DNA of 64,000 nucleotides from positions 5,516,001 to 5,580,000 of the forward strand of contig NZ_CP108454.1 of the NCBI RefSeq assembly GCF_036240795.1. The letters are read 5' to 3'. The stretch is from Streptomyces sp. NBC_01268. GTDB taxonomy: Bacteria; Actinomycetota; Actinomycetes; Streptomycetales; Streptomycetaceae. Below the pieces are notes generated by a model. It was not told the DNA's origin. It saw only the letters and a program-made list of their open reading frames with translations, and did no database searches. The translations under genes and the position numbers were made by a program. Below are positions 1 to 64,000 of this stretch, piece by piece. The stretch's first letter is position 1. Every line of letters starts with the position of its first letter.

Positions 1-2
1 CG

Positions 3-599
3 AAGAGCCCGGAGGGCGCCGCCCGGATGATCAACGCCCGCGCCGAGACCCTGCACGAGAAGCCCTCCTTCAAGAAGGCCTTCGCGGCCCGCCGTTGCAT
101 CCTGCCCGCCGACGGCTATTACGAGTGGGTGACCGGCGCGGGCGAGCGCGACCTGGAGGTGGAGGGGAAGCGGAAGCGGCCCCGCAAGCAGCCGTACTTC
201 GTGACCCCCGCCGACGGCTCCGTCTTCGCGATGGCCGGCATATACGAGTTCTGGCGCGACCGGACCCTCCCCGACGCCCACCCCTCGGCCTGGTGGGTCA
301 CCTGCTCCGTCGTGACCACCGAGGCCGAGACCACGCCGCTGGGCGTCGCCCCCGCCGAGGGGCCCCGCTCGCTCGCCGACATCCACCCCCGGATGCCGCT
401 GATGCTCACGCCCGACCACTGGGACGCCTGGCTGGACCCGCACCCCGCCGGCCCCGACGAGCTGCGCGCGCTGCTCGCCCCGCCGCCCGGGGGCCTGATG
501 CGGGCCTACCCGGTGGCGACGGCGGTCAGCAACGTGCGCAACAACGGCCCCGAGCTGCTCACGGAGCTGGAGGGCCCGGAGGAGGGCACCCTCTTCTGA
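3..599 (+). CDS. SRAP (HMCES/YedK-type) DNA-protein crosslink protein, 5' truncated by window edge
   Basis: The reading frame is already open at base 3 and contains SRAP-family landmarks such as the LHEKPSFKKAF stretch, the ILPADGYYEW block and the DIHPRMPLML block with its conserved histidine. Family members start with Met-Cys, where Cys2 forms a thiazolidine crosslink with abasic sites in single-stranded DNA; that end lies before the window. About 199 codons are present against roughly 230-270 in complete proteins. The likely role is shielding abasic sites at replication forks. The next gene is on the same strand about 125 bases downstream. Identification rests on family motifs. Confidence 0.88.
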   Translation, partial: KSPEGAARMINARAETLHEKPSFKKAFAARRCILPADGYYEWVTGAGERDLEVEGKRKRPRKQPYFVTPADGSVFAMAGIYEFWRDRTLPDAHPSAWWVTCSVVTTEAETTPLGVAPAEGPRSLADIHPRMPLMLTPDHWDAWLDPHPAGPDELRALLAPPPGGLMRAYPVATAVSNVRNNGPELLTELEGPEEGTLF

Positions 600-605
600 G
601 GACCG

Positions 606-690
606 CCGTACGCGGGTCTCCGTACACGGCTCTCTCCACGGGTCTGCACGGCTCTCCGTGCACGGCTCTCCGTGCGCGGGTCCCGCACGC
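606..690. repeat. short tandem/degenerate repeat between SRAP and hydrolase genes
   Basis: The intergenic stretch is built from variants of a GCACGGCTCTCCGT unit. Two perfect 14-base copies abut at 646-673 and degraded copies flank them. It includes the region where the ribosome-binding site of the next gene would be expected to begin. No gene is seen here. The function is unknown and may simply be slippage-generated filler. Confidence 0.6.
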
Positions 691-724
691 CGGTTTTCCG
701 TCCCCCGCGCGGCAGGATGGGCCC

Positions 725-1357
725 GTGACCAAGACCGAGATCGTTGCGACCGACGCCGGGGACGCCCGGATCACCTGGGCCGCCGCCGAGAAGCCCTGGG
801 CCGTGCTCGCCGTCAGCCACGGCGCCGGCGGCGGCATCGAGGCCCGCGACCTGGTGGCCCTGGCCGCCGCGCTGCCCGCGCGGGGCGTGACCGTGGCCCT
901 CGTCGAGCAGCCCTGGCGGGTGGCCGGCAAGAAGGTCGCCCCCGCGCCCAAGACCCTCGACACCGGCTGGCGCGGCCTGTGGCCCGCCCTCGCCGCCCCG
1001 GGCCTGCCGGTGATCGCCGGCGGCCGCAGCGCCGGCGCCCGGGTCGCCTGCCGCACCGCCACCGAGCTGGGCGCCGCCGCGGTGCTCGCGCTCGGCTTCC
1101 CGCTGCACCCGCCGGGCCGGCCGGAGCGCTCCCGGGCCGCCGAGCTCCTCGGCTCCGGCGTCCCCACCCTCGTCGTGCAGGGCGGCAACGACCCCTTCGG
1201 GCGGCCGGCCGAGTTCCCCGACGGCCCCTACACGCTCGCCGAGGTGCCGTACGGCGACCACGGCTTCGCCGTCCCCAAGCGCGCCCCGCTCTCCCAGGAG
1301 GAGGCCGTCGAGGTGATCGTGCGTGAAGTCACCGCGTGGATCACGTCACTTCGGTGA
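725..1357 (+). CDS. alpha/beta hydrolase (KANL3/Tex30-type small hydrolase)
   Basis: This is a 210-residue soluble protein with the alpha/beta-hydrolase catalytic layout. It has an oxyanion-type SHGAGGG segment near residue 30, a nucleophile elbow GRSAGA, an acid residue in GGNDPFG and a C-terminal histidine in YGDHGF. The size and the GRSAGAR elbow match the small hydrolases related to KANL3/Tex30 (dienelactone-hydrolase clan). The substrate is unknown. The GTG start at 725 follows a purine-rich GGCAGGATGGG stretch; upstream in-frame codons run back through the repeat and into the SRAP gene and are not credible. The sigR promoter begins just after its stop. Confidence 0.8.
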   Translation: MTKTEIVATDAGDARITWAAAEKPWAVLAVSHGAGGGIEARDLVALAAALPARGVTVALVEQPWRVAGKKVAPAPKTLDTGWRGLWPALAAPGLPVIAGGRSAGARVACRTATELGAAAVLALGFPLHPPGRPERSRAAELLGSGVPTLVVQGGNDPFGRPAEFPDGPYTLAEVPYGDHGFAVPKRAPLSQEEAVEVIVREVTAWITSLR

Positions 1358-1372
1358 CCGGGCGTCCCCCGC

Positions 1373-1399
1373 GGGAATGCCGGGCCCGGGACCGCTGTT
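1373..1399 (+). promoter_or_regulatory. SigR-dependent promoter of sigR (p2)
   Basis: GGGAAT at 1373-1378 is followed, after exactly 18 bases, by GTT at 1397-1399. This matches the published SigR promoter consensus (GGGAAT-N18-GTT). It lies 47 bases before the upstream sigR start at 1446, so thiol stress would amplify sigR transcription. The motif is seen directly; promoter activity is inferred from the family. Confidence 0.88.
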
Positions 1400-1445
1400 G
1401 TGAGGGACATCGGTGCTCAGAGCAAAGGAAGAGGGAGTCCGTCGC

Positions 1446-1610
1446 ATGGGTTCGACCATATGCCCCGAGCGTGCGCAGGCCGCTGACCTGGACTGGACTG
1501 TCCTGCCCGCGCCGAGGGTCGCCCCTGTTCGGGCGGCGGACGGAGTGGTTCCTCGTCTATCCTCCGAAGCGAGCGGGTCCGCGTTCGGGTTCGCCGCAGC
1601 GCTGGAGGAG
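1446..1610 (+). other. N-terminal extension of the unstable SigR' isoform
   Basis: An in-frame ATG at 1446, preceded by a GAGGGA ribosome-binding sequence, lies exactly 55 codons upstream of the canonical GTG start at 1611. In S. coelicolor the stress-induced p2 transcript yields a SigR' isoform with a 55-residue N-terminal extension that makes it a Clp protease substrate and so closes the response. The same spacing here supports conservation of the two-isoform loop. The extension is low in recognisable domain content. Confidence 0.8.
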
Positions 1611-2264
1611 GTGGGTCCGGTCACTGGGACCGACACAGGGACCGACGACGGCCCCGAGGAGACGACCGAGGAGCGCAACGCGCGCTTCGAGCGGGACGCC
1701 CTCGGCTACCTCGACCAGATGTACTCGGCCGCGCTGCGCATGACGCGCAATCCCGCGGACGCGGAGGACCTGGTGCAGGAGACCTACGCCAAGGCGTACG
1801 GATCCTTCCACCAGTTCCGCGAGGGCACCAACCTCAAGGCGTGGCTGTACCGGATCCTCACGAACACCTTCATCAACTCGTACCGCAAGAAGCAGCGCGA
1901 GCCGCAGCGCTCGGCCGCCGAGGAGATCGAGGACTGGCAGCTCGCCCGCGCCGAGTCGCACATGTCGACCGGTCTGCGTTCGGCCGAGTCGCAGGCCCTC
2001 GACCACCTGCCGGACTCGGACGTGAAGGAAGCGCTGCAGGCGATCCCCGAGGAGTTCCGCATCGCCGTCTATCTGGCCGATGTAGAGGGCTTTGCGTACA
2101 AGGAGATCGCGGACATCATGGGTACACCCATCGGTACGGTGATGTCCCGGCTGCACCGGGGCCGCCGCCAGCTGCGCGGCATGCTCGAGGACTACGCCCG
2201 CGACCGCGGGCTGGTTCCCGCGGGCGCCGGAGAGTCGCACGATCTGAAAGGCTCGGGCTCATGA
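1611..2264 (+). CDS. sigR: ECF RNA polymerase sigma factor SigR (thiol-oxidative stress)
   Basis: This 217-residue group 4 sigma factor has region 2 around the [20 protein letters not shown] segment and a region 4 helix-turn-helix around [20 protein letters not shown]. The sequence is near-identical, as recalled, to Streptomyces SigR. It directs transcription of thioredoxin, mycothiol and protease genes after disulfide stress. The GTG at 1611 is taken as the canonical start and a longer isoform begins at 1446. Its stop overlaps the rsrA ATG (ATGA), so the anti-sigma factor is translationally coupled. A SigR-type promoter precedes it, giving positive autoregulation. Confidence 0.97.
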
Positions 2265-2563
2265 GCTGCGGAGATCCGCACGAGACGGACTGCTCAGAGG
2301 TCCTGGACCATCTCTACGAGTTCCTCGACAGAGAGATGCCCGACACCGACTGCACCAAGTTCGAGGTGCACTTCGAGGAGTGCTCCCCGTGCCTGGAGAA
2401 GTACGGCCTCGAACAGGCGGTGAAGAAGCTGGTCAAGCGCTGCTGCGGCAGCGATGACGTCCCGGTCGACCTGCGCGCCAAGGTGATGGGCCGCATCGAC
2501 CTCATCCGTTCGGGTCACACGGTGCCCGAGCAGGACGTCACGGCCGCGCCCCAGGAGCAGTAG
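2261..2563 (+). CDS. rsrA: zinc-binding anti-sigma factor RsrA
   Basis: This 100-residue ZAS-family protein holds SigR inactive in the reduced state and releases it when oxidised. All the functional positions are visible: C3, C11, H37, C41 and C44 (the HFEECSPC motif), plus the C61-C62 pair. The C11, H37, C41 and C44 set corresponds to the redox-sensitive zinc site. The ATG overlaps the sigR stop by four bases. A strong terminator follows directly, so sigR-rsrA is a closed operon. Confidence 0.97.
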
Positions 2564-2595
2564 CACCCGGGCGGCGGCACCACAGCACACCAGAA

Positions 2596-2628
2596 CGAAG
2601 GCCGGGCGAACGCGTCGCCCGGCCTTCG
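2596..2628 (+). terminator. rho-independent-type hairpin after rsrA
   Basis: A perfect 14-base inverted repeat (2596-2609 with 2615-2628) encloses a 5-base loop. It sits 32 bases after the rsrA stop. No T-run follows, as is usual for Streptomyces terminators. Confidence 0.8.
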
Positions 2629-2718
2629 GTGTGTCCATCGGTTTGTATCACCCGATGGTGCGAATCGCCCCCGGCGGCCCGACGGCGGCCGCCCAACTCG
2701 CTTAGCGTGACCGGCGTG

Positions 2719-4140
2719 ATGGGCGTCAAGGGCATTCCGCGAACGGCACGCGCGTACATCGGCTGCGCCCTGCTCGCCGCCACCGCGGCCGTCCTGCCCG
2801 CGCTGCGCCCCGACGCCGCCACGCCCTGGCGCGCCGTACTCCTGCTCGCCGCCCTCTACGCGGTCTGCGAACTGCCCGCCCGCTGCTCCCTCGCCGCCCG
2901 GGCCCTCGGACAGGCCCCCGGCGGCGCGGCCCCGCTCACCGCCGGCTCCTTCTTCCCCGTCCTGATCGCCGCCGCGCTGCTCCTGCCGCCCGCCGCCGCC
3001 GCGCTCACCGCGCTGCCCGGCGCCGTCCTCGGCCGCGTGGAACGGCCCCCCGCCGGGGCCCGGCGCGCCTGGCGGGCCGCCCAGCTGGCCCTCGCCGTCT
3101 GGGCCGCGTCGCACGCCGCCCGGCTCTTCCGCTGCCACGCCGCCCTCGGACTCGGGCCCGACACCCCCGACTTCCCGTACGCGCTGCTGCCCGCGGGCGC
3201 CGCCGCGCTCGCCCTCTGCCTCGCCCTCACCGTCCTCGACGGCGGCATCCGCGCCACCGCCGAACAGCTCCCGCCCCGGGCCGCCTGGCGCGGACTGCTC
3301 GGCCGGGCCCTCGCCCCGCACGCCGTGCACGGGCTCGCCGGACTGATGATGGCCGTGCTCTGGCGCAGCCCGTACGGGCCGGTCGCAGCCCTCTTCGTCC
3401 TGCTGCCCATGTACATCTCCTGCTGGGTCTTCGCCCAGTACCACCGTGAGCGGGCCGCCCACCAGGCCACCATCCGGGCCCTCGTCCAGGCCGTCGACAT
3501 CAAGGACCGCTACACCCGCGGCCACAGCGAACGGGTCGGCCACGCCTCCGTCCTGATCGCCCGGGAGCTCGGCATGGCCGAGGAGCGCCTGGAGGTCGTC
3601 CGCTTCGCCGGCATCCTCCACGACGTCGGCAAACTGGGCGTCCCCACCCGGGTGTTGCGCAAGGACGGGCCGCTCACCCCCGAGGAGCGCCGGATCATCG
3701 AGCTCCACCCCGAGTACGGGCACGAGATGGTCCGCGGCATCGGCTTCCTCGGCGAGGCCCGCACCGCGATCCTCCACCACCACGAACGCATGGACGGCAG
3801 CGGCTACCCGTACGGGCTCAAGGGCCGCGAGATCCCCGAGTACGCCCGGGTCGTCGCCGTCGCCGACGCCTTCGACGCCATGACCTCCACCCGCTCCTAC
3901 AGCCGCGCCCGGCCCGTCGGGACCGCCCTGGCCGAGCTGGAGCGCTGCGCCGGCACCCAGTTCGACCCGCGGATGGTCGACGCCCTCGCCCGCGCCCTCG
4001 CCCGGGAGGGCTGGCAGACCGAGGTCACCGCCGACGAGACCACCGCCCCACTGCCCGGAGCCCGCACCCCGCCGCCCGACGGGACCGCCGCGCCGCCCCC
4101 GCCCGCCGTGCGCGCCCGGTCCGCGCAGGAGCACGCGTGA
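2719..4140 (+). CDS. membrane HD-GYP domain protein (putative cyclic-di-nucleotide phosphodiesterase)
   Basis: About 473 residues. The N-terminal half is strongly hydrophobic, with several predicted membrane helices, and the C-terminal half is an HD-GYP domain. It shows H301-D302 in the HDVGK motif, a conserved HHHERMDGSGYP block with G362-Y363-P364, and a following AVADAFDAMTS signature. All hallmark residues are intact, so hydrolysis of c-di-GMP or a related cyclic dinucleotide is plausible. ATG 2719 is chosen because earlier in-frame starts run back to the rsrA terminator; GTG 2716 or 2707 are also possible. Its stop overlaps the start of a second HD protein (GTGA). Confidence 0.85.
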   Translation: MGVKGIPRTARAYIGCALLAATAAVLPALRPDAATPWRAVLLLAALYAVCELPARCSLAARALGQAPGGAAPLTAGSFFPVLIAAALLLPPAAAALTALPGAVLGRVERPPAGARRAWRAAQLALAVWAASHAARLFRCHAALGLGPDTPDFPYALLPAGAAALALCLALTVLDGGIRATAEQLPPRAAWRGLLGRALAPHAVHGLAGLMMAVLWRSPYGPVAALFVLLPMYISCWVFAQYHRERAAHQATIRALVQAVDIKDRYTRGHSERVGHASVLIARELGMAEERLEVVRFAGILHDVGKLGVPTRVLRKDGPLTPEERRIIELHPEYGHEMVRGIGFLGEARTAILHHHERMDGSGYPYGLKGREIPEYARVVAVADAFDAMTSTRSYSRARPVGTALAELERCAGTQFDPRMVDALARALAREGWQTEVTADETTAPLPGARTPPPDGTAAPPPPAVRARSAQEHA

Positions 4141-5396
4141 GCACCGGCCGTGCCACCGTCGGCGCCGTGCGCGCCCTCGCCCTGCTGCTGACCCTCGCCG
4201 GCATCGGCGCCACGCTCTGGCAGGGCGTCGACGACCCCGGCGCCGCCCTCGCCTTCGGCACCCTCATCGCCCTGGGCGAGCTGACCCGCTGGGGCGCCCG
4301 GCCCGGTGAACGGGAACCCGCCCCGCTCGCCGCCGCCGGAGCCCTCGCCTACGCCCTGCTCGGCGAGAACGCCGGCCACAGCACCACCCACGGCGTCCTG
4401 CAGACCGTCGCCGTCACCGTCGCGGGCGGCCTCGCCGGGATCGTCCCGCACGTGGCCCGGGGCCGCGGGCCCGACCCCGACCAGCTGGCCCGCCGCGTCC
4501 TCACCGTCGGCTTCGCCGCCCTCTGCTTCCAGCCGCTCTTCAACACCGGCGCCGTCACCGCCCGCCTCGGCCACGGCCCCTCGTACGCCCTGTTCCTGCT
4601 CCTGCTGCTCCTCCTCACGGCCCTCTGCGACGCCGTCCTCGCCGCCCTGCTGCACCGCGCCCGCACCGGTCACCCCTACGGCCCGCTCCTGCGCGACCGG
4701 CTGCGCGCCCTGCCCGGCATCGGCTCCGCGGTCTGCGCCACCGGCACCGTCATGGCCCTCGGCGTGGCCGTCGCCGGACTGTGGGCGCTGCCCGTCTTCG
4801 CCGTGCCGCTGCTCCTCACCCAGGTCTCCTACCGGCGGTACGCGGCCGTGCGCACCACCGACCGGCAGACCATCGCCTCGCTGGCCCGGGCCACCGAGAT
4901 CGCCGGCTGCACCCCGCAGGGCCACGCCCGCCGGGTCGCCGAGCTGAGCCGGGCCGTCGGCCGCGAGCTGGGCCTCTCCGGCGCCGAGCTGACCGTCCTC
5001 GAATACGCGGCGCTCATGCACGACATCGGACAGCTCTCCCTGGTCGACCCCGTCGAGGGCGGTGCCACCGCCCTGCTGCCCGCCGAGGAACAGCGCAGGA
5101 TCGCCCTGCTCGGCGGGGCCGTGGTCCGGCAGACCGGGGTCGCGACGGCCGTCGCGATCGTCGTGGAACGCCAGGCCGACCCGTACCGGGACCAGCCGCT
5201 GCCCGCCCGGATCGTCCGGGCCGTCAACGCCTACGACGACCTCGCCGCCACCACCGCGGGCGGCGGCCTCGGCGCCCTGGAACGCCTCCGGCTCGGCACC
5301 GCCCGCGACTACCACCCCGATGTCGTCGAATCCCTCGCCAGGGTGCTCGCCCGCGGCGGTGCCCCCAGGGGCATCGCCCCAGTCCCACCGGGGTAA
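4137..5396 (+). CDS. membrane protein with degenerate HD domain
   Basis: This 419-residue protein has the same layout as its upstream neighbour: hydrophobic N-terminal half, C-terminal HD domain. The HD pair survives (H295-D296 in HDIGQ), but the lysine after it is replaced by Gln. The HHHE and GYP signature is lost; the corresponding stretch reads ERQADPYRD. It is therefore probably not a canonical HD-GYP phosphodiesterase and may be a regulatory or heteromeric partner. The GTG start overlaps the previous stop by four bases, indicating translational coupling and duplication followed by divergence. Confidence 0.75.
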   Translation: MSTGRATVGAVRALALLLTLAGIGATLWQGVDDPGAALAFGTLIALGELTRWGARPGEREPAPLAAAGALAYALLGENAGHSTTHGVLQTVAVTVAGGLAGIVPHVARGRGPDPDQLARRVLTVGFAALCFQPLFNTGAVTARLGHGPSYALFLLLLLLLTALCDAVLAALLHRARTGHPYGPLLRDRLRALPGIGSAVCATGTVMALGVAVAGLWALPVFAVPLLLTQVSYRRYAAVRTTDRQTIASLARATEIAGCTPQGHARRVAELSRAVGRELGLSGAELTVLEYAALMHDIGQLSLVDPVEGGATALLPAEEQRRIALLGGAVVRQTGVATAVAIVVERQADPYRDQPLPARIVRAVNAYDDLAATTAGGGLGALERLRLGTARDYHPDVVESLARVLARGGAPRGIAPVPPG

Positions 5397-5475
5397 CCCA
5401 TGGGTAATGAGCGCGCGTCCGACCGGGCATGGTTGGATGCGAACAAGAGGGTGAAGCGACCGGCAGGCGGGAATC

Positions 5476-6456
5476 GTGAGGATCTTCGGGAAGGTACGGC
5501 ATCGGCCCTCCGCCTCGTGGCGGCAGGCCACCGACCGCGCGTTCACGCTGATCGGTGACGGCCGGTACGAGGACGCGGGCGCACTGTTGACGCGTGCGGC
5601 GGACCTGGAGCCCTGGCTCTCGGAGTCCTGGTTCAACCTGGCCCTGCTGCACAAGTTCCGGCACGACTGGGAGCAGGCCCGGGCCGCCGGGCTGCGCGCG
5701 GTCGCCCTGCTCGACAAGGAGACCGGCGCCCCCGACTGGTGGAACGTCGGCATCGCCGCCACCGCGCTCCAGGACTGGCCGCTGGCCCGCCGCGCCTGGC
5801 AGGCCTACGGGCTGAAGGTCCCGGGCGCCGCCGCCGGCACCGGCGAGCCGGCCGGCATGGAGCTCGGCAGCGCGGCCGTGCGGCTCTCCCCGGAGGGCGA
5901 GGCCGAGGTCGTGTGGGGCCGCCGGCTCGACCCGGCCCGGATCGAGGTCCTGTCCATCCCGCTGCCGTCCTCGGGCCGCCGCTGGGGCGAGGTCGTCCTG
6001 CACGACGGCGTGCCGAACGGCGAGCGGACCACCAGCGCGGGCCCCTCGTACCCCGTCTTCGACGAGATCGAGCTGTGGGCGCCGTCGCCGGTCCCGACCT
6101 GGGTGGTCCTCCTGGAGGCCGCCACCGAGGCCGACCGGGACGCCCTGGAGCAGCTCGCCGCCGACGCCGGCTTCGCGGCCGAGGACTGGTCCTCCTCCGT
6201 GCGGCTGCTCTGCCGGGCCTGCTCGGAGTCGACCATGCCCAGCGCCGAGGGCGAGGGCGAGCACCTGGACCCCCACGACCACAGCGAACCGGGCCACCCG
6301 GGCCCGCTCGGCCACCGCTCGCCCGGCGAGCTGTGGGTGCCGGAGCGCGAGTGCGGCATCGCCGCCCCGCCCGGCCTGGTCCGCGGGCTGCTCGACGGCT
6401 GGGTCGCGGACAGCCCGGACAGCCGTGAGTGGCGTGATCTCGAAGAGGTCTGCTGA
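5476..6456 (+). CDS. TPR-containing hypothetical protein
   Basis: This 326-residue protein has an N-terminal TPR-like helical region: residues about 20-50 carry the repeated pattern of the GRYEDAGALLTRA type, then the WFNLALLH and WWNVGIAATALQDWPLARRAW segments. The remainder is a conserved but unassigned domain with a CRACSES cysteine pair and a His/Asp-rich loop (HLDPHDHSEPGH) suggestive of metal binding. The GTG start follows a GGCGGGAA ribosome-binding sequence. It lies between the HD pair and def, a position I recall for this family in other streptomycetes. The function is unknown. Confidence 0.7.
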   Translation: MRIFGKVRHRPSASWRQATDRAFTLIGDGRYEDAGALLTRAADLEPWLSESWFNLALLHKFRHDWEQARAAGLRAVALLDKETGAPDWWNVGIAATALQDWPLARRAWQAYGLKVPGAAAGTGEPAGMELGSAAVRLSPEGEAEVVWGRRLDPARIEVLSIPLPSSGRRWGEVVLHDGVPNGERTTSAGPSYPVFDEIELWAPSPVPTWVVLLEAATEADRDALEQLAADAGFAAEDWSSSVRLLCRACSESTMPSAEGEGEHLDPHDHSEPGHPGPLGHRSPGELWVPERECGIAAPPGLVRGLLDGWVADSPDSREWRDLEEVC

Positions 6457-6523
6457 GGCGACGGCCCAGGGCCCGTAGGCTGTCCTCCGACGGAATCGGG
6501 TTTTCAGAAGGGCGCGGCCGGAC

Positions 6524-7156
6524 ATGGCGCAGCAGGAGACGGACCAGCAGGTCGAGAACGACGGTTTCGTCGTGGACACGGAGGAGTGCGAGGAGCGTGA
6601 GCTCGCGCACCGTGAGCGGGGCACCTCGCGTCCGATCACGGTCTTCGGCAACCCCGTGCTCCACCGGGAGTGCAAGGACGTCACCGAGTTCGGCGACGAG
6701 CTGGCCCAGCTGATCGACGACATGTTCGCCAGCCAGAAGACCGCCGAGGGCGTCGGCCTGGCCGCCAACCAGATCGGCGTGGACCAGAAGGTCTTCGTCT
6801 ACGACTGCATGGACGACGAGGGCGTCCGGCACGTCGGCCACGTGGTCAACCCGGTCCTGCAGGAGCTGCCCGCCGACCGCCGCGTCCTCGACGAGTCCAA
6901 CGAGGGCTGCCTCTCGGTGCCCACCGCGTACGCCGAGCTCGCCCGTCCGGACTACGCCGAGGTCCACGGCCAGGACTCCCAGGGCAACGCGATCAAGGTG
7001 CGCGGCACCGGCTACTTCGCCCGCTGCCTCCAGCACGAGACGGACCACCTGTACGGCTACCTGTACATCGACCGCCTCTCCAAGCGGGACCGCAAGGACG
7101 CCCTGCGCCAGATGGAAGAGGGCACCCCGCGCTACCCGGTCGTCGCGAACGACTGA
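6524..7156 (+). CDS. def: peptide deformylase
   Basis: This 210-residue metalloenzyme removes the N-formyl group from nascent proteins. All three deformylase motifs are present: [16 protein letters not shown] (metal-ligand Cys) and QHETDHLYG with the HExxH metal site near residues 171-175. An acidic N-terminal extension of about 35 residues precedes the catalytic domain. It stands alone here rather than beside fmt. A T-rich terminator follows. Confidence 0.95.
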
Positions 7157-7181
7157 CCCGGGCTTCCCCGGATACGCCGAA

Positions 7182-7224
7182 GGGCCCCGCTCGTTTGACT
7201 ACGAGCTGGGCCCGTTCTGTTTTT
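7182..7224 (+). terminator. terminator after def
   Basis: A hairpin with stem 7182-7194 against 7201-7213 (two 6-base runs separated by one mismatch, 6-base loop) is followed by GTTCTGTTTTTG. The T-rich tail is unusually clear for this genome. It marks the end of the core region before the accessory segment. Confidence 0.8.
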
Positions 7225-7232
7225 GCGAGCTG

Positions 7233-7586
7233 TTAGGTGGCGCGCTTGATCTCGATGGCGAGGGCTCCGAGGGCTTCCTTATCGGGGCCGTAGATCGTGC
7301 GGATGTTGGCGAGTTGCTGGTCGCGGGTGGCGGTCGGGTTGCTGTTGGACGGGCCCTCGCCGTCGAGGAGGGCTTCGAAGTCGGGGTACTCGGTGACCCG
7401 GAGGACCTCGACATCGCAGGTCTCGTCCGTGCCCTTGATGCGGAAGCGGATGGTGTCGCCGGCGGCGAGGTCCGCGAGGTGCGGGTACTTGACCCGCACT
7501 TCGATGGTCTTGGTGCCTGCGGCGACGAGTTCGAAGTACTGGCGGTAGAGGTTGAGCTCGCGGACGCGGGCGGTGCGGTCGGTCAT
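7233..7586 (-). CDS. ASCH-domain protein
   Basis: This 117-residue protein matches the ASCH fold throughout. It has an N-terminal ELNLYRQYFELVAAGTKTIE segment with the conserved Lys/Glu-bearing loop, a GDTIRFRI strand and an IYGPDKEALGALAIEIKR C-terminal strand. ASCH domains are small beta-barrels related to PUA and are linked to RNA binding, RNA cleavage or removal of N4-acetyl groups from cytidine. The ATG at 7586 overlaps the stop of the upstream synthetase-like gene (ATGA), so the two are translationally coupled. A role on tRNA or another RNA is inferred from that partnership. Confidence 0.8.
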   Translation of the reverse strand: MTDRTARVRELNLYRQYFELVAAGTKTIEVRVKYPHLADLAAGDTIRFRIKGTDETCDVEVLRVTEYPDFEALLDGEGPSNSNPTATRDQQLANIRTIYGPDKEALGALAIEIKRAT

Positions 7587-8698
7587 CGGGAGGGAACGCT
7601 CCTGGGGGACGGTGCGGTGATCAGGCGGCCGATCTCGGCGGCCGAGTACGAGCGGAAGAAGTGGCGGGGGTCGGAGAGCAGCGTCTCGGTCATGGCGAGC
7701 AGTTGGTCGGCGTACTCGGTGACGGTGCCGGGCCACTGCCGGGTGTCGAGCATCCAGGGGGCGGCTCCCTCGGGCAAGGGGGCACGGCCTTCTCGTATGA
7801 GGGATTTCGACAGCTTGGCGCCGGTGTCGGTGACGACCTGGGGGCAGAACAGGCGGGCCGGGAGCTGGGTGCGTGTGAGGCCCACGGCCTGGAGGGCCTC
7901 GTCGACGAGGTGTGAGCCGAAGACCCAGTCGCCGCCCTTGATCATGACGTGCAGTGTGCCCTGGGGACTGGTCAGGGCGAGTTCCTTGACCAGGTTGCGG
8001 TAGAGGGTGGCCAGGTCGAGGTAGCCGCCGGTGGTGGGTGTGAGGGTGGCCTCGTACGGGCCGTGGTGGAGGCAGACGGCGGAGATTCGCGCCGACTCGG
8101 GGTTAGCGAGATGGACCCGGGTGCGTTCGGCGTGCTTCTCGGCCCAGCCACAGCCGGGGTGCGGGCAGGGGACGCGGAGGTGCGGGGTGCCGGTGGAGGG
8201 GGCGAGCCACCAGCGGGCGGCGTCGATGCGGGGGAGGAGCCGGAGCCACGTGCGGCGGTAGTGCTTGCTGGCCTGTTGCTGTGTGTACGTCTCGATGTGG
8301 TGCGGGATGCCCAAGAGCCTGGACAGAGTGGTGAAGAGGGGCTGGTAGAGGGTGGTGACGAGGTCGATCAGGGCCTGCTCGCCGAGGGCTTGGGCGTAGG
8401 CGCGCTGGTAGCGGTGGCCGCTGACCGGGTCGGTGGCCAGCTCGTGCGGGGCGTTGTCGAGGGCACTGAACAGCACCTCGGTGGGGAGGCCGAAGCGGTC
8501 ACGCAGGCGGGCGGCCATGGCGAAGGCCAGGGACTGCACGAGTGAGGTGCCGATGTGCGGGGCGCCGTTGATCTGGGTGCCGACGACCAACACGATGCGC
8601 TCGGGCGGGGCGGCCAGGATGCGCGGGGTCAGGACGTCCTCGGCGTGGAGGAGGGCGTTGGCGAGGACGGTGTTCGGCGAGACGGGGTGCGTGGTCAT
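7583..8698 (-). CDS. class I lysyl-tRNA-synthetase-like catalytic domain, no anticodon-binding domain
   Basis: This 371-residue protein has a class I aminoacyl-tRNA synthetase core. It shows a HIGH-type GAPHIGT motif (residues 48-51), a KMSKS-type KLSKS motif (295-299) and a zinc-type insertion with Cys178, Cys183 and Cys209. The overall pattern, including the GGDWVFGSH segment before KLSKS, is closest to class I LysRS. True class I LysRS proteins exceed 500 residues and carry a C-terminal helical anticodon-binding region; here only about 70 residues follow KLSKS. It may aminoacylate a small molecule, a protein or a tRNA fragment. ATG 8698 has an AGGGGCC ribosome-binding sequence. Confidence 0.75.
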   Translation of the reverse strand: MTTHPVSPNTVLANALLHAEDVLTPRILAAPPERIVLVVGTQINGAPHIGTSLVQSLAFAMAARLRDRFGLPTEVLFSALDNAPHELATDPVSGHRYQRAYAQALGEQALIDLVTTLYQPLFTTLSRLLGIPHHIETYTQQQASKHYRRTWLRLLPRIDAARWWLAPSTGTPHLRVPCPHPGCGWAEKHAERTRVHLANPESARISAVCLHHGPYEATLTPTTGGYLDLATLYRNLVKELALTSPQGTLHVMIKGGDWVFGSHLVDEALQAVGLTRTQLPARLFCPQVVTDTGAKLSKSLIREGRAPLPEGAAPWMLDTRQWPGTVTEYADQLLAMTETLLSDPRHFFRSYSAAEIGRLITAPSPRSVPSR

Positions 8699-8708
8699 GT
8701 TGTGGCCC

Positions 8709-9161
8709 CTAGGGTTCGGTGCTTCGGTCGAACGCAGCCCAGACGCACTTTCCGGGCCCCGTCCTCTCCTTCACGCCCCAGCTGTTCGCCGTAGCCGAGA
8801 CGATCAGCAGGCCGCGACCGTCGACGGCGGACTCCTCGGGAACGCGCTGCGTCGGCGTGTTCTCGCCGCTGTCGTGGATCTCGATCCGCAGTTCCTCGTC
8901 GAGGGACTCGACGCGTACGAGGACGAGGCGGCCCACGGGCGCCCCGTGGAGCACGGCGTTGGTGACGAGTTCCGAGGTGCACAGCCTCATGTCGTCGAGG
9001 CGGCTCGTCTCACCCCATTCGGTCAGCGTGGCGGCGACGAAGTCGCGAGCGGTACGCGGGGTGGTCCGGCGGCGGGGGAACAGCATGGTGCGGTGCCGAC
9101 CCGTGCCCGGAAGGAGGTCCGGGGCGGCGTCGGTCGCCTGGTTGGTGAGTCTGCTTGCCAT
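8709..9161 (-). CDS. RsbW-like ATP-binding regulatory protein (GHKL family)
   Basis: This 150-residue single GHKL ATPase domain has the N-box ELVTNAVLHG, the G1-type box IHDSGEN and the G2-type box DGRGLLIVS. Such stand-alone domains in Streptomyces act as anti-sigma factors or serine kinases, and their partners are usually unlinked. It heads the three-gene minus-strand operon; the synthetase-like gene starts 10 bases after its stop. ATG 9161 is preferred over an upstream TTG at 9173. Confidence 0.8.
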   Translation of the reverse strand: MASRLTNQATDAAPDLLPGTGRHRTMLFPRRRTTPRTARDFVAATLTEWGETSRLDDMRLCTSELVTNAVLHGAPVGRLVLVRVESLDEELRIEIHDSGENTPTQRVPEESAVDGRGLLIVSATANSWGVKERTGPGKCVWAAFDRSTEP

Positions 9162-9265
9162 GGTCAACAGCAAAGCGGCTTAACTCATTTGGGTCGGGAG
9201 CCAGCACGGGGGCCAAGGCAGGGGCCACTATGGGGGCCAGAGGTCACGTGTTCCTGGGGGACGGC

Positions 9266-10595
9266 ATGGGCGACACCGGGATCGGCGCCTTGCTCGTCCG
9301 GCTGCGCACCGCGCGCGGCTGGAGCCAGCAGAGGGTCGCCGACGAGTACAACGTCCTGGAGGGGCGTTCGGCGAAGACCGGCAAGGAGATCGGACGCTAC
9401 GAGCGCGAAGCGCGGATCCCCATTCCCTATGCCCGGAAGTACCTGGCGCAGGTCTTCGGTATCGACGTCGCGCAACTCGACCAGGCTGTGGCAGTCAGCA
9501 AGGGCCGGCGGGACGACCCCGGCGGCGGCGAGGTCGCGCTGCCCGCGCCGGCGCCTGCGGCTTCTTGTGCCGGTGGTGATCGCCTGTCCGAGGACGCAGC
9601 GCGTTCGGCGGACTTCGCCCGCTTCATCGCGCAGCGGAACGCCGACGAGTTCGTCGTAGAGCAGCTGGAGGCGGATGTCGGCAGGCTCGCCCGTACGTAC
9701 GTCAGCCACCCGTTGATGGAGCAGTACGTCGAGATCAGGCGGATACGGGACGGGGTGTTCGAGCTGCTGCGCGGGCGCCAGCACCCCCGGCAGACCACTG
9801 ACCTACCTCTCCGCTGCTCGCCTCTGCGGCCTGTCCGCGCACGTCTGCCTCGATCTCGGCGACTACGACTCTGCCGCCACCCATGCCCGTACCGCACGGG
9901 CCTGTGCCGAGGCGGCCGGGCACGAGGGGATGCTGGCCTGGGTACGGGCCGTGGAGTCGTTGATCGCGTACTGGACAGGGCGGTACGAGCAGGCGGCCCG
10001 GCTGGCCCAGGTCGGCCGGCGGCACAGGGCGAGCGGCAGCATCGGCGCACGGCTGGCGAGTCTGGAGGCGCGGGCGTTGGCGATAGTCGGCGACTCGGCA
10101 GGGGCGCTCGCCGCCCTGGCGGACGCCGAACGATCCCGTGAGGCGGTCTCGGGGCGGGACGAGATGCCAGGAGTCTTCGACTTCCCAGTCGCCAAGCAGT
10201 TCGCGTACGCCGGAACGACCCTTCTGGCCGTAGGCGGACAGCAGCACGTTCAGAAGGCCATCTTCAGCGCGGGGACGGCAATTCGGCTCTATCGCAGTGC
10301 GGATGGTGATGACCAGTCCGTGGGAGACCTCTTCGCCTCGCACCTCGACCTCGCCCGCGGCCATCTGCTCCTGGACGACCTGGATGGCGCCGAGGAGATG
10401 CTCGGCTTTGTCCTTATGGCCTCGCCGGAGCGCATGTCGGCCAGCATCGTGCGCCGGCTCACCGTTCTCGGGCGGGAGCTGGAAGGGCCGCAGTACGGTG
10501 GAGCCGCTCAGGCGGTACACCTGCGCGACCGACTCCAGCACACGGCCGTCCGTGCGTCCCTTCCCGCCGCCCATCCTCCGGAGTTGCCGACGTGA
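9266..10595 (+). pseudogene. XRE-family regulator with TPR domain, frameshifted
   Basis: The N-terminal part (from ATG 9266, after a GGGGGAC ribosome-binding sequence) carries an XRE helix-turn-helix (ARGWSQQRVADEYN, then IGRYEREARIP). The frame is lost at about 9800-9804. Reading continues as the expected alpha-helical TPR region only after a +1 shift, so that QTTD is followed by YLSAARLCGLSAHVC and the rest up to 10595. This fits a 2-base deletion in a leucine codon, or an assembly error. The intact protein would be about 440 residues. It is divergent from the GHKL operon, and its stop overlaps the methyltransferase start (GTGA). Confidence 0.75.
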
Positions 10596-11410
10596 CCGAC
10601 CTGTCCGCCGCCCACGATGCCGCTGTCACCGACCGGGCCCGCCTGGCGGGCAGCGCCTACAACGGAGACCGGGACCTGGCTGCACGGCAGTCGCTCTACC
10701 AGTGGCAGACGCCCCGGTACGACCTGCCCGGCCTCGTCGCCGATCAGCTGGGCGACGTACGCGGCCGGGTTGTCGACATCGGCTGCGGCAACGGCAAGTT
10801 CATCCAGCGACTTCGACAGGACCGTCCGGACCTGTCCCTGCTCGGCCTCGACATCGCGCCCGGCATCCTTGCCGGCGTCCCCGGCCCGGTCGCCGTGGCG
10901 GACGCCACGCGGCTTCCGCTGGCGGCCGGGAGCGTCGACGCCGTTCTCGCGCTGCACATGCTCTACCACGTACCCGACATTCCCCAGGCGGTCAGGGAGC
11001 TGGCCCGGGTCGTGGCCAGCGACGGGCTGGTGGTCGCCTCCACCAACAGCGACCGCGACAAGGCCGAACTCGACGACCTCTGGCAGCGGGCCGCCGGCGA
11101 CGTCCTCGGCATCGATCGTGGTCCGGCCCGCATCTCGCTCAGCGCCCGCTTCTCCCTGGAGAAGGCCCCGGCCTTCCTCCGTGAGGAGTTCAGCCGTGTG
11201 GAGGTCGCCGAACTGCCGGGGACCATCACGGTCCGCGACCCCGAGCCGGTCATCGCCCACATGGTCTCCTATCGCGCCTGGTCGGATCAGCACGACGTGC
11301 CCTTTGACGCGACCATTGACCGGGCCCGTGCCCTCGTCGCCGGCCACATCGACCGCAACGGCGCGTACGAGATCACCTGCCTCGGCGGCATCCTCGTCTG
11401 CCAGCGGTGA
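10592..11410 (+). CDS. class I SAM-dependent methyltransferase
   Basis: This 272-residue Rossmann-fold methyltransferase has motif I VVDIGCGNGKF near residue 60, an acidic LGLDIAP strand end, and the ALHMLYHVPDIPQAVREL segment typical of the UbiE/Methyltransf_11 group. The substrate is unknown. The GTG start overlaps the stop of the XRE/TPR gene by four bases, so the pair forms an operon. The neighbourhood with an aminoacyl-tRNA-synthetase-like protein and an ASCH protein makes an RNA or aminoacyl-type substrate possible, but this is inference only. Confidence 0.85.
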   Translation: MTDLSAAHDAAVTDRARLAGSAYNGDRDLAARQSLYQWQTPRYDLPGLVADQLGDVRGRVVDIGCGNGKFIQRLRQDRPDLSLLGLDIAPGILAGVPGPVAVADATRLPLAAGSVDAVLALHMLYHVPDIPQAVRELARVVASDGLVVASTNSDRDKAELDDLWQRAAGDVLGIDRGPARISLSARFSLEKAPAFLREEFSRVEVAELPGTITVRDPEPVIAHMVSYRAWSDQHDVPFDATIDRARALVAGHIDRNGAYEITCLGGILVCQR

Positions 11411-11421
11411 CTGGCACTCAC

Positions 11422-11453
11422 CACGTTCATGGACGCATGCACGAATGAACGTG
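11422..11453. repeat. 9-base inverted repeat upstream of the TnpB-like gene
   Basis: CACGTTCAT (11422-11430) and ATGAACGTG (11445-11453) form perfect arms around a 14-base centre that itself contains GCATGC. It lies just after the methyltransferase stop and 110 bases before the TnpB start. It could be a terminator, an operator, or the hairpin of an IS200/IS605-type left end. Confidence 0.5.
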
Positions 11454-11562
11454 TGTTCCCGTGTTCGCGCATTCTGGTGAGCCTGTGCGCAATGTGCCTG
11501 GGTGTACGGGGTGCCCTCTAGGTTGGGCGTGTTGGGCTCGGGTCGCGCCAAGGGAGACGGTT

Positions 11563-13572
11563 GTGCTGGCTGCTCAAGCGTCACAGCGGTTCCGGGGGCG
11601 GAATCGGGGGGTGAAGTGGACCAAGCCCGACGATGGAATGGTGTCGGTAATGGTGCTGCCTCTGGCCGTCACCGACCCTGCTGACCTGGAGCGGCTGGAG
11701 AAGCTGTTCGGCGCGATGTGGAGCATCAAGCGGGCACTCCAACGGGACGCCCGCGCCAAAGTGGACGCATACTGGGCCGCCAGGCATGAGCGGGGTCGCG
11801 AGGGAGCGAACAGAGTGCGGCAGCGCCTTGGGCTTACCCGAGAGGCGTTGGAGCGGCGCGCGTACAAGCACTTGGAGGACGCTGGGCATCTGAAGCACCA
11901 CGTCTCCAAGGCATTGGCCATGCACATGGCTGACGAAGTATGGAACGGCGTATCCCGCCATCTGGTCACGGACTCCACCGGCCAGAGGCACGGACGCCCG
12001 AAGGTCGGTCGATGGCACGACTTCACGCGGATTCCAGGCCGAGCCCGGTCCCACACCACCGCGAACAAGTGGGAGACGTTCCGGCTGGCCGGTACTTTGC
12101 GGGGCCACACCAAGGCCTACACGGGCTGCAACCGGCATGAGCTGATGCAGCCCCGCCGGATGCCGAAGCCTTCGAAACCTACCGGCAACGTGCCCACGGG
12201 CAGGAACACAGCCTCGGGCAAGCCAGGAACGCGGAAGGCGACCTGGTGGGACCACACCGGCCCGCTTGCCGTGGTTTTCGTCGGCGGCCCCGACTCTCAG
12301 CGGGGCGAGCTCGTGCTCCCCGTTCGCGTCCCGCAGGGCCCAGGCCAGCGGGCCCACGCCGAGCACTTTCTCGCCGCCTCTGGGCGTTGGCACAAGGTGG
12401 ACCTTGTCCGTCGCCACAAGGCTTCCGCGTCAGGCGGCTGGGTCTATGAAGCGCACCTGATGGTCCTCGGTCCCGGATATGCGTCTCCCGCCGTACAAGA
12501 GATGCGCAGGCAGGCGACTGCTCTGGACAGGGTCGGAGGCGTGGATGGCAACGTGTCCAACCTGTCGATCGTGTCCTTCCCGACCAGCTTGGATCCGGTC
12601 GACGGCGGCCCGGCGTCCTCGGAGATCACGCTCACCAACGCGGAAGAGAGCCGGCTGGAGACGGAGGCGAAGAAGCGGCGGGGGCGTGCGCGGGCGCTGG
12701 AACGCTCCCGTCGTTCCACCAACCGCACGCAGTACGGGTTATCGAAGAAGCAGCAAAGCCGGGCCGAACGAAGGCTCTGCAAGGGGTTGCCTGCCAAGTC
12801 CGTCGCTGTGCCCGGCGGCGCCCGTGCGGCACGCTCCGATGGGGTGCCGAAGCGGGCACACAAGCGCGACCTTCTGTCTGCCAGATACCTTGAGCTGCGC
12901 GCCCGGCAGGCCGAAGAAGCGACCAGCGCCGCCGAGTACCGGCGCTACCGCGCTCGCCAGCTCGCGCGCGAGATCGTCGCTGTCCACAGCCCGAACCTAA
13001 CGGTGGAAGATTGCGACGTCCGTACCTGGTATCGACTGTGGGGGAAGAGCCTGTCGCGGACCACACCAGGCTTGCTCATCAAAGCCCTGGAGATCGAATG
13101 TCGGGCAGCAGGCGGCCGTCTTGCACGCGTCTCCACCTGGTCCACCGCTCTGTCTCAGCACTGCCTGTGCGGCGAGCGTGTCACGAAGACCCTGCGAGAC
13201 CGCGAACACAGATGCACCGCCTGTGGCCTCGTAGGCAAGCGCGACCTCGTATCCGCCGCTCTTGCCGCGTTCGTCCGCCCTACCGACGCGGCAGTTCCTA
13301 CCACCACGCGCCTGGATACCATCGCGTCCCGAATCGCGCAGATCGTCTTCAACGAAGGGCTGGAAGAAGCCCTGCGGGAGTCAACCACACCGTGCCAGAA
13401 CATCCCTCGGGGTGCTGGCCGCGTGGCAGTCCCACGGCAACGTGGCACCTCTGCTCCCCGAACCGCCGAACGGCGAGGCCGAGCAACCCCAGATGAGACA
13501 CGCCCTCGGCGTGACCACACTGGAGCGCCCGGCCCCCGCCACGGCTGCGATCCGCAGCTCACCCTTTGGTGA
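11563..13572 (+). CDS. TnpB-like RNA-guided nuclease / IS605 OrfB family protein, large variant
   Basis: This 669-residue protein has a TnpB/Cas12-type C-terminal half. It shows a RuvC-I Asp328 (GGVDGNVSNLSIVS), a RuvC-II Glu482 (LTVEDCDVRTW), a zinc ribbon (HCLCG and CTACG pairs) and a RuvC-III Asp561 (GKRDLVSAALA). All three catalytic acids are present. The 327 residues before RuvC-I exceed the roughly 190 of ordinary TnpB. GTG 11563 is chosen because AGGGAGA precedes it by 6 bases. Residue 393 is encoded by TTA (12739-12741), so translation should need the bldA tRNA. No TnpA gene and no CRISPR array is nearby. The basic tail of about 100 residues may overlap a guide-RNA scaffold. Confidence 0.75.
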   Translation: MLAAQASQRFRGRNRGVKWTKPDDGMVSVMVLPLAVTDPADLERLEKLFGAMWSIKRALQRDARAKVDAYWAARHERGREGANRVRQRLGLTREALERRAYKHLEDAGHLKHHVSKALAMHMADEVWNGVSRHLVTDSTGQRHGRPKVGRWHDFTRIPGRARSHTTANKWETFRLAGTLRGHTKAYTGCNRHELMQPRRMPKPSKPTGNVPTGRNTASGKPGTRKATWWDHTGPLAVVFVGGPDSQRGELVLPVRVPQGPGQRAHAEHFLAASGRWHKVDLVRRHKASASGGWVYEAHLMVLGPGYASPAVQEMRRQATALDRVGGVDGNVSNLSIVSFPTSLDPVDGGPASSEITLTNAEESRLETEAKKRRGRARALERSRRSTNRTQYGLSKKQQSRAERRLCKGLPAKSVAVPGGARAARSDGVPKRAHKRDLLSARYLELRARQAEEATSAAEYRRYRARQLAREIVAVHSPNLTVEDCDVRTWYRLWGKSLSRTTPGLLIKALEIECRAAGGRLARVSTWSTALSQHCLCGERVTKTLRDREHRCTACGLVGKRDLVSAALAAFVRPTDAAVPTTTRLDTIASRIAQIVFNEGLEEALRESTTPCQNIPRGAGRVAVPRQRGTSAPRTAERRGRATPDETRPRRDHTGAPGPRHGCDPQLTLW

Positions 13573-13588
13573 AATGACGGACCGAGTC

Positions 13589-14599
13589 TTAGAAGTCCTC
13601 GTCCAGGTCCACCGAGCCCTCGACCGCCACCTGGTAGGCGGACGGGCGGCGCTCGAAGAAGTTGGTCAGCTCCTGGACGCCCTGGAGCTCCATGAACGCG
13701 AACGGGTTCTCCGAGCCGAACACCGGCGCGAAGCCCAGGCGGGTGAGCCGCTGGTCGGCGACGCACTGGAGGTACTCGCGCATCGACTCGGTGTTCATGC
13801 CCGGCAGGCCCTCACCGCACAGGTCGCGGCCGAACTGGAGCTCCGCCTCGACGGCCTCCCGCAGCATCGCGGTGACCTGCGCCTGGAGCTCGTCGTCGAA
13901 GAGCTCGGGCTCCTCCTTGCGGACGGTGTCCACGACCTCGAAGGCGAAGTTCATGTGCATCGTCTCGTCGCGGAACACCCAGTTGGTGCCGGTCGCCAGG
14001 CCGTGCAGCAGACCGCGGGACCGGAACCAGTACACGTACGCGAAGGCGCCGTAGAAGAACAGGCCCTCGATGCAGGCGGCGAAGCAGATCAGGTTGAGCA
14101 GGAAGCGCCGGCGGTCGGCCTGCGTCTCCAGACGGTCGATCTTCTCGACCGAGTCCATCCACCTGAAGCAGAACTGCGCCTTCTCGCGGATCGACGGGAT
14201 GTTCTCGACGGCCGCGAAGGCCGCCGCCCGGTCCTCCGGGTCGGGGAGGTAGGTGTCGAGCAGCGTCAGATAGAACTGGACGTGCACGGCCTCCTCGAAG
14301 AGCTGGCGCGAGAGGTAGAGCCGCGCCTCGGGCGAGTTGATGTGCTTGTAGAGCGTCAGGACCAGGTTGTTGGCCACGATCGAGTCGCCGGTCGCGAAGA
14401 AGGCGACCAGGCGGCCGATCATGTGCTGCTCACCCGGGGTGAGCTTGGCGAGGTCGGCGACGTCCGAGTGGAGGTCGACCTCCTCCACGGTCCAGGTGTT
14501 CTTGATCGCGTCCCGGTAGCGCTCGTAGAAGTCCGGGTAGCGCATGGGACGGAGGGTCAGTTCGAAGCCCGGGTCGAGCAGGTTCTTGGTCTCGGACAT
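13589..14599 (-). CDS. nrdB: ribonucleotide reductase small subunit (class Ia)
   Basis: This is a ferritin-like R2 subunit of 336 residues that generates the tyrosyl radical for NrdA. Metal-ligand segments are visible: FFATGDSIVANN, FEEAVHVQFY and DETMHMNFAFEV. The C-terminal acidic tail VDLDEDF is the peptide that docks on R1. The ATG at 14599 overlaps the nrdA stop; a GTG one codon upstream is possible. It ends 16 bases from the convergent TnpB-like gene. I recall a third gene, nrdS, after nrdB in S. coelicolor; none is present here. Confidence 0.95.
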   Translation of the reverse strand: MSETKNLLDPGFELTLRPMRYPDFYERYRDAIKNTWTVEEVDLHSDVADLAKLTPGEQHMIGRLVAFFATGDSIVANNLVLTLYKHINSPEARLYLSRQLFEEAVHVQFYLTLLDTYLPDPEDRAAAFAAVENIPSIREKAQFCFRWMDSVEKIDRLETQADRRRFLLNLICFAACIEGLFFYGAFAYVYWFRSRGLLHGLATGTNWVFRDETMHMNFAFEVVDTVRKEEPELFDDELQAQVTAMLREAVEAELQFGRDLCGEGLPGMNTESMREYLQCVADQRLTRLGFAPVFGSENPFAFMELQGVQELTNFFERRPSAYQVAVEGSVDLDEDF

Positions 14600-16962
14600 C
14601 ACTGGCAGGCCTCGCAGGACTCGGGGTTCTCAAGGGAGCAGGCGACGGCGTCGGGGTCGGCGACCTGCTGGACGGGGATGGTGGCGGCGGCCTGCGCGGC
14701 GCGGGCGATCCGGGTCGCCGGGCGCGAGCGCAGGTAGTACGTGGTCTTCAGGCCCTGCTTCCAGGCGTACGCGTACATCGACGACAGCTTGCCGATGGTC
14801 GGCGTCTCCAGGAACAGGTTCAGCGACTGCGCCTGGTCCAGGAACGGGGTGCGGGCGGCGGCCATGTCGATCAGGCCGCGCTGCGGGATCTCCCAGGCCG
14901 TGCGGTACAGCTCGCGCACTTCGGCCGGCACCCAGGTGAAGCCGGCCACCGAGCCGTTGGCGTCGCGCAGCGCCTCACGGGTCTGCGCGTCCCACACGCC
15001 GAGGCGCTTCAGCTCGTCCACGAGGTACGAGTTGACCTGGAGGAACTCGCCGGACAGCGTCTCGCGCTTGAACAGGTTGGAGACCTGCGGCTCGATGCAC
15101 TCGTAGACGCCGGCGATCGAGGCGATGGTCGCGGTCGGCGCGATGGCGAGGAGGAGGCTGTTGCGCATGCCGACGGCGGCGATCCGCTCGCGCAGCGCGG
15201 CCCAGCGCTCCGGCCAGTTCAGCTCGACGTCGAAGTGGTCCGGGTGCAGCACACCGCGGGCCGTGCGGGTCTTGTCCCAGGCGGGCAGCGGGCCGTTGCG
15301 CTCGGCGAGGTCGGCGGAGGCCTCGTACGCGGCCAGCATGATCCGCTCGGCGATCCGGGTGGACAGCGCGCGGGCCTCGGCCGAGTCGAAGGGCAGCTTC
15401 AGCTTGAAGAAGACGTCCTGGAGGCCCATCGCGCCCAGGCCCACCGGACGCCAGCGGGCGTTGGAGCGGCCGGCCTGCTCGGTCGGGTAGAAGTTGATGT
15501 CGACGACCCGGTCGAGGAAGGTGACGGCGGTGCGCACGGTCTCGTCGAGCCGCGCCCAGTCGATCTGCCCGCCGTCGGCTCCTTCCCGGACGAAGGCGCC
15601 GAGGTTGACCGAGCCGAGGTTGCAGACGGCCGTCTCGCCGTCGTCGGTGACCTCGATGATCTCGGTGCAGAGGTTCGAGGAGTGGACGACGGAGCCCGGC
15701 TCGGCGGTCTGGTTGGCGGTCCGGTTGGAGGCGTCCTTGAAGGTCATCCAGCCGTTGCCGGTCTGCGCGAGGGTGCGCATCATCCGGCCGTACAGGTCAC
15801 GGGCCGGCATGGACTTCTTGGCCAGGCCCGCCGCCTCCGCCTTGTGGTACGCGGCGTCGAACTCCTCGCCGTACAGGTCGACCAGCTCGGGCACGTCGGC
15901 CGGCGAGAAGAGCGACCACTCGGCGTCCGCGTTGACCCGGCGCATGAACTCGTCCGGGATCCAGTGCGCCAGGTTCAGGTTGTGCGTACGGCGGGCGTCC
16001 TCGCCGGTGTTGTCGCGGAGCTCCAGGAACTCCTCGATGTCCGCGTGCCAGGTCTCCAGGTAGACCGCGGCGGCGCCCTTGCGGCGGCCGCCCTGGTTCA
16101 CCGCGGCGACGGAGGCGTCCAGCGTCTTCAGGAACGGCACGATGCCGTTGGAGTGCCCGTTGGTGCCGCGGATCAGCGAACCCCGGGCGCGGATGCGGGA
16201 GTACGACAGGCCGATGCCGCCCGCGTGCTTCGACAGGCGCGCGACCTGGTGGTAGCGGTCGTAGATGGAGTCCAGCTCGTCCTGCGGGGAGTCCAGCAGG
16301 TAGCAGGAGGACATCTGCGGGTGGCGGGTGCCGGAGTTGAAGAGCGTGGGGGAGGAGGGCAGGTAGTCGAGCCGGCTCATCAGCCCGTACAGCGCCGCCA
16401 CCTCGTCCACGGCGCGCACCGACTCGTCCTCGGCCAGACCGCACGCGACGCGCAGCATGAAGTGCTGCGGGGTCTCGATGACCTGGCGGGTGATCGGGTG
16501 CCGCAGCAGGTAGCGGGAGTAGAGGGTGCGCAGGCCGAAGTAGCCGAAGCGGTCGTCACCGGCCGCGTCGATCAGCGCGTCGAGGCGCGCGGTGTGCGTG
16601 GCGACGAACGCGGCCGTGCGGTCGGCGATCAGGCCCTCGCGGTGGCCGACGGCGACGGAGGCCGAGAAGGAGAGCGCGCCCTGGCCCGCCGCCTCGTCGG
16701 TGATGGTGAGGGTGAGCAGCCGGGCGGCGAGCCGGGAGTACGCCGGGTCCTCGGCGATGAGTCCGGCGGCGGCCTCGGTGGCCAGCTCGCGCAGCTCCGC
16801 CTCGTCCGAACCGGCGCTGCGGCCGCGCAGGGCGGCGGCGGCGACCTTGCCGGGGTCGGTGTCCGGGAGGTCGGCGGTGAGATCGGTCAGGACCCGCAGC
16901 AGCACGGTGCCGGGGCCGTCGGTCTCGATCGCTGCGGCCGGATCGGCGGGCGCGATGGTCAC
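14599..16962 (-). CDS. nrdA: ribonucleotide reductase large subunit (class Ia)
   Basis: This is the 787-residue catalytic R1 subunit, which reduces ribonucleoside diphosphates. It carries the QMSSCYLL and NLCTEI segments with active-site cysteines, the ALNLGSVNL-type block (VCNLGSVNLGAFV), and a C-terminal CEACQ with the CxxC pair that shuttles reducing equivalents. GTG 16962 is chosen because the family N-terminus begins here; a longer open frame upstream runs into the riboswitch. An adenosylcobalamin riboswitch lies in the leader, so expression should fall when B12 (needed by the alternative class II enzyme) is available. Confidence 0.95.
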   Translation of the reverse strand: MTIAPADPAAAIETDGPGTVLLRVLTDLTADLPDTDPGKVAAAALRGRSAGSDEAELRELATEAAAGLIAEDPAYSRLAARLLTLTITDEAAGQGALSFSASVAVGHREGLIADRTAAFVATHTARLDALIDAAGDDRFGYFGLRTLYSRYLLRHPITRQVIETPQHFMLRVACGLAEDESVRAVDEVAALYGLMSRLDYLPSSPTLFNSGTRHPQMSSCYLLDSPQDELDSIYDRYHQVARLSKHAGGIGLSYSRIRARGSLIRGTNGHSNGIVPFLKTLDASVAAVNQGGRRKGAAAVYLETWHADIEEFLELRDNTGEDARRTHNLNLAHWIPDEFMRRVNADAEWSLFSPADVPELVDLYGEEFDAAYHKAEAAGLAKKSMPARDLYGRMMRTLAQTGNGWMTFKDASNRTANQTAEPGSVVHSSNLCTEIIEVTDDGETAVCNLGSVNLGAFVREGADGGQIDWARLDETVRTAVTFLDRVVDINFYPTEQAGRSNARWRPVGLGAMGLQDVFFKLKLPFDSAEARALSTRIAERIMLAAYEASADLAERNGPLPAWDKTRTARGVLHPDHFDVELNWPERWAALRERIAAVGMRNSLLLAIAPTATIASIAGVYECIEPQVSNLFKRETLSGEFLQVNSYLVDELKRLGVWDAQTREALRDANGSVAGFTWVPAEVRELYRTAWEIPQRGLIDMAAARTPFLDQAQSLNLFLETPTIGKLSSMYAYAWKQGLKTTYYLRSRPATRIARAAQAAATIPVQQVADPDAVACSLENPESCEACQ

Positions 16963-17100
16963 GTGGGGGCTCTCCCTCGCTCGGCTCGGAGCCAGGACGG
17001 GAGGCGGGAACGGGCGGCCGTACGCACGGCGGCGCCGCGTCCACCGGCCCACTCCGCGAGGCCCGGACGTCTGTGGCACCCGGAACGGACGGACCGGGCG

Positions 17101-17204
17101 CGCTGTCGGCAGGTCTTCGGACTCACCCTGGGCGCGAAAGCGCGCAAAACACACCGTTGCGGGACAGTTCCGGATTTCCACCGGATTCCCCTGCGGCGAC
17201 AGCG
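17101..17204 (-). promoter_or_regulatory. adenosylcobalamin riboswitch in the nrdAB leader
   Basis: Reading the minus strand, the hallmark GGGGAATCCGGTG segment, the AATCCGG-ACTGTCCCGCAACGG core and a terminal GTCCGAAGACCTGCC are all present in the right order. The ends pair as an 8-base P1 stem (CGCTGTCG at 17101-17108 with CGACAGCG at 17197-17204). It precedes nrdA by about 140 bases. B12 control of nrdAB is documented in S. coelicolor, and the arrangement here is the same. Confidence 0.93.
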
Positions 17205-17215
17205 AGGACGAGCAT

Positions 17216-17253
17216 ACATGTGGGGGGCGCCGCTCGCGGCACCCCCCACATGT
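17216..17253. terminator. strong hairpin between GNAT gene and nrdA leader
   Basis: Perfect 12-base arms ACATGTGGGGGG (17216-17227) and CCCCCCACATGT (17242-17253) enclose a second small stem (GCCGC-TC-GCGGC). It follows the acetyltransferase stop by about 20 bases on the minus strand and insulates the nrdAB leader. Confidence 0.85.
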
Positions 17254-17273
17254 TGTGTCGGTCGGAGTGGAGC

Positions 17274-17789
17274 TCAGAGCTCCAGAACGTAGGTGAAGAG
17301 CGTGAAGTCCAGCCCCTGGACGGGATTCCAGTCCCGCTCGGGGGAGCGTACGAAGCCCAGTCGCTCATAGACACGGTGGGCGGTGGTCATCGTCCGCTGG
17401 GTGGAGAGCACGATCCGCGCGCACCCCTCGACGGCCCGCGCCCGGTCCACACAGGCCCGCACGAGGGCCTCCCCGACGCCCCGGCCGCGCGCCGCGTGCG
17501 CGACCGCCAGCATGCGGAACTCGGCCTCGCCCTCCCGGGCGATGTCGGCCCACTCGGCGCCGCCGGCGGTGAAGGTCACCCCGCCGAGGACCGTGCCGGC
17601 CGCGTCCGTGGTGTCGACGGCCACGAGCACCTCGGCCTCGGCGTCGCGCCTGGCAACGTCCCGCAGCAGGTGCAGGTACGCGTCGTCCTCGCCGAAGCTG
17701 AGGAACCCGTCGTCGAGATAGGCCCGCGCGGTGATCTCGCCGAGGGCCGCGTACTCCTCGGGCCGTACCGCCCTGATCGTGAAGTCCAT
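17274..17789 (-). CDS. GNAT-family N-acetyltransferase
   Basis: This 171-residue single GNAT domain has the acetyl-CoA-binding loop in HAARGRGVGEALV (RGRGVG) preceded by the FRMLAVA beta strand, and ends with the typical VYERLGFVR segment. The substrate is unknown. It is the last gene before nrdAB on the same strand but is separated from it by a strong terminator. Confidence 0.88.
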   Translation of the reverse strand: MDFTIRAVRPEEYAALGEITARAYLDDGFLSFGEDDAYLHLLRDVARRDAEAEVLVAVDTTDAAGTVLGGVTFTAGGAEWADIAREGEAEFRMLAVAHAARGRGVGEALVRACVDRARAVEGCARIVLSTQRTMTTAHRVYERLGFVRSPERDWNPVQGLDFTLFTYVLEL

Positions 17790-17815
17790 GCACGGCAGTC
17801 TGCCCCCCGGCGCGG

Positions 17816-17850
17816 CTCCGCCCGCCCCGGATGACCGGAGGCGGGCGGAG
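17816..17850. terminator. hairpin downstream of the SSS transporter gene
   Basis: An 11-base perfect inverted repeat CTCCGCCCGCC / GGCGGGCGGAG (17816-17826 and 17840-17850) lies just after the transporter stop on the minus strand, before the GNAT gene. Confidence 0.65.
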
Positions 17851-17876
17851 ACGGTGGAGCCGACGGCCCGCGGGGC

Positions 17877-19502
17877 TCAGTGCCCGGCGGTCCCGACCTT
17901 CGGCAGCTCGGTGGCGACACCCGCGTCGCCGGCGTCCGCCGTGTAGTCCTCGGGCGAGGTCTCGTCGACGCCGTCGGGCGCCTTGAGCGCCTTCAGGACG
18001 AAGGTGAGGACCACGGTGACGACCAGGTTGAGCACGAAGGCGGTGAGGCCGATGTAGCCGATCTCGCCGATGCCGGGGATCTCGGCCGAGGAGCCGCCGA
18101 AGTGCTTCTGGGTGGGGCTGGCCACGCCGTACGCGGCGGCGGTGCCGTAGACCATGCCGACGGCCCAGCCGGCGAGCAGCGCCCAGCGGTGGAACCAGCG
18201 GGTGAACAGGCCGCCGACGAGGGCGGGGAAGGTCTGCAGGATCCAGATGCCGCCGAGCAGCTGGAAGTTGATGGCGACGGTCTTGTCCATGGTGAGGACG
18301 AAGACCAGCGCGCCGACCTTCACCAGCAGCGAGACCAGCTTGGAGACCTTGGTCTCCTGCTCGGGCGTCGCGTTCGGCTTGAGGAAGTCCTTGTAGATGT
18401 TCCTCGTGAACAGGTTGGCCGCCGCGATCGACATGATCGCGGCCGGGACCAGGGCGCCGATGCCGATGGCGGCGAAGGCCACGCCCGCGAACCACGAGGG
18501 GAACATGTCCTCGAAGAGCTGCGGGATGGCGAGCTGCCCGTTGGTGACCTTCACGCCGGCGGCGATCGCCATGAAGCCGAGCAGCGCGAGCAGGCCCAGC
18601 ATCAGCGAGTACAGCGGCAGGATCGTGGTGTTGCGGCGGATCACCTCGCGGCTCCTGGAGGAGAGCGTCGCGGTGATCGAGTGCGGGTACATGAAGAGCG
18701 CCAGCGCCGAGCCGAGGGCCAGCGTCGCGTACGTCCACTGGCCGGCCTCGCCGGGCACGAGCGCGCCCTTGGGCTTGCCGGTGGCCGGGTTGACCGTCTG
18801 GTAGGCCTCGCCCGCCTTGGCGAAGATCTCGTCGAAGCCGCCCAGCTTGATCGGGATGTAGATGATCGCCACCGCGATGACGATGTAGATCAGGGTGTCC
18901 TTGACGAAGGCGATGAGCGCCGGGGCGCGCAGACCGGAGGAGTACGTGTACGCCGCGAGGACGCCGAAGGCGATGAGCAGCGGCAGGTCCTTGACGAACC
19001 AGTTGGTGCCCTCGCCGCCGCCGACGCCCATCACGTCCAGGACGGCCTGGATGCCGACGAGCTGGAGGGCGATGTACGGCATGGTGGCGAGGATGCCGGT
19101 GACGGCGACCGCCAGCGACAGGCCCTTGGAGCCGAAGCGGCCGCGGACGAAGTCGGAGGTGGTGACGTAACCGTGCTTGTGGGACACCGACCACAGGCGG
19201 GGCAGGAAGGTGAAGATCAGCGGGTAGACCAGGATCGTGTACGGCACGGCGAAGAAGCCGGCCGCGCCCGCCGCGTAGATGGCCGCCGGGACGGCGACGA
19301 AGGTGTACGCGGTGTAGAGGTCGCCGCCGAGCAGGAACCAGGTGACCCAGGTGCCGAACGAACGGCCGCCCAGGCCCCATTCGTCGAGGCTGTTCTCGTT
19401 CTCGGCCTTGCGCCACTTGGCGGCCAGGAAGCCCATGACCGTGACGGCCAGGAAGAAGAAGACGAAGACGCCGAGCGCGACGCCGTTCACGCCGTCCTTC
19501 AT
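17877..19502 (-). CDS. sodium:solute symporter (MctP-like monocarboxylate/acetate family)
   Basis: This 541-residue protein has about 13 hydrophobic segments and belongs to the SSS family. The WGLGGRSFGTWVTWFLLGGDLYTAYTF N-terminal region and the LVPAAIMSIAAANLFTRN segment carry the conserved sodium-site serines and glycines. The closest functional type is the monocarboxylate permease MctP and acetate permease ActP. It is encoded with a small DUF3311 protein whose stop overlaps its ATG (ATGA), a pairing that recurs for actinobacterial transporters of this type. The exact substrate cannot be read from the sequence. Confidence 0.88.
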   Translation of the reverse strand: MKDGVNGVALGVFVFFFLAVTVMGFLAAKWRKAENENSLDEWGLGGRSFGTWVTWFLLGGDLYTAYTFVAVPAAIYAAGAAGFFAVPYTILVYPLIFTFLPRLWSVSHKHGYVTTSDFVRGRFGSKGLSLAVAVTGILATMPYIALQLVGIQAVLDVMGVGGGEGTNWFVKDLPLLIAFGVLAAYTYSSGLRAPALIAFVKDTLIYIVIAVAIIYIPIKLGGFDEIFAKAGEAYQTVNPATGKPKGALVPGEAGQWTYATLALGSALALFMYPHSITATLSSRSREVIRRNTTILPLYSLMLGLLALLGFMAIAAGVKVTNGQLAIPQLFEDMFPSWFAGVAFAAIGIGALVPAAIMSIAAANLFTRNIYKDFLKPNATPEQETKVSKLVSLLVKVGALVFVLTMDKTVAINFQLLGGIWILQTFPALVGGLFTRWFHRWALLAGWAVGMVYGTAAAYGVASPTQKHFGGSSAEIPGIGEIGYIGLTAFVLNLVVTVVLTFVLKALKAPDGVDETSPEDYTADAGDAGVATELPKVGTAGH

Positions 19503-19753
19503 CGCGCGTCACCTCCCTTGCGGGCGCGCTGGTCGCGCTTCCAGAGCTGGTACGCGAGCATCGTCAGTCCGGTGGAGACGACCACCCAGAGCATCTGGTA
19601 CCAGTAGAAGAACGGGATGCCGATGAAGGTGGGGTCCACCTTCGCGTACGAGCTCACCCAGAGCATCGCCACGAACGGCGCGAGCAGGCAGAGCGCGATC
19701 ACCACCCTCGATGGCGTGATGACCGGTTGTTTCCCTTGTGTCGCTTCTGACAT
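19499..19753 (-). CDS. DUF3311 small membrane protein, partner of SSS transporter
   Basis: This 84-residue protein has two hydrophobic helices (VVIALCLLAPFVAMLWV and FYWYQMLWVVVSTGLTMLAY) and a basic C-terminus, matching DUF3311. Its stop overlaps the transporter ATG, and the pair is co-transcribed. It is presumed to be an accessory subunit of the symporter, analogous to YjcH with ActP. Confidence 0.85.
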   Translation of the reverse strand: MSEATQGKQPVITPSRVVIALCLLAPFVAMLWVSSYAKVDPTFIGIPFFYWYQMLWVVVSTGLTMLAYQLWKRDQRARKGGDAR

Positions 19754-19829
19754 GGTGAAACCGTCCCCTCACTGATCACCTCGTAAGACGGGGAAATCTA
19801 GGGGACGGTCTCGCTGTTAGGAACCCCTG

Positions 19830-19842
19830 TCCGTATAACGGA
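19830..19842. promoter_or_regulatory. palindrome upstream of the DUF3311/SSS operon
   Basis: TCCGT-ATA-ACGGA lies between the end of dasR and the start of the DUF3311 gene, about 80 bases before that start. A related palindrome, GGTCCG-ATAA-CGGACC, lies on the other side of dasR at 20730-20745. They may be operators for one unidentified regulator. Confidence 0.4.
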
Positions 19843-19856
19843 TCGGCCGTGCCGGG

Positions 19857-20720
<864 letters not shown>

Positions 20721-20729
20721 TCAGGTGTC

Positions 20730-20745
20730 GGTCCGATAACGGACC
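20730..20745. promoter_or_regulatory. palindrome between dasR and dasA
   Basis: GGTCCG-ATAA-CGGACC, 6-base perfect arms, lies about 110 bases before the dasR start. It resembles the palindrome at 19830-19842 on the other side of dasR and differs from the dre consensus. Confidence 0.4.
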
Positions 20746-20778
20746 CGACTGCCCTTCTTATACACCCTTGACACCCCT

Positions 20779-20794
20779 AAAGGTCTAGGCCAAG
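20779..20794. promoter_or_regulatory. weak dre-like site
   Basis: AAAGGTCTAGGCCAAG keeps the GGTCTAG-CCA core of the DasR operator (consensus ACTGGTCTAGACCAGT) with several outer mismatches. It lies 24 bases from the better dre site at 20803. Confidence 0.45.
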
Positions 20795-20802
20795 CTCCGG
20801 GT

Positions 20803-20818
20803 ACTGGTCTACACCATT
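20803..20818. promoter_or_regulatory. DasR operator (dre) upstream of dasA
   Basis: ACTGGTCTACACCATT matches 13 of 16 positions of the DasR consensus ACTGGTCTAGACCAGT. A further half-site AGACCAGG follows at 20821. It lies about 100 bases before dasA, where DasR binding is documented in S. coelicolor. Confidence 0.8.
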
Positions 20819-20913
20819 AAAGACCAGGTCCCAGCCCCACGAGCATTACTCGACGTATGTCTGTATGTCTTCGCGCGGTGGGCAGGGGTTGCAGCATCCC
20901 TGAGGAGGGTGGC

Positions 20914-22197
20914 GTGAAGCGCAAGCTCATCGCGGCGATCGGCGTCGCGGGCATGATGGTCAGCATTGCCGCGTGTGGTGGCTCGGACGACAAGGGCGGG
21001 GCGAAGGCCGGCGGCGACGCCAAGGAGCTCACCGTCTGGCTGACGGTCGACGCCCAGAACAACTGGCCCGAGCTGGTCAAGGCCGCCGACGACGCGGTGA
21101 CCAAGAAGCACCCGGGCATCAAGATCAAGCACGAGTACTACGGCTGGCCGGACAAGAACACCAAGCTGGACGCGGTGCTCGCCACGGACAAGGCCCCGGA
21201 CGTTGTCGAGATGGGCAACTCCGAGATGATCAGCTACATGGCCAAGGGCGCCTTCGCCGAGGTCGACCCGTCGAAGTTCGAGAACTCCGACAAGTGGCTG
21301 GACGCCCTCAAGGACTCGGTCACCTACAACGGCAAGACCTACGGTGTCCCCTACTACGCCGGTGGCCGCGTGGGCACCTGGCGCAAGGACATCGCCGCCG
21401 AGGCGGGCGTCAAGGCCGCCCCGAAGACCTGGGCCGAGCTGACCGCGGCGCTCGACGCCATCCAGAAGAAGAAGGGCGACAAGTTCAGCGCCTGGTACCA
21501 GCCGTCGCCGGACTGGTACGCCGCGATGTCCTTCGTCTACGAGGCCGGCGGCTCCATCGCCAAGCAGGACGGCGAGACCTGGAAGTCGAACCTCTCCTCG
21601 GCCGAGTCCGTCAAGGGCCTCACCGAGTACAAGAACATCGTCGACAAGTACATGCACGGCGACAAGACGAAGGACGAGTCCGACCGTCCCGTCGTCTTCG
21701 GCCAGGGCAAGTCCGCGACGATCTTCGCCGCCGGCTGGGAGGGCGCCACCGCCGCCGACCCGAAGTCCGACAAGGTCGGCGGGCTGAAGGACAAGCTGGA
21801 GAACTTCGTCATGCCGGGCCCGTCCGGCAAGAACCTCCCGGTCTTCCTCGGCGGCTCGGACCTGGCCATCCCGGTCAAGTCCAAGGCCCAGGGCGTGGCC
21901 GGCGAGTGGATCGCCGCCTTCACCGGCGCCGAGGGCCAGAAGGGCCTCATCGCCAAGGGCAACCTGCCCAACAACAAGGCGGACCTCGCCCCGCTGAAGA
22001 ACGACCCGGCCACCGCCGTCCCGGCGACCGCCGCCGAGTCCAGCTGGTTCGTGCCGACCGCTCCCGGCTGGGGCCAGGTCGAGAAGGCGCAGACCCTCAA
22101 GACGATGCTCATCGAGATCGCCAACGGCAAGAAGTCGGTCGAGCAGGCGGCCAAGGACGCCGACGCCGCGATCGACAAGGTCATCAACACCAAGTGA
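20914..22197 (+). CDS. dasA: chitobiose ABC transporter, substrate-binding lipoprotein
   Basis: This 427-residue extracytoplasmic binding protein of the CUT1 sugar family has a lipoprotein signal: a basic start KRKLIAAIG, a hydrophobic stretch and a SIAAC lipobox, with Cys becoming the lipidated N-terminus. DasA captures chitobiose, (GlcNAc)2. GTG 20914 is supported by a GAGGAGGG ribosome-binding site; the frame extends upstream without a better signal. dre sites precede it. The permease genes follow after a long hairpin. Confidence 0.95.
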   Translation: MKRKLIAAIGVAGMMVSIAACGGSDDKGGAKAGGDAKELTVWLTVDAQNNWPELVKAADDAVTKKHPGIKIKHEYYGWPDKNTKLDAVLATDKAPDVVEMGNSEMISYMAKGAFAEVDPSKFENSDKWLDALKDSVTYNGKTYGVPYYAGGRVGTWRKDIAAEAGVKAAPKTWAELTAALDAIQKKKGDKFSAWYQPSPDWYAAMSFVYEAGGSIAKQDGETWKSNLSSAESVKGLTEYKNIVDKYMHGDKTKDESDRPVVFGQGKSATIFAAGWEGATAADPKSDKVGGLKDKLENFVMPGPSGKNLPVFLGGSDLAIPVKSKAQGVAGEWIAAFTGAEGQKGLIAKGNLPNNKADLAPLKNDPATAVPATAAESSWFVPTAPGWGQVEKAQTLKTMLIEIANGKKSVEQAAKDADAAIDKVINTK

Positions 22198-22203
22198 CCT
22201 ATG

Positions 22204-22236
22204 GGCAGGGCCCCGCCACCACGGCGGGGCCCTGCC
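22204..22236 (+). terminator. intercistronic hairpin between dasA and dasB
   Basis: Perfect 14-base arms (22204-22217 and 22223-22236) with a 5-base loop start six bases after the dasA stop. In binding-protein operons such stems attenuate or stabilise the upstream message so that the binding protein is made in excess over the permeases. Confidence 0.75.
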
Positions 22237-22272
22237 GCCCGTACCACGAGAGGGATCGCTGAGGAGCACGGG

Positions 22273-23262
22273 ATGAGTGCCGCAGACACAACCACCGCGA
22301 AGGTGCCGCCGGTGCGGCAATCGCCATCATCCGGCTCCCAAGCCGGTACGCCCGCCCCGCGCGGGAAGTCCAAGAGCGGGGCCGGGATCCCATGGCTGCT
22401 CCTCGCGCCATGTCTGCTCGTGCTCCTCCTGGTGCTCGGCTATCCGCTGATCCGCCTGGTCACCCTCTCGTTCCAGAAGTTCGGGCAGCCGCAGCTGTGG
22501 GGCTTCCAGGAGGCCGAGTCGGCGGGCCTGTCGAACTTCACCAACATCCTCGGCGACCCCGAGTTCTGGACCGTCGTCCTGCGCACCGTGCTCTTCGCGG
22601 CCGGCGCCGTGGTCGTCACGATGGTCCTCGGCATGGCCATCGCCCTGCTCCTGCAGCGCGTCTCCAGCTGGGTCAAGGTGCTCATCAACATCGTCCTCGT
22701 GGCGAGCTGGGGCATGCCGATCATCGTCGCCACCGCCATCTTCAAGTGGCTCTTCGACGCCGACTACGGCGTCCTCAACTGGCTGCTCAGCCGCATCCCC
22801 GGCGTGGACATGATCGGCCACAACTGGTTCGCCAGCGGCCCGCAGGGCCTCGCCGTGATCATGCTCCTGGTGGTCTGGGGCGCCGTGCCCTTCGTCGTCA
22901 TCACCCTGAGCGCCGGCCTCACGCAGGTGCCCAAGGAGCTCGAAGAGGCCGCCCGCCTGGACGGCGCCGGCGCCTGGAAGGTCTTCCGCTACGTCACCCT
23001 GCCGATCATGAAGCCGATCCTCGTCATGCTGACGACGCTGTCGGTGATCTGGGACATGGGTGTCTTCCCGCAGGTCTACGTGATGCGCAACGGCCACCCC
23101 GAGGCCGAGTTCCAGCTGCTCACCACGTACTCGTTCGACAAGGCGTTCGTCGTCAACGACTACGGCACCGGCTCCGCGATCGCGCTCGTCACGGTCCTGC
23201 TGCTGCTGGGCGTCGTGGCGGTCTACATGCGCCAGATGCTCAAGATCGGAGATGTGGAGTGA
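22273..23262 (+). CDS. dasB: chitobiose ABC transporter, permease
   Basis: This 329-residue CUT1-type permease has six predicted membrane helices. The ATPase-coupling EAA loop is seen as EEAARLDGAGAWKVFRYVTLP. ATG 22273 follows GAGGAGCACGGG. Its stop overlaps the dasC start (GTGA). As in other streptomycete CUT1 systems, no ATPase gene is encoded here; the shared MsiK ATPase is the likely energy source. Confidence 0.95.
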   Translation: MSAADTTTAKVPPVRQSPSSGSQAGTPAPRGKSKSGAGIPWLLLAPCLLVLLLVLGYPLIRLVTLSFQKFGQPQLWGFQEAESAGLSNFTNILGDPEFWTVVLRTVLFAAGAVVVTMVLGMAIALLLQRVSSWVKVLINIVLVASWGMPIIVATAIFKWLFDADYGVLNWLLSRIPGVDMIGHNWFASGPQGLAVIMLLVVWGAVPFVVITLSAGLTQVPKELEEAARLDGAGAWKVFRYVTLPIMKPILVMLTTLSVIWDMGVFPQVYVMRNGHPEAEFQLLTTYSFDKAFVVNDYGTGSAIALVTVLLLLGVVAVYMRQMLKIGDVE

Positions 23263-24140
23263 GCGCAGCGAACGCACAGGGCGGCGTGAGCACCGCCAAG
23301 GTCTCCGCGGCCCCGCGCCGCCGGCGCAAGTCGAAGCTGGGCTGGAACCTTCTCGGTCTCCTCGTCTTCGTCACGGCCGGCTTCCCGGTCTACTGGATGC
23401 TCAACACGGCCTTCAAGCCGGCCAAGGACGCGATCGACCCCGATCCGCACTTCTTCCCGTCCACCTTCACCCTTGAGAACTTCAAGCGTGCCCTGGACAT
23501 CGCGGACTTCTGGGGACCGGTCACCCGCAGCCTGCTCGTCTCGTCCGTCGTGGTGGTCATCGGCATCGCGGTCGGCCTGCTCGCCGCCCTCGCCATCTCC
23601 CGCTTCGCCTTCCGCGGCCGCAAGATCGTCATCGTCGGCATCCTCGCGGTCCAGATGGTCCCGCTCGTCGCGATGATCATCCCGGTCTTCCTGATGCTCA
23701 ACGACCTCGGGCAGTACGACAAGCTCACCGGCCTGATCATCACCTACCTGACCTTCATCCTGCCCTTCACGGTGTGGACGCTGCGCGGGTTCATCGTCAA
23801 CATCCCCAAGGAGCTGGAGGAGGCCGCGCAGGTCGACGGCTGCACGCCCACCGGCGCGTTCCTCCGGGTCGTCTTCCCGCTGCTCGCCCCCGGCATGGTC
23901 GCCACCTCGGTCTACGGCTTCATCCAGGCCTGGAACGAGTACCTCTACGCCCTGATGCTGATGAGCCAGCAGAACCAGACGGCCACCGTCTGGCTCTCCA
24001 ACTTCATCACCAAGAACGGCACCGAGTACGCCCCGATGATGGCCGGCTCGACCATGATGGCCGTCCCCATCGTGATCCTCTTCCTCCTCGTCCAGCGCAA
24101 GATGGCCGCTGGCCTGACGGCCGGCGCAGTGAAGGGATGA
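23259..24140 (+). CDS. dasC: chitobiose ABC transporter, permease
   Basis: This 293-residue second permease has six membrane helices and the EAA loop EEAAQVDGCTPTGAFLRVVFPL. The GTG at 23259 overlaps the dasB stop and has GGAGA seven bases upstream; GTG 23286 is an alternative. dasD follows after ten bases on the same strand. Confidence 0.94.
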   Translation: MSAANAQGGVSTAKVSAAPRRRRKSKLGWNLLGLLVFVTAGFPVYWMLNTAFKPAKDAIDPDPHFFPSTFTLENFKRALDIADFWGPVTRSLLVSSVVVVIGIAVGLLAALAISRFAFRGRKIVIVGILAVQMVPLVAMIIPVFLMLNDLGQYDKLTGLIITYLTFILPFTVWTLRGFIVNIPKELEEAAQVDGCTPTGAFLRVVFPLLAPGMVATSVYGFIQAWNEYLYALMLMSQQNQTATVWLSNFITKNGTEYAPMMAGSTMMAVPIVILFLLVQRKMAAGLTAGAVKG

Positions 24141-24150
24141 CGTCCGCACC

Positions 24151-25671
24151 ATGACCATTCTCGAAAGCGCCTCGGACACCCTGACCCGGGACGCCCTCAC
24201 CGTCCTCCAGCCGGGCTTCGTCGGTACCACCGCCCCCGACTGGCTGCTCCGCCGCATCGGCGAGGGGCTCTCCTCGGTCGGCCTCTTCGGCCGCAACATC
24301 GACACCCCGGAGCAGCTCGCCGCGCTCACCGCGCGGCTGCGCGCCGAGCGCGACGACGTCCTGGTCGCCATCGACGAGGAAGGCGGCGACGTCACCCGCC
24401 TGGAGGTCAAGCAGGGCTCCTCGTTCCCCGGCAACTACGCGCTGGGCAGCGTCGACGACGTCGAGCTCACCCGGGCCGTGGCCCGCGAGCTCGGCCGCCG
24501 GCTCGCCGAGTGCGGGGTCGACCTCAACTGGGCGCCGTCCGCCGACGTGAACTCCAACGCCGACAACCCGGTCATCGGGGTGCGCTCCTTCGGCGCCGAC
24601 CCCGAGCTGGTCGCCCGGCACACCGTGGCCTACGTCGACGGCCTCCAGGCCGTGGGCGTCGCCGCCTGCACCAAGCACTTCCCGGGACACGGCGACACCA
24701 ACGTCGACTCGCACCACGCGCTGCCCCGCATCGATGTGGACCTCGACACACTGCACGCCCGTGAGCTGGTACCTTTCCGCGCCGCCATCGCCGCGGGTAC
24801 CAAAGCCGTCATGAGCGCGCATATCCTGCTCTCCGCGCTCGACCCGAACCGTCCGGCCACCCTGAGCCCGCAGATCCTCACCGGTCTGCTCCGCCGGGAG
24901 CTGGGCTTCGACGGGCTGATCGTCACCGACGGCATGGAGATGCAGGCCATCTCGTCGACGTACGGCATCGAGCGCGGATCCGTCCTCGCGATCGCCGCGG
25001 GCGCCGACGCCATCTGCGTCGGCGGCGGGCTGGCCGACGAGGACACCGTACTGCGCCTGCGCGACGCGCTGGTGAACGCGGTACGGACCGGTGAACTGCC
25101 CGAGGAGCGTCTGGCCGACGCCGCGGCGCGCGTGCGCGCCCTGGCGGCCTGGACTCAGGCGCACCGGGCCAGGGGGGCTGTTTCGGGGCCGGGCGCGGCA
25201 GTGCAGGAGGGGACCGCGCCCGGCACCGACGTGGGCCTCGTCGCGGCCCGCCGGGCCCTGCGGGTGACCCCGGGGGAGCGGCCGTACCAGCCGATCAGCA
25301 GCGCGCCCTACGTGGCCTCCTTCACCCCCGTCGCCAACTTCGCGGTCGGCGACGAGACCCCCTGGGGCATCGCCGCCGAGCTGGAGCGGCTCCTCCCGGG
25401 CACCGCGACCGGCTCCTACGGCACCGACGCCTCCCTGGACGAGCTCCTGGCCGCCGCCGGGGACCGGCGCGTGGTCGCGGTCGTACGCGACGCCCACCGG
25501 CACCCGTGGATGACGAAGGCCCTGGACGCCCTGCTCGCGGCCCGCCCGGACACCGTGGTGGTCGAGATGGGCCTGAACGAGTCGGAGCCCCGAGGGGCCC
25601 TGCACATCGCCACGCACGGCGCCGCCCGTGTCTGCGGCCGCGCCGCGGCGGAGGCCGTCGTCGGCCGCTAG
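24151..25671 (+). CDS. dasD: beta-N-acetylhexosaminidase, glycoside hydrolase family 3
   Basis: This 506-residue GH3 enzyme has the KHFPGHGDT signature with the His/Asp dyad segment DSHHALP, and Asp260 in VTDGMEM as the nucleophile. There is no signal peptide, so it should act in the cytoplasm and split imported chitobiose into GlcNAc. A C-terminal domain of about 170 residues follows the barrel. It is the fourth gene of the das operon and is followed by a strong bidirectional terminator. Confidence 0.92.
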   Translation: MTILESASDTLTRDALTVLQPGFVGTTAPDWLLRRIGEGLSSVGLFGRNIDTPEQLAALTARLRAERDDVLVAIDEEGGDVTRLEVKQGSSFPGNYALGSVDDVELTRAVARELGRRLAECGVDLNWAPSADVNSNADNPVIGVRSFGADPELVARHTVAYVDGLQAVGVAACTKHFPGHGDTNVDSHHALPRIDVDLDTLHARELVPFRAAIAAGTKAVMSAHILLSALDPNRPATLSPQILTGLLRRELGFDGLIVTDGMEMQAISSTYGIERGSVLAIAAGADAICVGGGLADEDTVLRLRDALVNAVRTGELPEERLADAAARVRALAAWTQAHRARGAVSGPGAAVQEGTAPGTDVGLVAARRALRVTPGERPYQPISSAPYVASFTPVANFAVGDETPWGIAAELERLLPGTATGSYGTDASLDELLAAAGDRRVVAVVRDAHRHPWMTKALDALLAARPDTVVVEMGLNESEPRGALHIATHGAARVCGRAAAEAVVGR

Positions 25672-25691
25672 TCCCGCGCTCCGCGCAAGCG

Positions 25692-25730
25692 GAAGGGGCC
25701 CGGCACCTGGATCAGGTGCCGGGCCCCTTC
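25692..25730. terminator. bidirectional terminator between dasD and nagB
   Basis: A perfect 18-base stem (25692-25709 with 25713-25730) with a 3-base loop lies between two convergent genes. Confidence 0.92.
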
Positions 25731-25760
25731 GCGTACCCGCCCGTGCGGGTACGGCGGGGA

Positions 25761-26546
25761 CTAGATGCCCTGCCAGGACGGCTTGTTCGCGAAGGTGTGG
25801 CGGAAGTAGTCGGCCAGCTTCAGCTTGGAGGCGGCGGCCTCGTCCACGACCACGGTCGCGTGCGGGTGCAGCTGGAGCGCGGAGGCCGGCACGAGCGCCG
25901 CGACCGGGCCCTCGACGGTCTGCGCCACGGCCTCGGCCTTGCCCTCGCCGGTGGCGAGCAGCACCAGGTGGCGGGCCTCCAGGATGGTGCCGATGCCCTG
26001 GGTGATGACGTGGTGCGGCACCTGGTCGATGTCGTTGTCGAAGAAGCGCGCGTTGTCCACCCGGGTCTGCTCGGTGAGCGTCTTGATCCGGGTGCGGGAG
26101 GCGAGCGAGGAGCAGGGCTCGTTGAAACCGATGTGCCCGTCGGTGCCGATCCCGAGGATCTGGAGGTCGACGCCGCCGGCCTCGCTCAGCGCCCGGTCGT
26201 AGGCCTCGCAGGCCGCCAGGACGTCCTCGGCGGAGCCGTCGGGGCCCATGAAGGCGTCCTGGGAGAGCCCGAGCGGCTCGACGACCTGGCGCAGCACCGT
26301 GGACCGGTAGGACTCGGGGTGTCCGGCGGGCAGCCCCACGTACTCGTCCAGCTGGGCGATGCGGGCCCGGGAGGCGTCCACGGACCCGGCCGCGACCTGG
26401 GCGGTCAGGGCGTCGTAGATGGGCAGCGGGGTCGATCCGGTGGCCACGCCGAGCAGCGCGTCGGGCTTGCGGCGCAGGAGGTCGGCGATGCCGTCCGCGA
26501 TGAGCTCGCCGCCCGCCTTGGCGTCCTTGACGATGACAACTTCCAC
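25761..26546 (-). CDS. nagB: glucosamine-6-phosphate deaminase
   Basis: This 261-residue enzyme converts GlcN-6-P to fructose-6-P and ammonia, and so removes the DasR effector. Motifs include LGVATGSTPLPIY, AQLDEYVGL and GIGTDGHIGFNEP. GTG 26546 is chosen because the family N-terminus (EVVIV) begins there. A dre site at 26588 lies about 40 bases upstream. Confidence 0.95.
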   Translation of the reverse strand: MEVVIVKDAKAGGELIADGIADLLRRKPDALLGVATGSTPLPIYDALTAQVAAGSVDASRARIAQLDEYVGLPAGHPESYRSTVLRQVVEPLGLSQDAFMGPDGSAEDVLAACEAYDRALSEAGGVDLQILGIGTDGHIGFNEPCSSLASRTRIKTLTEQTRVDNARFFDNDIDQVPHHVITQGIGTILEARHLVLLATGEGKAEAVAQTVEGPVAALVPASALQLHPHATVVVDEAAASKLKLADYFRHTFANKPSWQGI

Positions 26547-26587
26547 GCTGTGCCTGCCGATCTGGTGAGGGGCTGGAAAGGAGCCGG

Positions 26588-26603
26588 GTGGTATAGACCA
26601 ATC
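26588..26603. promoter_or_regulatory. DasR operator (dre) upstream of nagB
   Basis: GTGGTATAGACCAATC retains the TGGT-N4-ACCA core of the DasR site. DasR control of nagB is established in S. coelicolor, and the position here fits promoter-proximal repression. Confidence 0.75.
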
Positions 26604-26715
26604 GAACCCAAATCTAGCAGAGCCGAGCCCGTCCGCCCATGCGTTCCGGCCCATCCCGTCCATCGTCGGCCGCACCTGTCCCACCAGCCACTCGGAGCCC
26701 TCCTGTCCCGGCGTC

Positions 26716-27468
26716 TCAGGCCAGCGAGCCTCCCGTCGCGTCGATCCACTGCCCCGTCACCCAGCGCCCGTCGTGGGAGGCCAGGAAGGCCACCACGTCG
26801 GCTATGTCGGCCGGCTCCCCGACCTTCCCCAGGGCCGACATCGCCGCCGCCCCCGCCCAGGCCTCCTCGTTCCCCCGGAGCCAGCCCGCGTTGATGTCGG
26901 TGTCGACGATGCCCGGCGCCACCGCGTTGACCGTGATCCCGCGCGGGCCGAGGACCTTCGACAGATAGCGGGTGAACGTGTCGAGCGCGCTCTTCGACAT
27001 CGCGTACGCGATGAGCTCCGGCATCACCGCGGCGTGCGAGAGCCCCGTCGACACGTTCACGATCCGGCCGCCGTCGCGCAGCCGCTCCACGCCCAGCCGG
27101 GACAGGAAGAACGGCGCCTTCGTGTTGACCGCGAAGATCCGCTCGTACTCCTCCTCGCCGATCGAGGAGAAGGGGGCCGAGGCGCCGATCCCCGCGTTGT
27201 TCACCAGGATGTCCAGGCCGTCCGCGTGGGCGTCGAAGGCCGCCCACAACGCCTCCGCGTCCCCCGGCACGCCCAGCTCCTGCCCGATCGCGAAGGCGTC
27301 GCCGCCCGCGGCCAGGATCGTGGCGACCGTCTCCTTCGCTGCCCCCTCGTTGCTGCCGTAGTGCACGCCGACCCTCGCCCCGTCCCGGGCCAGGCGCTCC
27401 GCGACAGCCCGCCCGATGCCCCGGCTGCCGCCCGTGACCAGTGCCGTCTTCCCCTTGAGCACGCCCAT
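26716..27468 (-). CDS. short-chain dehydrogenase/reductase
   Basis: This 250-residue classical SDR has the cofactor loop TGGSRGIGRAV, the NNAG motif and the catalytic YAMSK with an upstream Ser in VSTG. The basic residue in the TGGSRGIG loop suggests NADPH preference. The substrate is unknown. It is divergent from a TetR gene, which probably represses it; two imperfect palindromes lie between them. Confidence 0.88.
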   Translation of the reverse strand: MGVLKGKTALVTGGSRGIGRAVAERLARDGARVGVHYGSNEGAAKETVATILAAGGDAFAIGQELGVPGDAEALWAAFDAHADGLDILVNNAGIGASAPFSSIGEEEYERIFAVNTKAPFFLSRLGVERLRDGGRIVNVSTGLSHAAVMPELIAYAMSKSALDTFTRYLSKVLGPRGITVNAVAPGIVDTDINAGWLRGNEEAWAGAAAMSALGKVGEPADIADVVAFLASHDGRWVTGQWIDATGGSLA

Positions 27469-27488
27469 GACGGCGCCCCCTCACATGT

Positions 27489-27537
27489 GTAGCGGTCGTT
27501 ACGAAAAGAACCGTACCACCTTCCGTAGCGTCCGCTA
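27489..27537. promoter_or_regulatory. paired operator-like palindromes between SDR and tetR genes
   Basis: GTAGCGGTCGTTAC (27489-27502) and TAGCGTCCGCTA (27526-27537) are related imperfect palindromes with a TAGCG-CG core. One lies near the SDR start and the other near the TetR start, fitting autoregulation and neighbour control by the TetR protein. Confidence 0.5.
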
Positions 27538-27550
27538 TAGAATTAAGGCC

Positions 27551-28153
27551 ATGACCTCGAAACAGCGCGGCCGGCCCCGTTCCTTCGACCGCCCGACGGC
27601 GTTGGAGCAGGCCACCATGGCCTTCTGGGAACACGGCTACGAGACGACCTCCGTCTCCGACCTCACCCGGGCGATGGGCATCAGCGCGCCGAGCCTCTAC
27701 GCGGCCTTCGGCGACAAGAAGACCCTCTTCGAGGAGGTCGTGGAGGAGTACGCGCGCTCGTACGGGGCCTTCGGCGGGCGCGCCTTCGCGGAGGAGCCGA
27801 CCGCCCGCGGCGCGATCGGCCGCATGCTCAGGGAGGCGGCGGGGGAGTACACGGACCCGGCCCACCCGCGGGGCTGCCTGATGATCTCGGCCGCGATCAA
27901 CTGCTCGACGCCCGAGGTCGAGGAGGCGCTGCGCGCGCGCCGCAACGCGAACATCTCGGCGTTCGAGGCCCGGATCCGCCGGGACGTCGAGAGCGGCGAG
28001 CTGCCCGCGGACACCGACGCCCCGGCCCTCGCCCGCTTCAGCGGCGCCGTCCTCCAGGGCATGTCCCAGCAGGCCCGCGACGGCGCCGGCCGTCAGGAGC
28101 TGGAGGCGCTGGCGGAGACGGCGATGCTGGCGTGGCCCGCGCCCGGAGCCTGA
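27551..28153 (+). CDS. TetR-family transcriptional regulator
   Basis: This 200-residue protein has an N-terminal TetR helix-turn-helix (TTSVSDLTRAMGISAPSLYAAFGDKKTLF) and a C-terminal ligand domain of the TetR_C type with a conserved CLMI segment. ATG 27551 is 13 bases after the inner palindrome. It is divergently transcribed from the SDR gene. Confidence 0.88.
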   Translation: MTSKQRGRPRSFDRPTALEQATMAFWEHGYETTSVSDLTRAMGISAPSLYAAFGDKKTLFEEVVEEYARSYGAFGGRAFAEEPTARGAIGRMLREAAGEYTDPAHPRGCLMISAAINCSTPEVEEALRARRNANISAFEARIRRDVESGELPADTDAPALARFSGAVLQGMSQQARDGAGRQELEALAETAMLAWPAPGA

Positions 28154-28512
28154 GCCGGGAGGGGCGGAGGTCCGCGCCGGCAGGGCCTCCGCAAGGCCCC
28201 GGAAACACCCGCGGGCCGCGGCGCCTGACGGGACCCTCAACCCGTCCGGCACCGCAGCCCGGAGTTACTCGGCCGGGGGTGTGCGGTTCCCTCGGCCGTA
28301 TGGGAGGTCTCGGCGCAGTCAGGGCAGAGAGCGCCGGGTACCTCGTCCACCCTCCTGTGCGGGGAGAGTGGAGGCTCCTGTAAAGCATTGTGGACTAGAC
28401 CATTCTCGTCTGTCCATCCATAGGAACCGGGTCCTTCCGGGCCCATCCTCCAACACGGAGGCCCGGAGATCCAGGTTCACCGCCCTGTAATTCCGCGGGT
28501 ACGCTCGCACAC
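28154..28512. other. intergenic region between tetR and the PdtaS-type kinase gene
   Basis: No gene is seen. It holds a short GCGGAGG/CCTCCGC hairpin (28164-28192), probably ending the tetR transcript, and a dre-like site at 28389-28404. The last 100 bases are expected to hold the kinase promoter. Confidence 0.5.
28389..28404. promoter_or_regulatory. dre-like site upstream of the sensor kinase gene
   Basis: TGTGGACTAGACCATT contains TGG-A-CTAGACCA, one mismatch from the TGGTCTAGACCA core of the DasR operator. It lies about 110 bases before the kinase start. Confidence 0.55.
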
Positions 28513-29988
28513 GTGCCCTCCATGAACGACCTCGTCCGCCAGCACACCGCTCTGAGCGAGTCCGACCTCGACTGGCTCCACATGCTGGTGTCGGAGTGGC
28601 AGCTGCTCTCCGACCTCTCCTTCGCCGACCTCGTCCTGTGGGTCCCGACCCTCGACGGCACCCGGTACGTCTCCGTCGCCCAGATGCGGCCGAACACCGG
28701 CCCCACCTCGTACCAGGACGACATGGTCGGGCATCTGGTCCCGCGCGGCCGACGCCCGCTCCTGGACGCCGCCCTGGACGAGGGCCGGATCGTGCGCGAG
28801 GGCGACCCCGAGTGGCGCGAGGAGGTCCCGGTCCGGGTCGAGTCCATCCCCGTGCGCCGCGAGGGCCGCGTCCTCGGCGTCATCGCCCGCAACACCAACC
28901 TGCTCACCGTCCGGACCCCGTCCCGGCTGGAGCTCACCTACCTCCAGTCCGCCTCCGACCTGGCCCAGATGATCGCCGCGGGCAGCTTCCCCTTCCCCGG
29001 CGAGCAGGTCGACATGGACTCCTCGCCGCGGGCCGGCGACGGACTGATGCGGCTCGACGCCGACGGCGTCGTCCAGTACGCCTCGCCCAACGCCCTCTCC
29101 GCGTACCACCGGCTCGGCCTCGCCGCCGACCTCACCGGCCAGCACCTCGGCCAGATCACCGCCGAACTCGCCCCCTCCCGCGGCCCGGTCGACGAGGCCC
29201 TGGCCACGATGGCCTCCGGCTACGCCCCGCGCGAGTTCGAGGTCGAGGGCAACGGCGGCTCGATCCAGCTGCGCGCGATCCCGCTCAAGCCCAAGGGCAC
29301 CCGGATCGGTTCGCTGGTCCTGCTCCGGGACGTCACCGAACTGCGCCGACGCGAGCGCGAGTTGATCACCAAGGACGCCACCATCCGGGAGATCCACCAC
29401 CGGGTGAAGAACAACCTCCAGACGGTGGCAGCCCTGTTGCGGCTCCAGGCCCGCCGGATGGACTCGGAGGGCGGGCGCGAGGCCCTCAACGAGGCCGTGC
29501 GGCGCGTCGGTTCGATCGCCATCGTCCACGAGACGCTGTCCCAGAACCTGGACGAGCGGGTCGAGTTCGACGAGATCGCGGACCGGGTGATCGCGATGGT
29601 CGCCGAGATCTCCCCGGGCAAGGTGACCTGCCGGCGCAACGGCCGCTTCGGCATCCTGGACGCCGAGGTCGCCACCCCGCTCGCCATGGTCCTGACCGAG
29701 ATCCTGCAGAACGCCCTGGAGCACGCCTTCGCGCCGGGGGAGCAGGGCACCGTCGAGGTCACCGCCGTCCGCGGCGAGCCCCGCGCCGACGCCCGTCTGC
29801 TGATCACGGTCAAGGACGACGGCCGCGGTCTGCCCGAGGGCTTCGACCCGCAGCGGGCCGGCAACCTCGGACTGCAGATCGTGCGGACGCTGGTCGAGGG
29901 CGAGCTCGGCGGCGGCTTCGACATGCAGCCGGGCGCCGAGGGCGGCACCCGCGTCGTGCTCGACATCCCCGTGAAGTCCCAGAAGTAG
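28513..29988 (+). CDS. pdtaS: HisKA_2-type sensor histidine kinase (PdtaS-like)
   Basis: This 491-residue cytoplasmic kinase has an N-terminal GAF-type domain (about 1-150), a PAS domain (about 170-285), a HisKA_2 phosphoacceptor EIHHRVKNNLQTVAALLRLQ, and a GHKL ATPase with the EILQNALEHAF N-box and DDGRGLPEG box. The layout matches mycobacterial PdtaS, which pairs with the ANTAR RNA-binding antiterminator PdtaR; no such partner is in the window. GTG 28513 is taken as the start; ATG 28522 is possible. A terminator follows. Confidence 0.85.
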   Translation: MPSMNDLVRQHTALSESDLDWLHMLVSEWQLLSDLSFADLVLWVPTLDGTRYVSVAQMRPNTGPTSYQDDMVGHLVPRGRRPLLDAALDEGRIVREGDPEWREEVPVRVESIPVRREGRVLGVIARNTNLLTVRTPSRLELTYLQSASDLAQMIAAGSFPFPGEQVDMDSSPRAGDGLMRLDADGVVQYASPNALSAYHRLGLAADLTGQHLGQITAELAPSRGPVDEALATMASGYAPREFEVEGNGGSIQLRAIPLKPKGTRIGSLVLLRDVTELRRRERELITKDATIREIHHRVKNNLQTVAALLRLQARRMDSEGGREALNEAVRRVGSIAIVHETLSQNLDERVEFDEIADRVIAMVAEISPGKVTCRRNGRFGILDAEVATPLAMVLTEILQNALEHAFAPGEQGTVEVTAVRGEPRADARLLITVKDDGRGLPEGFDPQRAGNLGLQIVRTLVEGELGGGFDMQPGAEGGTRVVLDIPVKSQK

Positions 29989-30060
29989 CGCCCGTCCGGC
30001 GGGAGTTGAGAGGCGGATCACACCGGCTGCCGATCACGCCGGCTGCCCGATCACAGCAGC

Positions 30061-30094
30061 GAGCCCCGGACCGAAGGGAATCGGTCCGGGGCTC
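30061..30094. terminator. terminator after the sensor kinase gene
   Basis: Perfect 14-base arms GAGCCCCGGACCGA / TCGGTCCGGGGCTC with a 6-base loop lie between the convergent kinase and wblE genes. Confidence 0.88.
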
Positions 30095-30187
30095 GAATGC
30101 TGTGGGTTACTGCTGCGCGCTGCGGCTCGGGGGCGGTGATTGCGTACACGACGTACGCGCCGCTTGCCTCAGGCTGTCACAGGTGGC

Positions 30188-30445
30188 TCAGGCGCTGGCG
30201 TTGCGCGCCCGGTTGCGGGCGGCGCGACGCTTCATCGCGCGGCGCTCGTCCTCGCTGAGGCCACCCCAGACGCCGGAGTCCTGGCCGGACTCGAGCGCCC
30301 ACTGCAGGCACTGCTCCATGACGGGGCAGCGACGGCAGACGGCCTTGGCTTCCTCGATCTGCAGCAGCGCAGGACCGGTGTTGCCGATGGGGAAGAACAG
30401 CTCGGGGTCTTCCTCACGACAAACGGCGTTGTGACGCCAGTCCAT
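30188..30445 (-). CDS. wblE: WhiB-family iron-sulfur transcription factor WblE
   Basis: This 85-residue Wbl protein has four cluster cysteines (C9 and the VCRRCPVMEQC group), the GVWGG turn and a basic C-terminal tail. Position beside the PdtaS-type kinase and sequence type match S. coelicolor WblE, the WhiB1-like member that binds the group 1 sigma factor. ATG 30445 follows GAGAGG. Confidence 0.93.
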   Translation of the reverse strand: MDWRHNAVCREEDPELFFPIGNTGPALLQIEEAKAVCRRCPVMEQCLQWALESGQDSGVWGGLSEDERRAMKRRAARNRARNASA

Positions 30446-30764
30446 GGCTGCTACCTCTCTTGGTTATTACGTGCAAGTTGCTTGTGAATGTGAACGCTTT
30501 CACGAATCCCCCCGCAAGGGAAGGGCCGACTGCCAGGTGAACTGGTGTGGTCCTGGGTTTTGAGGAGGGGTTCTGGCTCTCAGTGGAGGCCGGTCTTGCG
30601 GGCCGTCCCGATCGCCAAGAAGAGACTCGCAAACCTCGGCAACGGATACAACCCCTTCTGGAAAGTTTTTTTTGATTCCTCGGTGTCGGCTCCGTCACAG
30701 CCGTACTTCTAGGGGGTGGATGGCAGCCTAAACGTTCGAGTGGAAGGACTTTCGACCCTTCCGG
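30446..30764. other. intergenic region upstream of wblE
   Basis: No gene is seen in these 319 bases. It is markedly less GC-rich than its surroundings and contains an 8-base T run near 30665-30672. It should hold the wblE promoter and the end of the lipid kinase transcript. No operator could be assigned. Confidence 0.5.
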
Positions 30765-31733
30765 TCACACAATCACACGCAGTGCACGGCGTACGCCTGT
30801 GAACGTCACGCTCGTACGCAGCCCCAGGTGGTCTCCGTCCATCTGGAGCGGCAGGGGCACCTTCGAATGCAAGGTGAAGTCGGTCAGGTCGTGCAGGGTC
30901 AGCGCGTGCTTCCCGTGCGGCCCCCGCTCGGGGGTGGAAGTGAGCAGCTGGGTCGCGTACCGGGCGACCGAAGGGGCCGAGAGCCGGCTCAGTCCGAGCA
31001 CGTCGAGGGCCGTCTCGAAGGAGGCCTCCGGCGACGCGTACACCGGACGATTCCCCAGGTAGGTCCAGGGAGAGGTGTTGCAGATTATGGAGAGGACCAG
31101 ATCCTCCACAGGATCCTCACCCGGCCGGTCCAGCGTGATCGTGCCGTGCCGCCGGTTCTGCTCGCCCAGGAACTGGCGCACCACCTGACGCAGATAGAGC
31201 GCGTGGGTCGAACGCTTGCCGCGCTCCCGCTGCTGTTCGACCCGGCCGATCACGCTCGCGTCGAATCCGAACCCGGCACAGAACGTGAACCAGCGTTCGG
31301 GCACCGCCTCGTCCTCCGTGCCCGGCGTACCGGACGCGAGCCCCAGACTCACCGTCCGTGCCCGCCGCTCACGCAGCGCGTCGAGCAGCGCCCCGGTCGC
31401 CTCCACGGCGTCGTTGGGCAGTCCGAGTGCCCGCGCGAACACGTTGGTCGAGCCGCCCGGCACCACCGCGAGCCCCGGCAGCCGGTCCGGATCGGGCCCC
31501 GCGTGCAGCAGCCCGTTGACCACCTCGTTGACCGTGCCGTCGCCGCCGAGCGCCACCACCAGGTCGATGTCGTCCGAGTCGGCGGCCCTGCGCCCCAGGT
31601 CGCGGGCGTGGCCGCGGTACTCGGTCGTGATCGCCTCCAGCTTCATCTCGCTGGCGAGCGCGTGGATCAGCACATCCCGTGTGCGGGCACTGGTGGTGGT
31701 TGCTGCCGGGTTGACCACGAGAAGCGCGCGCAT
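30765..31733 (-). CDS. diacylglycerol/sphingosine kinase family lipid kinase
   Basis: This 322-residue DAGK-catalytic-domain protein has the VVNPAA start, the nucleotide loop VVALGGDGTVNEVVNG (GGDGT) and the VVPGGSTNVFAR segment. It probably phosphorylates a lipid such as diacylglycerol at the membrane. It is transcribed toward wblE but is separated from it by over 300 bases. Confidence 0.88.
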   Translation of the reverse strand: MRALLVVNPAATTTSARTRDVLIHALASEMKLEAITTEYRGHARDLGRRAADSDDIDLVVALGGDGTVNEVVNGLLHAGPDPDRLPGLAVVPGGSTNVFARALGLPNDAVEATGALLDALRERRARTVSLGLASGTPGTEDEAVPERWFTFCAGFGFDASVIGRVEQQRERGKRSTHALYLRQVVRQFLGEQNRRHGTITLDRPGEDPVEDLVLSIICNTSPWTYLGNRPVYASPEASFETALDVLGLSRLSAPSVARYATQLLTSTPERGPHGKHALTLHDLTDFTLHSKVPLPLQMDGDHLGLRTSVTFTGVRRALRVIV

Positions 31734-31818
31734 GGTCGCCAGGGTACCTACCCGGCGGTACCCCGGCCCAGCCGCCCGCGCCCCGCACCTCGCCGCGGGC
31801 CCCGGCTACCCTGCCTGC

Positions 31819-32283
31819 ATGAGCAGTGCCGAGAGTGCCCAGAGCCCCGAGAGTGCAGACATGAGCGGTACGGAGCGGAGCCCGCGCGCCGGGCGCCTGG
31901 CCGCCGCCGCGGCCGTGGCCGGCGTCGAGGGCCTCGCCCTCCTGGCCGGCGGCCTCTCCATGCTGGTGACCGTCCTGGCCGACGGGCCCGACGACCTCAC
32001 CTCGGCCGTCATGGGCGCGGCGACCCTCGTCGCCCTCGGCCTCATCCCGCTCGCCGCCGCCCGCGGTCTGTGGCTGCGCCGCTCCTGGGCCCGGGGCCCC
32101 GCGGTCATCACCCAGATCCTCGCCCTGCCGGTCGCCTGGCAGCTGCTCCAGGCGAACAGCGTCATGATCCCGGCCGGCATCGCGCTCGCCGCGCTCGCCG
32201 TGACCGGGCTCGTCCTGCTGGTGAGCCCGTCCACGACCGAGGCGCTCGGCATCCGGCGCCCCGGCCAGGACTCGCCCCGGTAG
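31819..32283 (+). CDS. hypothetical integral membrane protein
   Basis: This 154-residue protein has about four hydrophobic helices after a polar N-terminus of about 25 residues. It has no recognised family signature. The ATG at 31819 follows a TACCCT -10-like element closely, so the mRNA may be leaderless. Its stop is 10 bases from the convergent sigH stop. Confidence 0.75.
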   Translation: MSSAESAQSPESADMSGTERSPRAGRLAAAAAVAGVEGLALLAGGLSMLVTVLADGPDDLTSAVMGAATLVALGLIPLAAARGLWLRRSWARGPAVITQILALPVAWQLLQANSVMIPAGIALAALAVTGLVLLVSPSTTEALGIRRPGQDSPR

Positions 32284-32292
32284 GCCCGGGGC

Positions 32293-33387
32293 CTACTCCT
32301 CGACCAGCAGCTTCTCCCGCAGCTGCGCCAGCGTCCGCGCGAGCAGCCGGGAGACGTGCATCTGCGAGATGCCGACCTCCTGCGCGATCTGCGACTGGGT
32401 CATGTTCCCGAAGAAACGCAGCAGCAGGATCCGCTTCTCGCGCGGCGGCAGGTCCTCCAGGAGCGGCTTGAGCGACTCCCGGTACTCGACGCCCTCCAGC
32501 GCCTCGTCCTCCGCGCCCAGGGTGTCCGCGACCGCGGGCGACTCGTCGTCCGTGTCCGGCACGTCCAGGGAGAGCGTCGAGTAGGCGTTCGCCGACTCCA
32601 GGCCCTCCAGGACCTCCTCCTCCGAGATCCCGAGCCGCTCCGCGAGCTCGTGCACCGTCGGAGAGCGGCCGTGCTGCTGGGAGAGCTCCGCCGTCGCCGT
32701 CGTCAGCGAGAGCCGCAGCTCCTGGAGGCGCCGGGGGACCCGCACCGCCCAGCCCTTGTCCCGGAAGTGGCGCTTGATCTCGCCGACCACCGTCGGGGTC
32801 GCGTACGTGGAGAACTCCACGCCCCGGTCCGGGTCGAACCGGTCCACCGACTTGATGAGGCCGATCGTGGCGACCTGGGTCAGGTCGTCCAGCGGCTCGC
32901 CGCGGTTGCGGAAGCGACGGGCCAGGTGCTCCACCAGCGGCAGGTGCATCCGCACCAGCCGGTCGCGCAGCGCGGCCTTCTCCGCGGAGCCCTCCGGAAG
33001 GGCGCGCAGCTCGATGAAGAGCGCCCGCGCCCCGCTGCGGTCGTGCGGATGCGGGGTCTCCGGGGGTTCGGGAGCCTCGTCGGCCTCCTTCGCCTCGTCG
33101 GCCTCCTTCGCCTCGTCGGCCTCCTTCGCCTCGTCGGCCTCCGACGTCCCGGAGGCCTCCGGCGACCCGTCGGCCTCCGACGGCTCAGGCGTCTCCTGGT
33201 CCGCGGCAGCCTCCGGGGGTCCCGGAACCTCGTTGTGCTGGTCCTGCTCGCTCATCTGGTCCGCCTGCTCCGCGTGATCCGTAGCGACCTCGACTTCAGT
33301 CTCGACCGAGACCGACCCGGCCTCGGCATCCGGATGCGGCCGTGCCTGCTGCTCAGGGATGCCGGCCGTCGCGTCCCCGCGCCTCAC
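32293..33387 (-). CDS. sigH: SigB/SigF-family RNA polymerase sigma factor SigH
   Basis: The protein has up to 364 residues. The first 125 or so are an acidic, low-complexity extension. The rest is a group 3 sigma factor with region 2 (DDLTQVATIGLIKSVDRFDP), region 3 and a region 4 helix-turn-helix (TQSQIAQEVGISQMHVSRLL). GTG 33387 overlaps the anti-sigma stop (GTGA); ATG 33255 would give a 320-residue form. Multiple SigH isoforms are known in S. coelicolor, where SigH responds to osmotic stress and development. The extension contains EADEAK repeats. Confidence 0.92.
   Translation of the reverse strand: MRRGDATAGIPEQQARPHPDAEAGSVSVETEVEVATDHAEQADQMSEQDQHNEVPGPPEAAADQETPEPSEADGSPEASGTSEADEAKEADEAKEADEAKEADEAPEPPETPHPHDRSGARALFIELRALPEGSAEKAALRDRLVRMHLPLVEHLARRFRNRGEPLDDLTQVATIGLIKSVDRFDPDRGVEFSTYATPTVVGEIKRHFRDKGWAVRVPRRLQELRLSLTTATAELSQQHGRSPTVHELAERLGISEEEVLEGLESANAYSTLSLDVPDTDDESPAVADTLGAEDEALEGVEYRESLKPLLEDLPPREKRILLLRFFGNMTQSQIAQEVGISQMHVSRLLARTLAQLREKLLVEE
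33074..33142. repeat. 18-base tandem repeat within sigH
   Basis: The unit GCCTCGTCGGCCTCCTTC occurs three times in full from 33074 and a partial fourth ends at 33142. On the sigH strand it encodes repeated EADEAK hexapeptides in the N-terminal extension. Because the unit is a multiple of three, copy-number changes keep the frame. Confidence 0.92.
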
Positions 33388-33797
33388 GCCGGGCCTGGCC
33401 CCGCGCCGCGCTGTTTGTACAGGCTGATGGAGACCGTACGGTCCTCCGCCACGGACGACTCCACCTTGCCGGCCAGTGCCGACAGCACCGTCCACGCGAA
33501 GGTGTCCCGCTCGGGGGCCCGGCCGTCGGTCGTCGGGGCCGAGACCGTGACGTCGAGCGAGTCGTCCACCAGACGGAAGACGCAGCTCAGCACCGACCCC
33601 GGCACGGCCTGCTGGAGCAGGATCGCGCACGCCTCGTCGACGGCGATGCGCAGGTCCTCGATCTCGTCGAGGGTGAAGTCCAAGCGCGCCGCGAGACCGG
33701 CCGTGGCCGTACGCAGCACGGACAGGTAGGCACCCGCAGCGGGCAGCCGGACTTCCACGAAGTCCTGGGTCCCGGGCTCGCCTGCGATCTGGGACAC
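33384..33797 (-). CDS. ushX: RsbW-like anti-sigma factor of SigH
   Basis: This 137-residue GHKL-fold anti-sigma factor has the N-box-like segment EDLRIAVDEACAILLQQ and is otherwise reduced in the ATP-lid region. It lies directly upstream of sigH, and its stop overlaps the sigH GTG, matching the PrsH/UshX-SigH pair. GTG 33797 is chosen because GGAGG lies five bases upstream; a TTG at 33809 is less likely. Confidence 0.9.
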   Translation of the reverse strand: MSQIAGEPGTQDFVEVRLPAAGAYLSVLRTATAGLAARLDFTLDEIEDLRIAVDEACAILLQQAVPGSVLSCVFRLVDDSLDVTVSAPTTDGRAPERDTFAWTVLSALAGKVESSVAEDRTVSISLYKQRGAGPGPA

Positions 33798-33987
33798 CCT
33801 CACCTCCAAGGTGGCACAAGCTCTTTCGGGGTCCGGGGAAGAACCCCCCGAACCAGGCGGTACGCAGTGGGTTGCGCAGTCCGCCGAGACGCTATCGCGA
33901 TCCGTCCCGCCGTGTCGCCGGGGGCCCTGAGGACCGGCCCCCGCCCGGCGGCCGCGGAGACCCGCGGAGGGGTGACGTACCCAGCCG

Positions 33988-34248
33988 TCAGACGATCGAA
34001 CCGTCCACGAAGCACCAGCGCCAGCGCTCGTTCGGCTCGAAGGTGCGCATCACCGGGTGGCCGGTCGAGGCGAAGTGCGCCGTCGCGTGCCGGCCCAGCG
34101 AGGAGTCGCAGCAGCCCACGTGCCCACAGCTGAGACAGAGCCGCAGCTGGACGGGGTGGGTTCCGTCGGCCAGGCACTCCGGACAGGTGGCGTGCAGCGG
34201 CGCCGGTTCGGGGCGCGGCATTTCGGCAACGTGCGGGCACTCGCTCAT
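33988..34248 (-). CDS. UBP-type zinc-finger protein
   Basis: This 86-residue protein is one zinc finger of the ubiquitin-hydrolase type. It has CPECLADG, the LCLSCGHVGCCDSSLGRHATAHF core and HPVMRTFEPNERWRWCFVD. In eukaryotes this fold binds ubiquitin C-termini; bacterial stand-alone copies have no settled role. It is divergent from the antiporter gene. Confidence 0.88.
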   Translation of the reverse strand: MSECPHVAEMPRPEPAPLHATCPECLADGTHPVQLRLCLSCGHVGCCDSSLGRHATAHFASTGHPVMRTFEPNERWRWCFVDGSIV

Positions 34249-34326
34249 GATGGCCAGGTTACGTTGTGGCGGGCGTGACGTGGCGGGAGTGACGCAAGAG
34301 CACGGACGGGACGGGCGACGGACGGC

Positions 34327-35922
34327 ATGGACGCACTGCAACTGGTGGCACTGGTCGCGGCGAGCGCCGCGGTGGCGGGGTTCGCCCGGCGCACACCGGT
34401 ACCGGCGCCGCTGCTCCTCGTCGCCGTCGGACTCGCCTGTGCCTATCTGCCGGGGGTGCCGGACTACACCCTCGACCCGCACATCGTGCTGCCCCTCATC
34501 CTGCCCCCGCTGCTCTACACGGCCGCCGTCGAGTCCTCGTACCTGGACCTGCGGGCCAACATCCGGCCGGTCGCCCTGCTCTCCGTCGGCTACGTGCTCT
34601 TCGCGACGGTCGCGGTCGGCTGGCTCGCGTACGTCCTCGTGCCCGACCTCCCGCTGACCGCGGCGCTCGTCCTCGGCGCGGTCGTCGCCCCGCCGGACGC
34701 CGTCGCCGCCACCGCGATCGCGCGGAAGCTGGGCCTGCCGAACCGGATCACCACCATCCTCCAGGGCGAGTCCCTGGTGAACGACGCCACCGCCATCACC
34801 GCGTACAAGGTGGCGCTCGCCGCCGCCGTGGGGGAGGGCATCAGCTGGGCCGGGGGCTTCGGCGAGTTCCTGCTCGCGGCGGTCGGCGGCATCGGCGTCG
34901 GCCTGGTCCTGATGGTGCCCATCCACTGGCTCCGCACGCACCTGCGCGAGGCCCTGCTGCAGAACACCCTCTCGCTGCTCATCCCCTTCGTCGCCTACGC
35001 CGCCGCCGAGGAGGTCGGGGCCTCCGGAGTGCTCGCCGTCGTCGTGGTCGGCCTCTTCCTCGGCCACAAGAACTGGAAGGTCGACTTCGCCACCCGGCTC
35101 CAGGAGGAGGCGGTCTGGAAGATGGTCGCCTTCGTCCTGGAGTCCGCCGTCTTCGCGCTGATCGGCCTCCAGCTGCCGTACGTCGTCCAGGGCCTCGGCC
35201 GGTACGGCATCGGGGAGGCGGCCTGGTACGCGGCCGGGGTCTTCGTGGCCGTGGTCGTGGTCCGCTTCGTCTGGGTCTACCCGGCCACGTTCCTGCCCCG
35301 CTGGATGTCCGCGCGGATCCGCGAGCGCGAGCCCGAGGTGGACTGGCGGGCACCGCTGGTCGTCGGCTGGGCCGGCATGCGCGGGGTCGTCTCGCTCGCC
35401 ATCGCCTTCTCCATCCCCGTCGTCGCCGACGGCGTCGAGTTCCCGGCCCGCAACCTGGTGCTCTTCCTGACCTTCACCACCGTGATCGGCACCCTCGTCG
35501 TCCAGGGCCTCACCCTGCCGCCGCTCATCCGCGTCCTGAAGCTGCCGGGCCGCGACCGCTACCAGGAGACCCTGGCCGAGGCGCAGGCCCAGAGCGAGGC
35601 CTCGCAGGCTGCCGAGGAGCGGCTCGACGCGCTCCTCACCGACCCGGCCAACACCCTCCCGCCGCCCCTCGCCGACCGGCTCCGCACCGTCCTGGAACGG
35701 CGCCGCAACGCCGTCTGGGAGCGGCTCGGCGCGGTCAACGAGCTCACCGGCGAGACCGCCGACGACACCTACCGGCGACTGGCCCGCGAGATGATCGACG
35801 CCGAACGCGAGGTGTTCGTACAGCTGCGCGACGCACGCCGTATCGACGACGAGATGATGCGCACCCTGCTGCGCCGCCTCGACCTGGAGGAGGCCGCGGC
35901 CTACCGCGAGGAGTCCGCCTGA
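34327..35922 (+). CDS. Na+/H+ antiporter, CPA1 (NhaP-like) family
   Basis: This 531-residue protein has about 12 membrane helices and the ion-binding ESLVNDATA motif with a preceding VVAPPDAVA segment. A soluble C-terminal tail of about 130 residues is rich in charged helix. It exchanges monovalent cations for protons at the cell membrane. Its 3' end overlaps the convergent PLP-enzyme gene by 22 bases. Confidence 0.9.
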   Translation: MDALQLVALVAASAAVAGFARRTPVPAPLLLVAVGLACAYLPGVPDYTLDPHIVLPLILPPLLYTAAVESSYLDLRANIRPVALLSVGYVLFATVAVGWLAYVLVPDLPLTAALVLGAVVAPPDAVAATAIARKLGLPNRITTILQGESLVNDATAITAYKVALAAAVGEGISWAGGFGEFLLAAVGGIGVGLVLMVPIHWLRTHLREALLQNTLSLLIPFVAYAAAEEVGASGVLAVVVVGLFLGHKNWKVDFATRLQEEAVWKMVAFVLESAVFALIGLQLPYVVQGLGRYGIGEAAWYAAGVFVAVVVVRFVWVYPATFLPRWMSARIREREPEVDWRAPLVVGWAGMRGVVSLAIAFSIPVVADGVEFPARNLVLFLTFTTVIGTLVVQGLTLPPLIRVLKLPGRDRYQETLAEAQAQSEASQAAEERLDALLTDPANTLPPPLADRLRTVLERRRNAVWERLGAVNELTGETADDTYRRLAREMIDAEREVFVQLRDARRIDDEMMRTLLRRLDLEEAAAYREESA

Positions 35923-36809
35923 GGCTCCGGGGAGCCGGTGACCACGGCGGCGATCCGGGTGCCGGGGGCGAAGGCGCCCTCCTCGGCGAGCTTCCCGAGT
36001 CCGTACAGCAATTTGGCGACATACAGCCGCTCGATGGCGAGTCCATGCCGCGCCCCGAAGGCCTCCGCGAAGGCGTCGAGCTCCGGGGTCGTACGGGCGT
36101 AACCGCCGCAGTGGAAGCGCTCGTCGAGCCGCCAGTCCCCGCGCGGGCCGCCGAACGCGGCCTCCTGGAGGGCGTGGACCTCGGCGCCCAGGAAGCCGCC
36201 CCTGAGGACCGGGACGCCCAGCACCGGGCCCGGGAAGCCGGCCGCGAGCCCCGCCAGGGTGCCCCCCGTCCCGCAGGCGACGGCGGCCACGTCGGCCGCG
36301 CCCGCCAGCTCGCGGCCGAGCTCCACGCAGCCCTCGACGGCGAGCGCGTTGCTGCCGCCCTCGGGCACCACGTACACGTCCTCGGGGACCTGCTCCAGGA
36401 GCCGGGCCAGGACGGCGGGCTCGCGCTTGGCGCGGTACGTGGCGCGGTCCACGAACAGCAGGCGCATGCCGTCGGCCGCGCACCGCGCGAGCGAGGGGTT
36501 CAACGGCCGGCCGGCCAGCTCGTCGCCGCGCACGACGCCGACGGTGCGGAAGCCGAGCAGTCGGCCCGCGGCGGCCGTCGCGCGCAGGTGGTTGGAGTAC
36601 GCGCCGCCGAAGGTGAGCACCGGGCGCCCCCCGGCCGCCCGGAGGTTGAGCGCCAGCTTGCGCCACTTGTTGCCGGGCAGGGCCGGGTGGATCAGGTCGT
36701 CGCGCTTGAGCAGCAGCGTCAGGCCGTGCCGGGCGAAGCGCTCGTCCTCGACCGGCTCCAGGGGGGACGGGAGCCGGGGCCGCAGGGGTTCGAGGTCGGG
36801 CACGTTCAC
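35901..36809 (-). CDS. PLP-dependent D-cysteine desulfhydrase / ACC-deaminase-like enzyme
   Basis: This 302-residue fold-type II PLP enzyme has the lysine in GNKWRKL, the SNH segment in GGAYSNHLRATAAA and a phosphate loop CGTGGTLAGLA. These fit the D-cysteine desulfhydrase/ACC deaminase group; the two activities cannot be told apart by eye. GTG 36809 follows a GGGAGA ribosome-binding sequence. Confidence 0.82.
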   Translation of the reverse strand: MNVPDLEPLRPRLPSPLEPVEDERFARHGLTLLLKRDDLIHPALPGNKWRKLALNLRAAGGRPVLTFGGAYSNHLRATAAAGRLLGFRTVGVVRGDELAGRPLNPSLARCAADGMRLLFVDRATYRAKREPAVLARLLEQVPEDVYVVPEGGSNALAVEGCVELGRELAGAADVAAVACGTGGTLAGLAAGFPGPVLGVPVLRGGFLGAEVHALQEAAFGGPRGDWRLDERFHCGGYARTTPELDAFAEAFGARHGLAIERLYVAKLLYGLGKLAEEGAFAPGTRIAAVVTGSPEPQADSSR

Positions 36810-36850
36810 CCGGCCATTCTCCCGCCTCCCGGACCGTCCGGGGCGGCGGG

Positions 36851-37441
36851 TCAGCGCAGGCGTTCGGCGATCCGCTCGCGCATCGACGCCATGGTGAAGC
36901 CGCGCGGATCGACCTTGCCGGGCTGCCACTCCAGGTGCCCGATCACCGAGCGCTGGGTCCAGCCGTGCACCCGGCACACGGCCGCCGCGGCCTTGGCGAT
37001 GGCGTCGAGCTGGACCTTGGGCCACGGGTCCACGCCGTTGCCGAGGTTCTCGCACTCGAAGCCGTAGAAGTGCCGGTTGCCGTCGGTGGTGGCCTCGTTG
37101 TCCGGGGGCAGGCCCTTCTCGGCGATGACCGCCCGCAGCACCTCGTCGTCGCCGAGACCGGCGTGGTTGGCCCTGCCGTAGCCGACCAGGTGGACGCTGC
37201 CGTCCTTGGCGATCACGCCGTGGCAGAGCGGTCCGGGCAGCGACGGGTAACCGTCCCGGCAGATGCGGACGGTGTTGCTGGTGCCCCGGGTGACGGTGTG
37301 GTGGATCATCACGCCGTGCACGGGGCCCCAGGGGCCCTTGTGGTTGCGGTTGTGGGTGCGCCAGTCGCCGACCTCGACGACGTCGAGTCCCTCGTCGCGC
37401 AGCGCGTCGAGGAAACGGTTCGCGGACATGGGTGAGGACAT
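36851..37441 (-). CDS. N-acetylmuramoyl-L-alanine amidase (phage-lysin-like, single domain)
   Basis: This 196-residue Amidase_2/PGRP-type protein has a zinc-ligand IHHTVT motif, GFECEN and HLEW segments, and a catalytic-type DPRGF loop. It has no signal peptide and no wall-binding domain. It is closely related to the N-terminal domain of the prophage endolysin at 56589-57533 across its whole length. ATG 37441 has AAAGGAG upstream. It is divergent from the encapsulin gene. Confidence 0.88.
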   Translation of the reverse strand: MSSPMSANRFLDALRDEGLDVVEVGDWRTHNRNHKGPWGPVHGVMIHHTVTRGTSNTVRICRDGYPSLPGPLCHGVIAKDGSVHLVGYGRANHAGLGDDEVLRAVIAEKGLPPDNEATTDGNRHFYGFECENLGNGVDPWPKVQLDAIAKAAAAVCRVHGWTQRSVIGHLEWQPGKVDPRGFTMASMRERIAERLR

Positions 37442-37734
37442 GACCGGCTCCTTTCAGCAGGGGGATACCGGTGACTCCGGAGTACCGGAGCCGCGCGCTC
37501 CGCTGCCATGCGTTCGGACCGTGTGCGAGCGGATCAGGACAAAGGGGGGTGAGACGGCGTGAAGGGGCGCGAAGGGCGCGCGGACGGGCGCGCACCGGAG
37601 TGCGCTGTTCGAGTGGAAATCGCGCGCCATGCCCAGCCGGACGCCGCCCACACCCACTCTTTTGTGTAATGGCGCGGCGACTCTCCGTGCTGAAAGGCTC
37701 TCTCTCGCAGATCTGTCATACGAGAGGGAGTTCC

Positions 37735-39150
37735 ATGTCCGTTGGTTCGGTTGACGACGAGGTCCGAGCGGACCGGACGCCGCCGCAGAAGAGTCTCGGC
37801 ACGGCCGCTGCGCGGAACCTCGCGTCCACCACCAAGTCGGTCCCGCAGATGCAGGAGATCTCCTCCCGCTGGCTGCTGCGCGCACTGCCCTGGGTGCAGG
37901 TCCACGGCGGCACCTACCGGGTCAACCGCAGGCTCAGCTACGCGGTGGGCGACGGACGCGTCACCTTCGTCCAGACCGGGGAGCGGGTCGCCGTCATCCC
38001 GGCCGAGCTGGGCGAGCTCCCCGCCCTGCGCGGATACGAGGACGAGGAGGCCCTCGCCGAGCTGGCCGGCCGCTGCCGCCAGCGCGCGTTCGCGGCGGGC
38101 GAGGTCATCGCCACCCGCGGCGAGAGCACCGACCGGGTCCTCCTCCTCGCCCACGGCAGGGTCGAGCAGGTCGGCTCCGGGCCGTACGGGGACGAGGCCG
38201 TCCTCGGCAGCTTCGCCGACGGCGCCTACTTCGGCGAGGAGGCCCTCGTCGACGGGGAGGCCACCTGGGAGTGGACCGCCCGCGCGGCCACCGCCTGCAC
38301 CGTCCTGGAGCTCACCCGCGCCGACGTGCTCGCCCTCGCCGAGCGTGCGGACTCCCTCGCCGCCCAGCTCGCGGGCGTCGCCGCACTGCCCCGGCAGCGC
38401 ACCAACTCCTTCGGCGAGGCCGCCATCTCCCTCTCCGCGGGCCATGTCGGCGAAGCCGTCGTCCCGCACACGTACGTGGACTACGAGGCCTCCCCGCGCG
38501 AGTACGCGCTGAGCGTCGCCCAGACCGTCCTGAAGGTCCACTCCCGCGTGGCCGACCTCTACAACCACCCGATGAACCAGACCGAGCAGCAGATGCGGCT
38601 CACCGTCCAGGCCCTGCGCGAGCGCCAGGAGCACGAGCTGGTCAACCACCGGGAGTTCGGCCTCCTCGCCAACTGCGACTACGGGCAGCGGATCCAGCCC
38701 CACGACGGCGTGCCCGGCCCGGACGACCTGGACGAGCTGCTCTCCCGTCGCCGCGGCTCCAAGCTGTTCCTCGCCCACCCGCGCGCCATCGCCGCCTTCG
38801 GGCGCGAGCTCAACCGGCGGGGCCTGGTGCCCGAGTCCATCGACGTCGACGGCAGCCGGATCCAGGCCTGGCGCGGGGTGCCGATCTTCCCGTGCGACAA
38901 GATCCCGGTCACGGGCGCCAGCACGACCTCGATCATCTGCATGCGTACCGGAGAGTCTGACCAGGGGGTGATCGGACTCCACCAGACCGGTCTCGCCGAC
39001 GAGATCGAGCCCGGCCTCTCGGCCCGCTTCATGGGCATCGACGAGCAGGCCATCTCCTCCTACCTGGTCAGCACGTACTACTCGGCCGCCGTCCTCGTCC
39101 CCGACGCCCTGGGCGTCCTGGAGAACGTGGAGATCAGCCGCCGGCACTGA
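37735..39150 (+). CDS. EshA-type family 2B encapsulin shell protein with cyclic-nucleotide-binding domain
   Basis: This 471-residue protein matches the EshA family. A Crp-type cNMP-binding domain (about residues 95-215; [16 protein letters not shown] and the [11 protein letters not shown] cassette) is set between segments of a phage-HK97-type shell fold. The C-terminal shell part includes [43 protein letters not shown] and the [10 protein letters not shown] segment. Members assemble into hollow protein compartments and load enzymes encoded beside them. ATG 37735 follows GAGAGGGAG. The next gene encodes a polyprenyl diphosphate synthase, a known cargo class. Confidence 0.88.
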
Positions 39151-39279
39151 CCCGGCGCCGGGGCGGGGGCCTGCCGACGGGCCCCCGCCCCTCCGTACCG
39201 ACACCCGTACCGACGTCCGTACGCGGCCCACTGACCGGGGCCGCCGACCGGACCCTGAGAAAGCGACAGCGAAGAAGAC

Positions 39280-40329
39280 ATGACCACGATCAGCGTGGAC
39301 GCCGCGCCCGGGGGACAGGGTGCCGTGCTGCTCCTGGACCGGACGCGGAGCGTCGTCGACCCCCAACTGCGGAACACCGTCGAGTCGTTGCCCGACTCGA
39401 TACGGCGGGTGGCGATGTACCACTTCGGCTGGGAGCACGCGGACGGGAGCCCCGCCGAGGGGGCCGGCGGCAAGGCGATCCGCCCGGCCCTCGTGCTCGC
39501 GGCGACCCGTGCCTTCGGAGTGGACCCCGAGCCCGCGGTCAAGGCCGCCGCCGCCGTGGAGCTGGCGCACAACTTCACCCTGCTCCACGACGACATCGTC
39601 GACGAGGACCCGACCCGCCGTCACCGGGCCACGGCCTGGACGGTGTTCGGCATCCCCGACGCGCTGATGGCGGGCGACGCCATGTCCGCGCTCGCCCTGA
39701 GGCTGCTCGCCGAGGACCCGCACCCCGCCTCGACGGCCGCCGCGGCCCGGCTGGCCGCCTGCATCATCGAGCTCTGCGCGGGACAGCAGGCGGACTGCGC
39801 CTTCGAGCGGCGCGGGCCGCGCGAGGTCGGCCTGGACGAGGTGGTGGCGATGGCCACCGCCAAGACCGGCGCCCTGCTCGGCTGCGCCTGCGCGGTGGGC
39901 GCGCTCTACGCGGGCGTGGGGGAGGAGGAGGTCGCGGCGATGGACGCGTTCGGCCGGGAGGCCGGGCTCGCGTTCCAGCTGATCGACGACCTGATCGGCA
40001 TCTGGGGCGACCCGGGCCGTACCGGCAAGCCGGCCGGCGCCGACCTCGTCGCCCGCAAGAAGTCGCTGCCCGTCGTGGCGGCGCTGGTCTCCGGCACCCC
40101 GGCGGGCGAGGAGCTGGCCGAGCTGTACGCGCGCCCGGTGCTCGACGCCGAAGCCGTACGGGCCGCGGCGGACGCGGTGGAGCGGGCCGGGGCCCGGGAC
40201 TGGGCCCAGGCCCAGGCGGCCGAGCGGATGTCCCGCGCGGTGGAGCAGCTCTCCCGGGCGGTGCCGGACCTGTCGGCGGCCGGGGACCTGCTGGCGCTCG
40301 CGGAGTTCGTGACGCGGCGCACGCGCTGA
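39280..40329 (+). CDS. polyprenyl diphosphate synthase, probable encapsulin cargo
   Basis: This 349-residue trans-isoprenyl diphosphate synthase has the first Asp-rich motif LLHDDIVDED (D104-D105) and the second QLIDDLIGIWGD (D236-D237), with the GGKAIRP substrate segment before them. An N-terminal extension of about 30-40 residues precedes the catalytic fold. In family 2 encapsulins, disordered cargo N-termini drive loading. The gene lies 129 bases after the shell gene on the same strand. Chain length is not predictable by eye. Confidence 0.88.
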   Translation: MTTISVDAAPGGQGAVLLLDRTRSVVDPQLRNTVESLPDSIRRVAMYHFGWEHADGSPAEGAGGKAIRPALVLAATRAFGVDPEPAVKAAAAVELAHNFTLLHDDIVDEDPTRRHRATAWTVFGIPDALMAGDAMSALALRLLAEDPHPASTAAAARLAACIIELCAGQQADCAFERRGPREVGLDEVVAMATAKTGALLGCACAVGALYAGVGEEEVAAMDAFGREAGLAFQLIDDLIGIWGDPGRTGKPAGADLVARKKSLPVVAALVSGTPAGEELAELYARPVLDAEAVRAAADAVERAGARDWAQAQAAERMSRAVEQLSRAVPDLSAAGDLLALAEFVTRRTR

Positions 40330-40433
40330 CCCCGGTGGGGGGTGCACGACAAGGGCTTGCGCAACCACTACAGATGGAGCACTATGGGCGCAGTGGTCAG
40401 CACGGCCACGCCCCCTAGGAAAGAGATCCCGGC

Positions 40434-41018
40434 TTGCGCAAGCTCACGTACTACGTCGCCTGCACCCTCGACGGCTTCATCGGCGACCCCCACGGCGACG
40501 CCTCCTCCATGTTCCAGTTCATGGACGAGGAGTACGCCGCTTTCATGAACACCGAGTACCCGGACACGATCCCCACCGCCTTCCGCGAGGTCGTCGGCCT
40601 CGCGGACGTGCCCAACAAGCGCTTCGACACGGTCATCCAGGGCCTCGGCTCGTACCGCCTCGCCCTGGACGCCGGCATCACCAGCCCGTACGGCCACCTG
40701 CGCGAGATCGTCGCGACCCGCTCGCTCACCGAGTCGCCCGACCCGAACGTCGAGCTGGTCGCCGGTGACCTGGTCGCCCGGGTCCGCGAGCTCAAGGCCG
40801 AGGACAGCTCCCTCGGCATCTGGGTCTGCGGCGGGGCCCAGGTCGCGGGACAGCTGGTCGACGAGATCGACGAGCTCGTCATCAAGTCGTACCCGCAGGT
40901 CTACGGCGCCGGAATGCCGATGTTCGGCGCCGACTTCGGCATCCGCGACTTCGCGCTGGAGGGCGTGCGCAGCTTCTCCAACGGGGTCGTCGTGCGGACG
41001 TACACCAAGAAGCGGTGA
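40434..41018 (+). CDS. RibD-C/dihydrofolate-reductase-like protein
   Basis: This 194-residue protein has the RibD C-terminal (DHFR-like) fold: the YYVACTLDGFIG start, a GLGSYR segment and the IWVCGGAQVAGQL nucleotide-binding strand-loop. Such proteins are NADPH-dependent reductases of unknown substrate. The start is a TTG at 40434 with AGGAAAGAG upstream. Confidence 0.82.
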   Translation: MRKLTYYVACTLDGFIGDPHGDASSMFQFMDEEYAAFMNTEYPDTIPTAFREVVGLADVPNKRFDTVIQGLGSYRLALDAGITSPYGHLREIVATRSLTESPDPNVELVAGDLVARVRELKAEDSSLGIWVCGGAQVAGQLVDEIDELVIKSYPQVYGAGMPMFGADFGIRDFALEGVRSFSNGVVVRTYTKKR

Positions 41019-41044
41019 CGGGCGCCGCGCCCTAGGCTGGAGGC

Positions 41045-41353
41045 ATGGCCGACACGGCATCGCACACCACGCGGGACCCCCGGGGCGAGCACCCCTGCCC
41101 GGCCTGCGGGCAGCCCCGGAGCGTCCTCGCGCAGCGGCACAAGGTCCTCGGGGCCTGGGTGCCGGAGTGGGAGGTCCAGCCGTGCCGCAACCCGCGGTGC
41201 GAGCGGTACGAGCCCGAGGACGCCGGAGCCGACACCGGGCCGGGGGCAGGCACCGGAGTCGGAGCCGGACCGGGGCGAGGCTCCGGAGCCGGAGACGACA
41301 CGGGCACCGGCACCGGAGCGGGTCCCGACCCCGGAACGGCCGTCGGGGCCTGA
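41045..41353 (+). CDS. small cysteine-pair protein with Gly-rich tail
   Basis: This 102-residue protein has a zinc-ribbon-like N-terminus (HPCPACGQP then PCRNPRCERY). The C-terminal 45 residues are low-complexity Gly/Ala/Thr/Asp repeats. Third positions are nearly all G or C, supporting a real gene. The function is unknown. It starts 27 bases after the RibD-like gene. Confidence 0.65.
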   Translation: MADTASHTTRDPRGEHPCPACGQPRSVLAQRHKVLGAWVPEWEVQPCRNPRCERYEPEDAGADTGPGAGTGVGAGPGRGSGAGDDTGTGTGAGPDPGTAVGA

Positions 41354-41534
41354 CCGGCCGGCCGGTGCCGAGCGGTCCCCCCGGACCCTCGGCGCGCCCC
41401 TCGCGGGGCACGGCGCGGAAGCCGCGAGCACGCACGTGACCGGCAAGAACGGCGAGAGCGGCGAGATCGGGAGAAGTCCGGCCCCGGGGTGACCGGGCGC
41501 GCGCCGGAGCCGGTCATACCGCTACAGTCCGCGC

Positions 41535-41957
41535 ATGTCATCGGAGTCGACAGAAGTCTGGACCGGTTGGTACCGGGACCGCCTCGGAGCGGAAGCGATC
41601 GTCATCGCGGCCGACGGGGGCCATGTGGCCACCCGGATCAGGGGAATCGAGTACAAGGGCGCCGGCTTCGCCGCGCTGCGTGCCGTGGACGAGGGCGGGC
41701 AGGCCCTCGGCGGATGCGTGCTGGAGTGGGACCTCCCGCTCCCCGTGGTCGCGGACGGCGCGACCCAACAGGCCACCCTCAGCTGCCTGCTGACGCTCCA
41801 TGAACGGGCGGACCTGAGCCTGACCCTGCACTACGGGGGCACGGCCTTCGAATCCGGCATAGCCGGGGCCGACTTCGACGAGGCCCTCGCCCGGGTCGGG
41901 CGCCAGCTCCCGCCCGGTACCGAGCTCGTCCGGAGGCTGCTCCGCGCCGCCGCCTGA
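41535..41957 (+). CDS. hypothetical protein (DUF6304-like)
   Basis: This 140-residue soluble protein begins with a GWYRDRLGAEA segment and is mostly beta strand with a C-terminal helix. I associate it tentatively with DUF6304. A CTACAGT -10-like element lies 13 bases before the ATG. A strong terminator follows. Confidence 0.65.
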   Translation: MSSESTEVWTGWYRDRLGAEAIVIAADGGHVATRIRGIEYKGAGFAALRAVDEGGQALGGCVLEWDLPLPVVADGATQQATLSCLLTLHERADLSLTLHYGGTAFESGIAGADFDEALARVGRQLPPGTELVRRLLRAAA

Positions 41958-41985
41958 CCTGCACGGACGGGTTCAGGAAACCACC

Positions 41986-42039
41986 ACCGGGCGAGACCGT
42001 CCCGGCCCCGGGGAGGGGGTCGGGACGGTCTCGCCCGGT
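41986..42039. terminator. strong terminator
   Basis: Perfect 19-base arms (41986-42004 and 42021-42039) with a 16-base loop, followed by TTCTCTGTCCTCC, lie between convergent genes. Confidence 0.9.
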
Positions 42040-42125
42040 TCTCTGTCCTCCTGGACCGTCACGAGGTCACGACGGCCACGACGGCCACGAGGATCACGGG
42101 GATCACGGGGTCACGAGGGCACGGG

Positions 42126-42764
42126 TCACGGGGCCTTGAACGCCGAGGCCAGGCCGTAGCGCCACAGCTGGTCGACGCGGGACCGCTCCTGCGAGTTCGG
42201 GTAGGCGTTCTGGCAGGAGGTGCCGGGCCCGCCACCGGACATCAGCTCGCTGCACGGGCCGCTGTAGTGGTCGGGGAGGCCGAGCACGTGCCCGGTCTCG
42301 TGGGCGGTCACGCGGGTGGAGTTGTACTGCTGGTTCTGCCGGTAGTCGAGGAAGATGTAGCCGTTGCCGTGCCCGTCGGTGCTCGCGTACGAGCCCCGCG
42401 AGTCGTTGCCCTCGTAGTAGGCGAAGTCGGGGTTCGACCCCTCCACCAGACGCACGTTGGCGACGGAGCTGTTCCAGATCTGCGCGGACTGCGATATCTG
42501 ACTGCGGAACCGCGGGGCGTTGGCCGAGCTGTAGACCACGGTGACGGCGGCGGCACCAGGCGCGGCGGCCCGCTTCTTCGCCACGGACTTCATGACGGCG
42601 TCGAAGAACGCCTGGTTGGCCTTGGCCTCCGCGCTCGACCCGGCGTAGCCGGCGTACGGGGCGGGCGACGCGTCCGCCGTGGCGGGAACGGCGCCGAGGG
42701 AGAGGGTGAGGCCGGCACCGAGGGCGGCGGTCAGTAAGGACGTGAGGATCTTCGGGTGTCGCAT
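42126..42764 (-). CDS. snpA: snapalysin, secreted zinc metalloprotease
   Basis: This 212-residue M7 metallopeptidase has a cleavable signal peptide (to about residue 31, ATADA), a short propeptide, and the extended zinc motif [11 protein letters not shown] with the third ligand Asp typical of snapalysin. Two Cys flank the C-terminal region (GPCSEL, TSCQN). An AGGAGGAG ribosome-binding site precedes ATG 42764. A LysR gene is divergent from it, the classical snpA-snpR arrangement. Confidence 0.95.
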
Positions 42765-42942
42765 GGGGGGCTCCTCCTGTGGGGTTGAGGAGAGTGTCGG
42801 GGGAGCCGGGGCGCGTGGGAATGATGTCAGCACCCGATAACACCAACACATCACCCTTCCGCCAACTCCCCTGCACACACCGGTGGTTGAGGAGGAGAGG
42901 CCATCTGGTGCCCCCGGCCCCTCCCGTCCTAATCTCGGCTCC

Positions 42943-43896
42943 ATGGAGCTGGAGGTCAGGCACCTGCGGGCGCTCTGCGCCATCGCGGACACCGGCAGTC
43001 TGCACAAGGCCGCGCGCCAACTGGGCGTCAGTCAGCCCTCGTTGACCACCCAACTGCGCCGCATCGAGAACGCCCTGGGCGCCGAACTCTTCTCCCGCAC
43101 CCGCACCGGCTGCCACCCCACCCCGCTGGGCCGCACGGTCCTCGGCCGGGCGCGCCCCCTCGTCGACGGCATGACTGCGCTCATCACCGAGACCCGGGCC
43201 GCCGCGGCCCGCACCGGCGGCCCCGCGCTCCGGGTCGGCTCCACCGCGAGCCGCGCTCTCCCCGGCTGGCTCCGCCGGCTCCGCCAGGGACTGCCGGGCC
43301 GCGACATCGCCCTGCGCGTGGACGTCTCGGCCCACGCCCTGCTGCGCACGGTCGAGGCCGGCCGGCTGGACCTGGCCTTCGTGCACGAGGTCGAGGGCTG
43401 CCCGCTGCGGGTCCCGCCGGGCCTCAAGGGGCGCGTCCTCGTCGAACGGGAACCCCAGTTCATCTCCATGGCCCGCGACCATCCGGCGGCCGGGCGGGAG
43501 GTCGTGGAACTCGCCGACCTCGCCGGCGACCGGTGGGCCGTCGACCCGGCCGTCGACGGCGAATGGGACGGCCTGCACCGCGTGTTGCGCGCGGCGGGCC
43601 TCGACCCGCCCCTGCTGCACGCCGACTACCACACCGCCGCCTCGCTCATCGTCCTCGGCGAGGCCGTCGCCCCCTGCCAGCCCACCTCGGGCCCGCGCGA
43701 GGACATGGCCGTCCGGCCGCTGCGCGGCGACCCCCTGGCCGTCCGCCTCCTGCTGTACGCCGCACCGGGAGTCCCCCTCGACCGCCCGTACGCCGAACTG
43801 GCCGCCGCCTACCGGGAGGCGGCCCTGGGCGCGGCCCCGTACCGGAGCTGGCTGCGCGCGGGCGGGACGGCGGGACCGTGCATGATGTCGGCATGA
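42943..43896 (+). CDS. snpR: LysR-family regulator of snapalysin
   Basis: This 317-residue LysR-type protein has an N-terminal winged helix ([24 protein letters not shown]) and a substrate-binding-fold C-terminus. In other streptomycetes SnpR activates the divergent snpA from the shared promoter region (42765-42942 here). Its stop overlaps the next ATG (ATGA). Confidence 0.9.
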
Positions 43897-44384
43897 GCAC
43901 CGAGTACGCCCAGGAGGCCCGTTCGGCCCGTGTCCGCCACGCCCGCCCGGAGGACCTGGCCCGCGTCGCCGAACTGGCCGCCGAGCACGCCGCGTACGAG
44001 AAGGCCGCGGCCCCCGCCCCCGGCCTGGCCGACCGCCTCCACGGCCTGCTCTTCGCGACCCCGGCCCCCCGCCTGCGCTGCCTGGTCGCCGAGCTGCCCG
44101 ACGCGACCCTCGCCGGGTACGCGACCTGCGCCCCCGAGCTCTCCACGTGGGACGCCGCCGAGTACCTCCACATGGACTGCCTCTACCTCGCGGAGGCGGC
44201 CCGGGGCCACGGCCTCGGCGCGCTGCTGATGGCGGCGGTCCGCGCCGAGGCGGCCGCCCTCGACCTCGCCGAGATCCAGTGGCAGACCCCGCCGTGGAAC
44301 GACGGGGCGATCCGCTTCTACGACCGGCTGGGTGCGACGTCGAAGGAGAAGCGGCGGTATTCCTGGCGGGCGACCGGGGAATGA
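43893..44384 (+). CDS. GNAT-family acetyltransferase
   Basis: This 163-residue GNAT protein has an acetyl-CoA loop in ARGHGLGALL, a preceding MDCLYL strand and a C-terminal FYDRLGA segment. It resembles spermidine/diamine acetyltransferase-type small GNATs. The ATG overlaps the snpR stop, so the two are coupled. Confidence 0.85.
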   Translation: MSTEYAQEARSARVRHARPEDLARVAELAAEHAAYEKAAAPAPGLADRLHGLLFATPAPRLRCLVAELPDATLAGYATCAPELSTWDAAEYLHMDCLYLAEAARGHGLGALLMAAVRAEAAALDLAEIQWQTPPWNDGAIRFYDRLGATSKEKRRYSWRATGE

Positions 44385-44420
44385 GAGAGGGCCCGGGAGG
44401 GGTGCCGGGCCCAAGGTGTT

Positions 44421-44555
44421 TCAGGTGCGGTCGACGACGGAGACGGCGAGGAGGGAGTCCGTTTCGGGCGTCGAGCTCGGGATGCATATGGCCACCCCGA
44501 TAGCGGCGGCGGTGCCGACCAGGCAGACGACCAGGTGTGCCGTGAATTTCTTCAT
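44421..44555 (-). CDS. small membrane/secreted peptide
   Basis: This is a 44-residue open frame: a basic start MKKFTAH, a hydrophobic helix of about 20 residues and a short polar tail. It lies 147 bases downstream of the SARP gene on the same strand. The upstream part of the longer frame looks non-coding. No family is recognised. Confidence 0.5.
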   Translation of the reverse strand: MKKFTAHLVVCLVGTAAAIGVAICIPSSTPETDSLLAVSVVDRT

Positions 44556-44702
44556 TTCACTCACTCGAGTTTGTGCGGAGGCGCTTCGTTGCGCTTGACG
44601 GGATTTGAGCACCCGCTCGGCCTCGCGTGCAAACCGGCAACACGGCGATGATCTTTCTGCTAAATTCACTGCCCGGCGGAGCGTGTGAATATGCCAGAGG
44701 TA

Positions 44703-47654
44703 TTAACTCTCGCCATTCAGCTCCTCAAGTGCCCGCCGCGCCTCCCCCTCCTCGTGCGCCGCCCCGATGTCCCTTGCCGCCGTCCATGCGCCCTTGTAGT
44801 GCAGGGCGGCCTCCGTCACGCGCCCCACCGCTCGGAGGGCGTCGCCGATGCTGTGGAGCGTGGCGGCCGAATTGCGCAGGTCGCCCACTCCTCGGAAGAC
44901 CGAAAGCGCCTCGCGGTACAGCGCCAGCATCTCGTCCGATTCGCTCTCGGCGATCATCGTGTTCGCCAGGTTCACTTGGGCGGACGCCCGCTCCGTATCG
45001 CTTCCGACTCTTTCGAGAAGGGCGAGCGATTCCAGGGCGACGCGGCGCGCGGTGTTCCGCTCACCGAGGTGGATGTGTAAATCCGAGAGATTGTTGAGGA
45101 CGCGGGCGACTTCCCGCTCGTCGCCGCACGAACGGAATCCCTTCAAGGCGGAGTGGAATGATTCCTCGGACGCCTCGTAGTCCCCGATGAAAAGATGCGT
45201 GATCCCCATGTTGTTCCGGCAGCGGGCTATCTGCCAGGCGTCGCCGGTCCGTCTCCGCAATTCCAGCGTCGCGCTCTGGAAGGTCAGCGCGGTGCCGTGC
45301 CGGCCGAGGTGCCAGTGGATGACGCCGAGGAGGTGCCGCACCTCGGCCTCCGTCTCCGGGTCGCCGATCGCGCCGGCGAGGTCCAGGGCGCGGTGCGCGC
45401 TCGACAGGGCGCGGGAGTAGCGGCTCGCCCGGGACTGGGCGCCGGCCAGGTCGATGAGGGCGGACGCCTCTCCCCGCGCGTCGCCCACCGCGCTCCAGTG
45501 GCGTGCGGCGGGGCCGTGCATGCGCTGCGCCTCGCTCCAGTGGCCGTCCTCCTCCAGGAAGCCGGCCAGGGCCCCGGCGAGCAGCGCCGCTTCGAGCGGG
45601 CGCCCGCGTGTGCGCGCGCACTGCTCGGCGGCGACGAGACCGGCGCGCTCCTGGGAGAGCCAGTCCCGCGCCTCCTGGGCGTCCCGCCACTCGGGCAGCG
45701 CGAACGACGGACCGCCCTCGGTGGATGCCGCCGCGGGTTCGTACCGGAATCGGCGCGGATGGATCAGACGCGCGGCCCGCCGGGATGCGTGCAGATAGAA
45801 ATGGATCAACCGGCCCTGTGCGAGATCACGTTCGCCGGGCGGGTCCTCCATCGAGGCGAGCATGCGGGCGTATTCACCGACGAGGTCGTGGAACTGGAAT
45901 CTCTCCGGCGCAGGTTCGGACAGCAGATGATCGTCGAGGAGGGAGTCGAGCGCGCGTTCCGTCGCGTCAAGGGAAAGGCCGGTGAGAGCGGCCGCGGCAT
46001 GGGGGCCGAAAGTGGCTCCGAAGTGCAGGCTCAGCAGGCGGAACGCCTTCCTTCGCTCTTCAGTCAGAGCGTGGTACGACATTTCGAATACCCGGGCGAT
46101 CTCCCGGAATCCGTCCCGGATCTCCGCGAGCCTGCCGGGTGTTCTCATGAGTTTCTCCACCAGGTGGGAGGTGGTCCACGAGGGCCGGGACGCCAGGCGT
46201 CCGGCGGCCAGTTCGACCGCGAGCGGCAGGTGCCCGCAGAGCCGGACGATGCGCGCCACGTCCCCCGGGTCCCGCACCCGGTCGTCGCCGACGAGGCGCC
46301 GGAAGAGGGCGGCGGCGTCGGTGGCGGGCAGGATGTCGAGGAAGAGGGAGCGGATCCCGGGCAGTCCGGTGAGCCTCCGCCGGCTGGTGACGATCACGAG
46401 GGACGGGGAGCTGCCGGGAAGGAGCGGCCGTACCTGCTCCGCGTCGGCCGCGTCGTCGAGGACGATCACGGCGCGCCGGTTGCTGAGCAGGGTGCGCCAG
46501 AGCGCGGTGCGTTCGTCGGCGTCCGACGGGATGGAGTCCGCCGCCACCCCGAAGACCCGCAGCAGGGTGAAGAGCGCCGCCTGCGCGCTCAGGCCCTGCC
46601 GACCGGGGGCATGGGTGCGCAGATCGAGCAGGACCTGCCCGTCGGGGTAGCGGTCGGCGAGCAGGCGGGCCGCGTGCACGGCGAGGAGGGATTTCCCGAC
46701 CCCCGGCATTCCGGCGATCGTCTGGAGGGCGATGACCCCTCCGCCGCCCGCCCCGGCGGGGTCCGCCGCCTCGGCGTCTCCCAGGGCGCCGACGTTCGTG
46801 ATCAGCCTGAGTTCCCGTTCCCGGCCGACGAGGTCCCCGTGTCCGGGCAGGGTGTGGGGTGCGGCGGGGGAGGGCGCGGACGGCGCCGTTCGCGGCAGCA
46901 GCTCGGCGACGGGCGCGCGGTCCAGGACCAGCCGGTGGAGCCGGGACAGGGCCTCTCCGGGGTCCGTCCCCAGCTCCTCGGAGAGCCTGCGGCGGACCGA
47001 GTCGTACGTGCGCAGGGCGTCCCCCTGCCGTCCGGAGCCGTAGGCGGCCGTCATCAGCTGGGCCGCGATGGTCTCGTCCGTCGGGTGCGCGTCGAGCAGC
47101 GCCGTCAGGTCGGGGACGAGCTCGGCGTGGCGTCCGAGGCCCAGCTCGATCGCGGTCCGCGTCAGCGTGGCGGCGAGCCGCTTCTCGGTGAAGTGGGTCC
47201 GCGTCCCCTCCGCCCACAGGCCGGTGAGCCCCGCGAGCGGCTCGCCGCGCCACAGTCCGTCCGCCTCGGTGAGGCGCTCCAGCGCACCGGCGGTGTCCCC
47301 GCCGCCGGCGAGCGCGCGGGCCTCGTCGGAGAGGCGCCGGAAGCGGTGCCAGTCCACCAGGTCCGGGTCGATCTCCAGGGTGTACGCGTGCGCCCCTTGG
47401 AGCAGCTGCGCGGGGCACGCGGCGGTCCGCAGGCGGCGCCGGATGCGCGCCGCGTAGACGTGCAGGCTGGCGCGCGGCTTCCGGGGCGGCCGGTCGTCCC
47501 ACACCCGGTGCACGAGGGTGTCGAGGGTGACGGGGTGTCCCGCGTCCAGGGCCAGGGCGGTGAGGGTCAGCCGTTCCTTCGGTGTTCCCGGCGTGCCGCG
47601 GGTTCCGTCCAAGCGGAATTCGACTGGCCCCAGCAGGAGTATTCCGAAGTCCAC
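44703..47654 (-). CDS. AfsR-like SARP regulator with NB-ARC and TPR domains
   Basis: This is a 983-residue STAND regulator. Domains in order: an OmpR-type winged helix (about 1-95), a BTAD domain (about 95-245), an NB-ARC ATPase with Walker A GMPGVGKS and Walker B AVIVLDD (about 280-560), and a C-terminal TPR array. The layout equals AfsR, a pathway or global activator of secondary metabolism. GTG 47654 is used because the DNA-binding domain begins there; no start upstream is credible. It is divergent from a second NB-ARC/TPR gene. No biosynthetic cluster is adjacent. Confidence 0.88.
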   Translation of the reverse strand: MDFGILLLGPVEFRLDGTRGTPGTPKERLTLTALALDAGHPVTLDTLVHRVWDDRPPRKPRASLHVYAARIRRRLRTAACPAQLLQGAHAYTLEIDPDLVDWHRFRRLSDEARALAGGGDTAGALERLTEADGLWRGEPLAGLTGLWAEGTRTHFTEKRLAATLTRTAIELGLGRHAELVPDLTALLDAHPTDETIAAQLMTAAYGSGRQGDALRTYDSVRRRLSEELGTDPGEALSRLHRLVLDRAPVAELLPRTAPSAPSPAAPHTLPGHGDLVGRERELRLITNVGALGDAEAADPAGAGGGGVIALQTIAGMPGVGKSLLAVHAARLLADRYPDGQVLLDLRTHAPGRQGLSAQAALFTLLRVFGVAADSIPSDADERTALWRTLLSNRRAVIVLDDAADAEQVRPLLPGSSPSLVIVTSRRRLTGLPGIRSLFLDILPATDAAALFRRLVGDDRVRDPGDVARIVRLCGHLPLAVELAAGRLASRPSWTTSHLVEKLMRTPGRLAEIRDGFREIARVFEMSYHALTEERRKAFRLLSLHFGATFGPHAAAALTGLSLDATERALDSLLDDHLLSEPAPERFQFHDLVGEYARMLASMEDPPGERDLAQGRLIHFYLHASRRAARLIHPRRFRYEPAAASTEGGPSFALPEWRDAQEARDWLSQERAGLVAAEQCARTRGRPLEAALLAGALAGFLEEDGHWSEAQRMHGPAARHWSAVGDARGEASALIDLAGAQSRASRYSRALSSAHRALDLAGAIGDPETEAEVRHLLGVIHWHLGRHGTALTFQSATLELRRRTGDAWQIARCRNNMGITHLFIGDYEASEESFHSALKGFRSCGDEREVARVLNNLSDLHIHLGERNTARRVALESLALLERVGSDTERASAQVNLANTMIAESESDEMLALYREALSVFRGVGDLRNSAATLHSIGDALRAVGRVTEAALHYKGAWTAARDIGAAHEEGEARRALEELNGES

Positions 47655-47904
47655 CGAGCGCCCCCTATCGCCGGTAGGCCCGCACGTGTGTGCCTGCACT
47701 CGCTTGTAGAGGCCAAAGGATGACACGATGCCAACTCGGTCAAAAGATGGCGCCACTCGATCAAATTGCTTGGCCAGAATGATCTGTTGATCTCGATTGA
47801 TCAGAGCGTTCGGTCTGATTTGGGTCAATTGAGGGTAGGGGTCATGCCGTCCAAGAAGGCCAGAGTCATAGGCGCCGACGGACATACGGGGGGAGACGGA
47901 AGAT
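47655..47904. promoter_or_regulatory. AT-rich divergent promoter region between the two STAND genes
   Basis: These 250 bases are much less GC-rich than their surroundings. They contain TTGATC direct repeats at 47787-47792 and 47797-47802 (10 bases apart) and further GATC/TCAATT variants. SARP proteins bind short direct repeats spaced about one helical turn apart, so this is a candidate target of the adjacent SARP. Confidence 0.45.
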
Positions 47905-50478
47905 ATGGAACCCGTGACGGCTCCACGGCTCACCACTGCCCTGCTCCACGGGGCGGCACGCCCCGAAATGTGGCGCGTTCTGGCCGACCGGCTCAGGGAT
48001 CTCGACACGGACCCGGCGGTCGCCGATCTCTTACGCGGCGGGCCGACGGCCCATCCCGCCACCCGCGCGGAACTGGCCGGGCGGCTCGCGAGCGCCGCGG
48101 CCACGGACCCGCGCCTCGCGGGCGTCCTGGGGGACTGGGCGGCCACGGTCCTGGAGGGAGGGGGGAGGGCGGACGGCTCGGGGGGAGCGGAGGGCGCGCC
48201 GTCCGGCCCGGGCGCCGGCGCAGCGGCAGTGCCCGGCGCACCGGGAGTGCCCGGCGCACCGGGAGTGCCCGGCTCACCGGGAGTGCCCGGCTCACCAGAG
48301 GCGCCCGGCACGACCCGTACGGCCAACGCCGTGACCGGTGCCGCCACCGTCCTCGGCCCGGTCGTCCAGGCCGGCGAGGTCCAGGGCGGCGTCCACATCC
48401 ACGTACCGCCGGTTCCCGCCGCCCCGCCCCGAGCGGACGCACGGCAGGTGCCCCGGCAACTCCTTCCCGATCCCGAGCACTTCACCGGCCGCACGGACGC
48501 CCTCGCGCTGCTGGACGCCCTGCTTCCGCAGCTCGGCGCCCGCCCCCTCCTCACGGTCGTCAGCGGACCCGCGGGGGTCGGCAAGTCCTCGCTCGTCACC
48601 CGCTGGCTGCACGGCCTCGGCGACCGCTTCCCGGACGGGCAGCTCTACGCGGACCTGCGCGGCCACCTCCCCGACGGCGGGCCCGCCGCCCCCGGCGAGA
48701 TCCTCGGACGCTTCCTCAGGGCGATCGGTGTCAAGGAGGTCCCCGCGGAACCCGCCGAGTCGGCGGCCCTGTGGCGCTCCCACACCGCGGGGCTCCGGCT
48801 CGCCGTCATGCTCGACAACGCCCTCAGCGCCGCCCAGGTCCGCCCCCTGCTGCCCTCCTCCCCGGGCAGCCTCGTCGTCGTCACGAGCCGCCGGCGGCTC
48901 ACCGCCCTCGGCATCGACGGCGCCTCCTTCCAGCAGCTCGGCGTGCTGTCCGCCGCCGACGCCGTCCGGCTGCTCGCCGGGCGGATCGGCGCCGACCGGG
49001 TACGGCGCGAACCCGAGGCCGCCCAGGAGGTCGCCGCCCTCTGTGCCGGACTGCCGCTCGCCGTCTCCGTCGCCGCGGCCCGGCTGGCCGCCCGACCCCA
49101 GCAGTCCCTTTCCGCCATGGCCGGGGCGCTGGGCGGATCCGGCGCGTCCCGGCTCGCCGCGCTCAGCCTCGGCGGGGAAGCCGCGGTACGGCTCGCGCTC
49201 GACGCCTCGTACCACCAGCTCACCCCCGAACTCGCCCGTGGCTACCGCAGACTGGGCCTGCCGCCGGTCACCGTCCTCAACGGGCCCGTCGCCGCCGCGG
49301 CCTGCGCGGTCGGGCCCGACGAGGGCGACCGGCTCCTCGACGACCTCGCCGAGGTGAGCCTCCTGGAGGACCTGGGACCCGACGACACCACCGGCCTCGG
49401 GCGCTACCGCTTCCACGACCTCGTCCGCGCCCACGCCGGTCAGCTCGCCGACGCCACCGAGGAACCGGAGGCCCGCAGGGAGACCGTCCGCAGGGTCGTG
49501 GACCACTACCTGGCCGCGGCGACCGCCGCCGAGGAACTGCTCACGCCCAGCCATCGCAGCCTGCGCCGCGACTACGCCTTCCCGCCCCGGCACCGGCCGC
49601 CCTTCGACACCGCCGCCGGGGCGCTGGGCTGGCTCGACACCGAGCGCTTCCATCTGATGGCCGCGCTGCGGACCGCCGCCGAACACGGCTGGGACGCCAC
49701 CGCGTGGCAGCTCGCCGACGCCATGTGGCCGCTCTTCCTGCGCCTGCGCCCGTACGACCTGTGGGTCGAGGCGCACGTGATCGGCCGCGCCGCCGCCGAG
49801 CGGGCCGGGGACCGGCGCGGGCTCAGCCGCATGCTGACCTCGGGCGGCGTCGGGCTGCGCAACGCCGGCCGCTCCGACGAGGCCGTCGCCTGGTTCACCG
49901 AGGCGGTGCACGGCGCCCGCGCGGACGCCGACCGCAAGGCCGAGGCCCAGGCCCTGCACGGCCTCGGCCAGTCGCACCTGCTGGCCGGCCGCTTCGACGA
50001 GGCCACCGCGTACCTGACCGAGGCCCTCGCCCTGCGCGAGGCCATCGGCTACCGGCGCGGCGCCGCGATGACCCGGATCTGCCTCGGGGACGCCGCTCTG
50101 GCGGCGGGCCGCCCCGGGGACGCCCTGACCCCGCTCGCCGAGGCCCGGGCCACCCTCCTGGCGGTGCCCGACCCGTACGACGCGGCCCGCGCGCTCGCGC
50201 TCCTCGGGCTGGCGCTGGCCCGCGCCGGGGCGCGCCACACCACCGGCGAGGACGCCGAGACGGTGCTCCTGCGGGCGCTCGACGAGTTCGCGGCGACGGG
50301 ATCGGTCCACTGGCGGGCCAGGACCCTGGACATGCTGGGCGAGAGCGCGGCCCTGCGCGGCGACCCGGCCGCGGCCAGGGACCGGTACGAGCGGTCCCTG
50401 GCGCTCTACGAACCGGTCAGCGAATCCGACGCGGCCCGCCTCCGCACCCGCCTCACCGAGCTGGGCCCCCTCCCCTGA
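47905..50478 (+). CDS. NB-ARC/TPR STAND protein without DNA-binding domain
   Basis: This is an 857-residue protein. An N-terminal effector-associated helical region (about 1-90) is followed by a Pro/Gly/Ala-rich linker with a short tandem repeat, a VQAGEVQGGVHIH segment, an NB-ARC ATPase (Walker A GPAGVGKSSL, Walker B LAVMLDNA) and a C-terminal TPR array. The VQAG-GGVHIH segment is one I recall before NB-ARC domains in actinobacterial STAND proteins. Residue 43 is encoded by TTA (48031-48033), so translation should depend on bldA tRNA and be growth-phase gated. It may signal to, or compete with, the divergent SARP. Confidence 0.82.
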   Translation: MEPVTAPRLTTALLHGAARPEMWRVLADRLRDLDTDPAVADLLRGGPTAHPATRAELAGRLASAAATDPRLAGVLGDWAATVLEGGGRADGSGGAEGAPSGPGAGAAAVPGAPGVPGAPGVPGSPGVPGSPEAPGTTRTANAVTGAATVLGPVVQAGEVQGGVHIHVPPVPAAPPRADARQVPRQLLPDPEHFTGRTDALALLDALLPQLGARPLLTVVSGPAGVGKSSLVTRWLHGLGDRFPDGQLYADLRGHLPDGGPAAPGEILGRFLRAIGVKEVPAEPAESAALWRSHTAGLRLAVMLDNALSAAQVRPLLPSSPGSLVVVTSRRRLTALGIDGASFQQLGVLSAADAVRLLAGRIGADRVRREPEAAQEVAALCAGLPLAVSVAAARLAARPQQSLSAMAGALGGSGASRLAALSLGGEAAVRLALDASYHQLTPELARGYRRLGLPPVTVLNGPVAAAACAVGPDEGDRLLDDLAEVSLLEDLGPDDTTGLGRYRFHDLVRAHAGQLADATEEPEARRETVRRVVDHYLAAATAAEELLTPSHRSLRRDYAFPPRHRPPFDTAAGALGWLDTERFHLMAALRTAAEHGWDATAWQLADAMWPLFLRLRPYDLWVEAHVIGRAAAERAGDRRGLSRMLTSGGVGLRNAGRSDEAVAWFTEAVHGARADADRKAEAQALHGLGQSHLLAGRFDEATAYLTEALALREAIGYRRGAAMTRICLGDAALAAGRPGDALTPLAEARATLLAVPDPYDAARALALLGLALARAGARHTTGEDAETVLLRALDEFAATGSVHWRARTLDMLGESAALRGDPAAARDRYERSLALYEPVSESDAARLRTRLTELGPLP
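48228..48310. repeat. 18-base tandem repeat within the NB-ARC gene
   Basis: The unit CCGGGAGTGCCCGGCKCA (K = G or T) occurs three times at 48241-48294 with partial copies on both sides. It encodes GVPGAP/GVPGSP hexapeptides in the linker between the effector region and the ATPase. Confidence 0.88.
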
Positions 50479-50737
50479 CGACGAACAGGACGACCAGCCC
50501 GCCCGTCGCCCGCAGCCCGATGACGAACCCGCCCTCACGGCGCGCGACGACGGTCAGCAGACACCCCGGATACCGCAGCAGCACGGAGCGGGCGAGCCGT
50601 ACGGCCGCCGGATGCGGGAAGGAGCCCCGGGAGCTCAGCACGTCCGCACACTGCAGCCAGGCCTCGCCGGCGCCGCTGTCGAGCTCGACACAGACCAACT
50701 CGTCGGGATGCGTGACCGCCGCCGCCGCGGTGGTCAC
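50453..50737 (-). CDS. small hypothetical protein
   Basis: This protein of about 94 residues has no recognised family; it contains HPDELVCVELDSGAGEAWLQCADVL and a hydrophobic C-terminal third. GTG 50737 overlaps the stop of the upstream glycerophosphotransferase-like gene, so it is coupled to it. Its 3' end overlaps the convergent NB-ARC gene by 26 bases. Confidence 0.55.
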   Translation of the reverse strand: MTTAAAAVTHPDELVCVELDSGAGEAWLQCADVLSSRGSFPHPAAVRLARSVLLRYPGCLLTVVARREGGFVIGLRATGGLVVLFVVRGGGPAR

Positions 50738-51978
50738 GCGCACACCCCCGACGGACCGTCCGTCCCCGCCGGTTCGTCCCTGCCCGAGTCCAGCGCGGGC
50801 GGGTCCGGCAGCGGGGCGGTCTCCGGCGCGTACGCGGGCTCGCCGAGCCGGAGGATGCGGTACAGCAGGCGCCGCATGTTGGTGTTGAACCGCCCGGGCT
50901 CGGAGGAGATCCGGCCCGAGATCCGGGCGTACGCCTCCGCCGGGTACGTCGCCTCCGCGTAGGCCAGCTGCTCCGCCAGCGGGTGCGCGGGGGAGAGCGC
51001 CGGGGCGACCCGGGCCAGTTCGGCGCCGGGCGACACCGGGTTGACGTCCTCCTCGGGAAACCGGGCCAGCAGGATCGCCGCGCGCGTCATCGTCGCGTAC
51101 AGGGTGACGGAGCCGTGGTCGCCGATCACCCAGTCCGCCGCGACCAGCAACGGCCGCCAGTCGGCACCCGGCGACACGAGCGTGATGCCCCGGCGCCGCA
51201 GGCCGGTCAGCCAGGCCCGGACCTGCCAGTCACCATGACCCGACCAGACGTTGGGGTGGACGAGCACCGCGATCCGGTACGTGCGCTCCGGCAGCTCCGC
51301 GAGCAGCCGCGGCAGCAGCGCGTCCAGCCGGTTGAACGAGGAGCCGAGCCCCCACGTCGACGAGACGACGACCAGCCGCTCCCCGGGACGCAGCCCCAGC
51401 GCGAGCCGGTAGCGCTCGCGCAGCGGCAGGCTCGCGGCGATCCGGTCGTGCACGCCGTCGCCCACGACCTCGGTGACGGGCAGGGCCTCGGGGCAGGACT
51501 CGCGCAGGATCTCCAGGTCCTCCCGATGCGCCACGGCGTAGGCGGCGGGCACGACCCGCCCGCCCCACATGAGATAGGACCGCCCCATCCCGCCCACACC
51601 CCGGGCCTCGCCGTCCTCCCGCACATCGGCGACCCGCTGCAACTTCCCGTGCCCGGCCCCGTGCGGCAGCCGCACCAGCGGCGCCCGCACCTGCTCCACT
51701 CCCTGCGAGCCGGCCGCGAGCGCGAGATCGAACTCGGTCCGCACCGCCTCCTCCCACGGCAGCACGACCCCACCGAGCCCGCGCAGCGCCCGCAGCGCCC
51801 CGCCGTTGAAGGCGTGCGGCGCGACCGTGAACGCCACCTGCACCCGCAGATCCGCCGCGAGCAACGGCAACAACTCCCGCAACCGCCTCCCGTACACCTC
51901 GGTATGCACCACCACCAGCACCCTCCGGCACCCCTGCAGGGTCACCCACTGCGCCGGATTCCTGTCCACTACGTCCAT
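50734..51978 (-). CDS. CDP-glycerol glycerophosphotransferase-like / GT-B glycosyltransferase
   Basis: This 414-residue GT-B-type protein has a C-terminal half containing VLVHPNVWSGHGDW, LVSPGADWRPLLVAADWVIGDHGSVTLYATM and a final FNTN segment. That pattern resembles the CDP-glycerol:polyglycerol phosphate transferases that build teichoic acids (HPN, then GDxSS-type loop, here GDHGS). The N-terminal half contains AFTVAPHAFN. The donor and acceptor are unknown. There are no membrane helices. It is the last clearly chromosomal gene before the prophage. Confidence 0.65.
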   Translation of the reverse strand: MDVVDRNPAQWVTLQGCRRVLVVVHTEVYGRRLRELLPLLAADLRVQVAFTVAPHAFNGGALRALRGLGGVVLPWEEAVRTEFDLALAAGSQGVEQVRAPLVRLPHGAGHGKLQRVADVREDGEARGVGGMGRSYLMWGGRVVPAAYAVAHREDLEILRESCPEALPVTEVVGDGVHDRIAASLPLRERYRLALGLRPGERLVVVSSTWGLGSSFNRLDALLPRLLAELPERTYRIAVLVHPNVWSGHGDWQVRAWLTGLRRRGITLVSPGADWRPLLVAADWVIGDHGSVTLYATMTRAAILLARFPEEDVNPVSPGAELARVAPALSPAHPLAEQLAYAEATYPAEAYARISGRISSEPGRFNTNMRRLLYRILRLGEPAYAPETAPLPDPPALDSGRDEPAGTDGPSGVCA

Positions 51979-52134
51979 CGAAGCCCCCGTCTCCGGTTGC
52001 GCGGCCAGTCCGCCGACGAACCTTCCCGCCCACCACGTCCACCCCCTTGCGGCCGGCTTGCCGAAACCTTGCCGCCGACTTCAGGGGCGGGGACGGGACG
52101 GCGGAGGGCGGCGGCGGGACGGCGGCGGGAACGC

Positions 52135-52171
52135 CGAAGGGGCCCGTCCGCCAGGCGGCCGGGCCCCTTCG
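52135..52171. terminator. terminator next to a host-gene tail
   Basis: CGAAGGGGCCCG pairs with CGGGCCCCTTCG, and the inner stem continues with one mismatch. It sits about 20 bases downstream (minus strand) of the short open tail at 52190, as expected for the original terminator of a host gene interrupted by integration. Confidence 0.65.
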
Positions 52172-52189
52172 GGTCAGGAGTGAGGAAGG

Positions 52190-52237
52190 TCAGGCCTTCT
52201 TCGTCTCCCAGAAGATGCGGTCGATCTGTTGGGTCGG
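52190..52237 (-). pseudogene. possible 3' tail of a host gene cut by prophage insertion
   Basis: The minus-strand frame encodes PTQQIDRIFWETKKA and then stops; a TAA lies directly upstream in the same frame. The tail is followed by a terminator. This is what remains when an integrase recombines within the end of a gene. I do not recognise the parent protein. Confidence 0.4.
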
Positions 52238-52296
52238 TTAGCCCGTGTGTCTGCGACCTGGGCATCTTCGTCTGACCTGCGGTTTCCTGTTGACGG

Positions 52297-52316
52297 TATC
52301 TAGCAGTATCTAGCAG
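52297..52316. repeat. direct repeat TATCTAGCAG x2
   Basis: Two abutting copies of TATCTAGCAG lie about 60 bases inside the proposed prophage boundary. They could be integrase arm sites or excisionase sites. Confidence 0.6.
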
Positions 52317-52525
52317 GAACTCGCAGCGTTGTGCATCTACTTCCCATGATCATCTCCCATTTCGTCTCCCACTCTCCCGCACGCCGGGGCCGCTGACGTG
52401 AAGAAGGGCCGCCCGCTCGCCGGGGGTGCTCGGCGAACGGACGGCCCGCTCAGGGTGGAAGCAAGATCACAAAAAGCGTCACTGCTGACGCTGACATCGG
52501 ATCACGCAGGTCACAGCGTTGTCGA

Positions 52526-52756
52526 GTGCCTCGCGAACAACCCTCATGGGTCCACGAACAACGGCGGACCCTTGGGCGCCGCATCCGCGACCTCCGTACG
52601 CAGAAGGGGCACACCCAGGAGGTTCTTGTGGAGATGACCGATATCGACCGCAGGACCTTCCAGCGGATCGAGGCGGGAACCAGCGACCCGCGGTACGGCG
52701 ACCTCCTCCGAATCGCAGCTGCCCTTCAGGTCCCCCTCGTCGAGCTCGTGAAGTAG
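52526..52756 (+). CDS. XRE-family repressor-like protein
   Basis: This 76-residue protein consists of one helix-turn-helix domain (GRRIRDLRTQKGHTQEVLVEMTDIDRRTFQRIEAG). The size and position at the end of the prophage suggest a Cro- or immunity-type regulator. The GTG start has no obvious ribosome-binding site. It runs opposite to the late genes and is followed by a terminator. Confidence 0.8.
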   Translation: MPREQPSWVHEQRRTLGRRIRDLRTQKGHTQEVLVEMTDIDRRTFQRIEAGTSDPRYGDLLRIAAALQVPLVELVK

Positions 52757-52794
52757 CCCCGGCCGGCCGTGGGGGAACGGTGTCGGCCGGGGCT
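52755..52794. terminator. terminator after the prophage XRE gene
   Basis: AGCCCCGGCCG (52755-52765) pairs with CGGCCGGGGCT (52784-52794), overlapping the XRE stop codon. It separates convergent genes. Confidence 0.75.
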
Positions 52795-52806
52795 GGCTTA
52801 CGGGTA

Positions 52807-52959
52807 CTACAAGGCGGGCTGGCCGCTCCCGGGGCACGTCTCGGTGCCAGTGCCGCCGCGCTGGTGCATCGCGGTGGGCTGGCCTGTCGACGCTCCTACG
52901 CCTGCGCCGCAGACGGGGCAGTTGCCCTCAACCTCGGCCGGGTCGAATCGCTTGCTCAC
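52807..52959 (-). CDS. small zinc-ribbon-like prophage protein
   Basis: This 50-residue protein, starting at GTG 52959 with a perfect AGGAGG eight bases upstream, contains NCPVCGAG and a downstream ETCPGSG, suggesting a half zinc ribbon. The longer frame upstream lacks coding character. The function is unknown. Confidence 0.6.
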   Translation of the reverse strand: MSKRFDPAEVEGNCPVCGAGVGASTGQPTAMHQRGGTGTETCPGSGQPAL

Positions 52960-53033
52960 GATCAGGTCCTCCTGGTGTAGGTGGTGCTGACGGTGGTGCG
53001 ATGTGCACTCCCCGGCCAGAGGCCGGAGAGGGT

Positions 53034-53438
53034 CTAGAGCTGGCGCACGAAGACCCGGGCGCCGTTGTGGAAGCCGACCGTCACGCCCTGGCTGGTCGGG
53101 TTCTCGGCAGTGGACCATCGCTCGATCGTCGCGATCTCCGCACACTCGGCTGCGGCAAGGACCGCCGCGAACCACGCCTCGGGGGAGTCGGCCGCCGCCG
53201 GGTCACCCATCGCTGGGGCCGGGGTGCCGGTCACGGAGGTGTCCGCGAAGCCCTCGTGCTTCGCTCCGTCGGGCAGCTGGCCGGTGACCTGCCAGCGCGT
53301 CTCTCGACCAGTTGCCGTGATGGCCAGGCCGAACGGGTGCTTCGTGTCGCCCGCCTCGGCGAGGGTCTGTACGCGGGTCACGCCGGGTGTGTTCTTGGTG
53401 AGGTCGAGGACGTAGTCGGTGAAGCGCTGGGGTCGCAT
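53034..53438 (-). CDS. hypothetical prophage protein
   Basis: This 134-residue soluble protein begins MRPQRFTDYVLDL, contains a TRWQVTGQLPDGAKHEGFAD beta-rich middle and ends FHNGARVFVRQL. No family is recognised. It lies between two very small genes on the same strand. Confidence 0.65.
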   Translation of the reverse strand: MRPQRFTDYVLDLTKNTPGVTRVQTLAEAGDTKHPFGLAITATGRETRWQVTGQLPDGAKHEGFADTSVTGTPAPAMGDPAAADSPEAWFAAVLAAAECAEIATIERWSTAENPTSQGVTVGFHNGARVFVRQL

Positions 53439-53503
53439 TTGTGATCATTTCCTCTCGTGGCGGCCCGCCCATCCTATGGACCGGACGGGCGCGGGGAGGG
53501 CCG

Positions 53504-53587
53504 TCAGATGGTGACGCCGATGACGATGTAAGCGAGCACTGCGGCTACAGCCAGGACGTACATGACCTGGCGCTGCAGATCGCTCAC
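53504..53587 (-). CDS. 27-residue membrane peptide
   Basis: This tiny frame encodes a single hydrophobic helix (LQRQVMYVLAVAAVLAYIVIG). Its GTG overlaps the stop of the upstream gene (GTGA), the usual coupling signal. Too short for family assignment; inclusion rests on coupling and helix character. Confidence 0.45.
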   Translation of the reverse strand: MSDLQRQVMYVLAVAAVLAYIVIGVTI

Positions 53588-54042
53588 GGCGTGTCCGCGG
53601 CGACCGGCGGGAGCGTCTCCCGGCCGACGAACCGCGCGGTCCGGGCGGTCCGGCGGCGCTCGCGCAGCGCCTCGACCATGTCGTGTGCGGCGACCGCGAG
53701 GCCGCGAGCGTACGACCAGTTCCCCCGCGGCCCGTCCTCCGGGCCGGCCTCACGCAGCCGGGCCCACGCGGTCAACGCGGCCGTCCCGCGCTGGGGCCGC
53801 TCGGCCTCCGGGATCAGCTCGATGAACGGGGCCAAGGCGATGCAGTGCGTCAGGAGGCGGTCCGTCAGATCGGCGAGCGCGACCGAGTCGGGGCGATGGC
53901 GCAGACCCAGCGCGTACGAGACGTCCCGACGGGCGTCCTCCTCGATCTGGCACTCGACCGCGTCGGCGAGTTCGACAACGAGCGGGCCGAGGACCACCTC
54001 GGTTGTGTCGGTTGGCCTGTCGTGCTGCGGCTGCTCGTCCAC
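53584..54042 (-). CDS. hypothetical protein (DUF6415-like)
   Basis: This 152-residue helical protein contains SYALGLRHRPDSVALADLTDRLLTHCIALAPFIELIPEAE and a C-terminal YARGLAVAAHDMVEALRERRR segment. I associate it tentatively with DUF6415, a family common in Streptomyces mobile elements. GTG 54042 is preferred because AGGGA lies eight bases upstream and because the longer frame would cross a terminator. Confidence 0.6.
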   Translation of the reverse strand: MDEQPQHDRPTDTTEVVLGPLVVELADAVECQIEEDARRDVSYALGLRHRPDSVALADLTDRLLTHCIALAPFIELIPEAERPQRGTAALTAWARLREAGPEDGPRGNWSYARGLAVAAHDMVEALRERRRTARTARFVGRETLPPVAADTP

Positions 54043-54098
54043 GCTGCTGCTCCCTGTCGTCTCGGCGACTGCGTGCAACCAGGGTGGAGGCGCGGGAA

Positions 54099-54134
54099 GG
54101 CCCCGACTATCCGCCGTTTCGGATAGTCGGGGCC
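54099..54134. terminator. terminator after the XRE/TPR gene
   Basis: Perfect 15-base arms GGCCCCGACTATCCG / CGGATAGTCGGGGCC with a 6-base loop lie 17 bases after the stop of the upstream minus-strand regulator. Confidence 0.9.
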
Positions 54135-54150
54135 AACGGTTCACTCAGTG

Positions 54151-55335
54151 CTATGCGCCCAGCCAGGACCCGTACGACAGGAAGCTGTCCGGGAGTTGAC
54201 GGCGCGCCGCCTCCAGTCCCGCGTACGTCTCGCGGACAGTCTGGTGATACCGGGCCTGCTGCGGCGCCGCCTTCCGGGCGGCCAGCAGATTCCGGAATGA
54301 ACCGTCGAGATCGCCCGTCCACATCTGCGCCCGGGCCAACTCGGCGAAGTGGTGCGACTTCCGGGACGCCGGCCAGTCGTGCGGGATGCGGACATGGGTG
54401 CCCTGCACGGCGGCGGAACCGTACTCGTCTAGCTCGGCAAGCGCGCTCACGCGGTGGACGGCAACGTTCGTCGGGCCGAACGCCAGCCAGTGCACGGTGA
54501 CCGCCTCGCCGGTGCCAGCGGCGATCCTGTCGGCCTCGGCCAGGTGGTCCTCAGCGACGTCGCCGTTCTTCGATCGGGCAGCCATCACCGCAGCACCAAG
54601 GTGGAGCTGACCGGTGAGAACGCTCCGCTCGCGTCCCTCGTCGGCCTGCTCCAGAGTGCACAGCCCAAGGTCGATGAGGCGTTGCCCGGTGCGGTACTCG
54701 CCGGAGCGGAGGTAGGTCAGGGCGCGCATGTACCGGTACATGCCGCCGAACACCGCGTCGCTGCCGCGATGCGCTGCCCAGTCCATGCGAGCCAGGGCGA
54801 TCGTGGCGAGGTCCGCGTAACCGAGCTTCGAGGCGACGTCATAGCAGGTGCGGTACAGGCTGGCGAGGAGCAGCCAGCGTTCGCGCGACGGGGCGGCGTG
54901 TGCGGCGGTGGTGGCCTCTTCGACCAGGCCGGGGACGAGTGTGGCGACCTGCTTGATGTCGCCTGCGCGGACCGAGACGAGCAGGGCTTCGGCGTCGTCG
55001 GCGATCAGCTGGTGCGGGCGCGGGGAGATCGACGGGTCGGCGCCGAGGTCGTAGACGTCCAGAGCTTCCCGGATGGGGCGGATCAGGACGTCCAGTTGGT
55101 CCGCGCGCAGTTCGGTGACGTACGGCTGGCCGGTGACTGTGGCCACCTCCACCCGCAGTGCGCGGGCGACGCAGGCGATGACGTAGGGCGAGGCTGCCGT
55201 AACCCCTTGCTCCACCTTCGTGAGGGTGCCGTACGGGACTAGGGAGAGCTCCGACAGGGCCTTCTGAGTGAGGTGCCGTTCGAGGCGCAGACGCTTGATG
55301 CGTGCGCCGGTGTGGTCGTGCGGGAGAGCGTGCAT
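54151..55335 (-). CDS. XRE-family regulator with C-terminal helical repeat domain
   Basis: This 394-residue protein has an N-terminal helix-turn-helix (RIKRLRLERHLTQKALSELSLVPYGTLTKVEQG) and then about 300 residues of TPR-like helices. It is of the same general architecture as the broken regulator at 9266-10595. ATG 55335 is chosen by domain start; the frame extends upstream. It is monocistronic between two terminators. Confidence 0.8.
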   Translation of the reverse strand: MHALPHDHTGARIKRLRLERHLTQKALSELSLVPYGTLTKVEQGVTAASPYVIACVARALRVEVATVTGQPYVTELRADQLDVLIRPIREALDVYDLGADPSISPRPHQLIADDAEALLVSVRAGDIKQVATLVPGLVEEATTAAHAAPSRERWLLLASLYRTCYDVASKLGYADLATIALARMDWAAHRGSDAVFGGMYRYMRALTYLRSGEYRTGQRLIDLGLCTLEQADEGRERSVLTGQLHLGAAVMAARSKNGDVAEDHLAEADRIAAGTGEAVTVHWLAFGPTNVAVHRVSALAELDEYGSAAVQGTHVRIPHDWPASRKSHHFAELARAQMWTGDLDGSFRNLLAARKAAPQQARYHQTVRETYAGLEAARRQLPDSFLSYGSWLGA

Positions 55336-55385
55336 ACTGGGCTCCGTTCTGACTCGACACCAGAACAGTAGCCGGACACGGCAAA

Positions 55386-55435
55386 GAAGCCCCCTCCCGT
55401 CCGCCCGCATATCGCGGGGGACGGGAGGGGGCTTC
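55386..55435. terminator. terminator after the prophage lysis genes
   Basis: Perfect 16-base arms GAAGCCCCCTCCCGTC / GACGGGAGGGGGCTTC with a further inner CCCGC/GCGGG stem lie three bases after the collagen-like gene stop on the minus strand. Confidence 0.9.
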
Positions 55436-55437
55436 GT

Positions 55438-56046
55438 CTATCGGGACCGGGTTCGGCTGTGCAGTGCCGACGGCGGGGCCGCGGGCGCCCGCTGGCACAC
55501 CAGGATGTTCGCGTCGCCGGCCAGCGGCTGGAGCGTGTACCCGTCCGGGCAGGTCTGCCCGTCGCGGCCGTCCTTGCCGGCGGGGCCGGCGGGTCCCGGC
55601 TCGCCCTGTTGGCCGGCCGGGCCCGCGGGGCCGGTAGGTCCGGGCGGTCCGGTGGGTCCTGCCGGCCCGGACGCCCCCACGCCGTCCGTACCAGCCACCC
55701 CCGGACTCCCCGACGGGCCAGGCGGACCGCTCGGGCCCGGCTTCCCCGCAGGCCCCGACGGGCCAGGATCACCCACCGGACCCGACGGGCCCGGTGGGCC
55801 CTCCACCGTCCGGCCCGGCTGCCCACGCGACCCCGGCGGCCCAGCGATCGGCAAGCCGCCGAGCTGCTCCACCTGCGCCGCCAGCTGATCCCGCGCGGCG
55901 TTCGCCGCCCGCAGCTCCAGCTGCAGCGACCGCACTGCGACGAGAATCCCCGCCAACACCAACCCGACCGCCACAGCAGCCACAACGACGAGCATGTCCC
56001 CCCGCCGCCACCGCCGTTCCTCGGCACGCAGCTGCAAACGGGTCAT
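55438..56046 (-). CDS. membrane-anchored collagen-like prophage protein
   Basis: This 202-residue protein has a basic N-terminus, one membrane helix (about residues 18-40), a coiled-coil-like segment (about 41-62), a run of about 30 Gly-X-Y triplets (about 68-165) and a C-terminal globular piece with two Cys (QTCPDGY and ILVCQR). It is the last gene of the lysis cassette. It could be a tail-associated fibre or a spanin-like envelope protein; the membrane helix favours the latter. The ATG overlaps the stop of the previous gene. Confidence 0.75.
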
Positions 56047-56339
56047 GTGCTCGCCCCCTGGACGAGAAGAATGATCACGGGCATCAGGACCGCGACAAGC
56101 GGGATCACCACCGCGCCGATCAGCCAGCGACGCGTCGCCACCAGCTTCTCGGCGTCTTTCTCCCGCAACGTCTCCAACGCCGCCACCCGGGTGGCCAGCG
56201 CCTCGTGCTTCAGCTCGTAGACCTGCCGGTCCACCTTCTCGTCAAGACGCTGCCCGAGCTGATGAATGTCGTCGCGGACATCGGTGAGCCGATCCTCAAA
56301 TCGGCGGACGACCTCTCCGAGAGTCGGCTCATCCGTCAT
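56043..56339 (-). CDS. coiled-coil membrane protein of the lysis cassette (XhlA-like)
   Basis: This 98-residue protein has a long amphipathic coiled coil (about 10-68) followed by one hydrophobic helix ([20 protein letters not shown]). The layout resembles XhlA-type proteins that act with holins. It overlaps the next gene (ATGA). Confidence 0.7.
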
Positions 56340-56353
56340 GCGTAACGCTCCGA

Positions 56354-56575
56354 TCAGCGGTTCTTCGGCACCCAGCCGACGGTCGACTGGTCACCGATCA
56401 GCGAACCCACCGCCGCCTTCAGCACCGACAGGCCGGCCGGGATCGCAGCGATCGCCGCCGCCTTCAGCGACGACAGGTTGGTGAGGTCGAAGCCGTCGGC
56501 GAGGAGGAGGCCGAGGAACGCGACGGCGTACGTGCCGACGACGCGCTCGACGGTGTCGAGGACGAGACGAGACAT
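56354..56575 (-). CDS. holin
   Basis: This 73-residue protein starts MSRLVLDTVERVVGTYAVAFLGLL, has two hydrophobic segments separated by a short turn and ends in a polar tail. It lies directly downstream of the endolysin gene with AGGAG upstream. Small actinophage holins have this form. Confidence 0.78.
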   Translation of the reverse strand: MSRLVLDTVERVVGTYAVAFLGLLLADGFDLTNLSSLKAAAIAAIPAGLSVLKAAVGSLIGDQSTVGWVPKNR

Positions 56576-56588
56576 GGGAACTCCTAGA

Positions 56589-57533
56589 TCAGGGGGTGAT
56601 GGTGAAGCCACGGCGGGCGCCGAGCTTCTTCAGCGAGTCAGCGCCGGGGATGCCGTCGGCGTCCGCGCCCTTGTAGCCACAGCGCCGCTGCCACGCCGCA
56701 TACGCCGCGACCGTGGCCGTGCCGAAGTGGCCGTCCGCGAGCGACGGCGCGAGGAGCCCCTCACGAACGAGGGCCTGCTCCACGACCTTGACTCCGTAGT
56801 ACGAGATCGGCGTCCCGCGCCTCGCCGGGTCGCTCTTGGCCGCTGCGACCAGCTTCGACAGGTCCACGCTGGGCTTCGGCGGGGCCGGCTGCGAAGGCTT
56901 CGGGGCCGGCGGCTTCTGCTCCTTCACCGCGAGCCGGTCGGCGACCCGGTCCCGCATCGACGGCATCGTGAAGCCCCGGGGGTCGTTCTTGTCGTCCGAC
57001 CACTCCAGGTGCCCAATGACCGACTTCGGGCCCCACTGGTGCAGACGGCACAGCGCGGCGGCGGCCTTCTCGATCGCCTCCAGCTGAGCGGCGGGCCACG
57101 GGTCCTTGCCGTCGCCAGCGTTCTCGCACTCGAAGCCGTAGAAGTGGGCGTTGCCGTCGACGCCGTCGACGTTGCCCACGTTCGGCTTCGGCGGCCGCTC
57201 GTCGTACGACTCGTCGATGACGGCCTGGAGGACGTCCGGGTCACCGCCGCCGGCGTGGTTGGTGCGGCCGTAGCCGACGAGGTGTACCTCGCCGTTGCGA
57301 CGGATCACGCCGTGGCACAGCGGGCCGGGCAGTCCCTCGTATCCGTTGCGGCAGATGGGTACCGCGTTGACGTTCACGCCGGTCACGGTGTGGTGGATGA
57401 GGACGCCGTGCACTTCGCCCCAGGGGCCCTTGTGGTTGCGGTTGTGCTCCCACCAGCGGCCGACCTCGACGACAGTCAGGCCTTCGGCGCGGAGGGCCGC
57501 CAGAAAGGCGGCGGCGGTCGGTGGCGTCGCCAT
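56589..57533 (-). CDS. endolysin: Amidase_2 domain plus peptidoglycan-binding domain
   Basis: This is a 314-residue lysin. The N-terminal 200 residues are an amidase with IHHTVT, GFECEN and HLEW segments. A Pro/Lys/Ala linker (about 205-225) leads to a C-terminal PG_binding_1-type domain with FGTATVAAYAAWQRRCGY. ATG 57533 is preceded by TGGAGG. It is followed by holin and membrane genes. The amidase domain is closely similar to the chromosomal protein at 36851-37441. Confidence 0.92.
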   Translation of the reverse strand: MATPPTAAAFLAALRAEGLTVVEVGRWWEHNRNHKGPWGEVHGVLIHHTVTGVNVNAVPICRNGYEGLPGPLCHGVIRRNGEVHLVGYGRTNHAGGGDPDVLQAVIDESYDERPPKPNVGNVDGVDGNAHFYGFECENAGDGKDPWPAAQLEAIEKAAAALCRLHQWGPKSVIGHLEWSDDKNDPRGFTMPSMRDRVADRLAVKEQKPPAPKPSQPAPPKPSVDLSKLVAAAKSDPARRGTPISYYGVKVVEQALVREGLLAPSLADGHFGTATVAAYAAWQRRCGYKGADADGIPGADSLKKLGARRGFTITP

Positions 57534-57594
57534 GGCGACCTCCAGACATGAGAAAGGCCCCGGCCAACAGGCACGGGGCGGGAAGCGGAAAGGG

Positions 57595-57852
57595 TCAGGC
57601 GGGGAGTTCGGCCCAGCCGTTCGCGTAGTCGGCGGCGGCCTGCTCGGTGTAGAACCCGCGCCCGGCGCCGGTCCCACCAGCGATGACCCAGCCGCCCACC
57701 AGGATCGTCCGGTTGGAGCCGATGAAGTTCACGATCAGCTGTTCGCCGTCGTCGAGGACCAGGTCGACGGAGCCGTTCAGCCAGGCCACGATCTCGTCAC
57801 CGTTGGTGCCGTCGTACCGCATGGACTCGAAGCGGGGCACGATCAGCGGCAT
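57595..57852 (-). CDS. small prophage protein
   Basis: This 85-residue beta-rich protein begins MPLIVPRFESMRYDGTNG and contains an ILVGGWVIAGG strand. It lies between the tail proteins and the endolysin. Similar small proteins of unknown role are common at this position in actinophages. Confidence 0.7.
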   Translation of the reverse strand: MPLIVPRFESMRYDGTNGDEIVAWLNGSVDLVLDDGEQLIVNFIGSNRTILVGGWVIAGGTGAGRGFYTEQAAADYANGWAELPA

Positions 57853-57866
57853 ATTGGACCTCCAGG

Positions 57867-58316
57867 TCAGGGAGCGGGCGCGCCCTCGATGGCGATGTAC
57901 CGGTAGTCGAGGGTGCCGGTGCTGGCCGAGGACACGCGGTGCTGCATGGTGACGGTGATGATCTCGCCGACCACGAGGCCGGAGAGTCGTTTCCGCAGGC
58001 TGAGGCTGTAGTTCGTCGTGTTGCCGACGATCAGGGCGGCCACGGTCGACGCGCCGTACACGGCACCGGACACGCTGCCGTCGGCCTTGAAGTGGGTGAT
58101 CGTGTTCGTCAGGGCGCCCGAGTTGCGCTGCGTCGAGCGGATGCTGACCCATACGGCCCCGGAGAACGGCACCGTGACCGACGTCGAGAACACGCCCGAG
58201 GCGGCGTCGGCGAACGTGGTGGATGTGATGGTGGTCGAGACGGTGTCCTCGACCTCCGCGCTCGGCACACGCAGCCGTGCGGCCGTGACGCGCATGCCTG
58301 CCAGCCAGCTGGCCAT
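57867..58316 (-). CDS. prophage tail/structural protein
   Basis: This 149-residue protein is almost all beta strand and rich in Thr, Ser and Val (DTVSTTITSTTFADAASGVFSTSVTVPF). The composition suits a receptor-binding or decoration domain. It lies directly after the large tail protein gene. Confidence 0.68.
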   Translation of the reverse strand: MASWLAGMRVTAARLRVPSAEVEDTVSTTITSTTFADAASGVFSTSVTVPFSGAVWVSIRSTQRNSGALTNTITHFKADGSVSGAVYGASTVAALIVGNTTNYSLSLRKRLSGLVVGEIITVTMQHRVSSASTGTLDYRYIAIEGAPAP

Positions 58317-58325
58317 GAGGCCTCC

Positions 58326-61040
58326 TTACAGGGCGAGGTAGAGGGGGGTGGCGAGTTCCACCGGGGTGCCCGCGTCGTGGCCCTTCACGATTCCGTTGAC
58401 GGATCGGATGACGGTCGCGGTCTGGGTGACTCCGGTGCCGGAGATGGCGGTCACGGTCATCCGCTCGCCGCCGATGAGCACGTCGAACGGGAAGTCTCCG
58501 GGGTAGGTCGCGCTGTCGAGCCAGTGCGGGACGTCGAACGTCGTGAACGCGACTGTCGTCGTCGCTGAGTTGATCGTTGCGTCCACAACCGTGGTCCCGG
58601 TATCGGCAGCACCGAGGGCCGGGTCATCCAGAACCCCGACCGTCCACGGGCCCGCCGGCGAGCACGTCAGCGTCACGTCCCACGAAAGAGTCTTCAGGGA
58701 GTCGTCGATGCGCTGCACGATCAGGTCGACCGGCCCAGGCGGCATCCAGGCCGGAGTACCGGTGATCTGGATCCGGTCGCCGATCTCCAACGCCGCGACC
58801 TGCGGAATGAGCTGCGGGTACTTGTGCAGCATGATCCGCACCGTGGGGTAGCGGGCCTCATCCCACGAGGCGAGGTGCAGCCGCCACCCGGCATGCAGCG
58901 GGGGTTGCTCGTCGGTAGCCAGGTTGAGGGTGACGGACTCGTCGTAGACGCCGACCTCGTCGATCGACAGGGGCCCAGTGTCGAGGGTGGCTCGGCCGGA
59001 TGAGCCTCCCTCGCGCGTGATCGTGACGTCGTTGCGGAGGTTCACGTCCGATTCGGTCGGCTCGAACGGCGGCGCCAACTGGGCGTACGGCACGCTGAGC
59101 CGCACAGTCTGGTTCTCCAGGCTCGTCCGAGTTCGGTAGACCAGTGCGGAGCGGGTGCTGTCCTCGTAGAGGATGCCGCCGTCGGCGTCCGCCGCTTCCT
59201 GTAGCAGGTCGGAGAGCGCCGCAGGCCGCTGCGGGCCCATCTTCTCCGTGGACCGGCTCAGGTCTCCGTCCCAGACGGTGAGGGCCACCGTGGTCGACTC
59301 CTCGGCCGCCAGCCGCAGCAGCCGGGCCCGCGCCGTCTCGCCCGCGAAGCCGATGTCCGCACTGTCGTAGGCCGCCGATGAGGCGGCATGATCCGTGAAC
59401 ACGGCCAGGTGCCCGACCCGCAGGTCAGAGGTCGACCCGAAGCGGGTGTCGATGCCGGAGACGATGCCGACCGTCGCCGCCGTTGAGCCCGTGAACAGCA
59501 CGCCGGCCCCGCCGACCTTCGTCCACTCCAGCTCGTAGTCGACGTTGCCGCCGTTCTGCCGGGCCCGGAACTCGAAGCGCTGCCAGCCGTCGAACTGGCC
59601 CAGCCCGGTCCCCAGAGCCGAGTTCACTACCAGCGCGCCCGTAGCGTCATACGCCTGCAGGTGAGACCCTCCGGTCCCCATCGTGATGCGCCACCGCCGG
59701 TACGTTCCGGTGGTACGCCACGTCAGCCACTCCTGCTCGGAGGCGGGCGGGCTGTCCGTCCGATACAGCATCACCAGCGCCCACGACGTCGACGGATTCA
59801 CCGGCGCTGGCACGACGCCGCGCATCGTGGCGCCCGCATCCACGGACGGCAGGGAGGACGATCCGGCGAGCGAGCTGTCCTGAGCGAAGCGGAAGCCGGC
59901 CACCGTCAGCGGGCCGCTCTGCCCGCTCGCGGGCGCGGCCTGGGTGGCGGACTCGCCGTCCTCCATCGGCCAGTACGCGAGCGGGTTGTACGCAGGGATA
60001 CGGCGCCGCAGTGTGGACGCGAGTGGCTTCTTGCCCTGGCCGAGACGGCGCAGGATGCCCGCCGTCTGGATCGGGGCGCGCTGGTCGCCGCCGGAGACAT
60101 GCCAGCTCGCGGGCCACTTCGGCACCGAGTGGACCACGCGGGTGGTGCGGTCGGAGATGGATGCCCCGTTGGCGATCGTCCATGTCTTGCCGGTGGCGTC
60201 GGCGAAGCTCGTCGTGCCCGCTGCCTGGCTGCTGAAAGTTGGGTTGGTGACGACGGTGCCGGCGATGCCGTTGCGGACCTCGGCGGCGTAGATGCGGCGC
60301 TCTGCGTTGGTGAACAGGATCGAGGCGATGTCGCCGACCTCCAGCGGCGCCGACGAGTTGAAAATCGAGGTGGTACCGCTGGTGGTGACGGTCTGCCCGA
60401 ACTGTGTCCACGTGCCCGTCAGGGACTCGGCGACGTAGTAGGTGAGGGTGTAGCCGCCCAGTCCGTTGTTGACGTCGAGGGTGGCCCGTACGGCCTGCCG
60501 CTGCCGCAGGATCGGGATCTGGGGGGAGCGGTGCTCCAGGATTGTGCTGGTGCCGGTCGGCGACCAGGTGAACAGGAGTTCGCCCTCGCCTGTCACCATG
60601 AGCCGCCACGACCGCTGGTCTCCGGTTGTGACGTACTTGCCGATCAGCTCGTAGCCGTTCCCGACCCCCCACCACAGCGCCGGGGCGACGTCGACGCGGA
60701 CGTCGATGTCGCCCGTGATGTCCAGCGCCGCGGTGTCAGGGGTGGACGCCCGCCCCGCCACACCGTCCGGCACGAGCAGGGACGGCGTGGCCCCCGCGGT
60801 GGAGTCCCGGATCGGTGTGTTGCGAGGCAGGTTCCCGAAGTACGGCGAGTTGGGGTTGCGGTTGGAGAACAGCCCGTTGGGCGACAGGAGGGTGAGCGCG
60901 CCGGATCCCGGGTCCACGATGCGGCCCTCGTCGGACCGGCCCCGGGACAGCTGAACGCCGGTCGACTGGACGACGTAGTCGGTCACGTCGGTCCAGGCCC
61001 CAGCGATCTGGAGCTCTACGCGGGCATCGGGACCCGGCAC
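58326..61040 (-). CDS. large minor tail / tail-tip protein
   Basis: This is a 904-residue protein. The N-terminal segment (MPGPDARVELQIAGAWTDVTDYV) resembles distal-tail-type modules. The middle carries two likely concanavalin/LamG-like beta-sandwich regions (YELIGKYVTTGDQRSWRLMV and AYWPMEDGESA onwards). The C-terminal third (IQITGTPAWMPPGPVDLIVQRIDD) resembles baseplate hub proteins. It follows the tape measure gene by 10 bases, the usual siphovirus order. Confidence 0.82.
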   Translation of the reverse strand: MPGPDARVELQIAGAWTDVTDYVVQSTGVQLSRGRSDEGRIVDPGSGALTLLSPNGLFSNRNPNSPYFGNLPRNTPIRDSTAGATPSLLVPDGVAGRASTPDTAALDITGDIDVRVDVAPALWWGVGNGYELIGKYVTTGDQRSWRLMVTGEGELLFTWSPTGTSTILEHRSPQIPILRQRQAVRATLDVNNGLGGYTLTYYVAESLTGTWTQFGQTVTTSGTTSIFNSSAPLEVGDIASILFTNAERRIYAAEVRNGIAGTVVTNPTFSSQAAGTTSFADATGKTWTIANGASISDRTTRVVHSVPKWPASWHVSGGDQRAPIQTAGILRRLGQGKKPLASTLRRRIPAYNPLAYWPMEDGESATQAAPASGQSGPLTVAGFRFAQDSSLAGSSSLPSVDAGATMRGVVPAPVNPSTSWALVMLYRTDSPPASEQEWLTWRTTGTYRRWRITMGTGGSHLQAYDATGALVVNSALGTGLGQFDGWQRFEFRARQNGGNVDYELEWTKVGGAGVLFTGSTAATVGIVSGIDTRFGSTSDLRVGHLAVFTDHAASSAAYDSADIGFAGETARARLLRLAAEESTTVALTVWDGDLSRSTEKMGPQRPAALSDLLQEAADADGGILYEDSTRSALVYRTRTSLENQTVRLSVPYAQLAPPFEPTESDVNLRNDVTITREGGSSGRATLDTGPLSIDEVGVYDESVTLNLATDEQPPLHAGWRLHLASWDEARYPTVRIMLHKYPQLIPQVAALEIGDRIQITGTPAWMPPGPVDLIVQRIDDSLKTLSWDVTLTCSPAGPWTVGVLDDPALGAADTGTTVVDATINSATTTVAFTTFDVPHWLDSATYPGDFPFDVLIGGERMTVTAISGTGVTQTATVIRSVNGIVKGHDAGTPVELATPLYLAL

Positions 61041-61049
61041 AGTTACCTC

Positions 61050-63680
61050 CTATCTCTGGCCGAAGGCCACTTGCACGTTGCCGAAGCCGCTCACCTGGAC
61101 GATGTCGCTGATGACGTCCTTCAGGCCTGGGCCCCTGAGCTCGATGACGATCGGCTGCGAAGCCGCCCCGCCGGCCGCCGCGCCGCCGTAGGCGCCCACG
61201 TCCATTGCCGTGCCCGGCAGAGATGTGGTCACGGCCGCCAGCTGCCGCTGCAACAGCGGCACTTGCGCGGCGATGCCTCGCTGGAATCCCTCGATCACCG
61301 ACCGGCCAGCCGGGGTGAGGATCGTTGCGTCCCTCTCTGCGGGCCCCTTCCAGTCCGGCAGCGACGCGGTGATGCCGCCGAGGGTGGACTGGAGGGGGGA
61401 GACCATGGACCGGACGCCGTTGATGAAGCCCCTGATCAGGTTCTGGCCTGCGTTGTAGAGCAGGCTGCCGAGGTCGCCGAAGGCGCGCCGGATGCGGTCC
61501 GGCATGGTCTGGAACCAGCGGACCGCTTCGCCGACCTTCTGGGACACCGAGCGGGCCAGGTTCTGGCCCATCTCGTTGGCCCGCTGGGACACCCAGTCGC
61601 GGAGCTGTACGAGCGCCGCCGTGCCGCGGTCCCGCATGCGGGTGAGGTTGGCGATGAAGTCGTCGGCGACGTTGCGGACGAGGGTCTTGACGTGCTCCCA
61701 AGCGCCGGAGAAGTCGCCGGACAGCAGCGCTCCTAGGGCCGAGACTGCGGGAATGACGTACCGGGTGATGAAGTCCGCCAGCCCTGTCAGTGCGCCGCCG
61801 GTGAGCTCTGCCATCCCCCTGATCAGGGGCTCGATGACCGGCAGGAGGTCGGTCAGCAGCGCCGTGCCGAGACTGATGACCTTGACGATCAGTGGGGTCG
61901 CCGCGACGAGGAGATCCGCGAGCGCGACACCCAGCTCGGCCAGGCTCGGCGTGAGGTCGATCAGCGCCTGCGTGAGGAGCGGGAAGACCTCCTTGCTCAT
62001 GTCGGTGAACGCAGGCAACAGGGCCGGCAGCACATCCTCGGCCAGGGCCTGAAGGATCGGCATGAGCAGCTGGCCGGCCGCGTCGGCGAACGCGGCGATG
62101 AACGGCGCGATGGCCTCGACCGTGTCACCGAGGGCGGCGAACAGCGGTGTGAGCGCGGGCAGCAGCTCGACGATCAGGTCGGCGACGAGGTCGACGAGCG
62201 GGAGGGCCGCCAGCACAATCTTGCCGATCACGTCCGCGAGCTCGACGAGGACCGGCGACAGCTTGTCGGCGATCCTCAAGAGGCCGTCGCCGAGGTGGCG
62301 GACAAGTTCTCGCACCGGCGGCCCGAGCTTCTCGAAGATCCTGCCGACGGTCTTCAGCAGGGACACGAGGATCGGGCCGACGGCCTTCCCAAGCTCCGAC
62401 ATGACGCCGAAGATGGCCTTCAGGCCGCCCTGGATCTCGGGGGAAGCGAAAGCCTTGGCGAGCTGGCCCGAGATCTCTTTCAGGACGCCGATGAATCCGC
62501 CGCCGGACACCTCGGCTGCGCCGAAGACCGACCCGATGATCTTGAAGACGTTCCCGGCCACCGTCGCAAGGTCACCGATCAGATCGATTGCCTTCTCGAT
62601 CGCCTTCTCCAGGGCACCTGACCTGAACGCGCGCGTGAACTGCTCCGAGAAGCGGTCGACCGCCTTCCCAGCTGCCTTCGTCAGACGATCGAACGCAGGC
62701 GCAGCCGCGGCGCCAATCTGCCCCAGCGCCGTCACCACACGGCCAGGCACGTGCTCCAGGTTCTGCAGACCATCGTTGGCGCCCTGGATTGCCCGGCCGA
62801 GAGCGCCGCTCGACGCCAGATCCACCGCCGCAGCCGCCGCGCCCTTGGCCATCCGGTTCAGGCTCAATGCGGCCTTCTCCAGGCCCGTCCGCACTACCGG
62901 CAAAGCCGTACGGCCCAGGCTGCGAAGGGACGCGTCCAGGCCCTCGAACAGCTTGTTCTGCACGCTCTGCTGGACCTTCCGGAGCTCCGGCGCAAGGGCC
63001 TTGATCTCCTGGGCGAAGGCGCGGGCGTTCGGCGACAGCTTGGCGAGCGCCTTCTCGAACTCGGCAGCCTTCTCCGGGTCCAGCGCCGCCGTGACCGCGT
63101 CCTCGACACCGATCATGCCGAGCTTCAGCGCTCCGGCCGCCAGGCGGACCGCGATCAGTCCCGACACGGCCACCGCTGCCGCCGGCGCCATGCCCTGCAC
63201 AGCCGCCACCAGACCGGCCGCCAGCGGCACCGCGGCACCGATCGCGGCCCCGACCTTCCCGACCGACGCGGCCACCCCGAGGAACCCGGAGGCCACCTTG
63301 CCCAGCCGGTCGAAGTTCAGCCGCTGCCACGCCGCCCGCGCCTCGCCGAAGGCCTCACGGAACGAGCTGCCCAGCGATCGCGCCCCCGCCTGCACGCGGG
63401 CGAGGCGGGCCCGCAGCGTGCGCGACTGCGCGTCCGCGACGCTGCTGTAGACGGTCGTGATGCGGGTACCCTCGCGCTCCGCGTCGCTGAAGGAGTCGGC
63501 GAGGGCCCGGCCCATGATCGAGGTGTCCCGGACGAACCGGCCCCGGATGTCCCGCAGTCGGCCGTTAACGTCGACCCGGAACCCCTCCATACGCAGCTGG
63601 CTCCGGGCCAGGTTCCGCTCGAAGTCGCTGCCGTCGGCGCGGATGTAGCCGACGAGGTCGCCGATCGTGAGCGCCGACAT
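61050..63680 (-). CDS. tail tape measure protein
   Basis: This 876-residue, Ala/Leu-rich, largely helical protein has a charged N-terminus (DFERNLARSQLRMEGFRVDVNGRL) and a long hydrophobic-helix central region (about 480-640, repeated LPALTPLF- and PIVKVISL-like segments). The C-terminus holds LRDWVSQRANEMGQNL and NLIRGFINGVRSM repeats typical of actinophage tape measures. Tape length sets tail length. The tail chaperone genes lie directly upstream. Confidence 0.92.
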   Translation of the reverse strand: MSALTIGDLVGYIRADGSDFERNLARSQLRMEGFRVDVNGRLRDIRGRFVRDTSIMGRALADSFSDAEREGTRITTVYSSVADAQSRTLRARLARVQAGARSLGSSFREAFGEARAAWQRLNFDRLGKVASGFLGVAASVGKVGAAIGAAVPLAAGLVAAVQGMAPAAAVAVSGLIAVRLAAGALKLGMIGVEDAVTAALDPEKAAEFEKALAKLSPNARAFAQEIKALAPELRKVQQSVQNKLFEGLDASLRSLGRTALPVVRTGLEKAALSLNRMAKGAAAAAVDLASSGALGRAIQGANDGLQNLEHVPGRVVTALGQIGAAAAPAFDRLTKAAGKAVDRFSEQFTRAFRSGALEKAIEKAIDLIGDLATVAGNVFKIIGSVFGAAEVSGGGFIGVLKEISGQLAKAFASPEIQGGLKAIFGVMSELGKAVGPILVSLLKTVGRIFEKLGPPVRELVRHLGDGLLRIADKLSPVLVELADVIGKIVLAALPLVDLVADLIVELLPALTPLFAALGDTVEAIAPFIAAFADAAGQLLMPILQALAEDVLPALLPAFTDMSKEVFPLLTQALIDLTPSLAELGVALADLLVAATPLIVKVISLGTALLTDLLPVIEPLIRGMAELTGGALTGLADFITRYVIPAVSALGALLSGDFSGAWEHVKTLVRNVADDFIANLTRMRDRGTAALVQLRDWVSQRANEMGQNLARSVSQKVGEAVRWFQTMPDRIRRAFGDLGSLLYNAGQNLIRGFINGVRSMVSPLQSTLGGITASLPDWKGPAERDATILTPAGRSVIEGFQRGIAAQVPLLQRQLAAVTTSLPGTAMDVGAYGGAAAGGAASQPIVIELRGPGLKDVISDIVQVSGFGNVQVAFGQR

Positions 63681-63699
63681 CCGGGGCCTCCTTCACAGG

Positions 63700-64000
63700 T
63701 CACAGGTCTTGGAGGGCGGCCCGGATCTCGTTGGGGTCGTCGACGATGGCGATCTCCTCGCCAGCCACCTGCCGGAACACCGACTCCGGAGAGAGGCCGT
63801 TGAGGAGGACCCAGAACCGGCGGGTGCTCAGCCGCGTGATCTCGCGGGGGCCGAGGCGGTACTCGCGGGCGAAGTCCGCTTCGACCGCCCACCAGTGGCC
63901 CGTGACTGCTCTCTGCGCGCGGCTCGGTTCTGGGGCTGGACCAGGGCTTTTCCCGGATCGTCGCTCATGATCGCGGCGTAGGCGTCCTGGAAGGTGAAGT
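63700..64000 (-). CDS. tail assembly chaperone, long form via predicted -1 frameshift (partial)
   Basis: The upstream frame entering from the window edge (FTFQDAYAAIMSDDPGK) carries the heptamer G GGA AAA (TTTTCCC on the plus strand at 63948-63954) in correct phase for a -1 slip. After the slip the frame stays open, through HWWAVEADFAREY and a VFRQVAGEEIAIVDDPN segment, to a stop at 63700, 19 bases before the tape measure start. This mirrors the lambda G/GT arrangement. No ATG serves the second frame, supporting fusion by frameshift. Confidence 0.8.
   Translation of the reverse strand, partial: LHLPGRLRRDHERRSGKSPGPAPEPSRAQRAVTGHWWAVEADFAREYRLGPREITRLSTRRFWVLLNGLSPESVFRQVAGEEIAIVDDPNEIRAALQDL
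63828..64000 (-). CDS. tail assembly chaperone, short (unshifted) form (partial)
   Basis: Without frameshifting, the same frame continues past the slippery site for about 40 basic, Ala/Arg/Ser-rich codons and stops at 63828. The short form should be the major product, as gpG is in lambda. Its N-terminus lies beyond the window. Confidence 0.75.
   Translation of the reverse strand, partial: FTFQDAYAAIMSDDPGKALVQPQNRAARREQSRATGGRSKRTSPASTASAPARSRG
63948..63954 (-). promoter_or_regulatory. slippery heptamer GGGAAAA for programmed -1 frameshifting
   Basis: On the minus strand the codons read CCG GGA AAA GCC, so G-GGA-AAA fits the X-XXY-YYZ rule. Lambda uses GGGAAAG at the same functional position. 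The -1 frame downstream is open for 82 codons. Confidence 0.85.

Follow-up and report, generated by a model that had tools for sequence, protein, structure and literature searches.

A mobile pair of class I synthetase-like and ASCH-domain genes in Streptomyces as a candidate aminoacyl ligase

The window analysed here is a stretch of 64,000 nucleotides from Streptomyces sp. NBC_01268, in which a small group of accessory genes lies between the peptide deformylase gene def and a ribonucleotide reductase (nrd) gene (Table 1). By blastn, the match to the near-empty def–nrd site of genome G015 ends near 7192 and restarts at 13590. Across 35 same-genus genomes the def–nrd gap ranges from 73 to 6,996 bp, and it measures 6,438 bp in the window. 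This variable spacing, together with the blastn edges, supports the first-pass annotation in its description of an insertion between two core operons at an exchange hotspot. The ASCH, GHKL, SAM-dependent methyltransferase and TnpB-like genes were likewise found where they had been placed, each with a Pfam match above cut-off. As read from ORF coordinates, 10 bp separate the GHKL gene from that of the class I synthetase-like protein (aaRSL); the aaRSL and ASCH genes overlap by 4 bp, as do the regulator and methyltransferase genes. No tRNA gene is present within the window, and no RNA family was matched at E 0.1 between 6 and 15 kb of it; the earlier label ‘RNA-directed’ derives from family names.

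Table 1. Features of the def–nrd locus (positions in the window)
Feature	Position	Strand	Basis or remark
Peptide deformylase (def), left flank	6524..7156	+	PF01327
Insert extent relative to near-empty def–nrd site of G015	7193..13589	.	blastn boundaries
ASCH-domain protein, 117 aa	7233..7586	-	PF04266; near-constant aaRSL neighbour
aaRSL, class I synthetase-like, catalytic domain only, 371 aa	7583..8698	-	predicted fold, motifs
GHKL (RsbW-like) ATPase	8709..9173 (start tentative)	-	PF13581
XRE/TPR regulator, NsdA-family-like	9230..10595 (start inferred)	+	frame-broken near 9800
SAM-dependent methyltransferase, optional member	10592..11410	+	PF08241
TnpB-like ORF, 703 aa	11461..13572	+	PF07282
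Ribonucleotide reductase small chain, right flank	13589..14602	-	PF00268

The TnpB-like ORF does stand at the edge of the cassette, with 30.9 bits against PF07282, the TNB zinc domain (cut-off 26.3), but it shows no linkage to it: a TnpB-like match occurs in 0 of 110 aaRSL loci, although about 30 of these span just 4 kb and would not reach such a gene. It scores 46.3 bits against NF040570 (guided_TnpB; cut-off 100), matches the Cas12f/u models of PADLOC and is found in 9 of 101 genus genomes. It is probably an independent hitchhiker. The methyltransferase (65.1 bits against PF08241, cut-off 21.2) has a copy no more than 10 kb from aaRSL in 13 of 34 cases, a count in which all 36 methyltransferase rows were taken in, while 10 of its 23 copies at ≥70% identity stand apart from aaRSL. 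It has one PADLOC match, mad2 (E 7.6e-10). Its matches to solved structures are partial, and a substrate call was dropped because the matched methyltransferases differ in substrate.

The regulator is split into two frames by a 2-nt difference near 9800 relative to all 14 compared rows (12 distinct genomes). Unbroken copies exist, and the break may be a sequencing error. The C-terminal piece, being one part of a frame-broken gene, reaches 54.1 bits against NF053720 (cut-off 75). The proposed coupling of regulator and methyltransferase thus holds for the overlap of their genes, but not for a regulator in one intact frame. The GHKL protein (50.3 bits against PF13581, cut-off 27.4) is probably the product of a regulatory gene of the aaRSL operon. 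One of five regulator-like gene clusters accompanies 61 of 80 aaRSL loci. Such clusters, and the GHKL gene inside the operon, would suit a model in which aaRSL senses an amino acid, an adenylate or uncharged tRNA as a receptor, acting via the linked regulators; this is very unlikely, since the catalytic motifs are invariant and the linked regulators switch between groups while aaRSL–ASCH persists.

The synthetase-like character of aaRSL, noted in the first-pass annotation, is upheld by its predicted fold, which is that of class I synthetases, although aaRSL has no match in Pfam, NCBIfam or PADLOC. It carries the motifs PHIGT (HIGH-like) and AKLSKS (KMSKS-like) and a zinc-like set, C178/C183/C209/H212; PHxGT and AKLSKS are unchanged in 34 of 34 aligned members. 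The catalytic fold, the HIGH/KMSKS-like signature and the cysteine-rich zinc-like insert resemble those of class I LysRS (PF01921, PDB 1irx). In contrast to the 507-residue LysRS chain, aaRSL has an ASCH partner and lacks the anticodon-binding domain, the alignment ending at LysRS residue 338. PF01921 gave no match in any of the 34 A1 aaRSL members even at E 10, and a Macrococcus-type relative scored 23.8 bits (cut-off 27). The host genome encodes a separate class I LysRS elsewhere. In the family tree of aaRSL, long branches join near the root and the deep order is unsure.

Synthetase-like ligases acting outside translation are already known. GluQ-RS, a catalytic domain without an anticodon-binding domain, acts outside normal charging; it resembles aaRSL as a lone catalytic domain, but is GluRS-derived and tRNA-Asp specific, and is not known to have an ASCH partner. 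MshC and BshC, two class I synthetase-like ligases, act in the synthesis of low-molecular-weight thiols; their similarity to aaRSL is one of fold, with no sequence or family match found, and they differ from it in its ASCH partner and mobile-element location. LysU, PoxA and LysX belong to class II. The available part of one review lists these three under LysRS and mentions GluQ-RS / YadB (PMC9437257). In the papers searched, none was found that describes an ASCH partner for a LysRS-like protein of class I.

The linkage of aaRSL and ASCH is near-constant. Among 295 same-genus genomes, an ASCH gene lies no more than 300 bp away, in the same orientation, for 33 of the 34 near-full copies of aaRSL (from 36 input rows, the remaining shorter fragments being left out), and the same holds for 79 of 80 loci in the genome_contigs set; the two sets have genomes in common. 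A wider count, 129 of 141 loci, is kept apart because its loci repeat genomes. Its 12 ASCH-less loci comprise one at a contig edge (L097), three small fragments (L123, L124, L127) and eight divergent copies from five genomes. In Pseudonocardiaceae and some others, aaRSL and ASCH are fused in a single chain, a label that is doubtful for L118 and L125 (frame-broken) and L061 (possible single indel). The pair is under purifying selection. The outcome named in advance as contrary, genes found singly with linkage at chance, is not what is seen for this core; co-occurrence with the methyltransferase is real but partial. In a search for divergent ASCH partners, a 137-aa ORF of the Macrococcus-type operon was rejected (at least one of 60 shuffled controls outscored it in hhalign, and it has no Pfam match), and a 171-aa ORF at L135 scored above 60 of 60 shuffles, though weakly and with no Pfam match. 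A chance gathering of genes at a hotspot of insertion, with joint function absent, is likely for TnpB and partly so for the methyltransferase, given a site variable in 35 genomes; for aaRSL–ASCH, which is linked at other sites and on phages and plasmids, and is also fused, it is scarcely credible.

The ASCH protein scores 38.8 bits against PF04266 (cut-off 21.2), 14.2 bits against NF003443 (far under the cut-off of 93) and E 9.1e-44 against phrog_19935, ‘RNA-binding protein’. ASCH is described, in the available part of PMC7641849, as a PUA-superfamily domain binding nucleic acids or modified bases. The window protein shares with YqfB-type amidohydrolases the octapeptide GxKxx[ETS]xR, as GTKTIEVR in a 26-row alignment, but the position of the YqfB nucleophile, Thr24 of a Thr-Lys-Glu triad in the accessible text of PMC6972931, is Glu in the window and in all 26 selected rows. 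Because of this Glu, a YqfB-type eraser of aaRSL-made N4-acyl-cytidine was dropped as lead reading.

From these observations it is proposed, with a probability of about 0.5, that aaRSL and ASCH together make up a single ATP-dependent aminoacyl ligase carried as mobile accessory cargo, made as two proteins in the window and as one chain where fused. The LysRS-like catalytic domain would activate an amino acid as adenylate and hand it over to an acceptor held by the PUA-fold ASCH protein, in all likelihood a nucleotide, a modified nucleoside or the end of an RNA; addition of an amino acid to some nucleotide-like target is the probable activity of the pair. Interchangeable XRE/TPR-like and GHKL regulators would control the pair, and tailoring enzymes would be optional.

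Several results count against this ligase. Sequence methods place the window aaRSL in no synthetase family, and hhalign against LysRS, with a poor LysRS alignment, is not significant. ASCH at ≥60% (47 of 52 rows, five fragments of <60 residues being left out) occurs without near-full aaRSL in 13 of 47 copies, 6 beside aaRSL fragments and 7 not, and another paralogue, L182, is solitary, with an XRE/TPR regulator next to it and NUDIX absent. Gel shifts in the portion of PMC9599836 available showed no binding of tRNA by YqfB-type ASCH proteins. No tRNA gene is consistently linked: tRNA genes of many kinds occur in 14 of 105 scanned loci, for which reason a linked cognate tRNA was dropped, and two of the calls are probably false because they fall inside aaRSL itself. 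Finally, ASCH-less aaRSL relatives sit in biosynthetic-looking operons. An MshC/BshC-like aaRSL might instead use a non-nucleic metabolite as acceptor of the amino acid, with ASCH binding metabolite or product, and the cassette would yield a signal, antibiotic or protectant. This is doubtful, as the window's mobile clade shows no consistent biosynthetic partner and is tied to ASCH, a nucleic-acid or modified-base binder according to the part of PMC7641849 cited above.

The aaRSL–ASCH pair appears to move among soil bacteria as accessory cargo, borne by phages, plasmids and integrative elements. aaRSL is present in 46 of 295 same-genus genomes, many copies being fragments; relatives occur on 12 viral contigs, one apparently phage Picard itself, and in 13 plasmid records, 12 of them near full length, and relaxase-cluster genes lie close to 19 of 80 loci. 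Among viral contigs the Macrococcus type was not found, phages holding the Picard type alone. Such patchy, mobile distribution, with Picard cargo beside an integrase, is what would be expected if prophages and integrative elements carried the pair against rivals, aminoacylating or modifying host or phage tRNA on infection or derepression and so stopping phage growth. However, mobile cargo is not defence alone; aaRSL, ASCH, GHKL and both regulator pieces match no PADLOC family, which counts against the ligase as well; no tRNA neighbour is constant; and no paper was found joining synthetase-like proteins with anti-phage activity. A tRNA-directed defence is unlikely. Of the earlier suggestion of a modification or defence system, the tRNA- or aminoacyl-based character is plausible by fold and motifs, whereas an RNA target and defence are unsupported here. 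A broader idea, also improbable, is a new class of mobile nucleic-acid aminoacylation systems in which a class I LysRS-derived catalytic domain, its anticodon domain swapped for ASCH in cis or trans, would load an amino acid onto an ASCH-recognised nucleotide or RNA. Phages, plasmids and integrative elements would spread such a cassette, and its role would be superinfection exclusion or interference.

A conserved, sometimes fused and phage-borne pair offers a clean experimental handle, and ASCH, a family for which few functions have been assigned, gains a fixed candidate enzymatic partner. In Streptomyces phage Picard (KY092480; phrog_35625, phrog_19935, phrog_12354; gene names from the phage annotation alone), a DUF5753 regulator replaces XRE/TPR, the methyltransferase is absent from the displayed stretch and there is an additional 160-aa ORF. 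The cassette adjoins the phage integrase, keeps the order GHKL / aaRSL / ASCH and encodes an aaRSL 73% identical to that of the window.

In nearly every locus, the gene for the class I synthetase-like protein (aaRSL) is followed by the ASCH gene. A pattern scan across 84,980 species genomes yielded 107 aaRSL relatives. In 79 of the best 80 of these 107 loci the ASCH gene comes next on the aaRSL strand; the sole exception (L097) stops at a contig edge. Among 295 same-genus genomes, a set which overlaps in genomes with the 80 loci, 46 contain some aaRSL match and 32 contain the 34 copies covering at least 290 residues. ASCH (at least 60% identity, within 300 bp, same strand) stands beside 33 of the 34, the other being a 48% divergent copy in G093. 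Thirteen of 47 ASCH copies lie away from the listed aaRSL copies: six adjoin shorter aaRSL fragments and seven do not. The methyltransferase gene is found within 10 kb of 13/34 aaRSL copies, all among the 20 at 80% or above, and 10 of the 23 methyltransferase copies at 70% or above lie elsewhere. Fisher tests, which assume independence although these genomes are not independent, gave 2e-30 for ASCH and 3e-11 for the methyltransferase. The co-occurrence within 10 kb that the first-pass annotation proposed to look for holds for ASCH and partially for the methyltransferase. The TnpB-like gene, which the first-pass annotation placed at the edge of the cassette, probably hitchhikes independently, with matches in 0/110 aaRSL loci (about 30 of these only 4 kb long); its relatives do occur in the genus (9 of 101 genomes). 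In one fetched locus, L189 (4233-5763), an ASCH remnant abuts an IS605-type TnpB gene, from which TnpB elements may have hit these cassettes more than once.

In some lineages the two genes form a single ORF of ~460-510 aa: Kutzneria, a Pseudonocardiales MAG, Kibdelosporangium, an Amycolatopsis plasmid, two viral contigs, two same-genus genomes (G641, G101), and genomes of the f17 family, which group with other fused copies. On a tree of 112 rows (150 reduced at 97% identity) the 13 fused rows require four changes; only two fusion groups are firm, because one fused copy (L118) is frame-broken and the fused label of another (L061) may reflect one indel. Upstream of the fused gene lies a family of ~300-aa genes (L108, L109, L110, L129, L132, L138), without a Pfam match in both copies tested (L110, L129), and several fused genes also have a P-loop gene upstream, which in L129, the sole copy tested, is AAA_28.

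The pair is also found on mobile elements. Thirteen plasmid records carry aaRSL, 12 near full length, in Streptomyces (8), Amycolatopsis, Prauserella, Pantoea and two Macrococcus-type hosts; one Macrococcoides plasmid with a distant aaRSL (L204) also has predicted qacH and cadmium transporter genes. Three phage records derive from two Streptomyces venezuelae phages, Picard and Mojorita, and ASCH adjoins or is fused to aaRSL in all 12 viral contigs with aaRSL, one apparently Picard itself. The Picard region, the one read, runs DUF5753 regulator (minus; HTH match slightly under the cut-off), GHKL, 160-aa ORF, ‘tRNA synthetase’, ‘RNA binding protein’ and serine integrase. PHROGs lists the phage families as tRNA synthetase and RNA-binding protein, so these proteins are already catalogued by name. 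Among the best 80 of 107 genome loci, relaxase-cluster genes (one representative tested) lie near 19, and 61 have one of five regulator-like clusters, of which one tested representative has an HTH match above the cut-off. Since the five clusters were not joined at the BLAST limits used, control genes seem to have been swapped while the aaRSL–ASCH pair stays.

In the window's 8.5-Mb, one-contig genome the cassette lies between def and a ribonucleotide reductase gene, with the GHKL ATPase, 371-aa aaRSL and ASCH genes on the minus strand and the XRE/TPR regulator, SAM methyltransferase and TnpB-like ORF on the plus strand. That this site is an exchange hotspot was borne out. Of 37 same-genus genomes, 35 (including the window's) have both flanks on one contig, the interval ranging from 73 bp (G015) to 6,996 bp (G011), with 6,438 bp in the window; homology to G015 ends near 7192, at a terminator-like hairpin, and restarts at 13590. 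Other occupants, by ORF reading, include GlxA-type regulator-, P450- and terpene-cyclase-like genes, and of the 34 other intervals, the 12 that were compared gave no aaRSL, ASCH or methyltransferase match.

Coordinates of flanking and distant features in the window
Feature	Position	Strand	Location
def	6524-7156		left flank
Ribonucleotide reductase small-chain gene	13589-14602		right flank
AfsR/SARP-like ORF pair	44703-50478	divergent	
AfsR/SARP-like ORF	44703-48599	minus	
AfsR/SARP-like ORF	47905-50478	plus	
Prophage-like late genes	54151-63680		right end
Regulator matching phrog_5823	54151-55410		right-end prophage-like region
Endolysin	56589-57677		right-end prophage-like region
phrog_5313 protein	58326-61040		right-end prophage-like region
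Tape measure	61050-63680		right-end prophage-like region

The GHKL and aaRSL genes are 10 bp apart, and the aaRSL and ASCH genes overlap by 4 bp. Coupling of regulator and methyltransferase stands as to their 4-bp overlap, but the regulator is in two frames, owing to a 2-nt difference near 9800 against 14/14 rows compared (12 genomes, two rows being repeats). This may be mutation or sequencing error; relatives have unbroken copies. Pairwise dN/dS against five relatives was 0.11-0.22 for ASCH, 0.18-0.26 for aaRSL, 0.10-0.17 for the methyltransferase and 0.13-0.48 for GHKL, so these four genes are maintained, while the regulator is broken in the window.

Linkage, fusion, motifs, predicted fold and mobile-element presence are all documented for aaRSL–ASCH. 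ATP-dependent amino-acid activation by aaRSL has, in our estimate, a probability of roughly three in four. A rival reading, a small-molecule ligase, draws its chief evidence from neighbourhoods without ASCH and from the Pantoea and Macrococcus-type gene sets. Divergent ASCH-less loci contain ornithine cyclodeaminase/SbnB-family, carbamoyltransferase-family, methyltransferase and ectoine-hydroxylase genes (L137), AlaDH-like and AdoMet decarboxylase genes (L135) or a methyltransferase (L134); the Pantoea set comprises an annotated methyltransferase, aaRSL, LOG, DMT and Ham1, and the Macrococcus-type set two ATP-grasp genes and aaRSL, with MFS nearby. Besides the window type (XRE/TPR and methyltransferase), tested representatives of other neighbourhoods have DUF218 and WbqC, an HD/YfbR-like gene or, in L101, a PCMT-like gene. 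LysU, PoxA and LysX are class II. A table in PMC9437257 places them under LysRS; no mention of ASCH was found in PMC12945691, which deals with SbzA (class I) and AcmF (class II) in natural products. Searching open-licence papers by title and abstract start found none on the pair.

For an aminoacyl ligase of this kind, the chances that the acceptor is a nucleotide or RNA are about even; tRNA in particular is a tentative candidate, and a defence role is rather improbable. With a tRNA gene in 14 of 105 loci scanned and none constant, any tRNA target is probably encoded away from the cassette. ASCH retains the octapeptide GxKxx[ETS]xR, whose variable place is Glu in 26/26 rows selected for alignment. 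The corresponding residue of E. coli YqfB is Thr24, its suggested nucleophile, and the Thr24Ala variant has no activity (PMC6972931), which makes an N4-acylcytidine amidohydrolase role unlikely here. According to PMC9599836, gel shifts showed no tRNA binding by YqfB-type proteins, and an ASCH protein of Zymomonas is reported to be a ribonuclease; PMC7641849 describes ASCH in predicted toxin–antitoxin and restriction contexts, with XRE fusions.

Five fetched loci (L178-L182) have ASCH paralogues that are 40-49% identical. In the three profile-tested (L178, L179, L181) the ASCH ORF also contains a NUDIX domain, only a hint of a nucleotide ligand. Methyltransferase, ASCH and NUDIX form one ORF in L181, and a methyltransferase-NUDIX or NUDIX gene adjoins the ASCH-NUDIX ORF in L178 and L179. 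In L182 a stand-alone ASCH lies beside an XRE/TPR gene, and this two-gene unit of overlapping genes is duplicated (1196-3003; 4717-6491) without aaRSL. Elsewhere in the window are prophage-like late genes and, by ORF reading, two long AfsR/SARP-like regulator ORFs.
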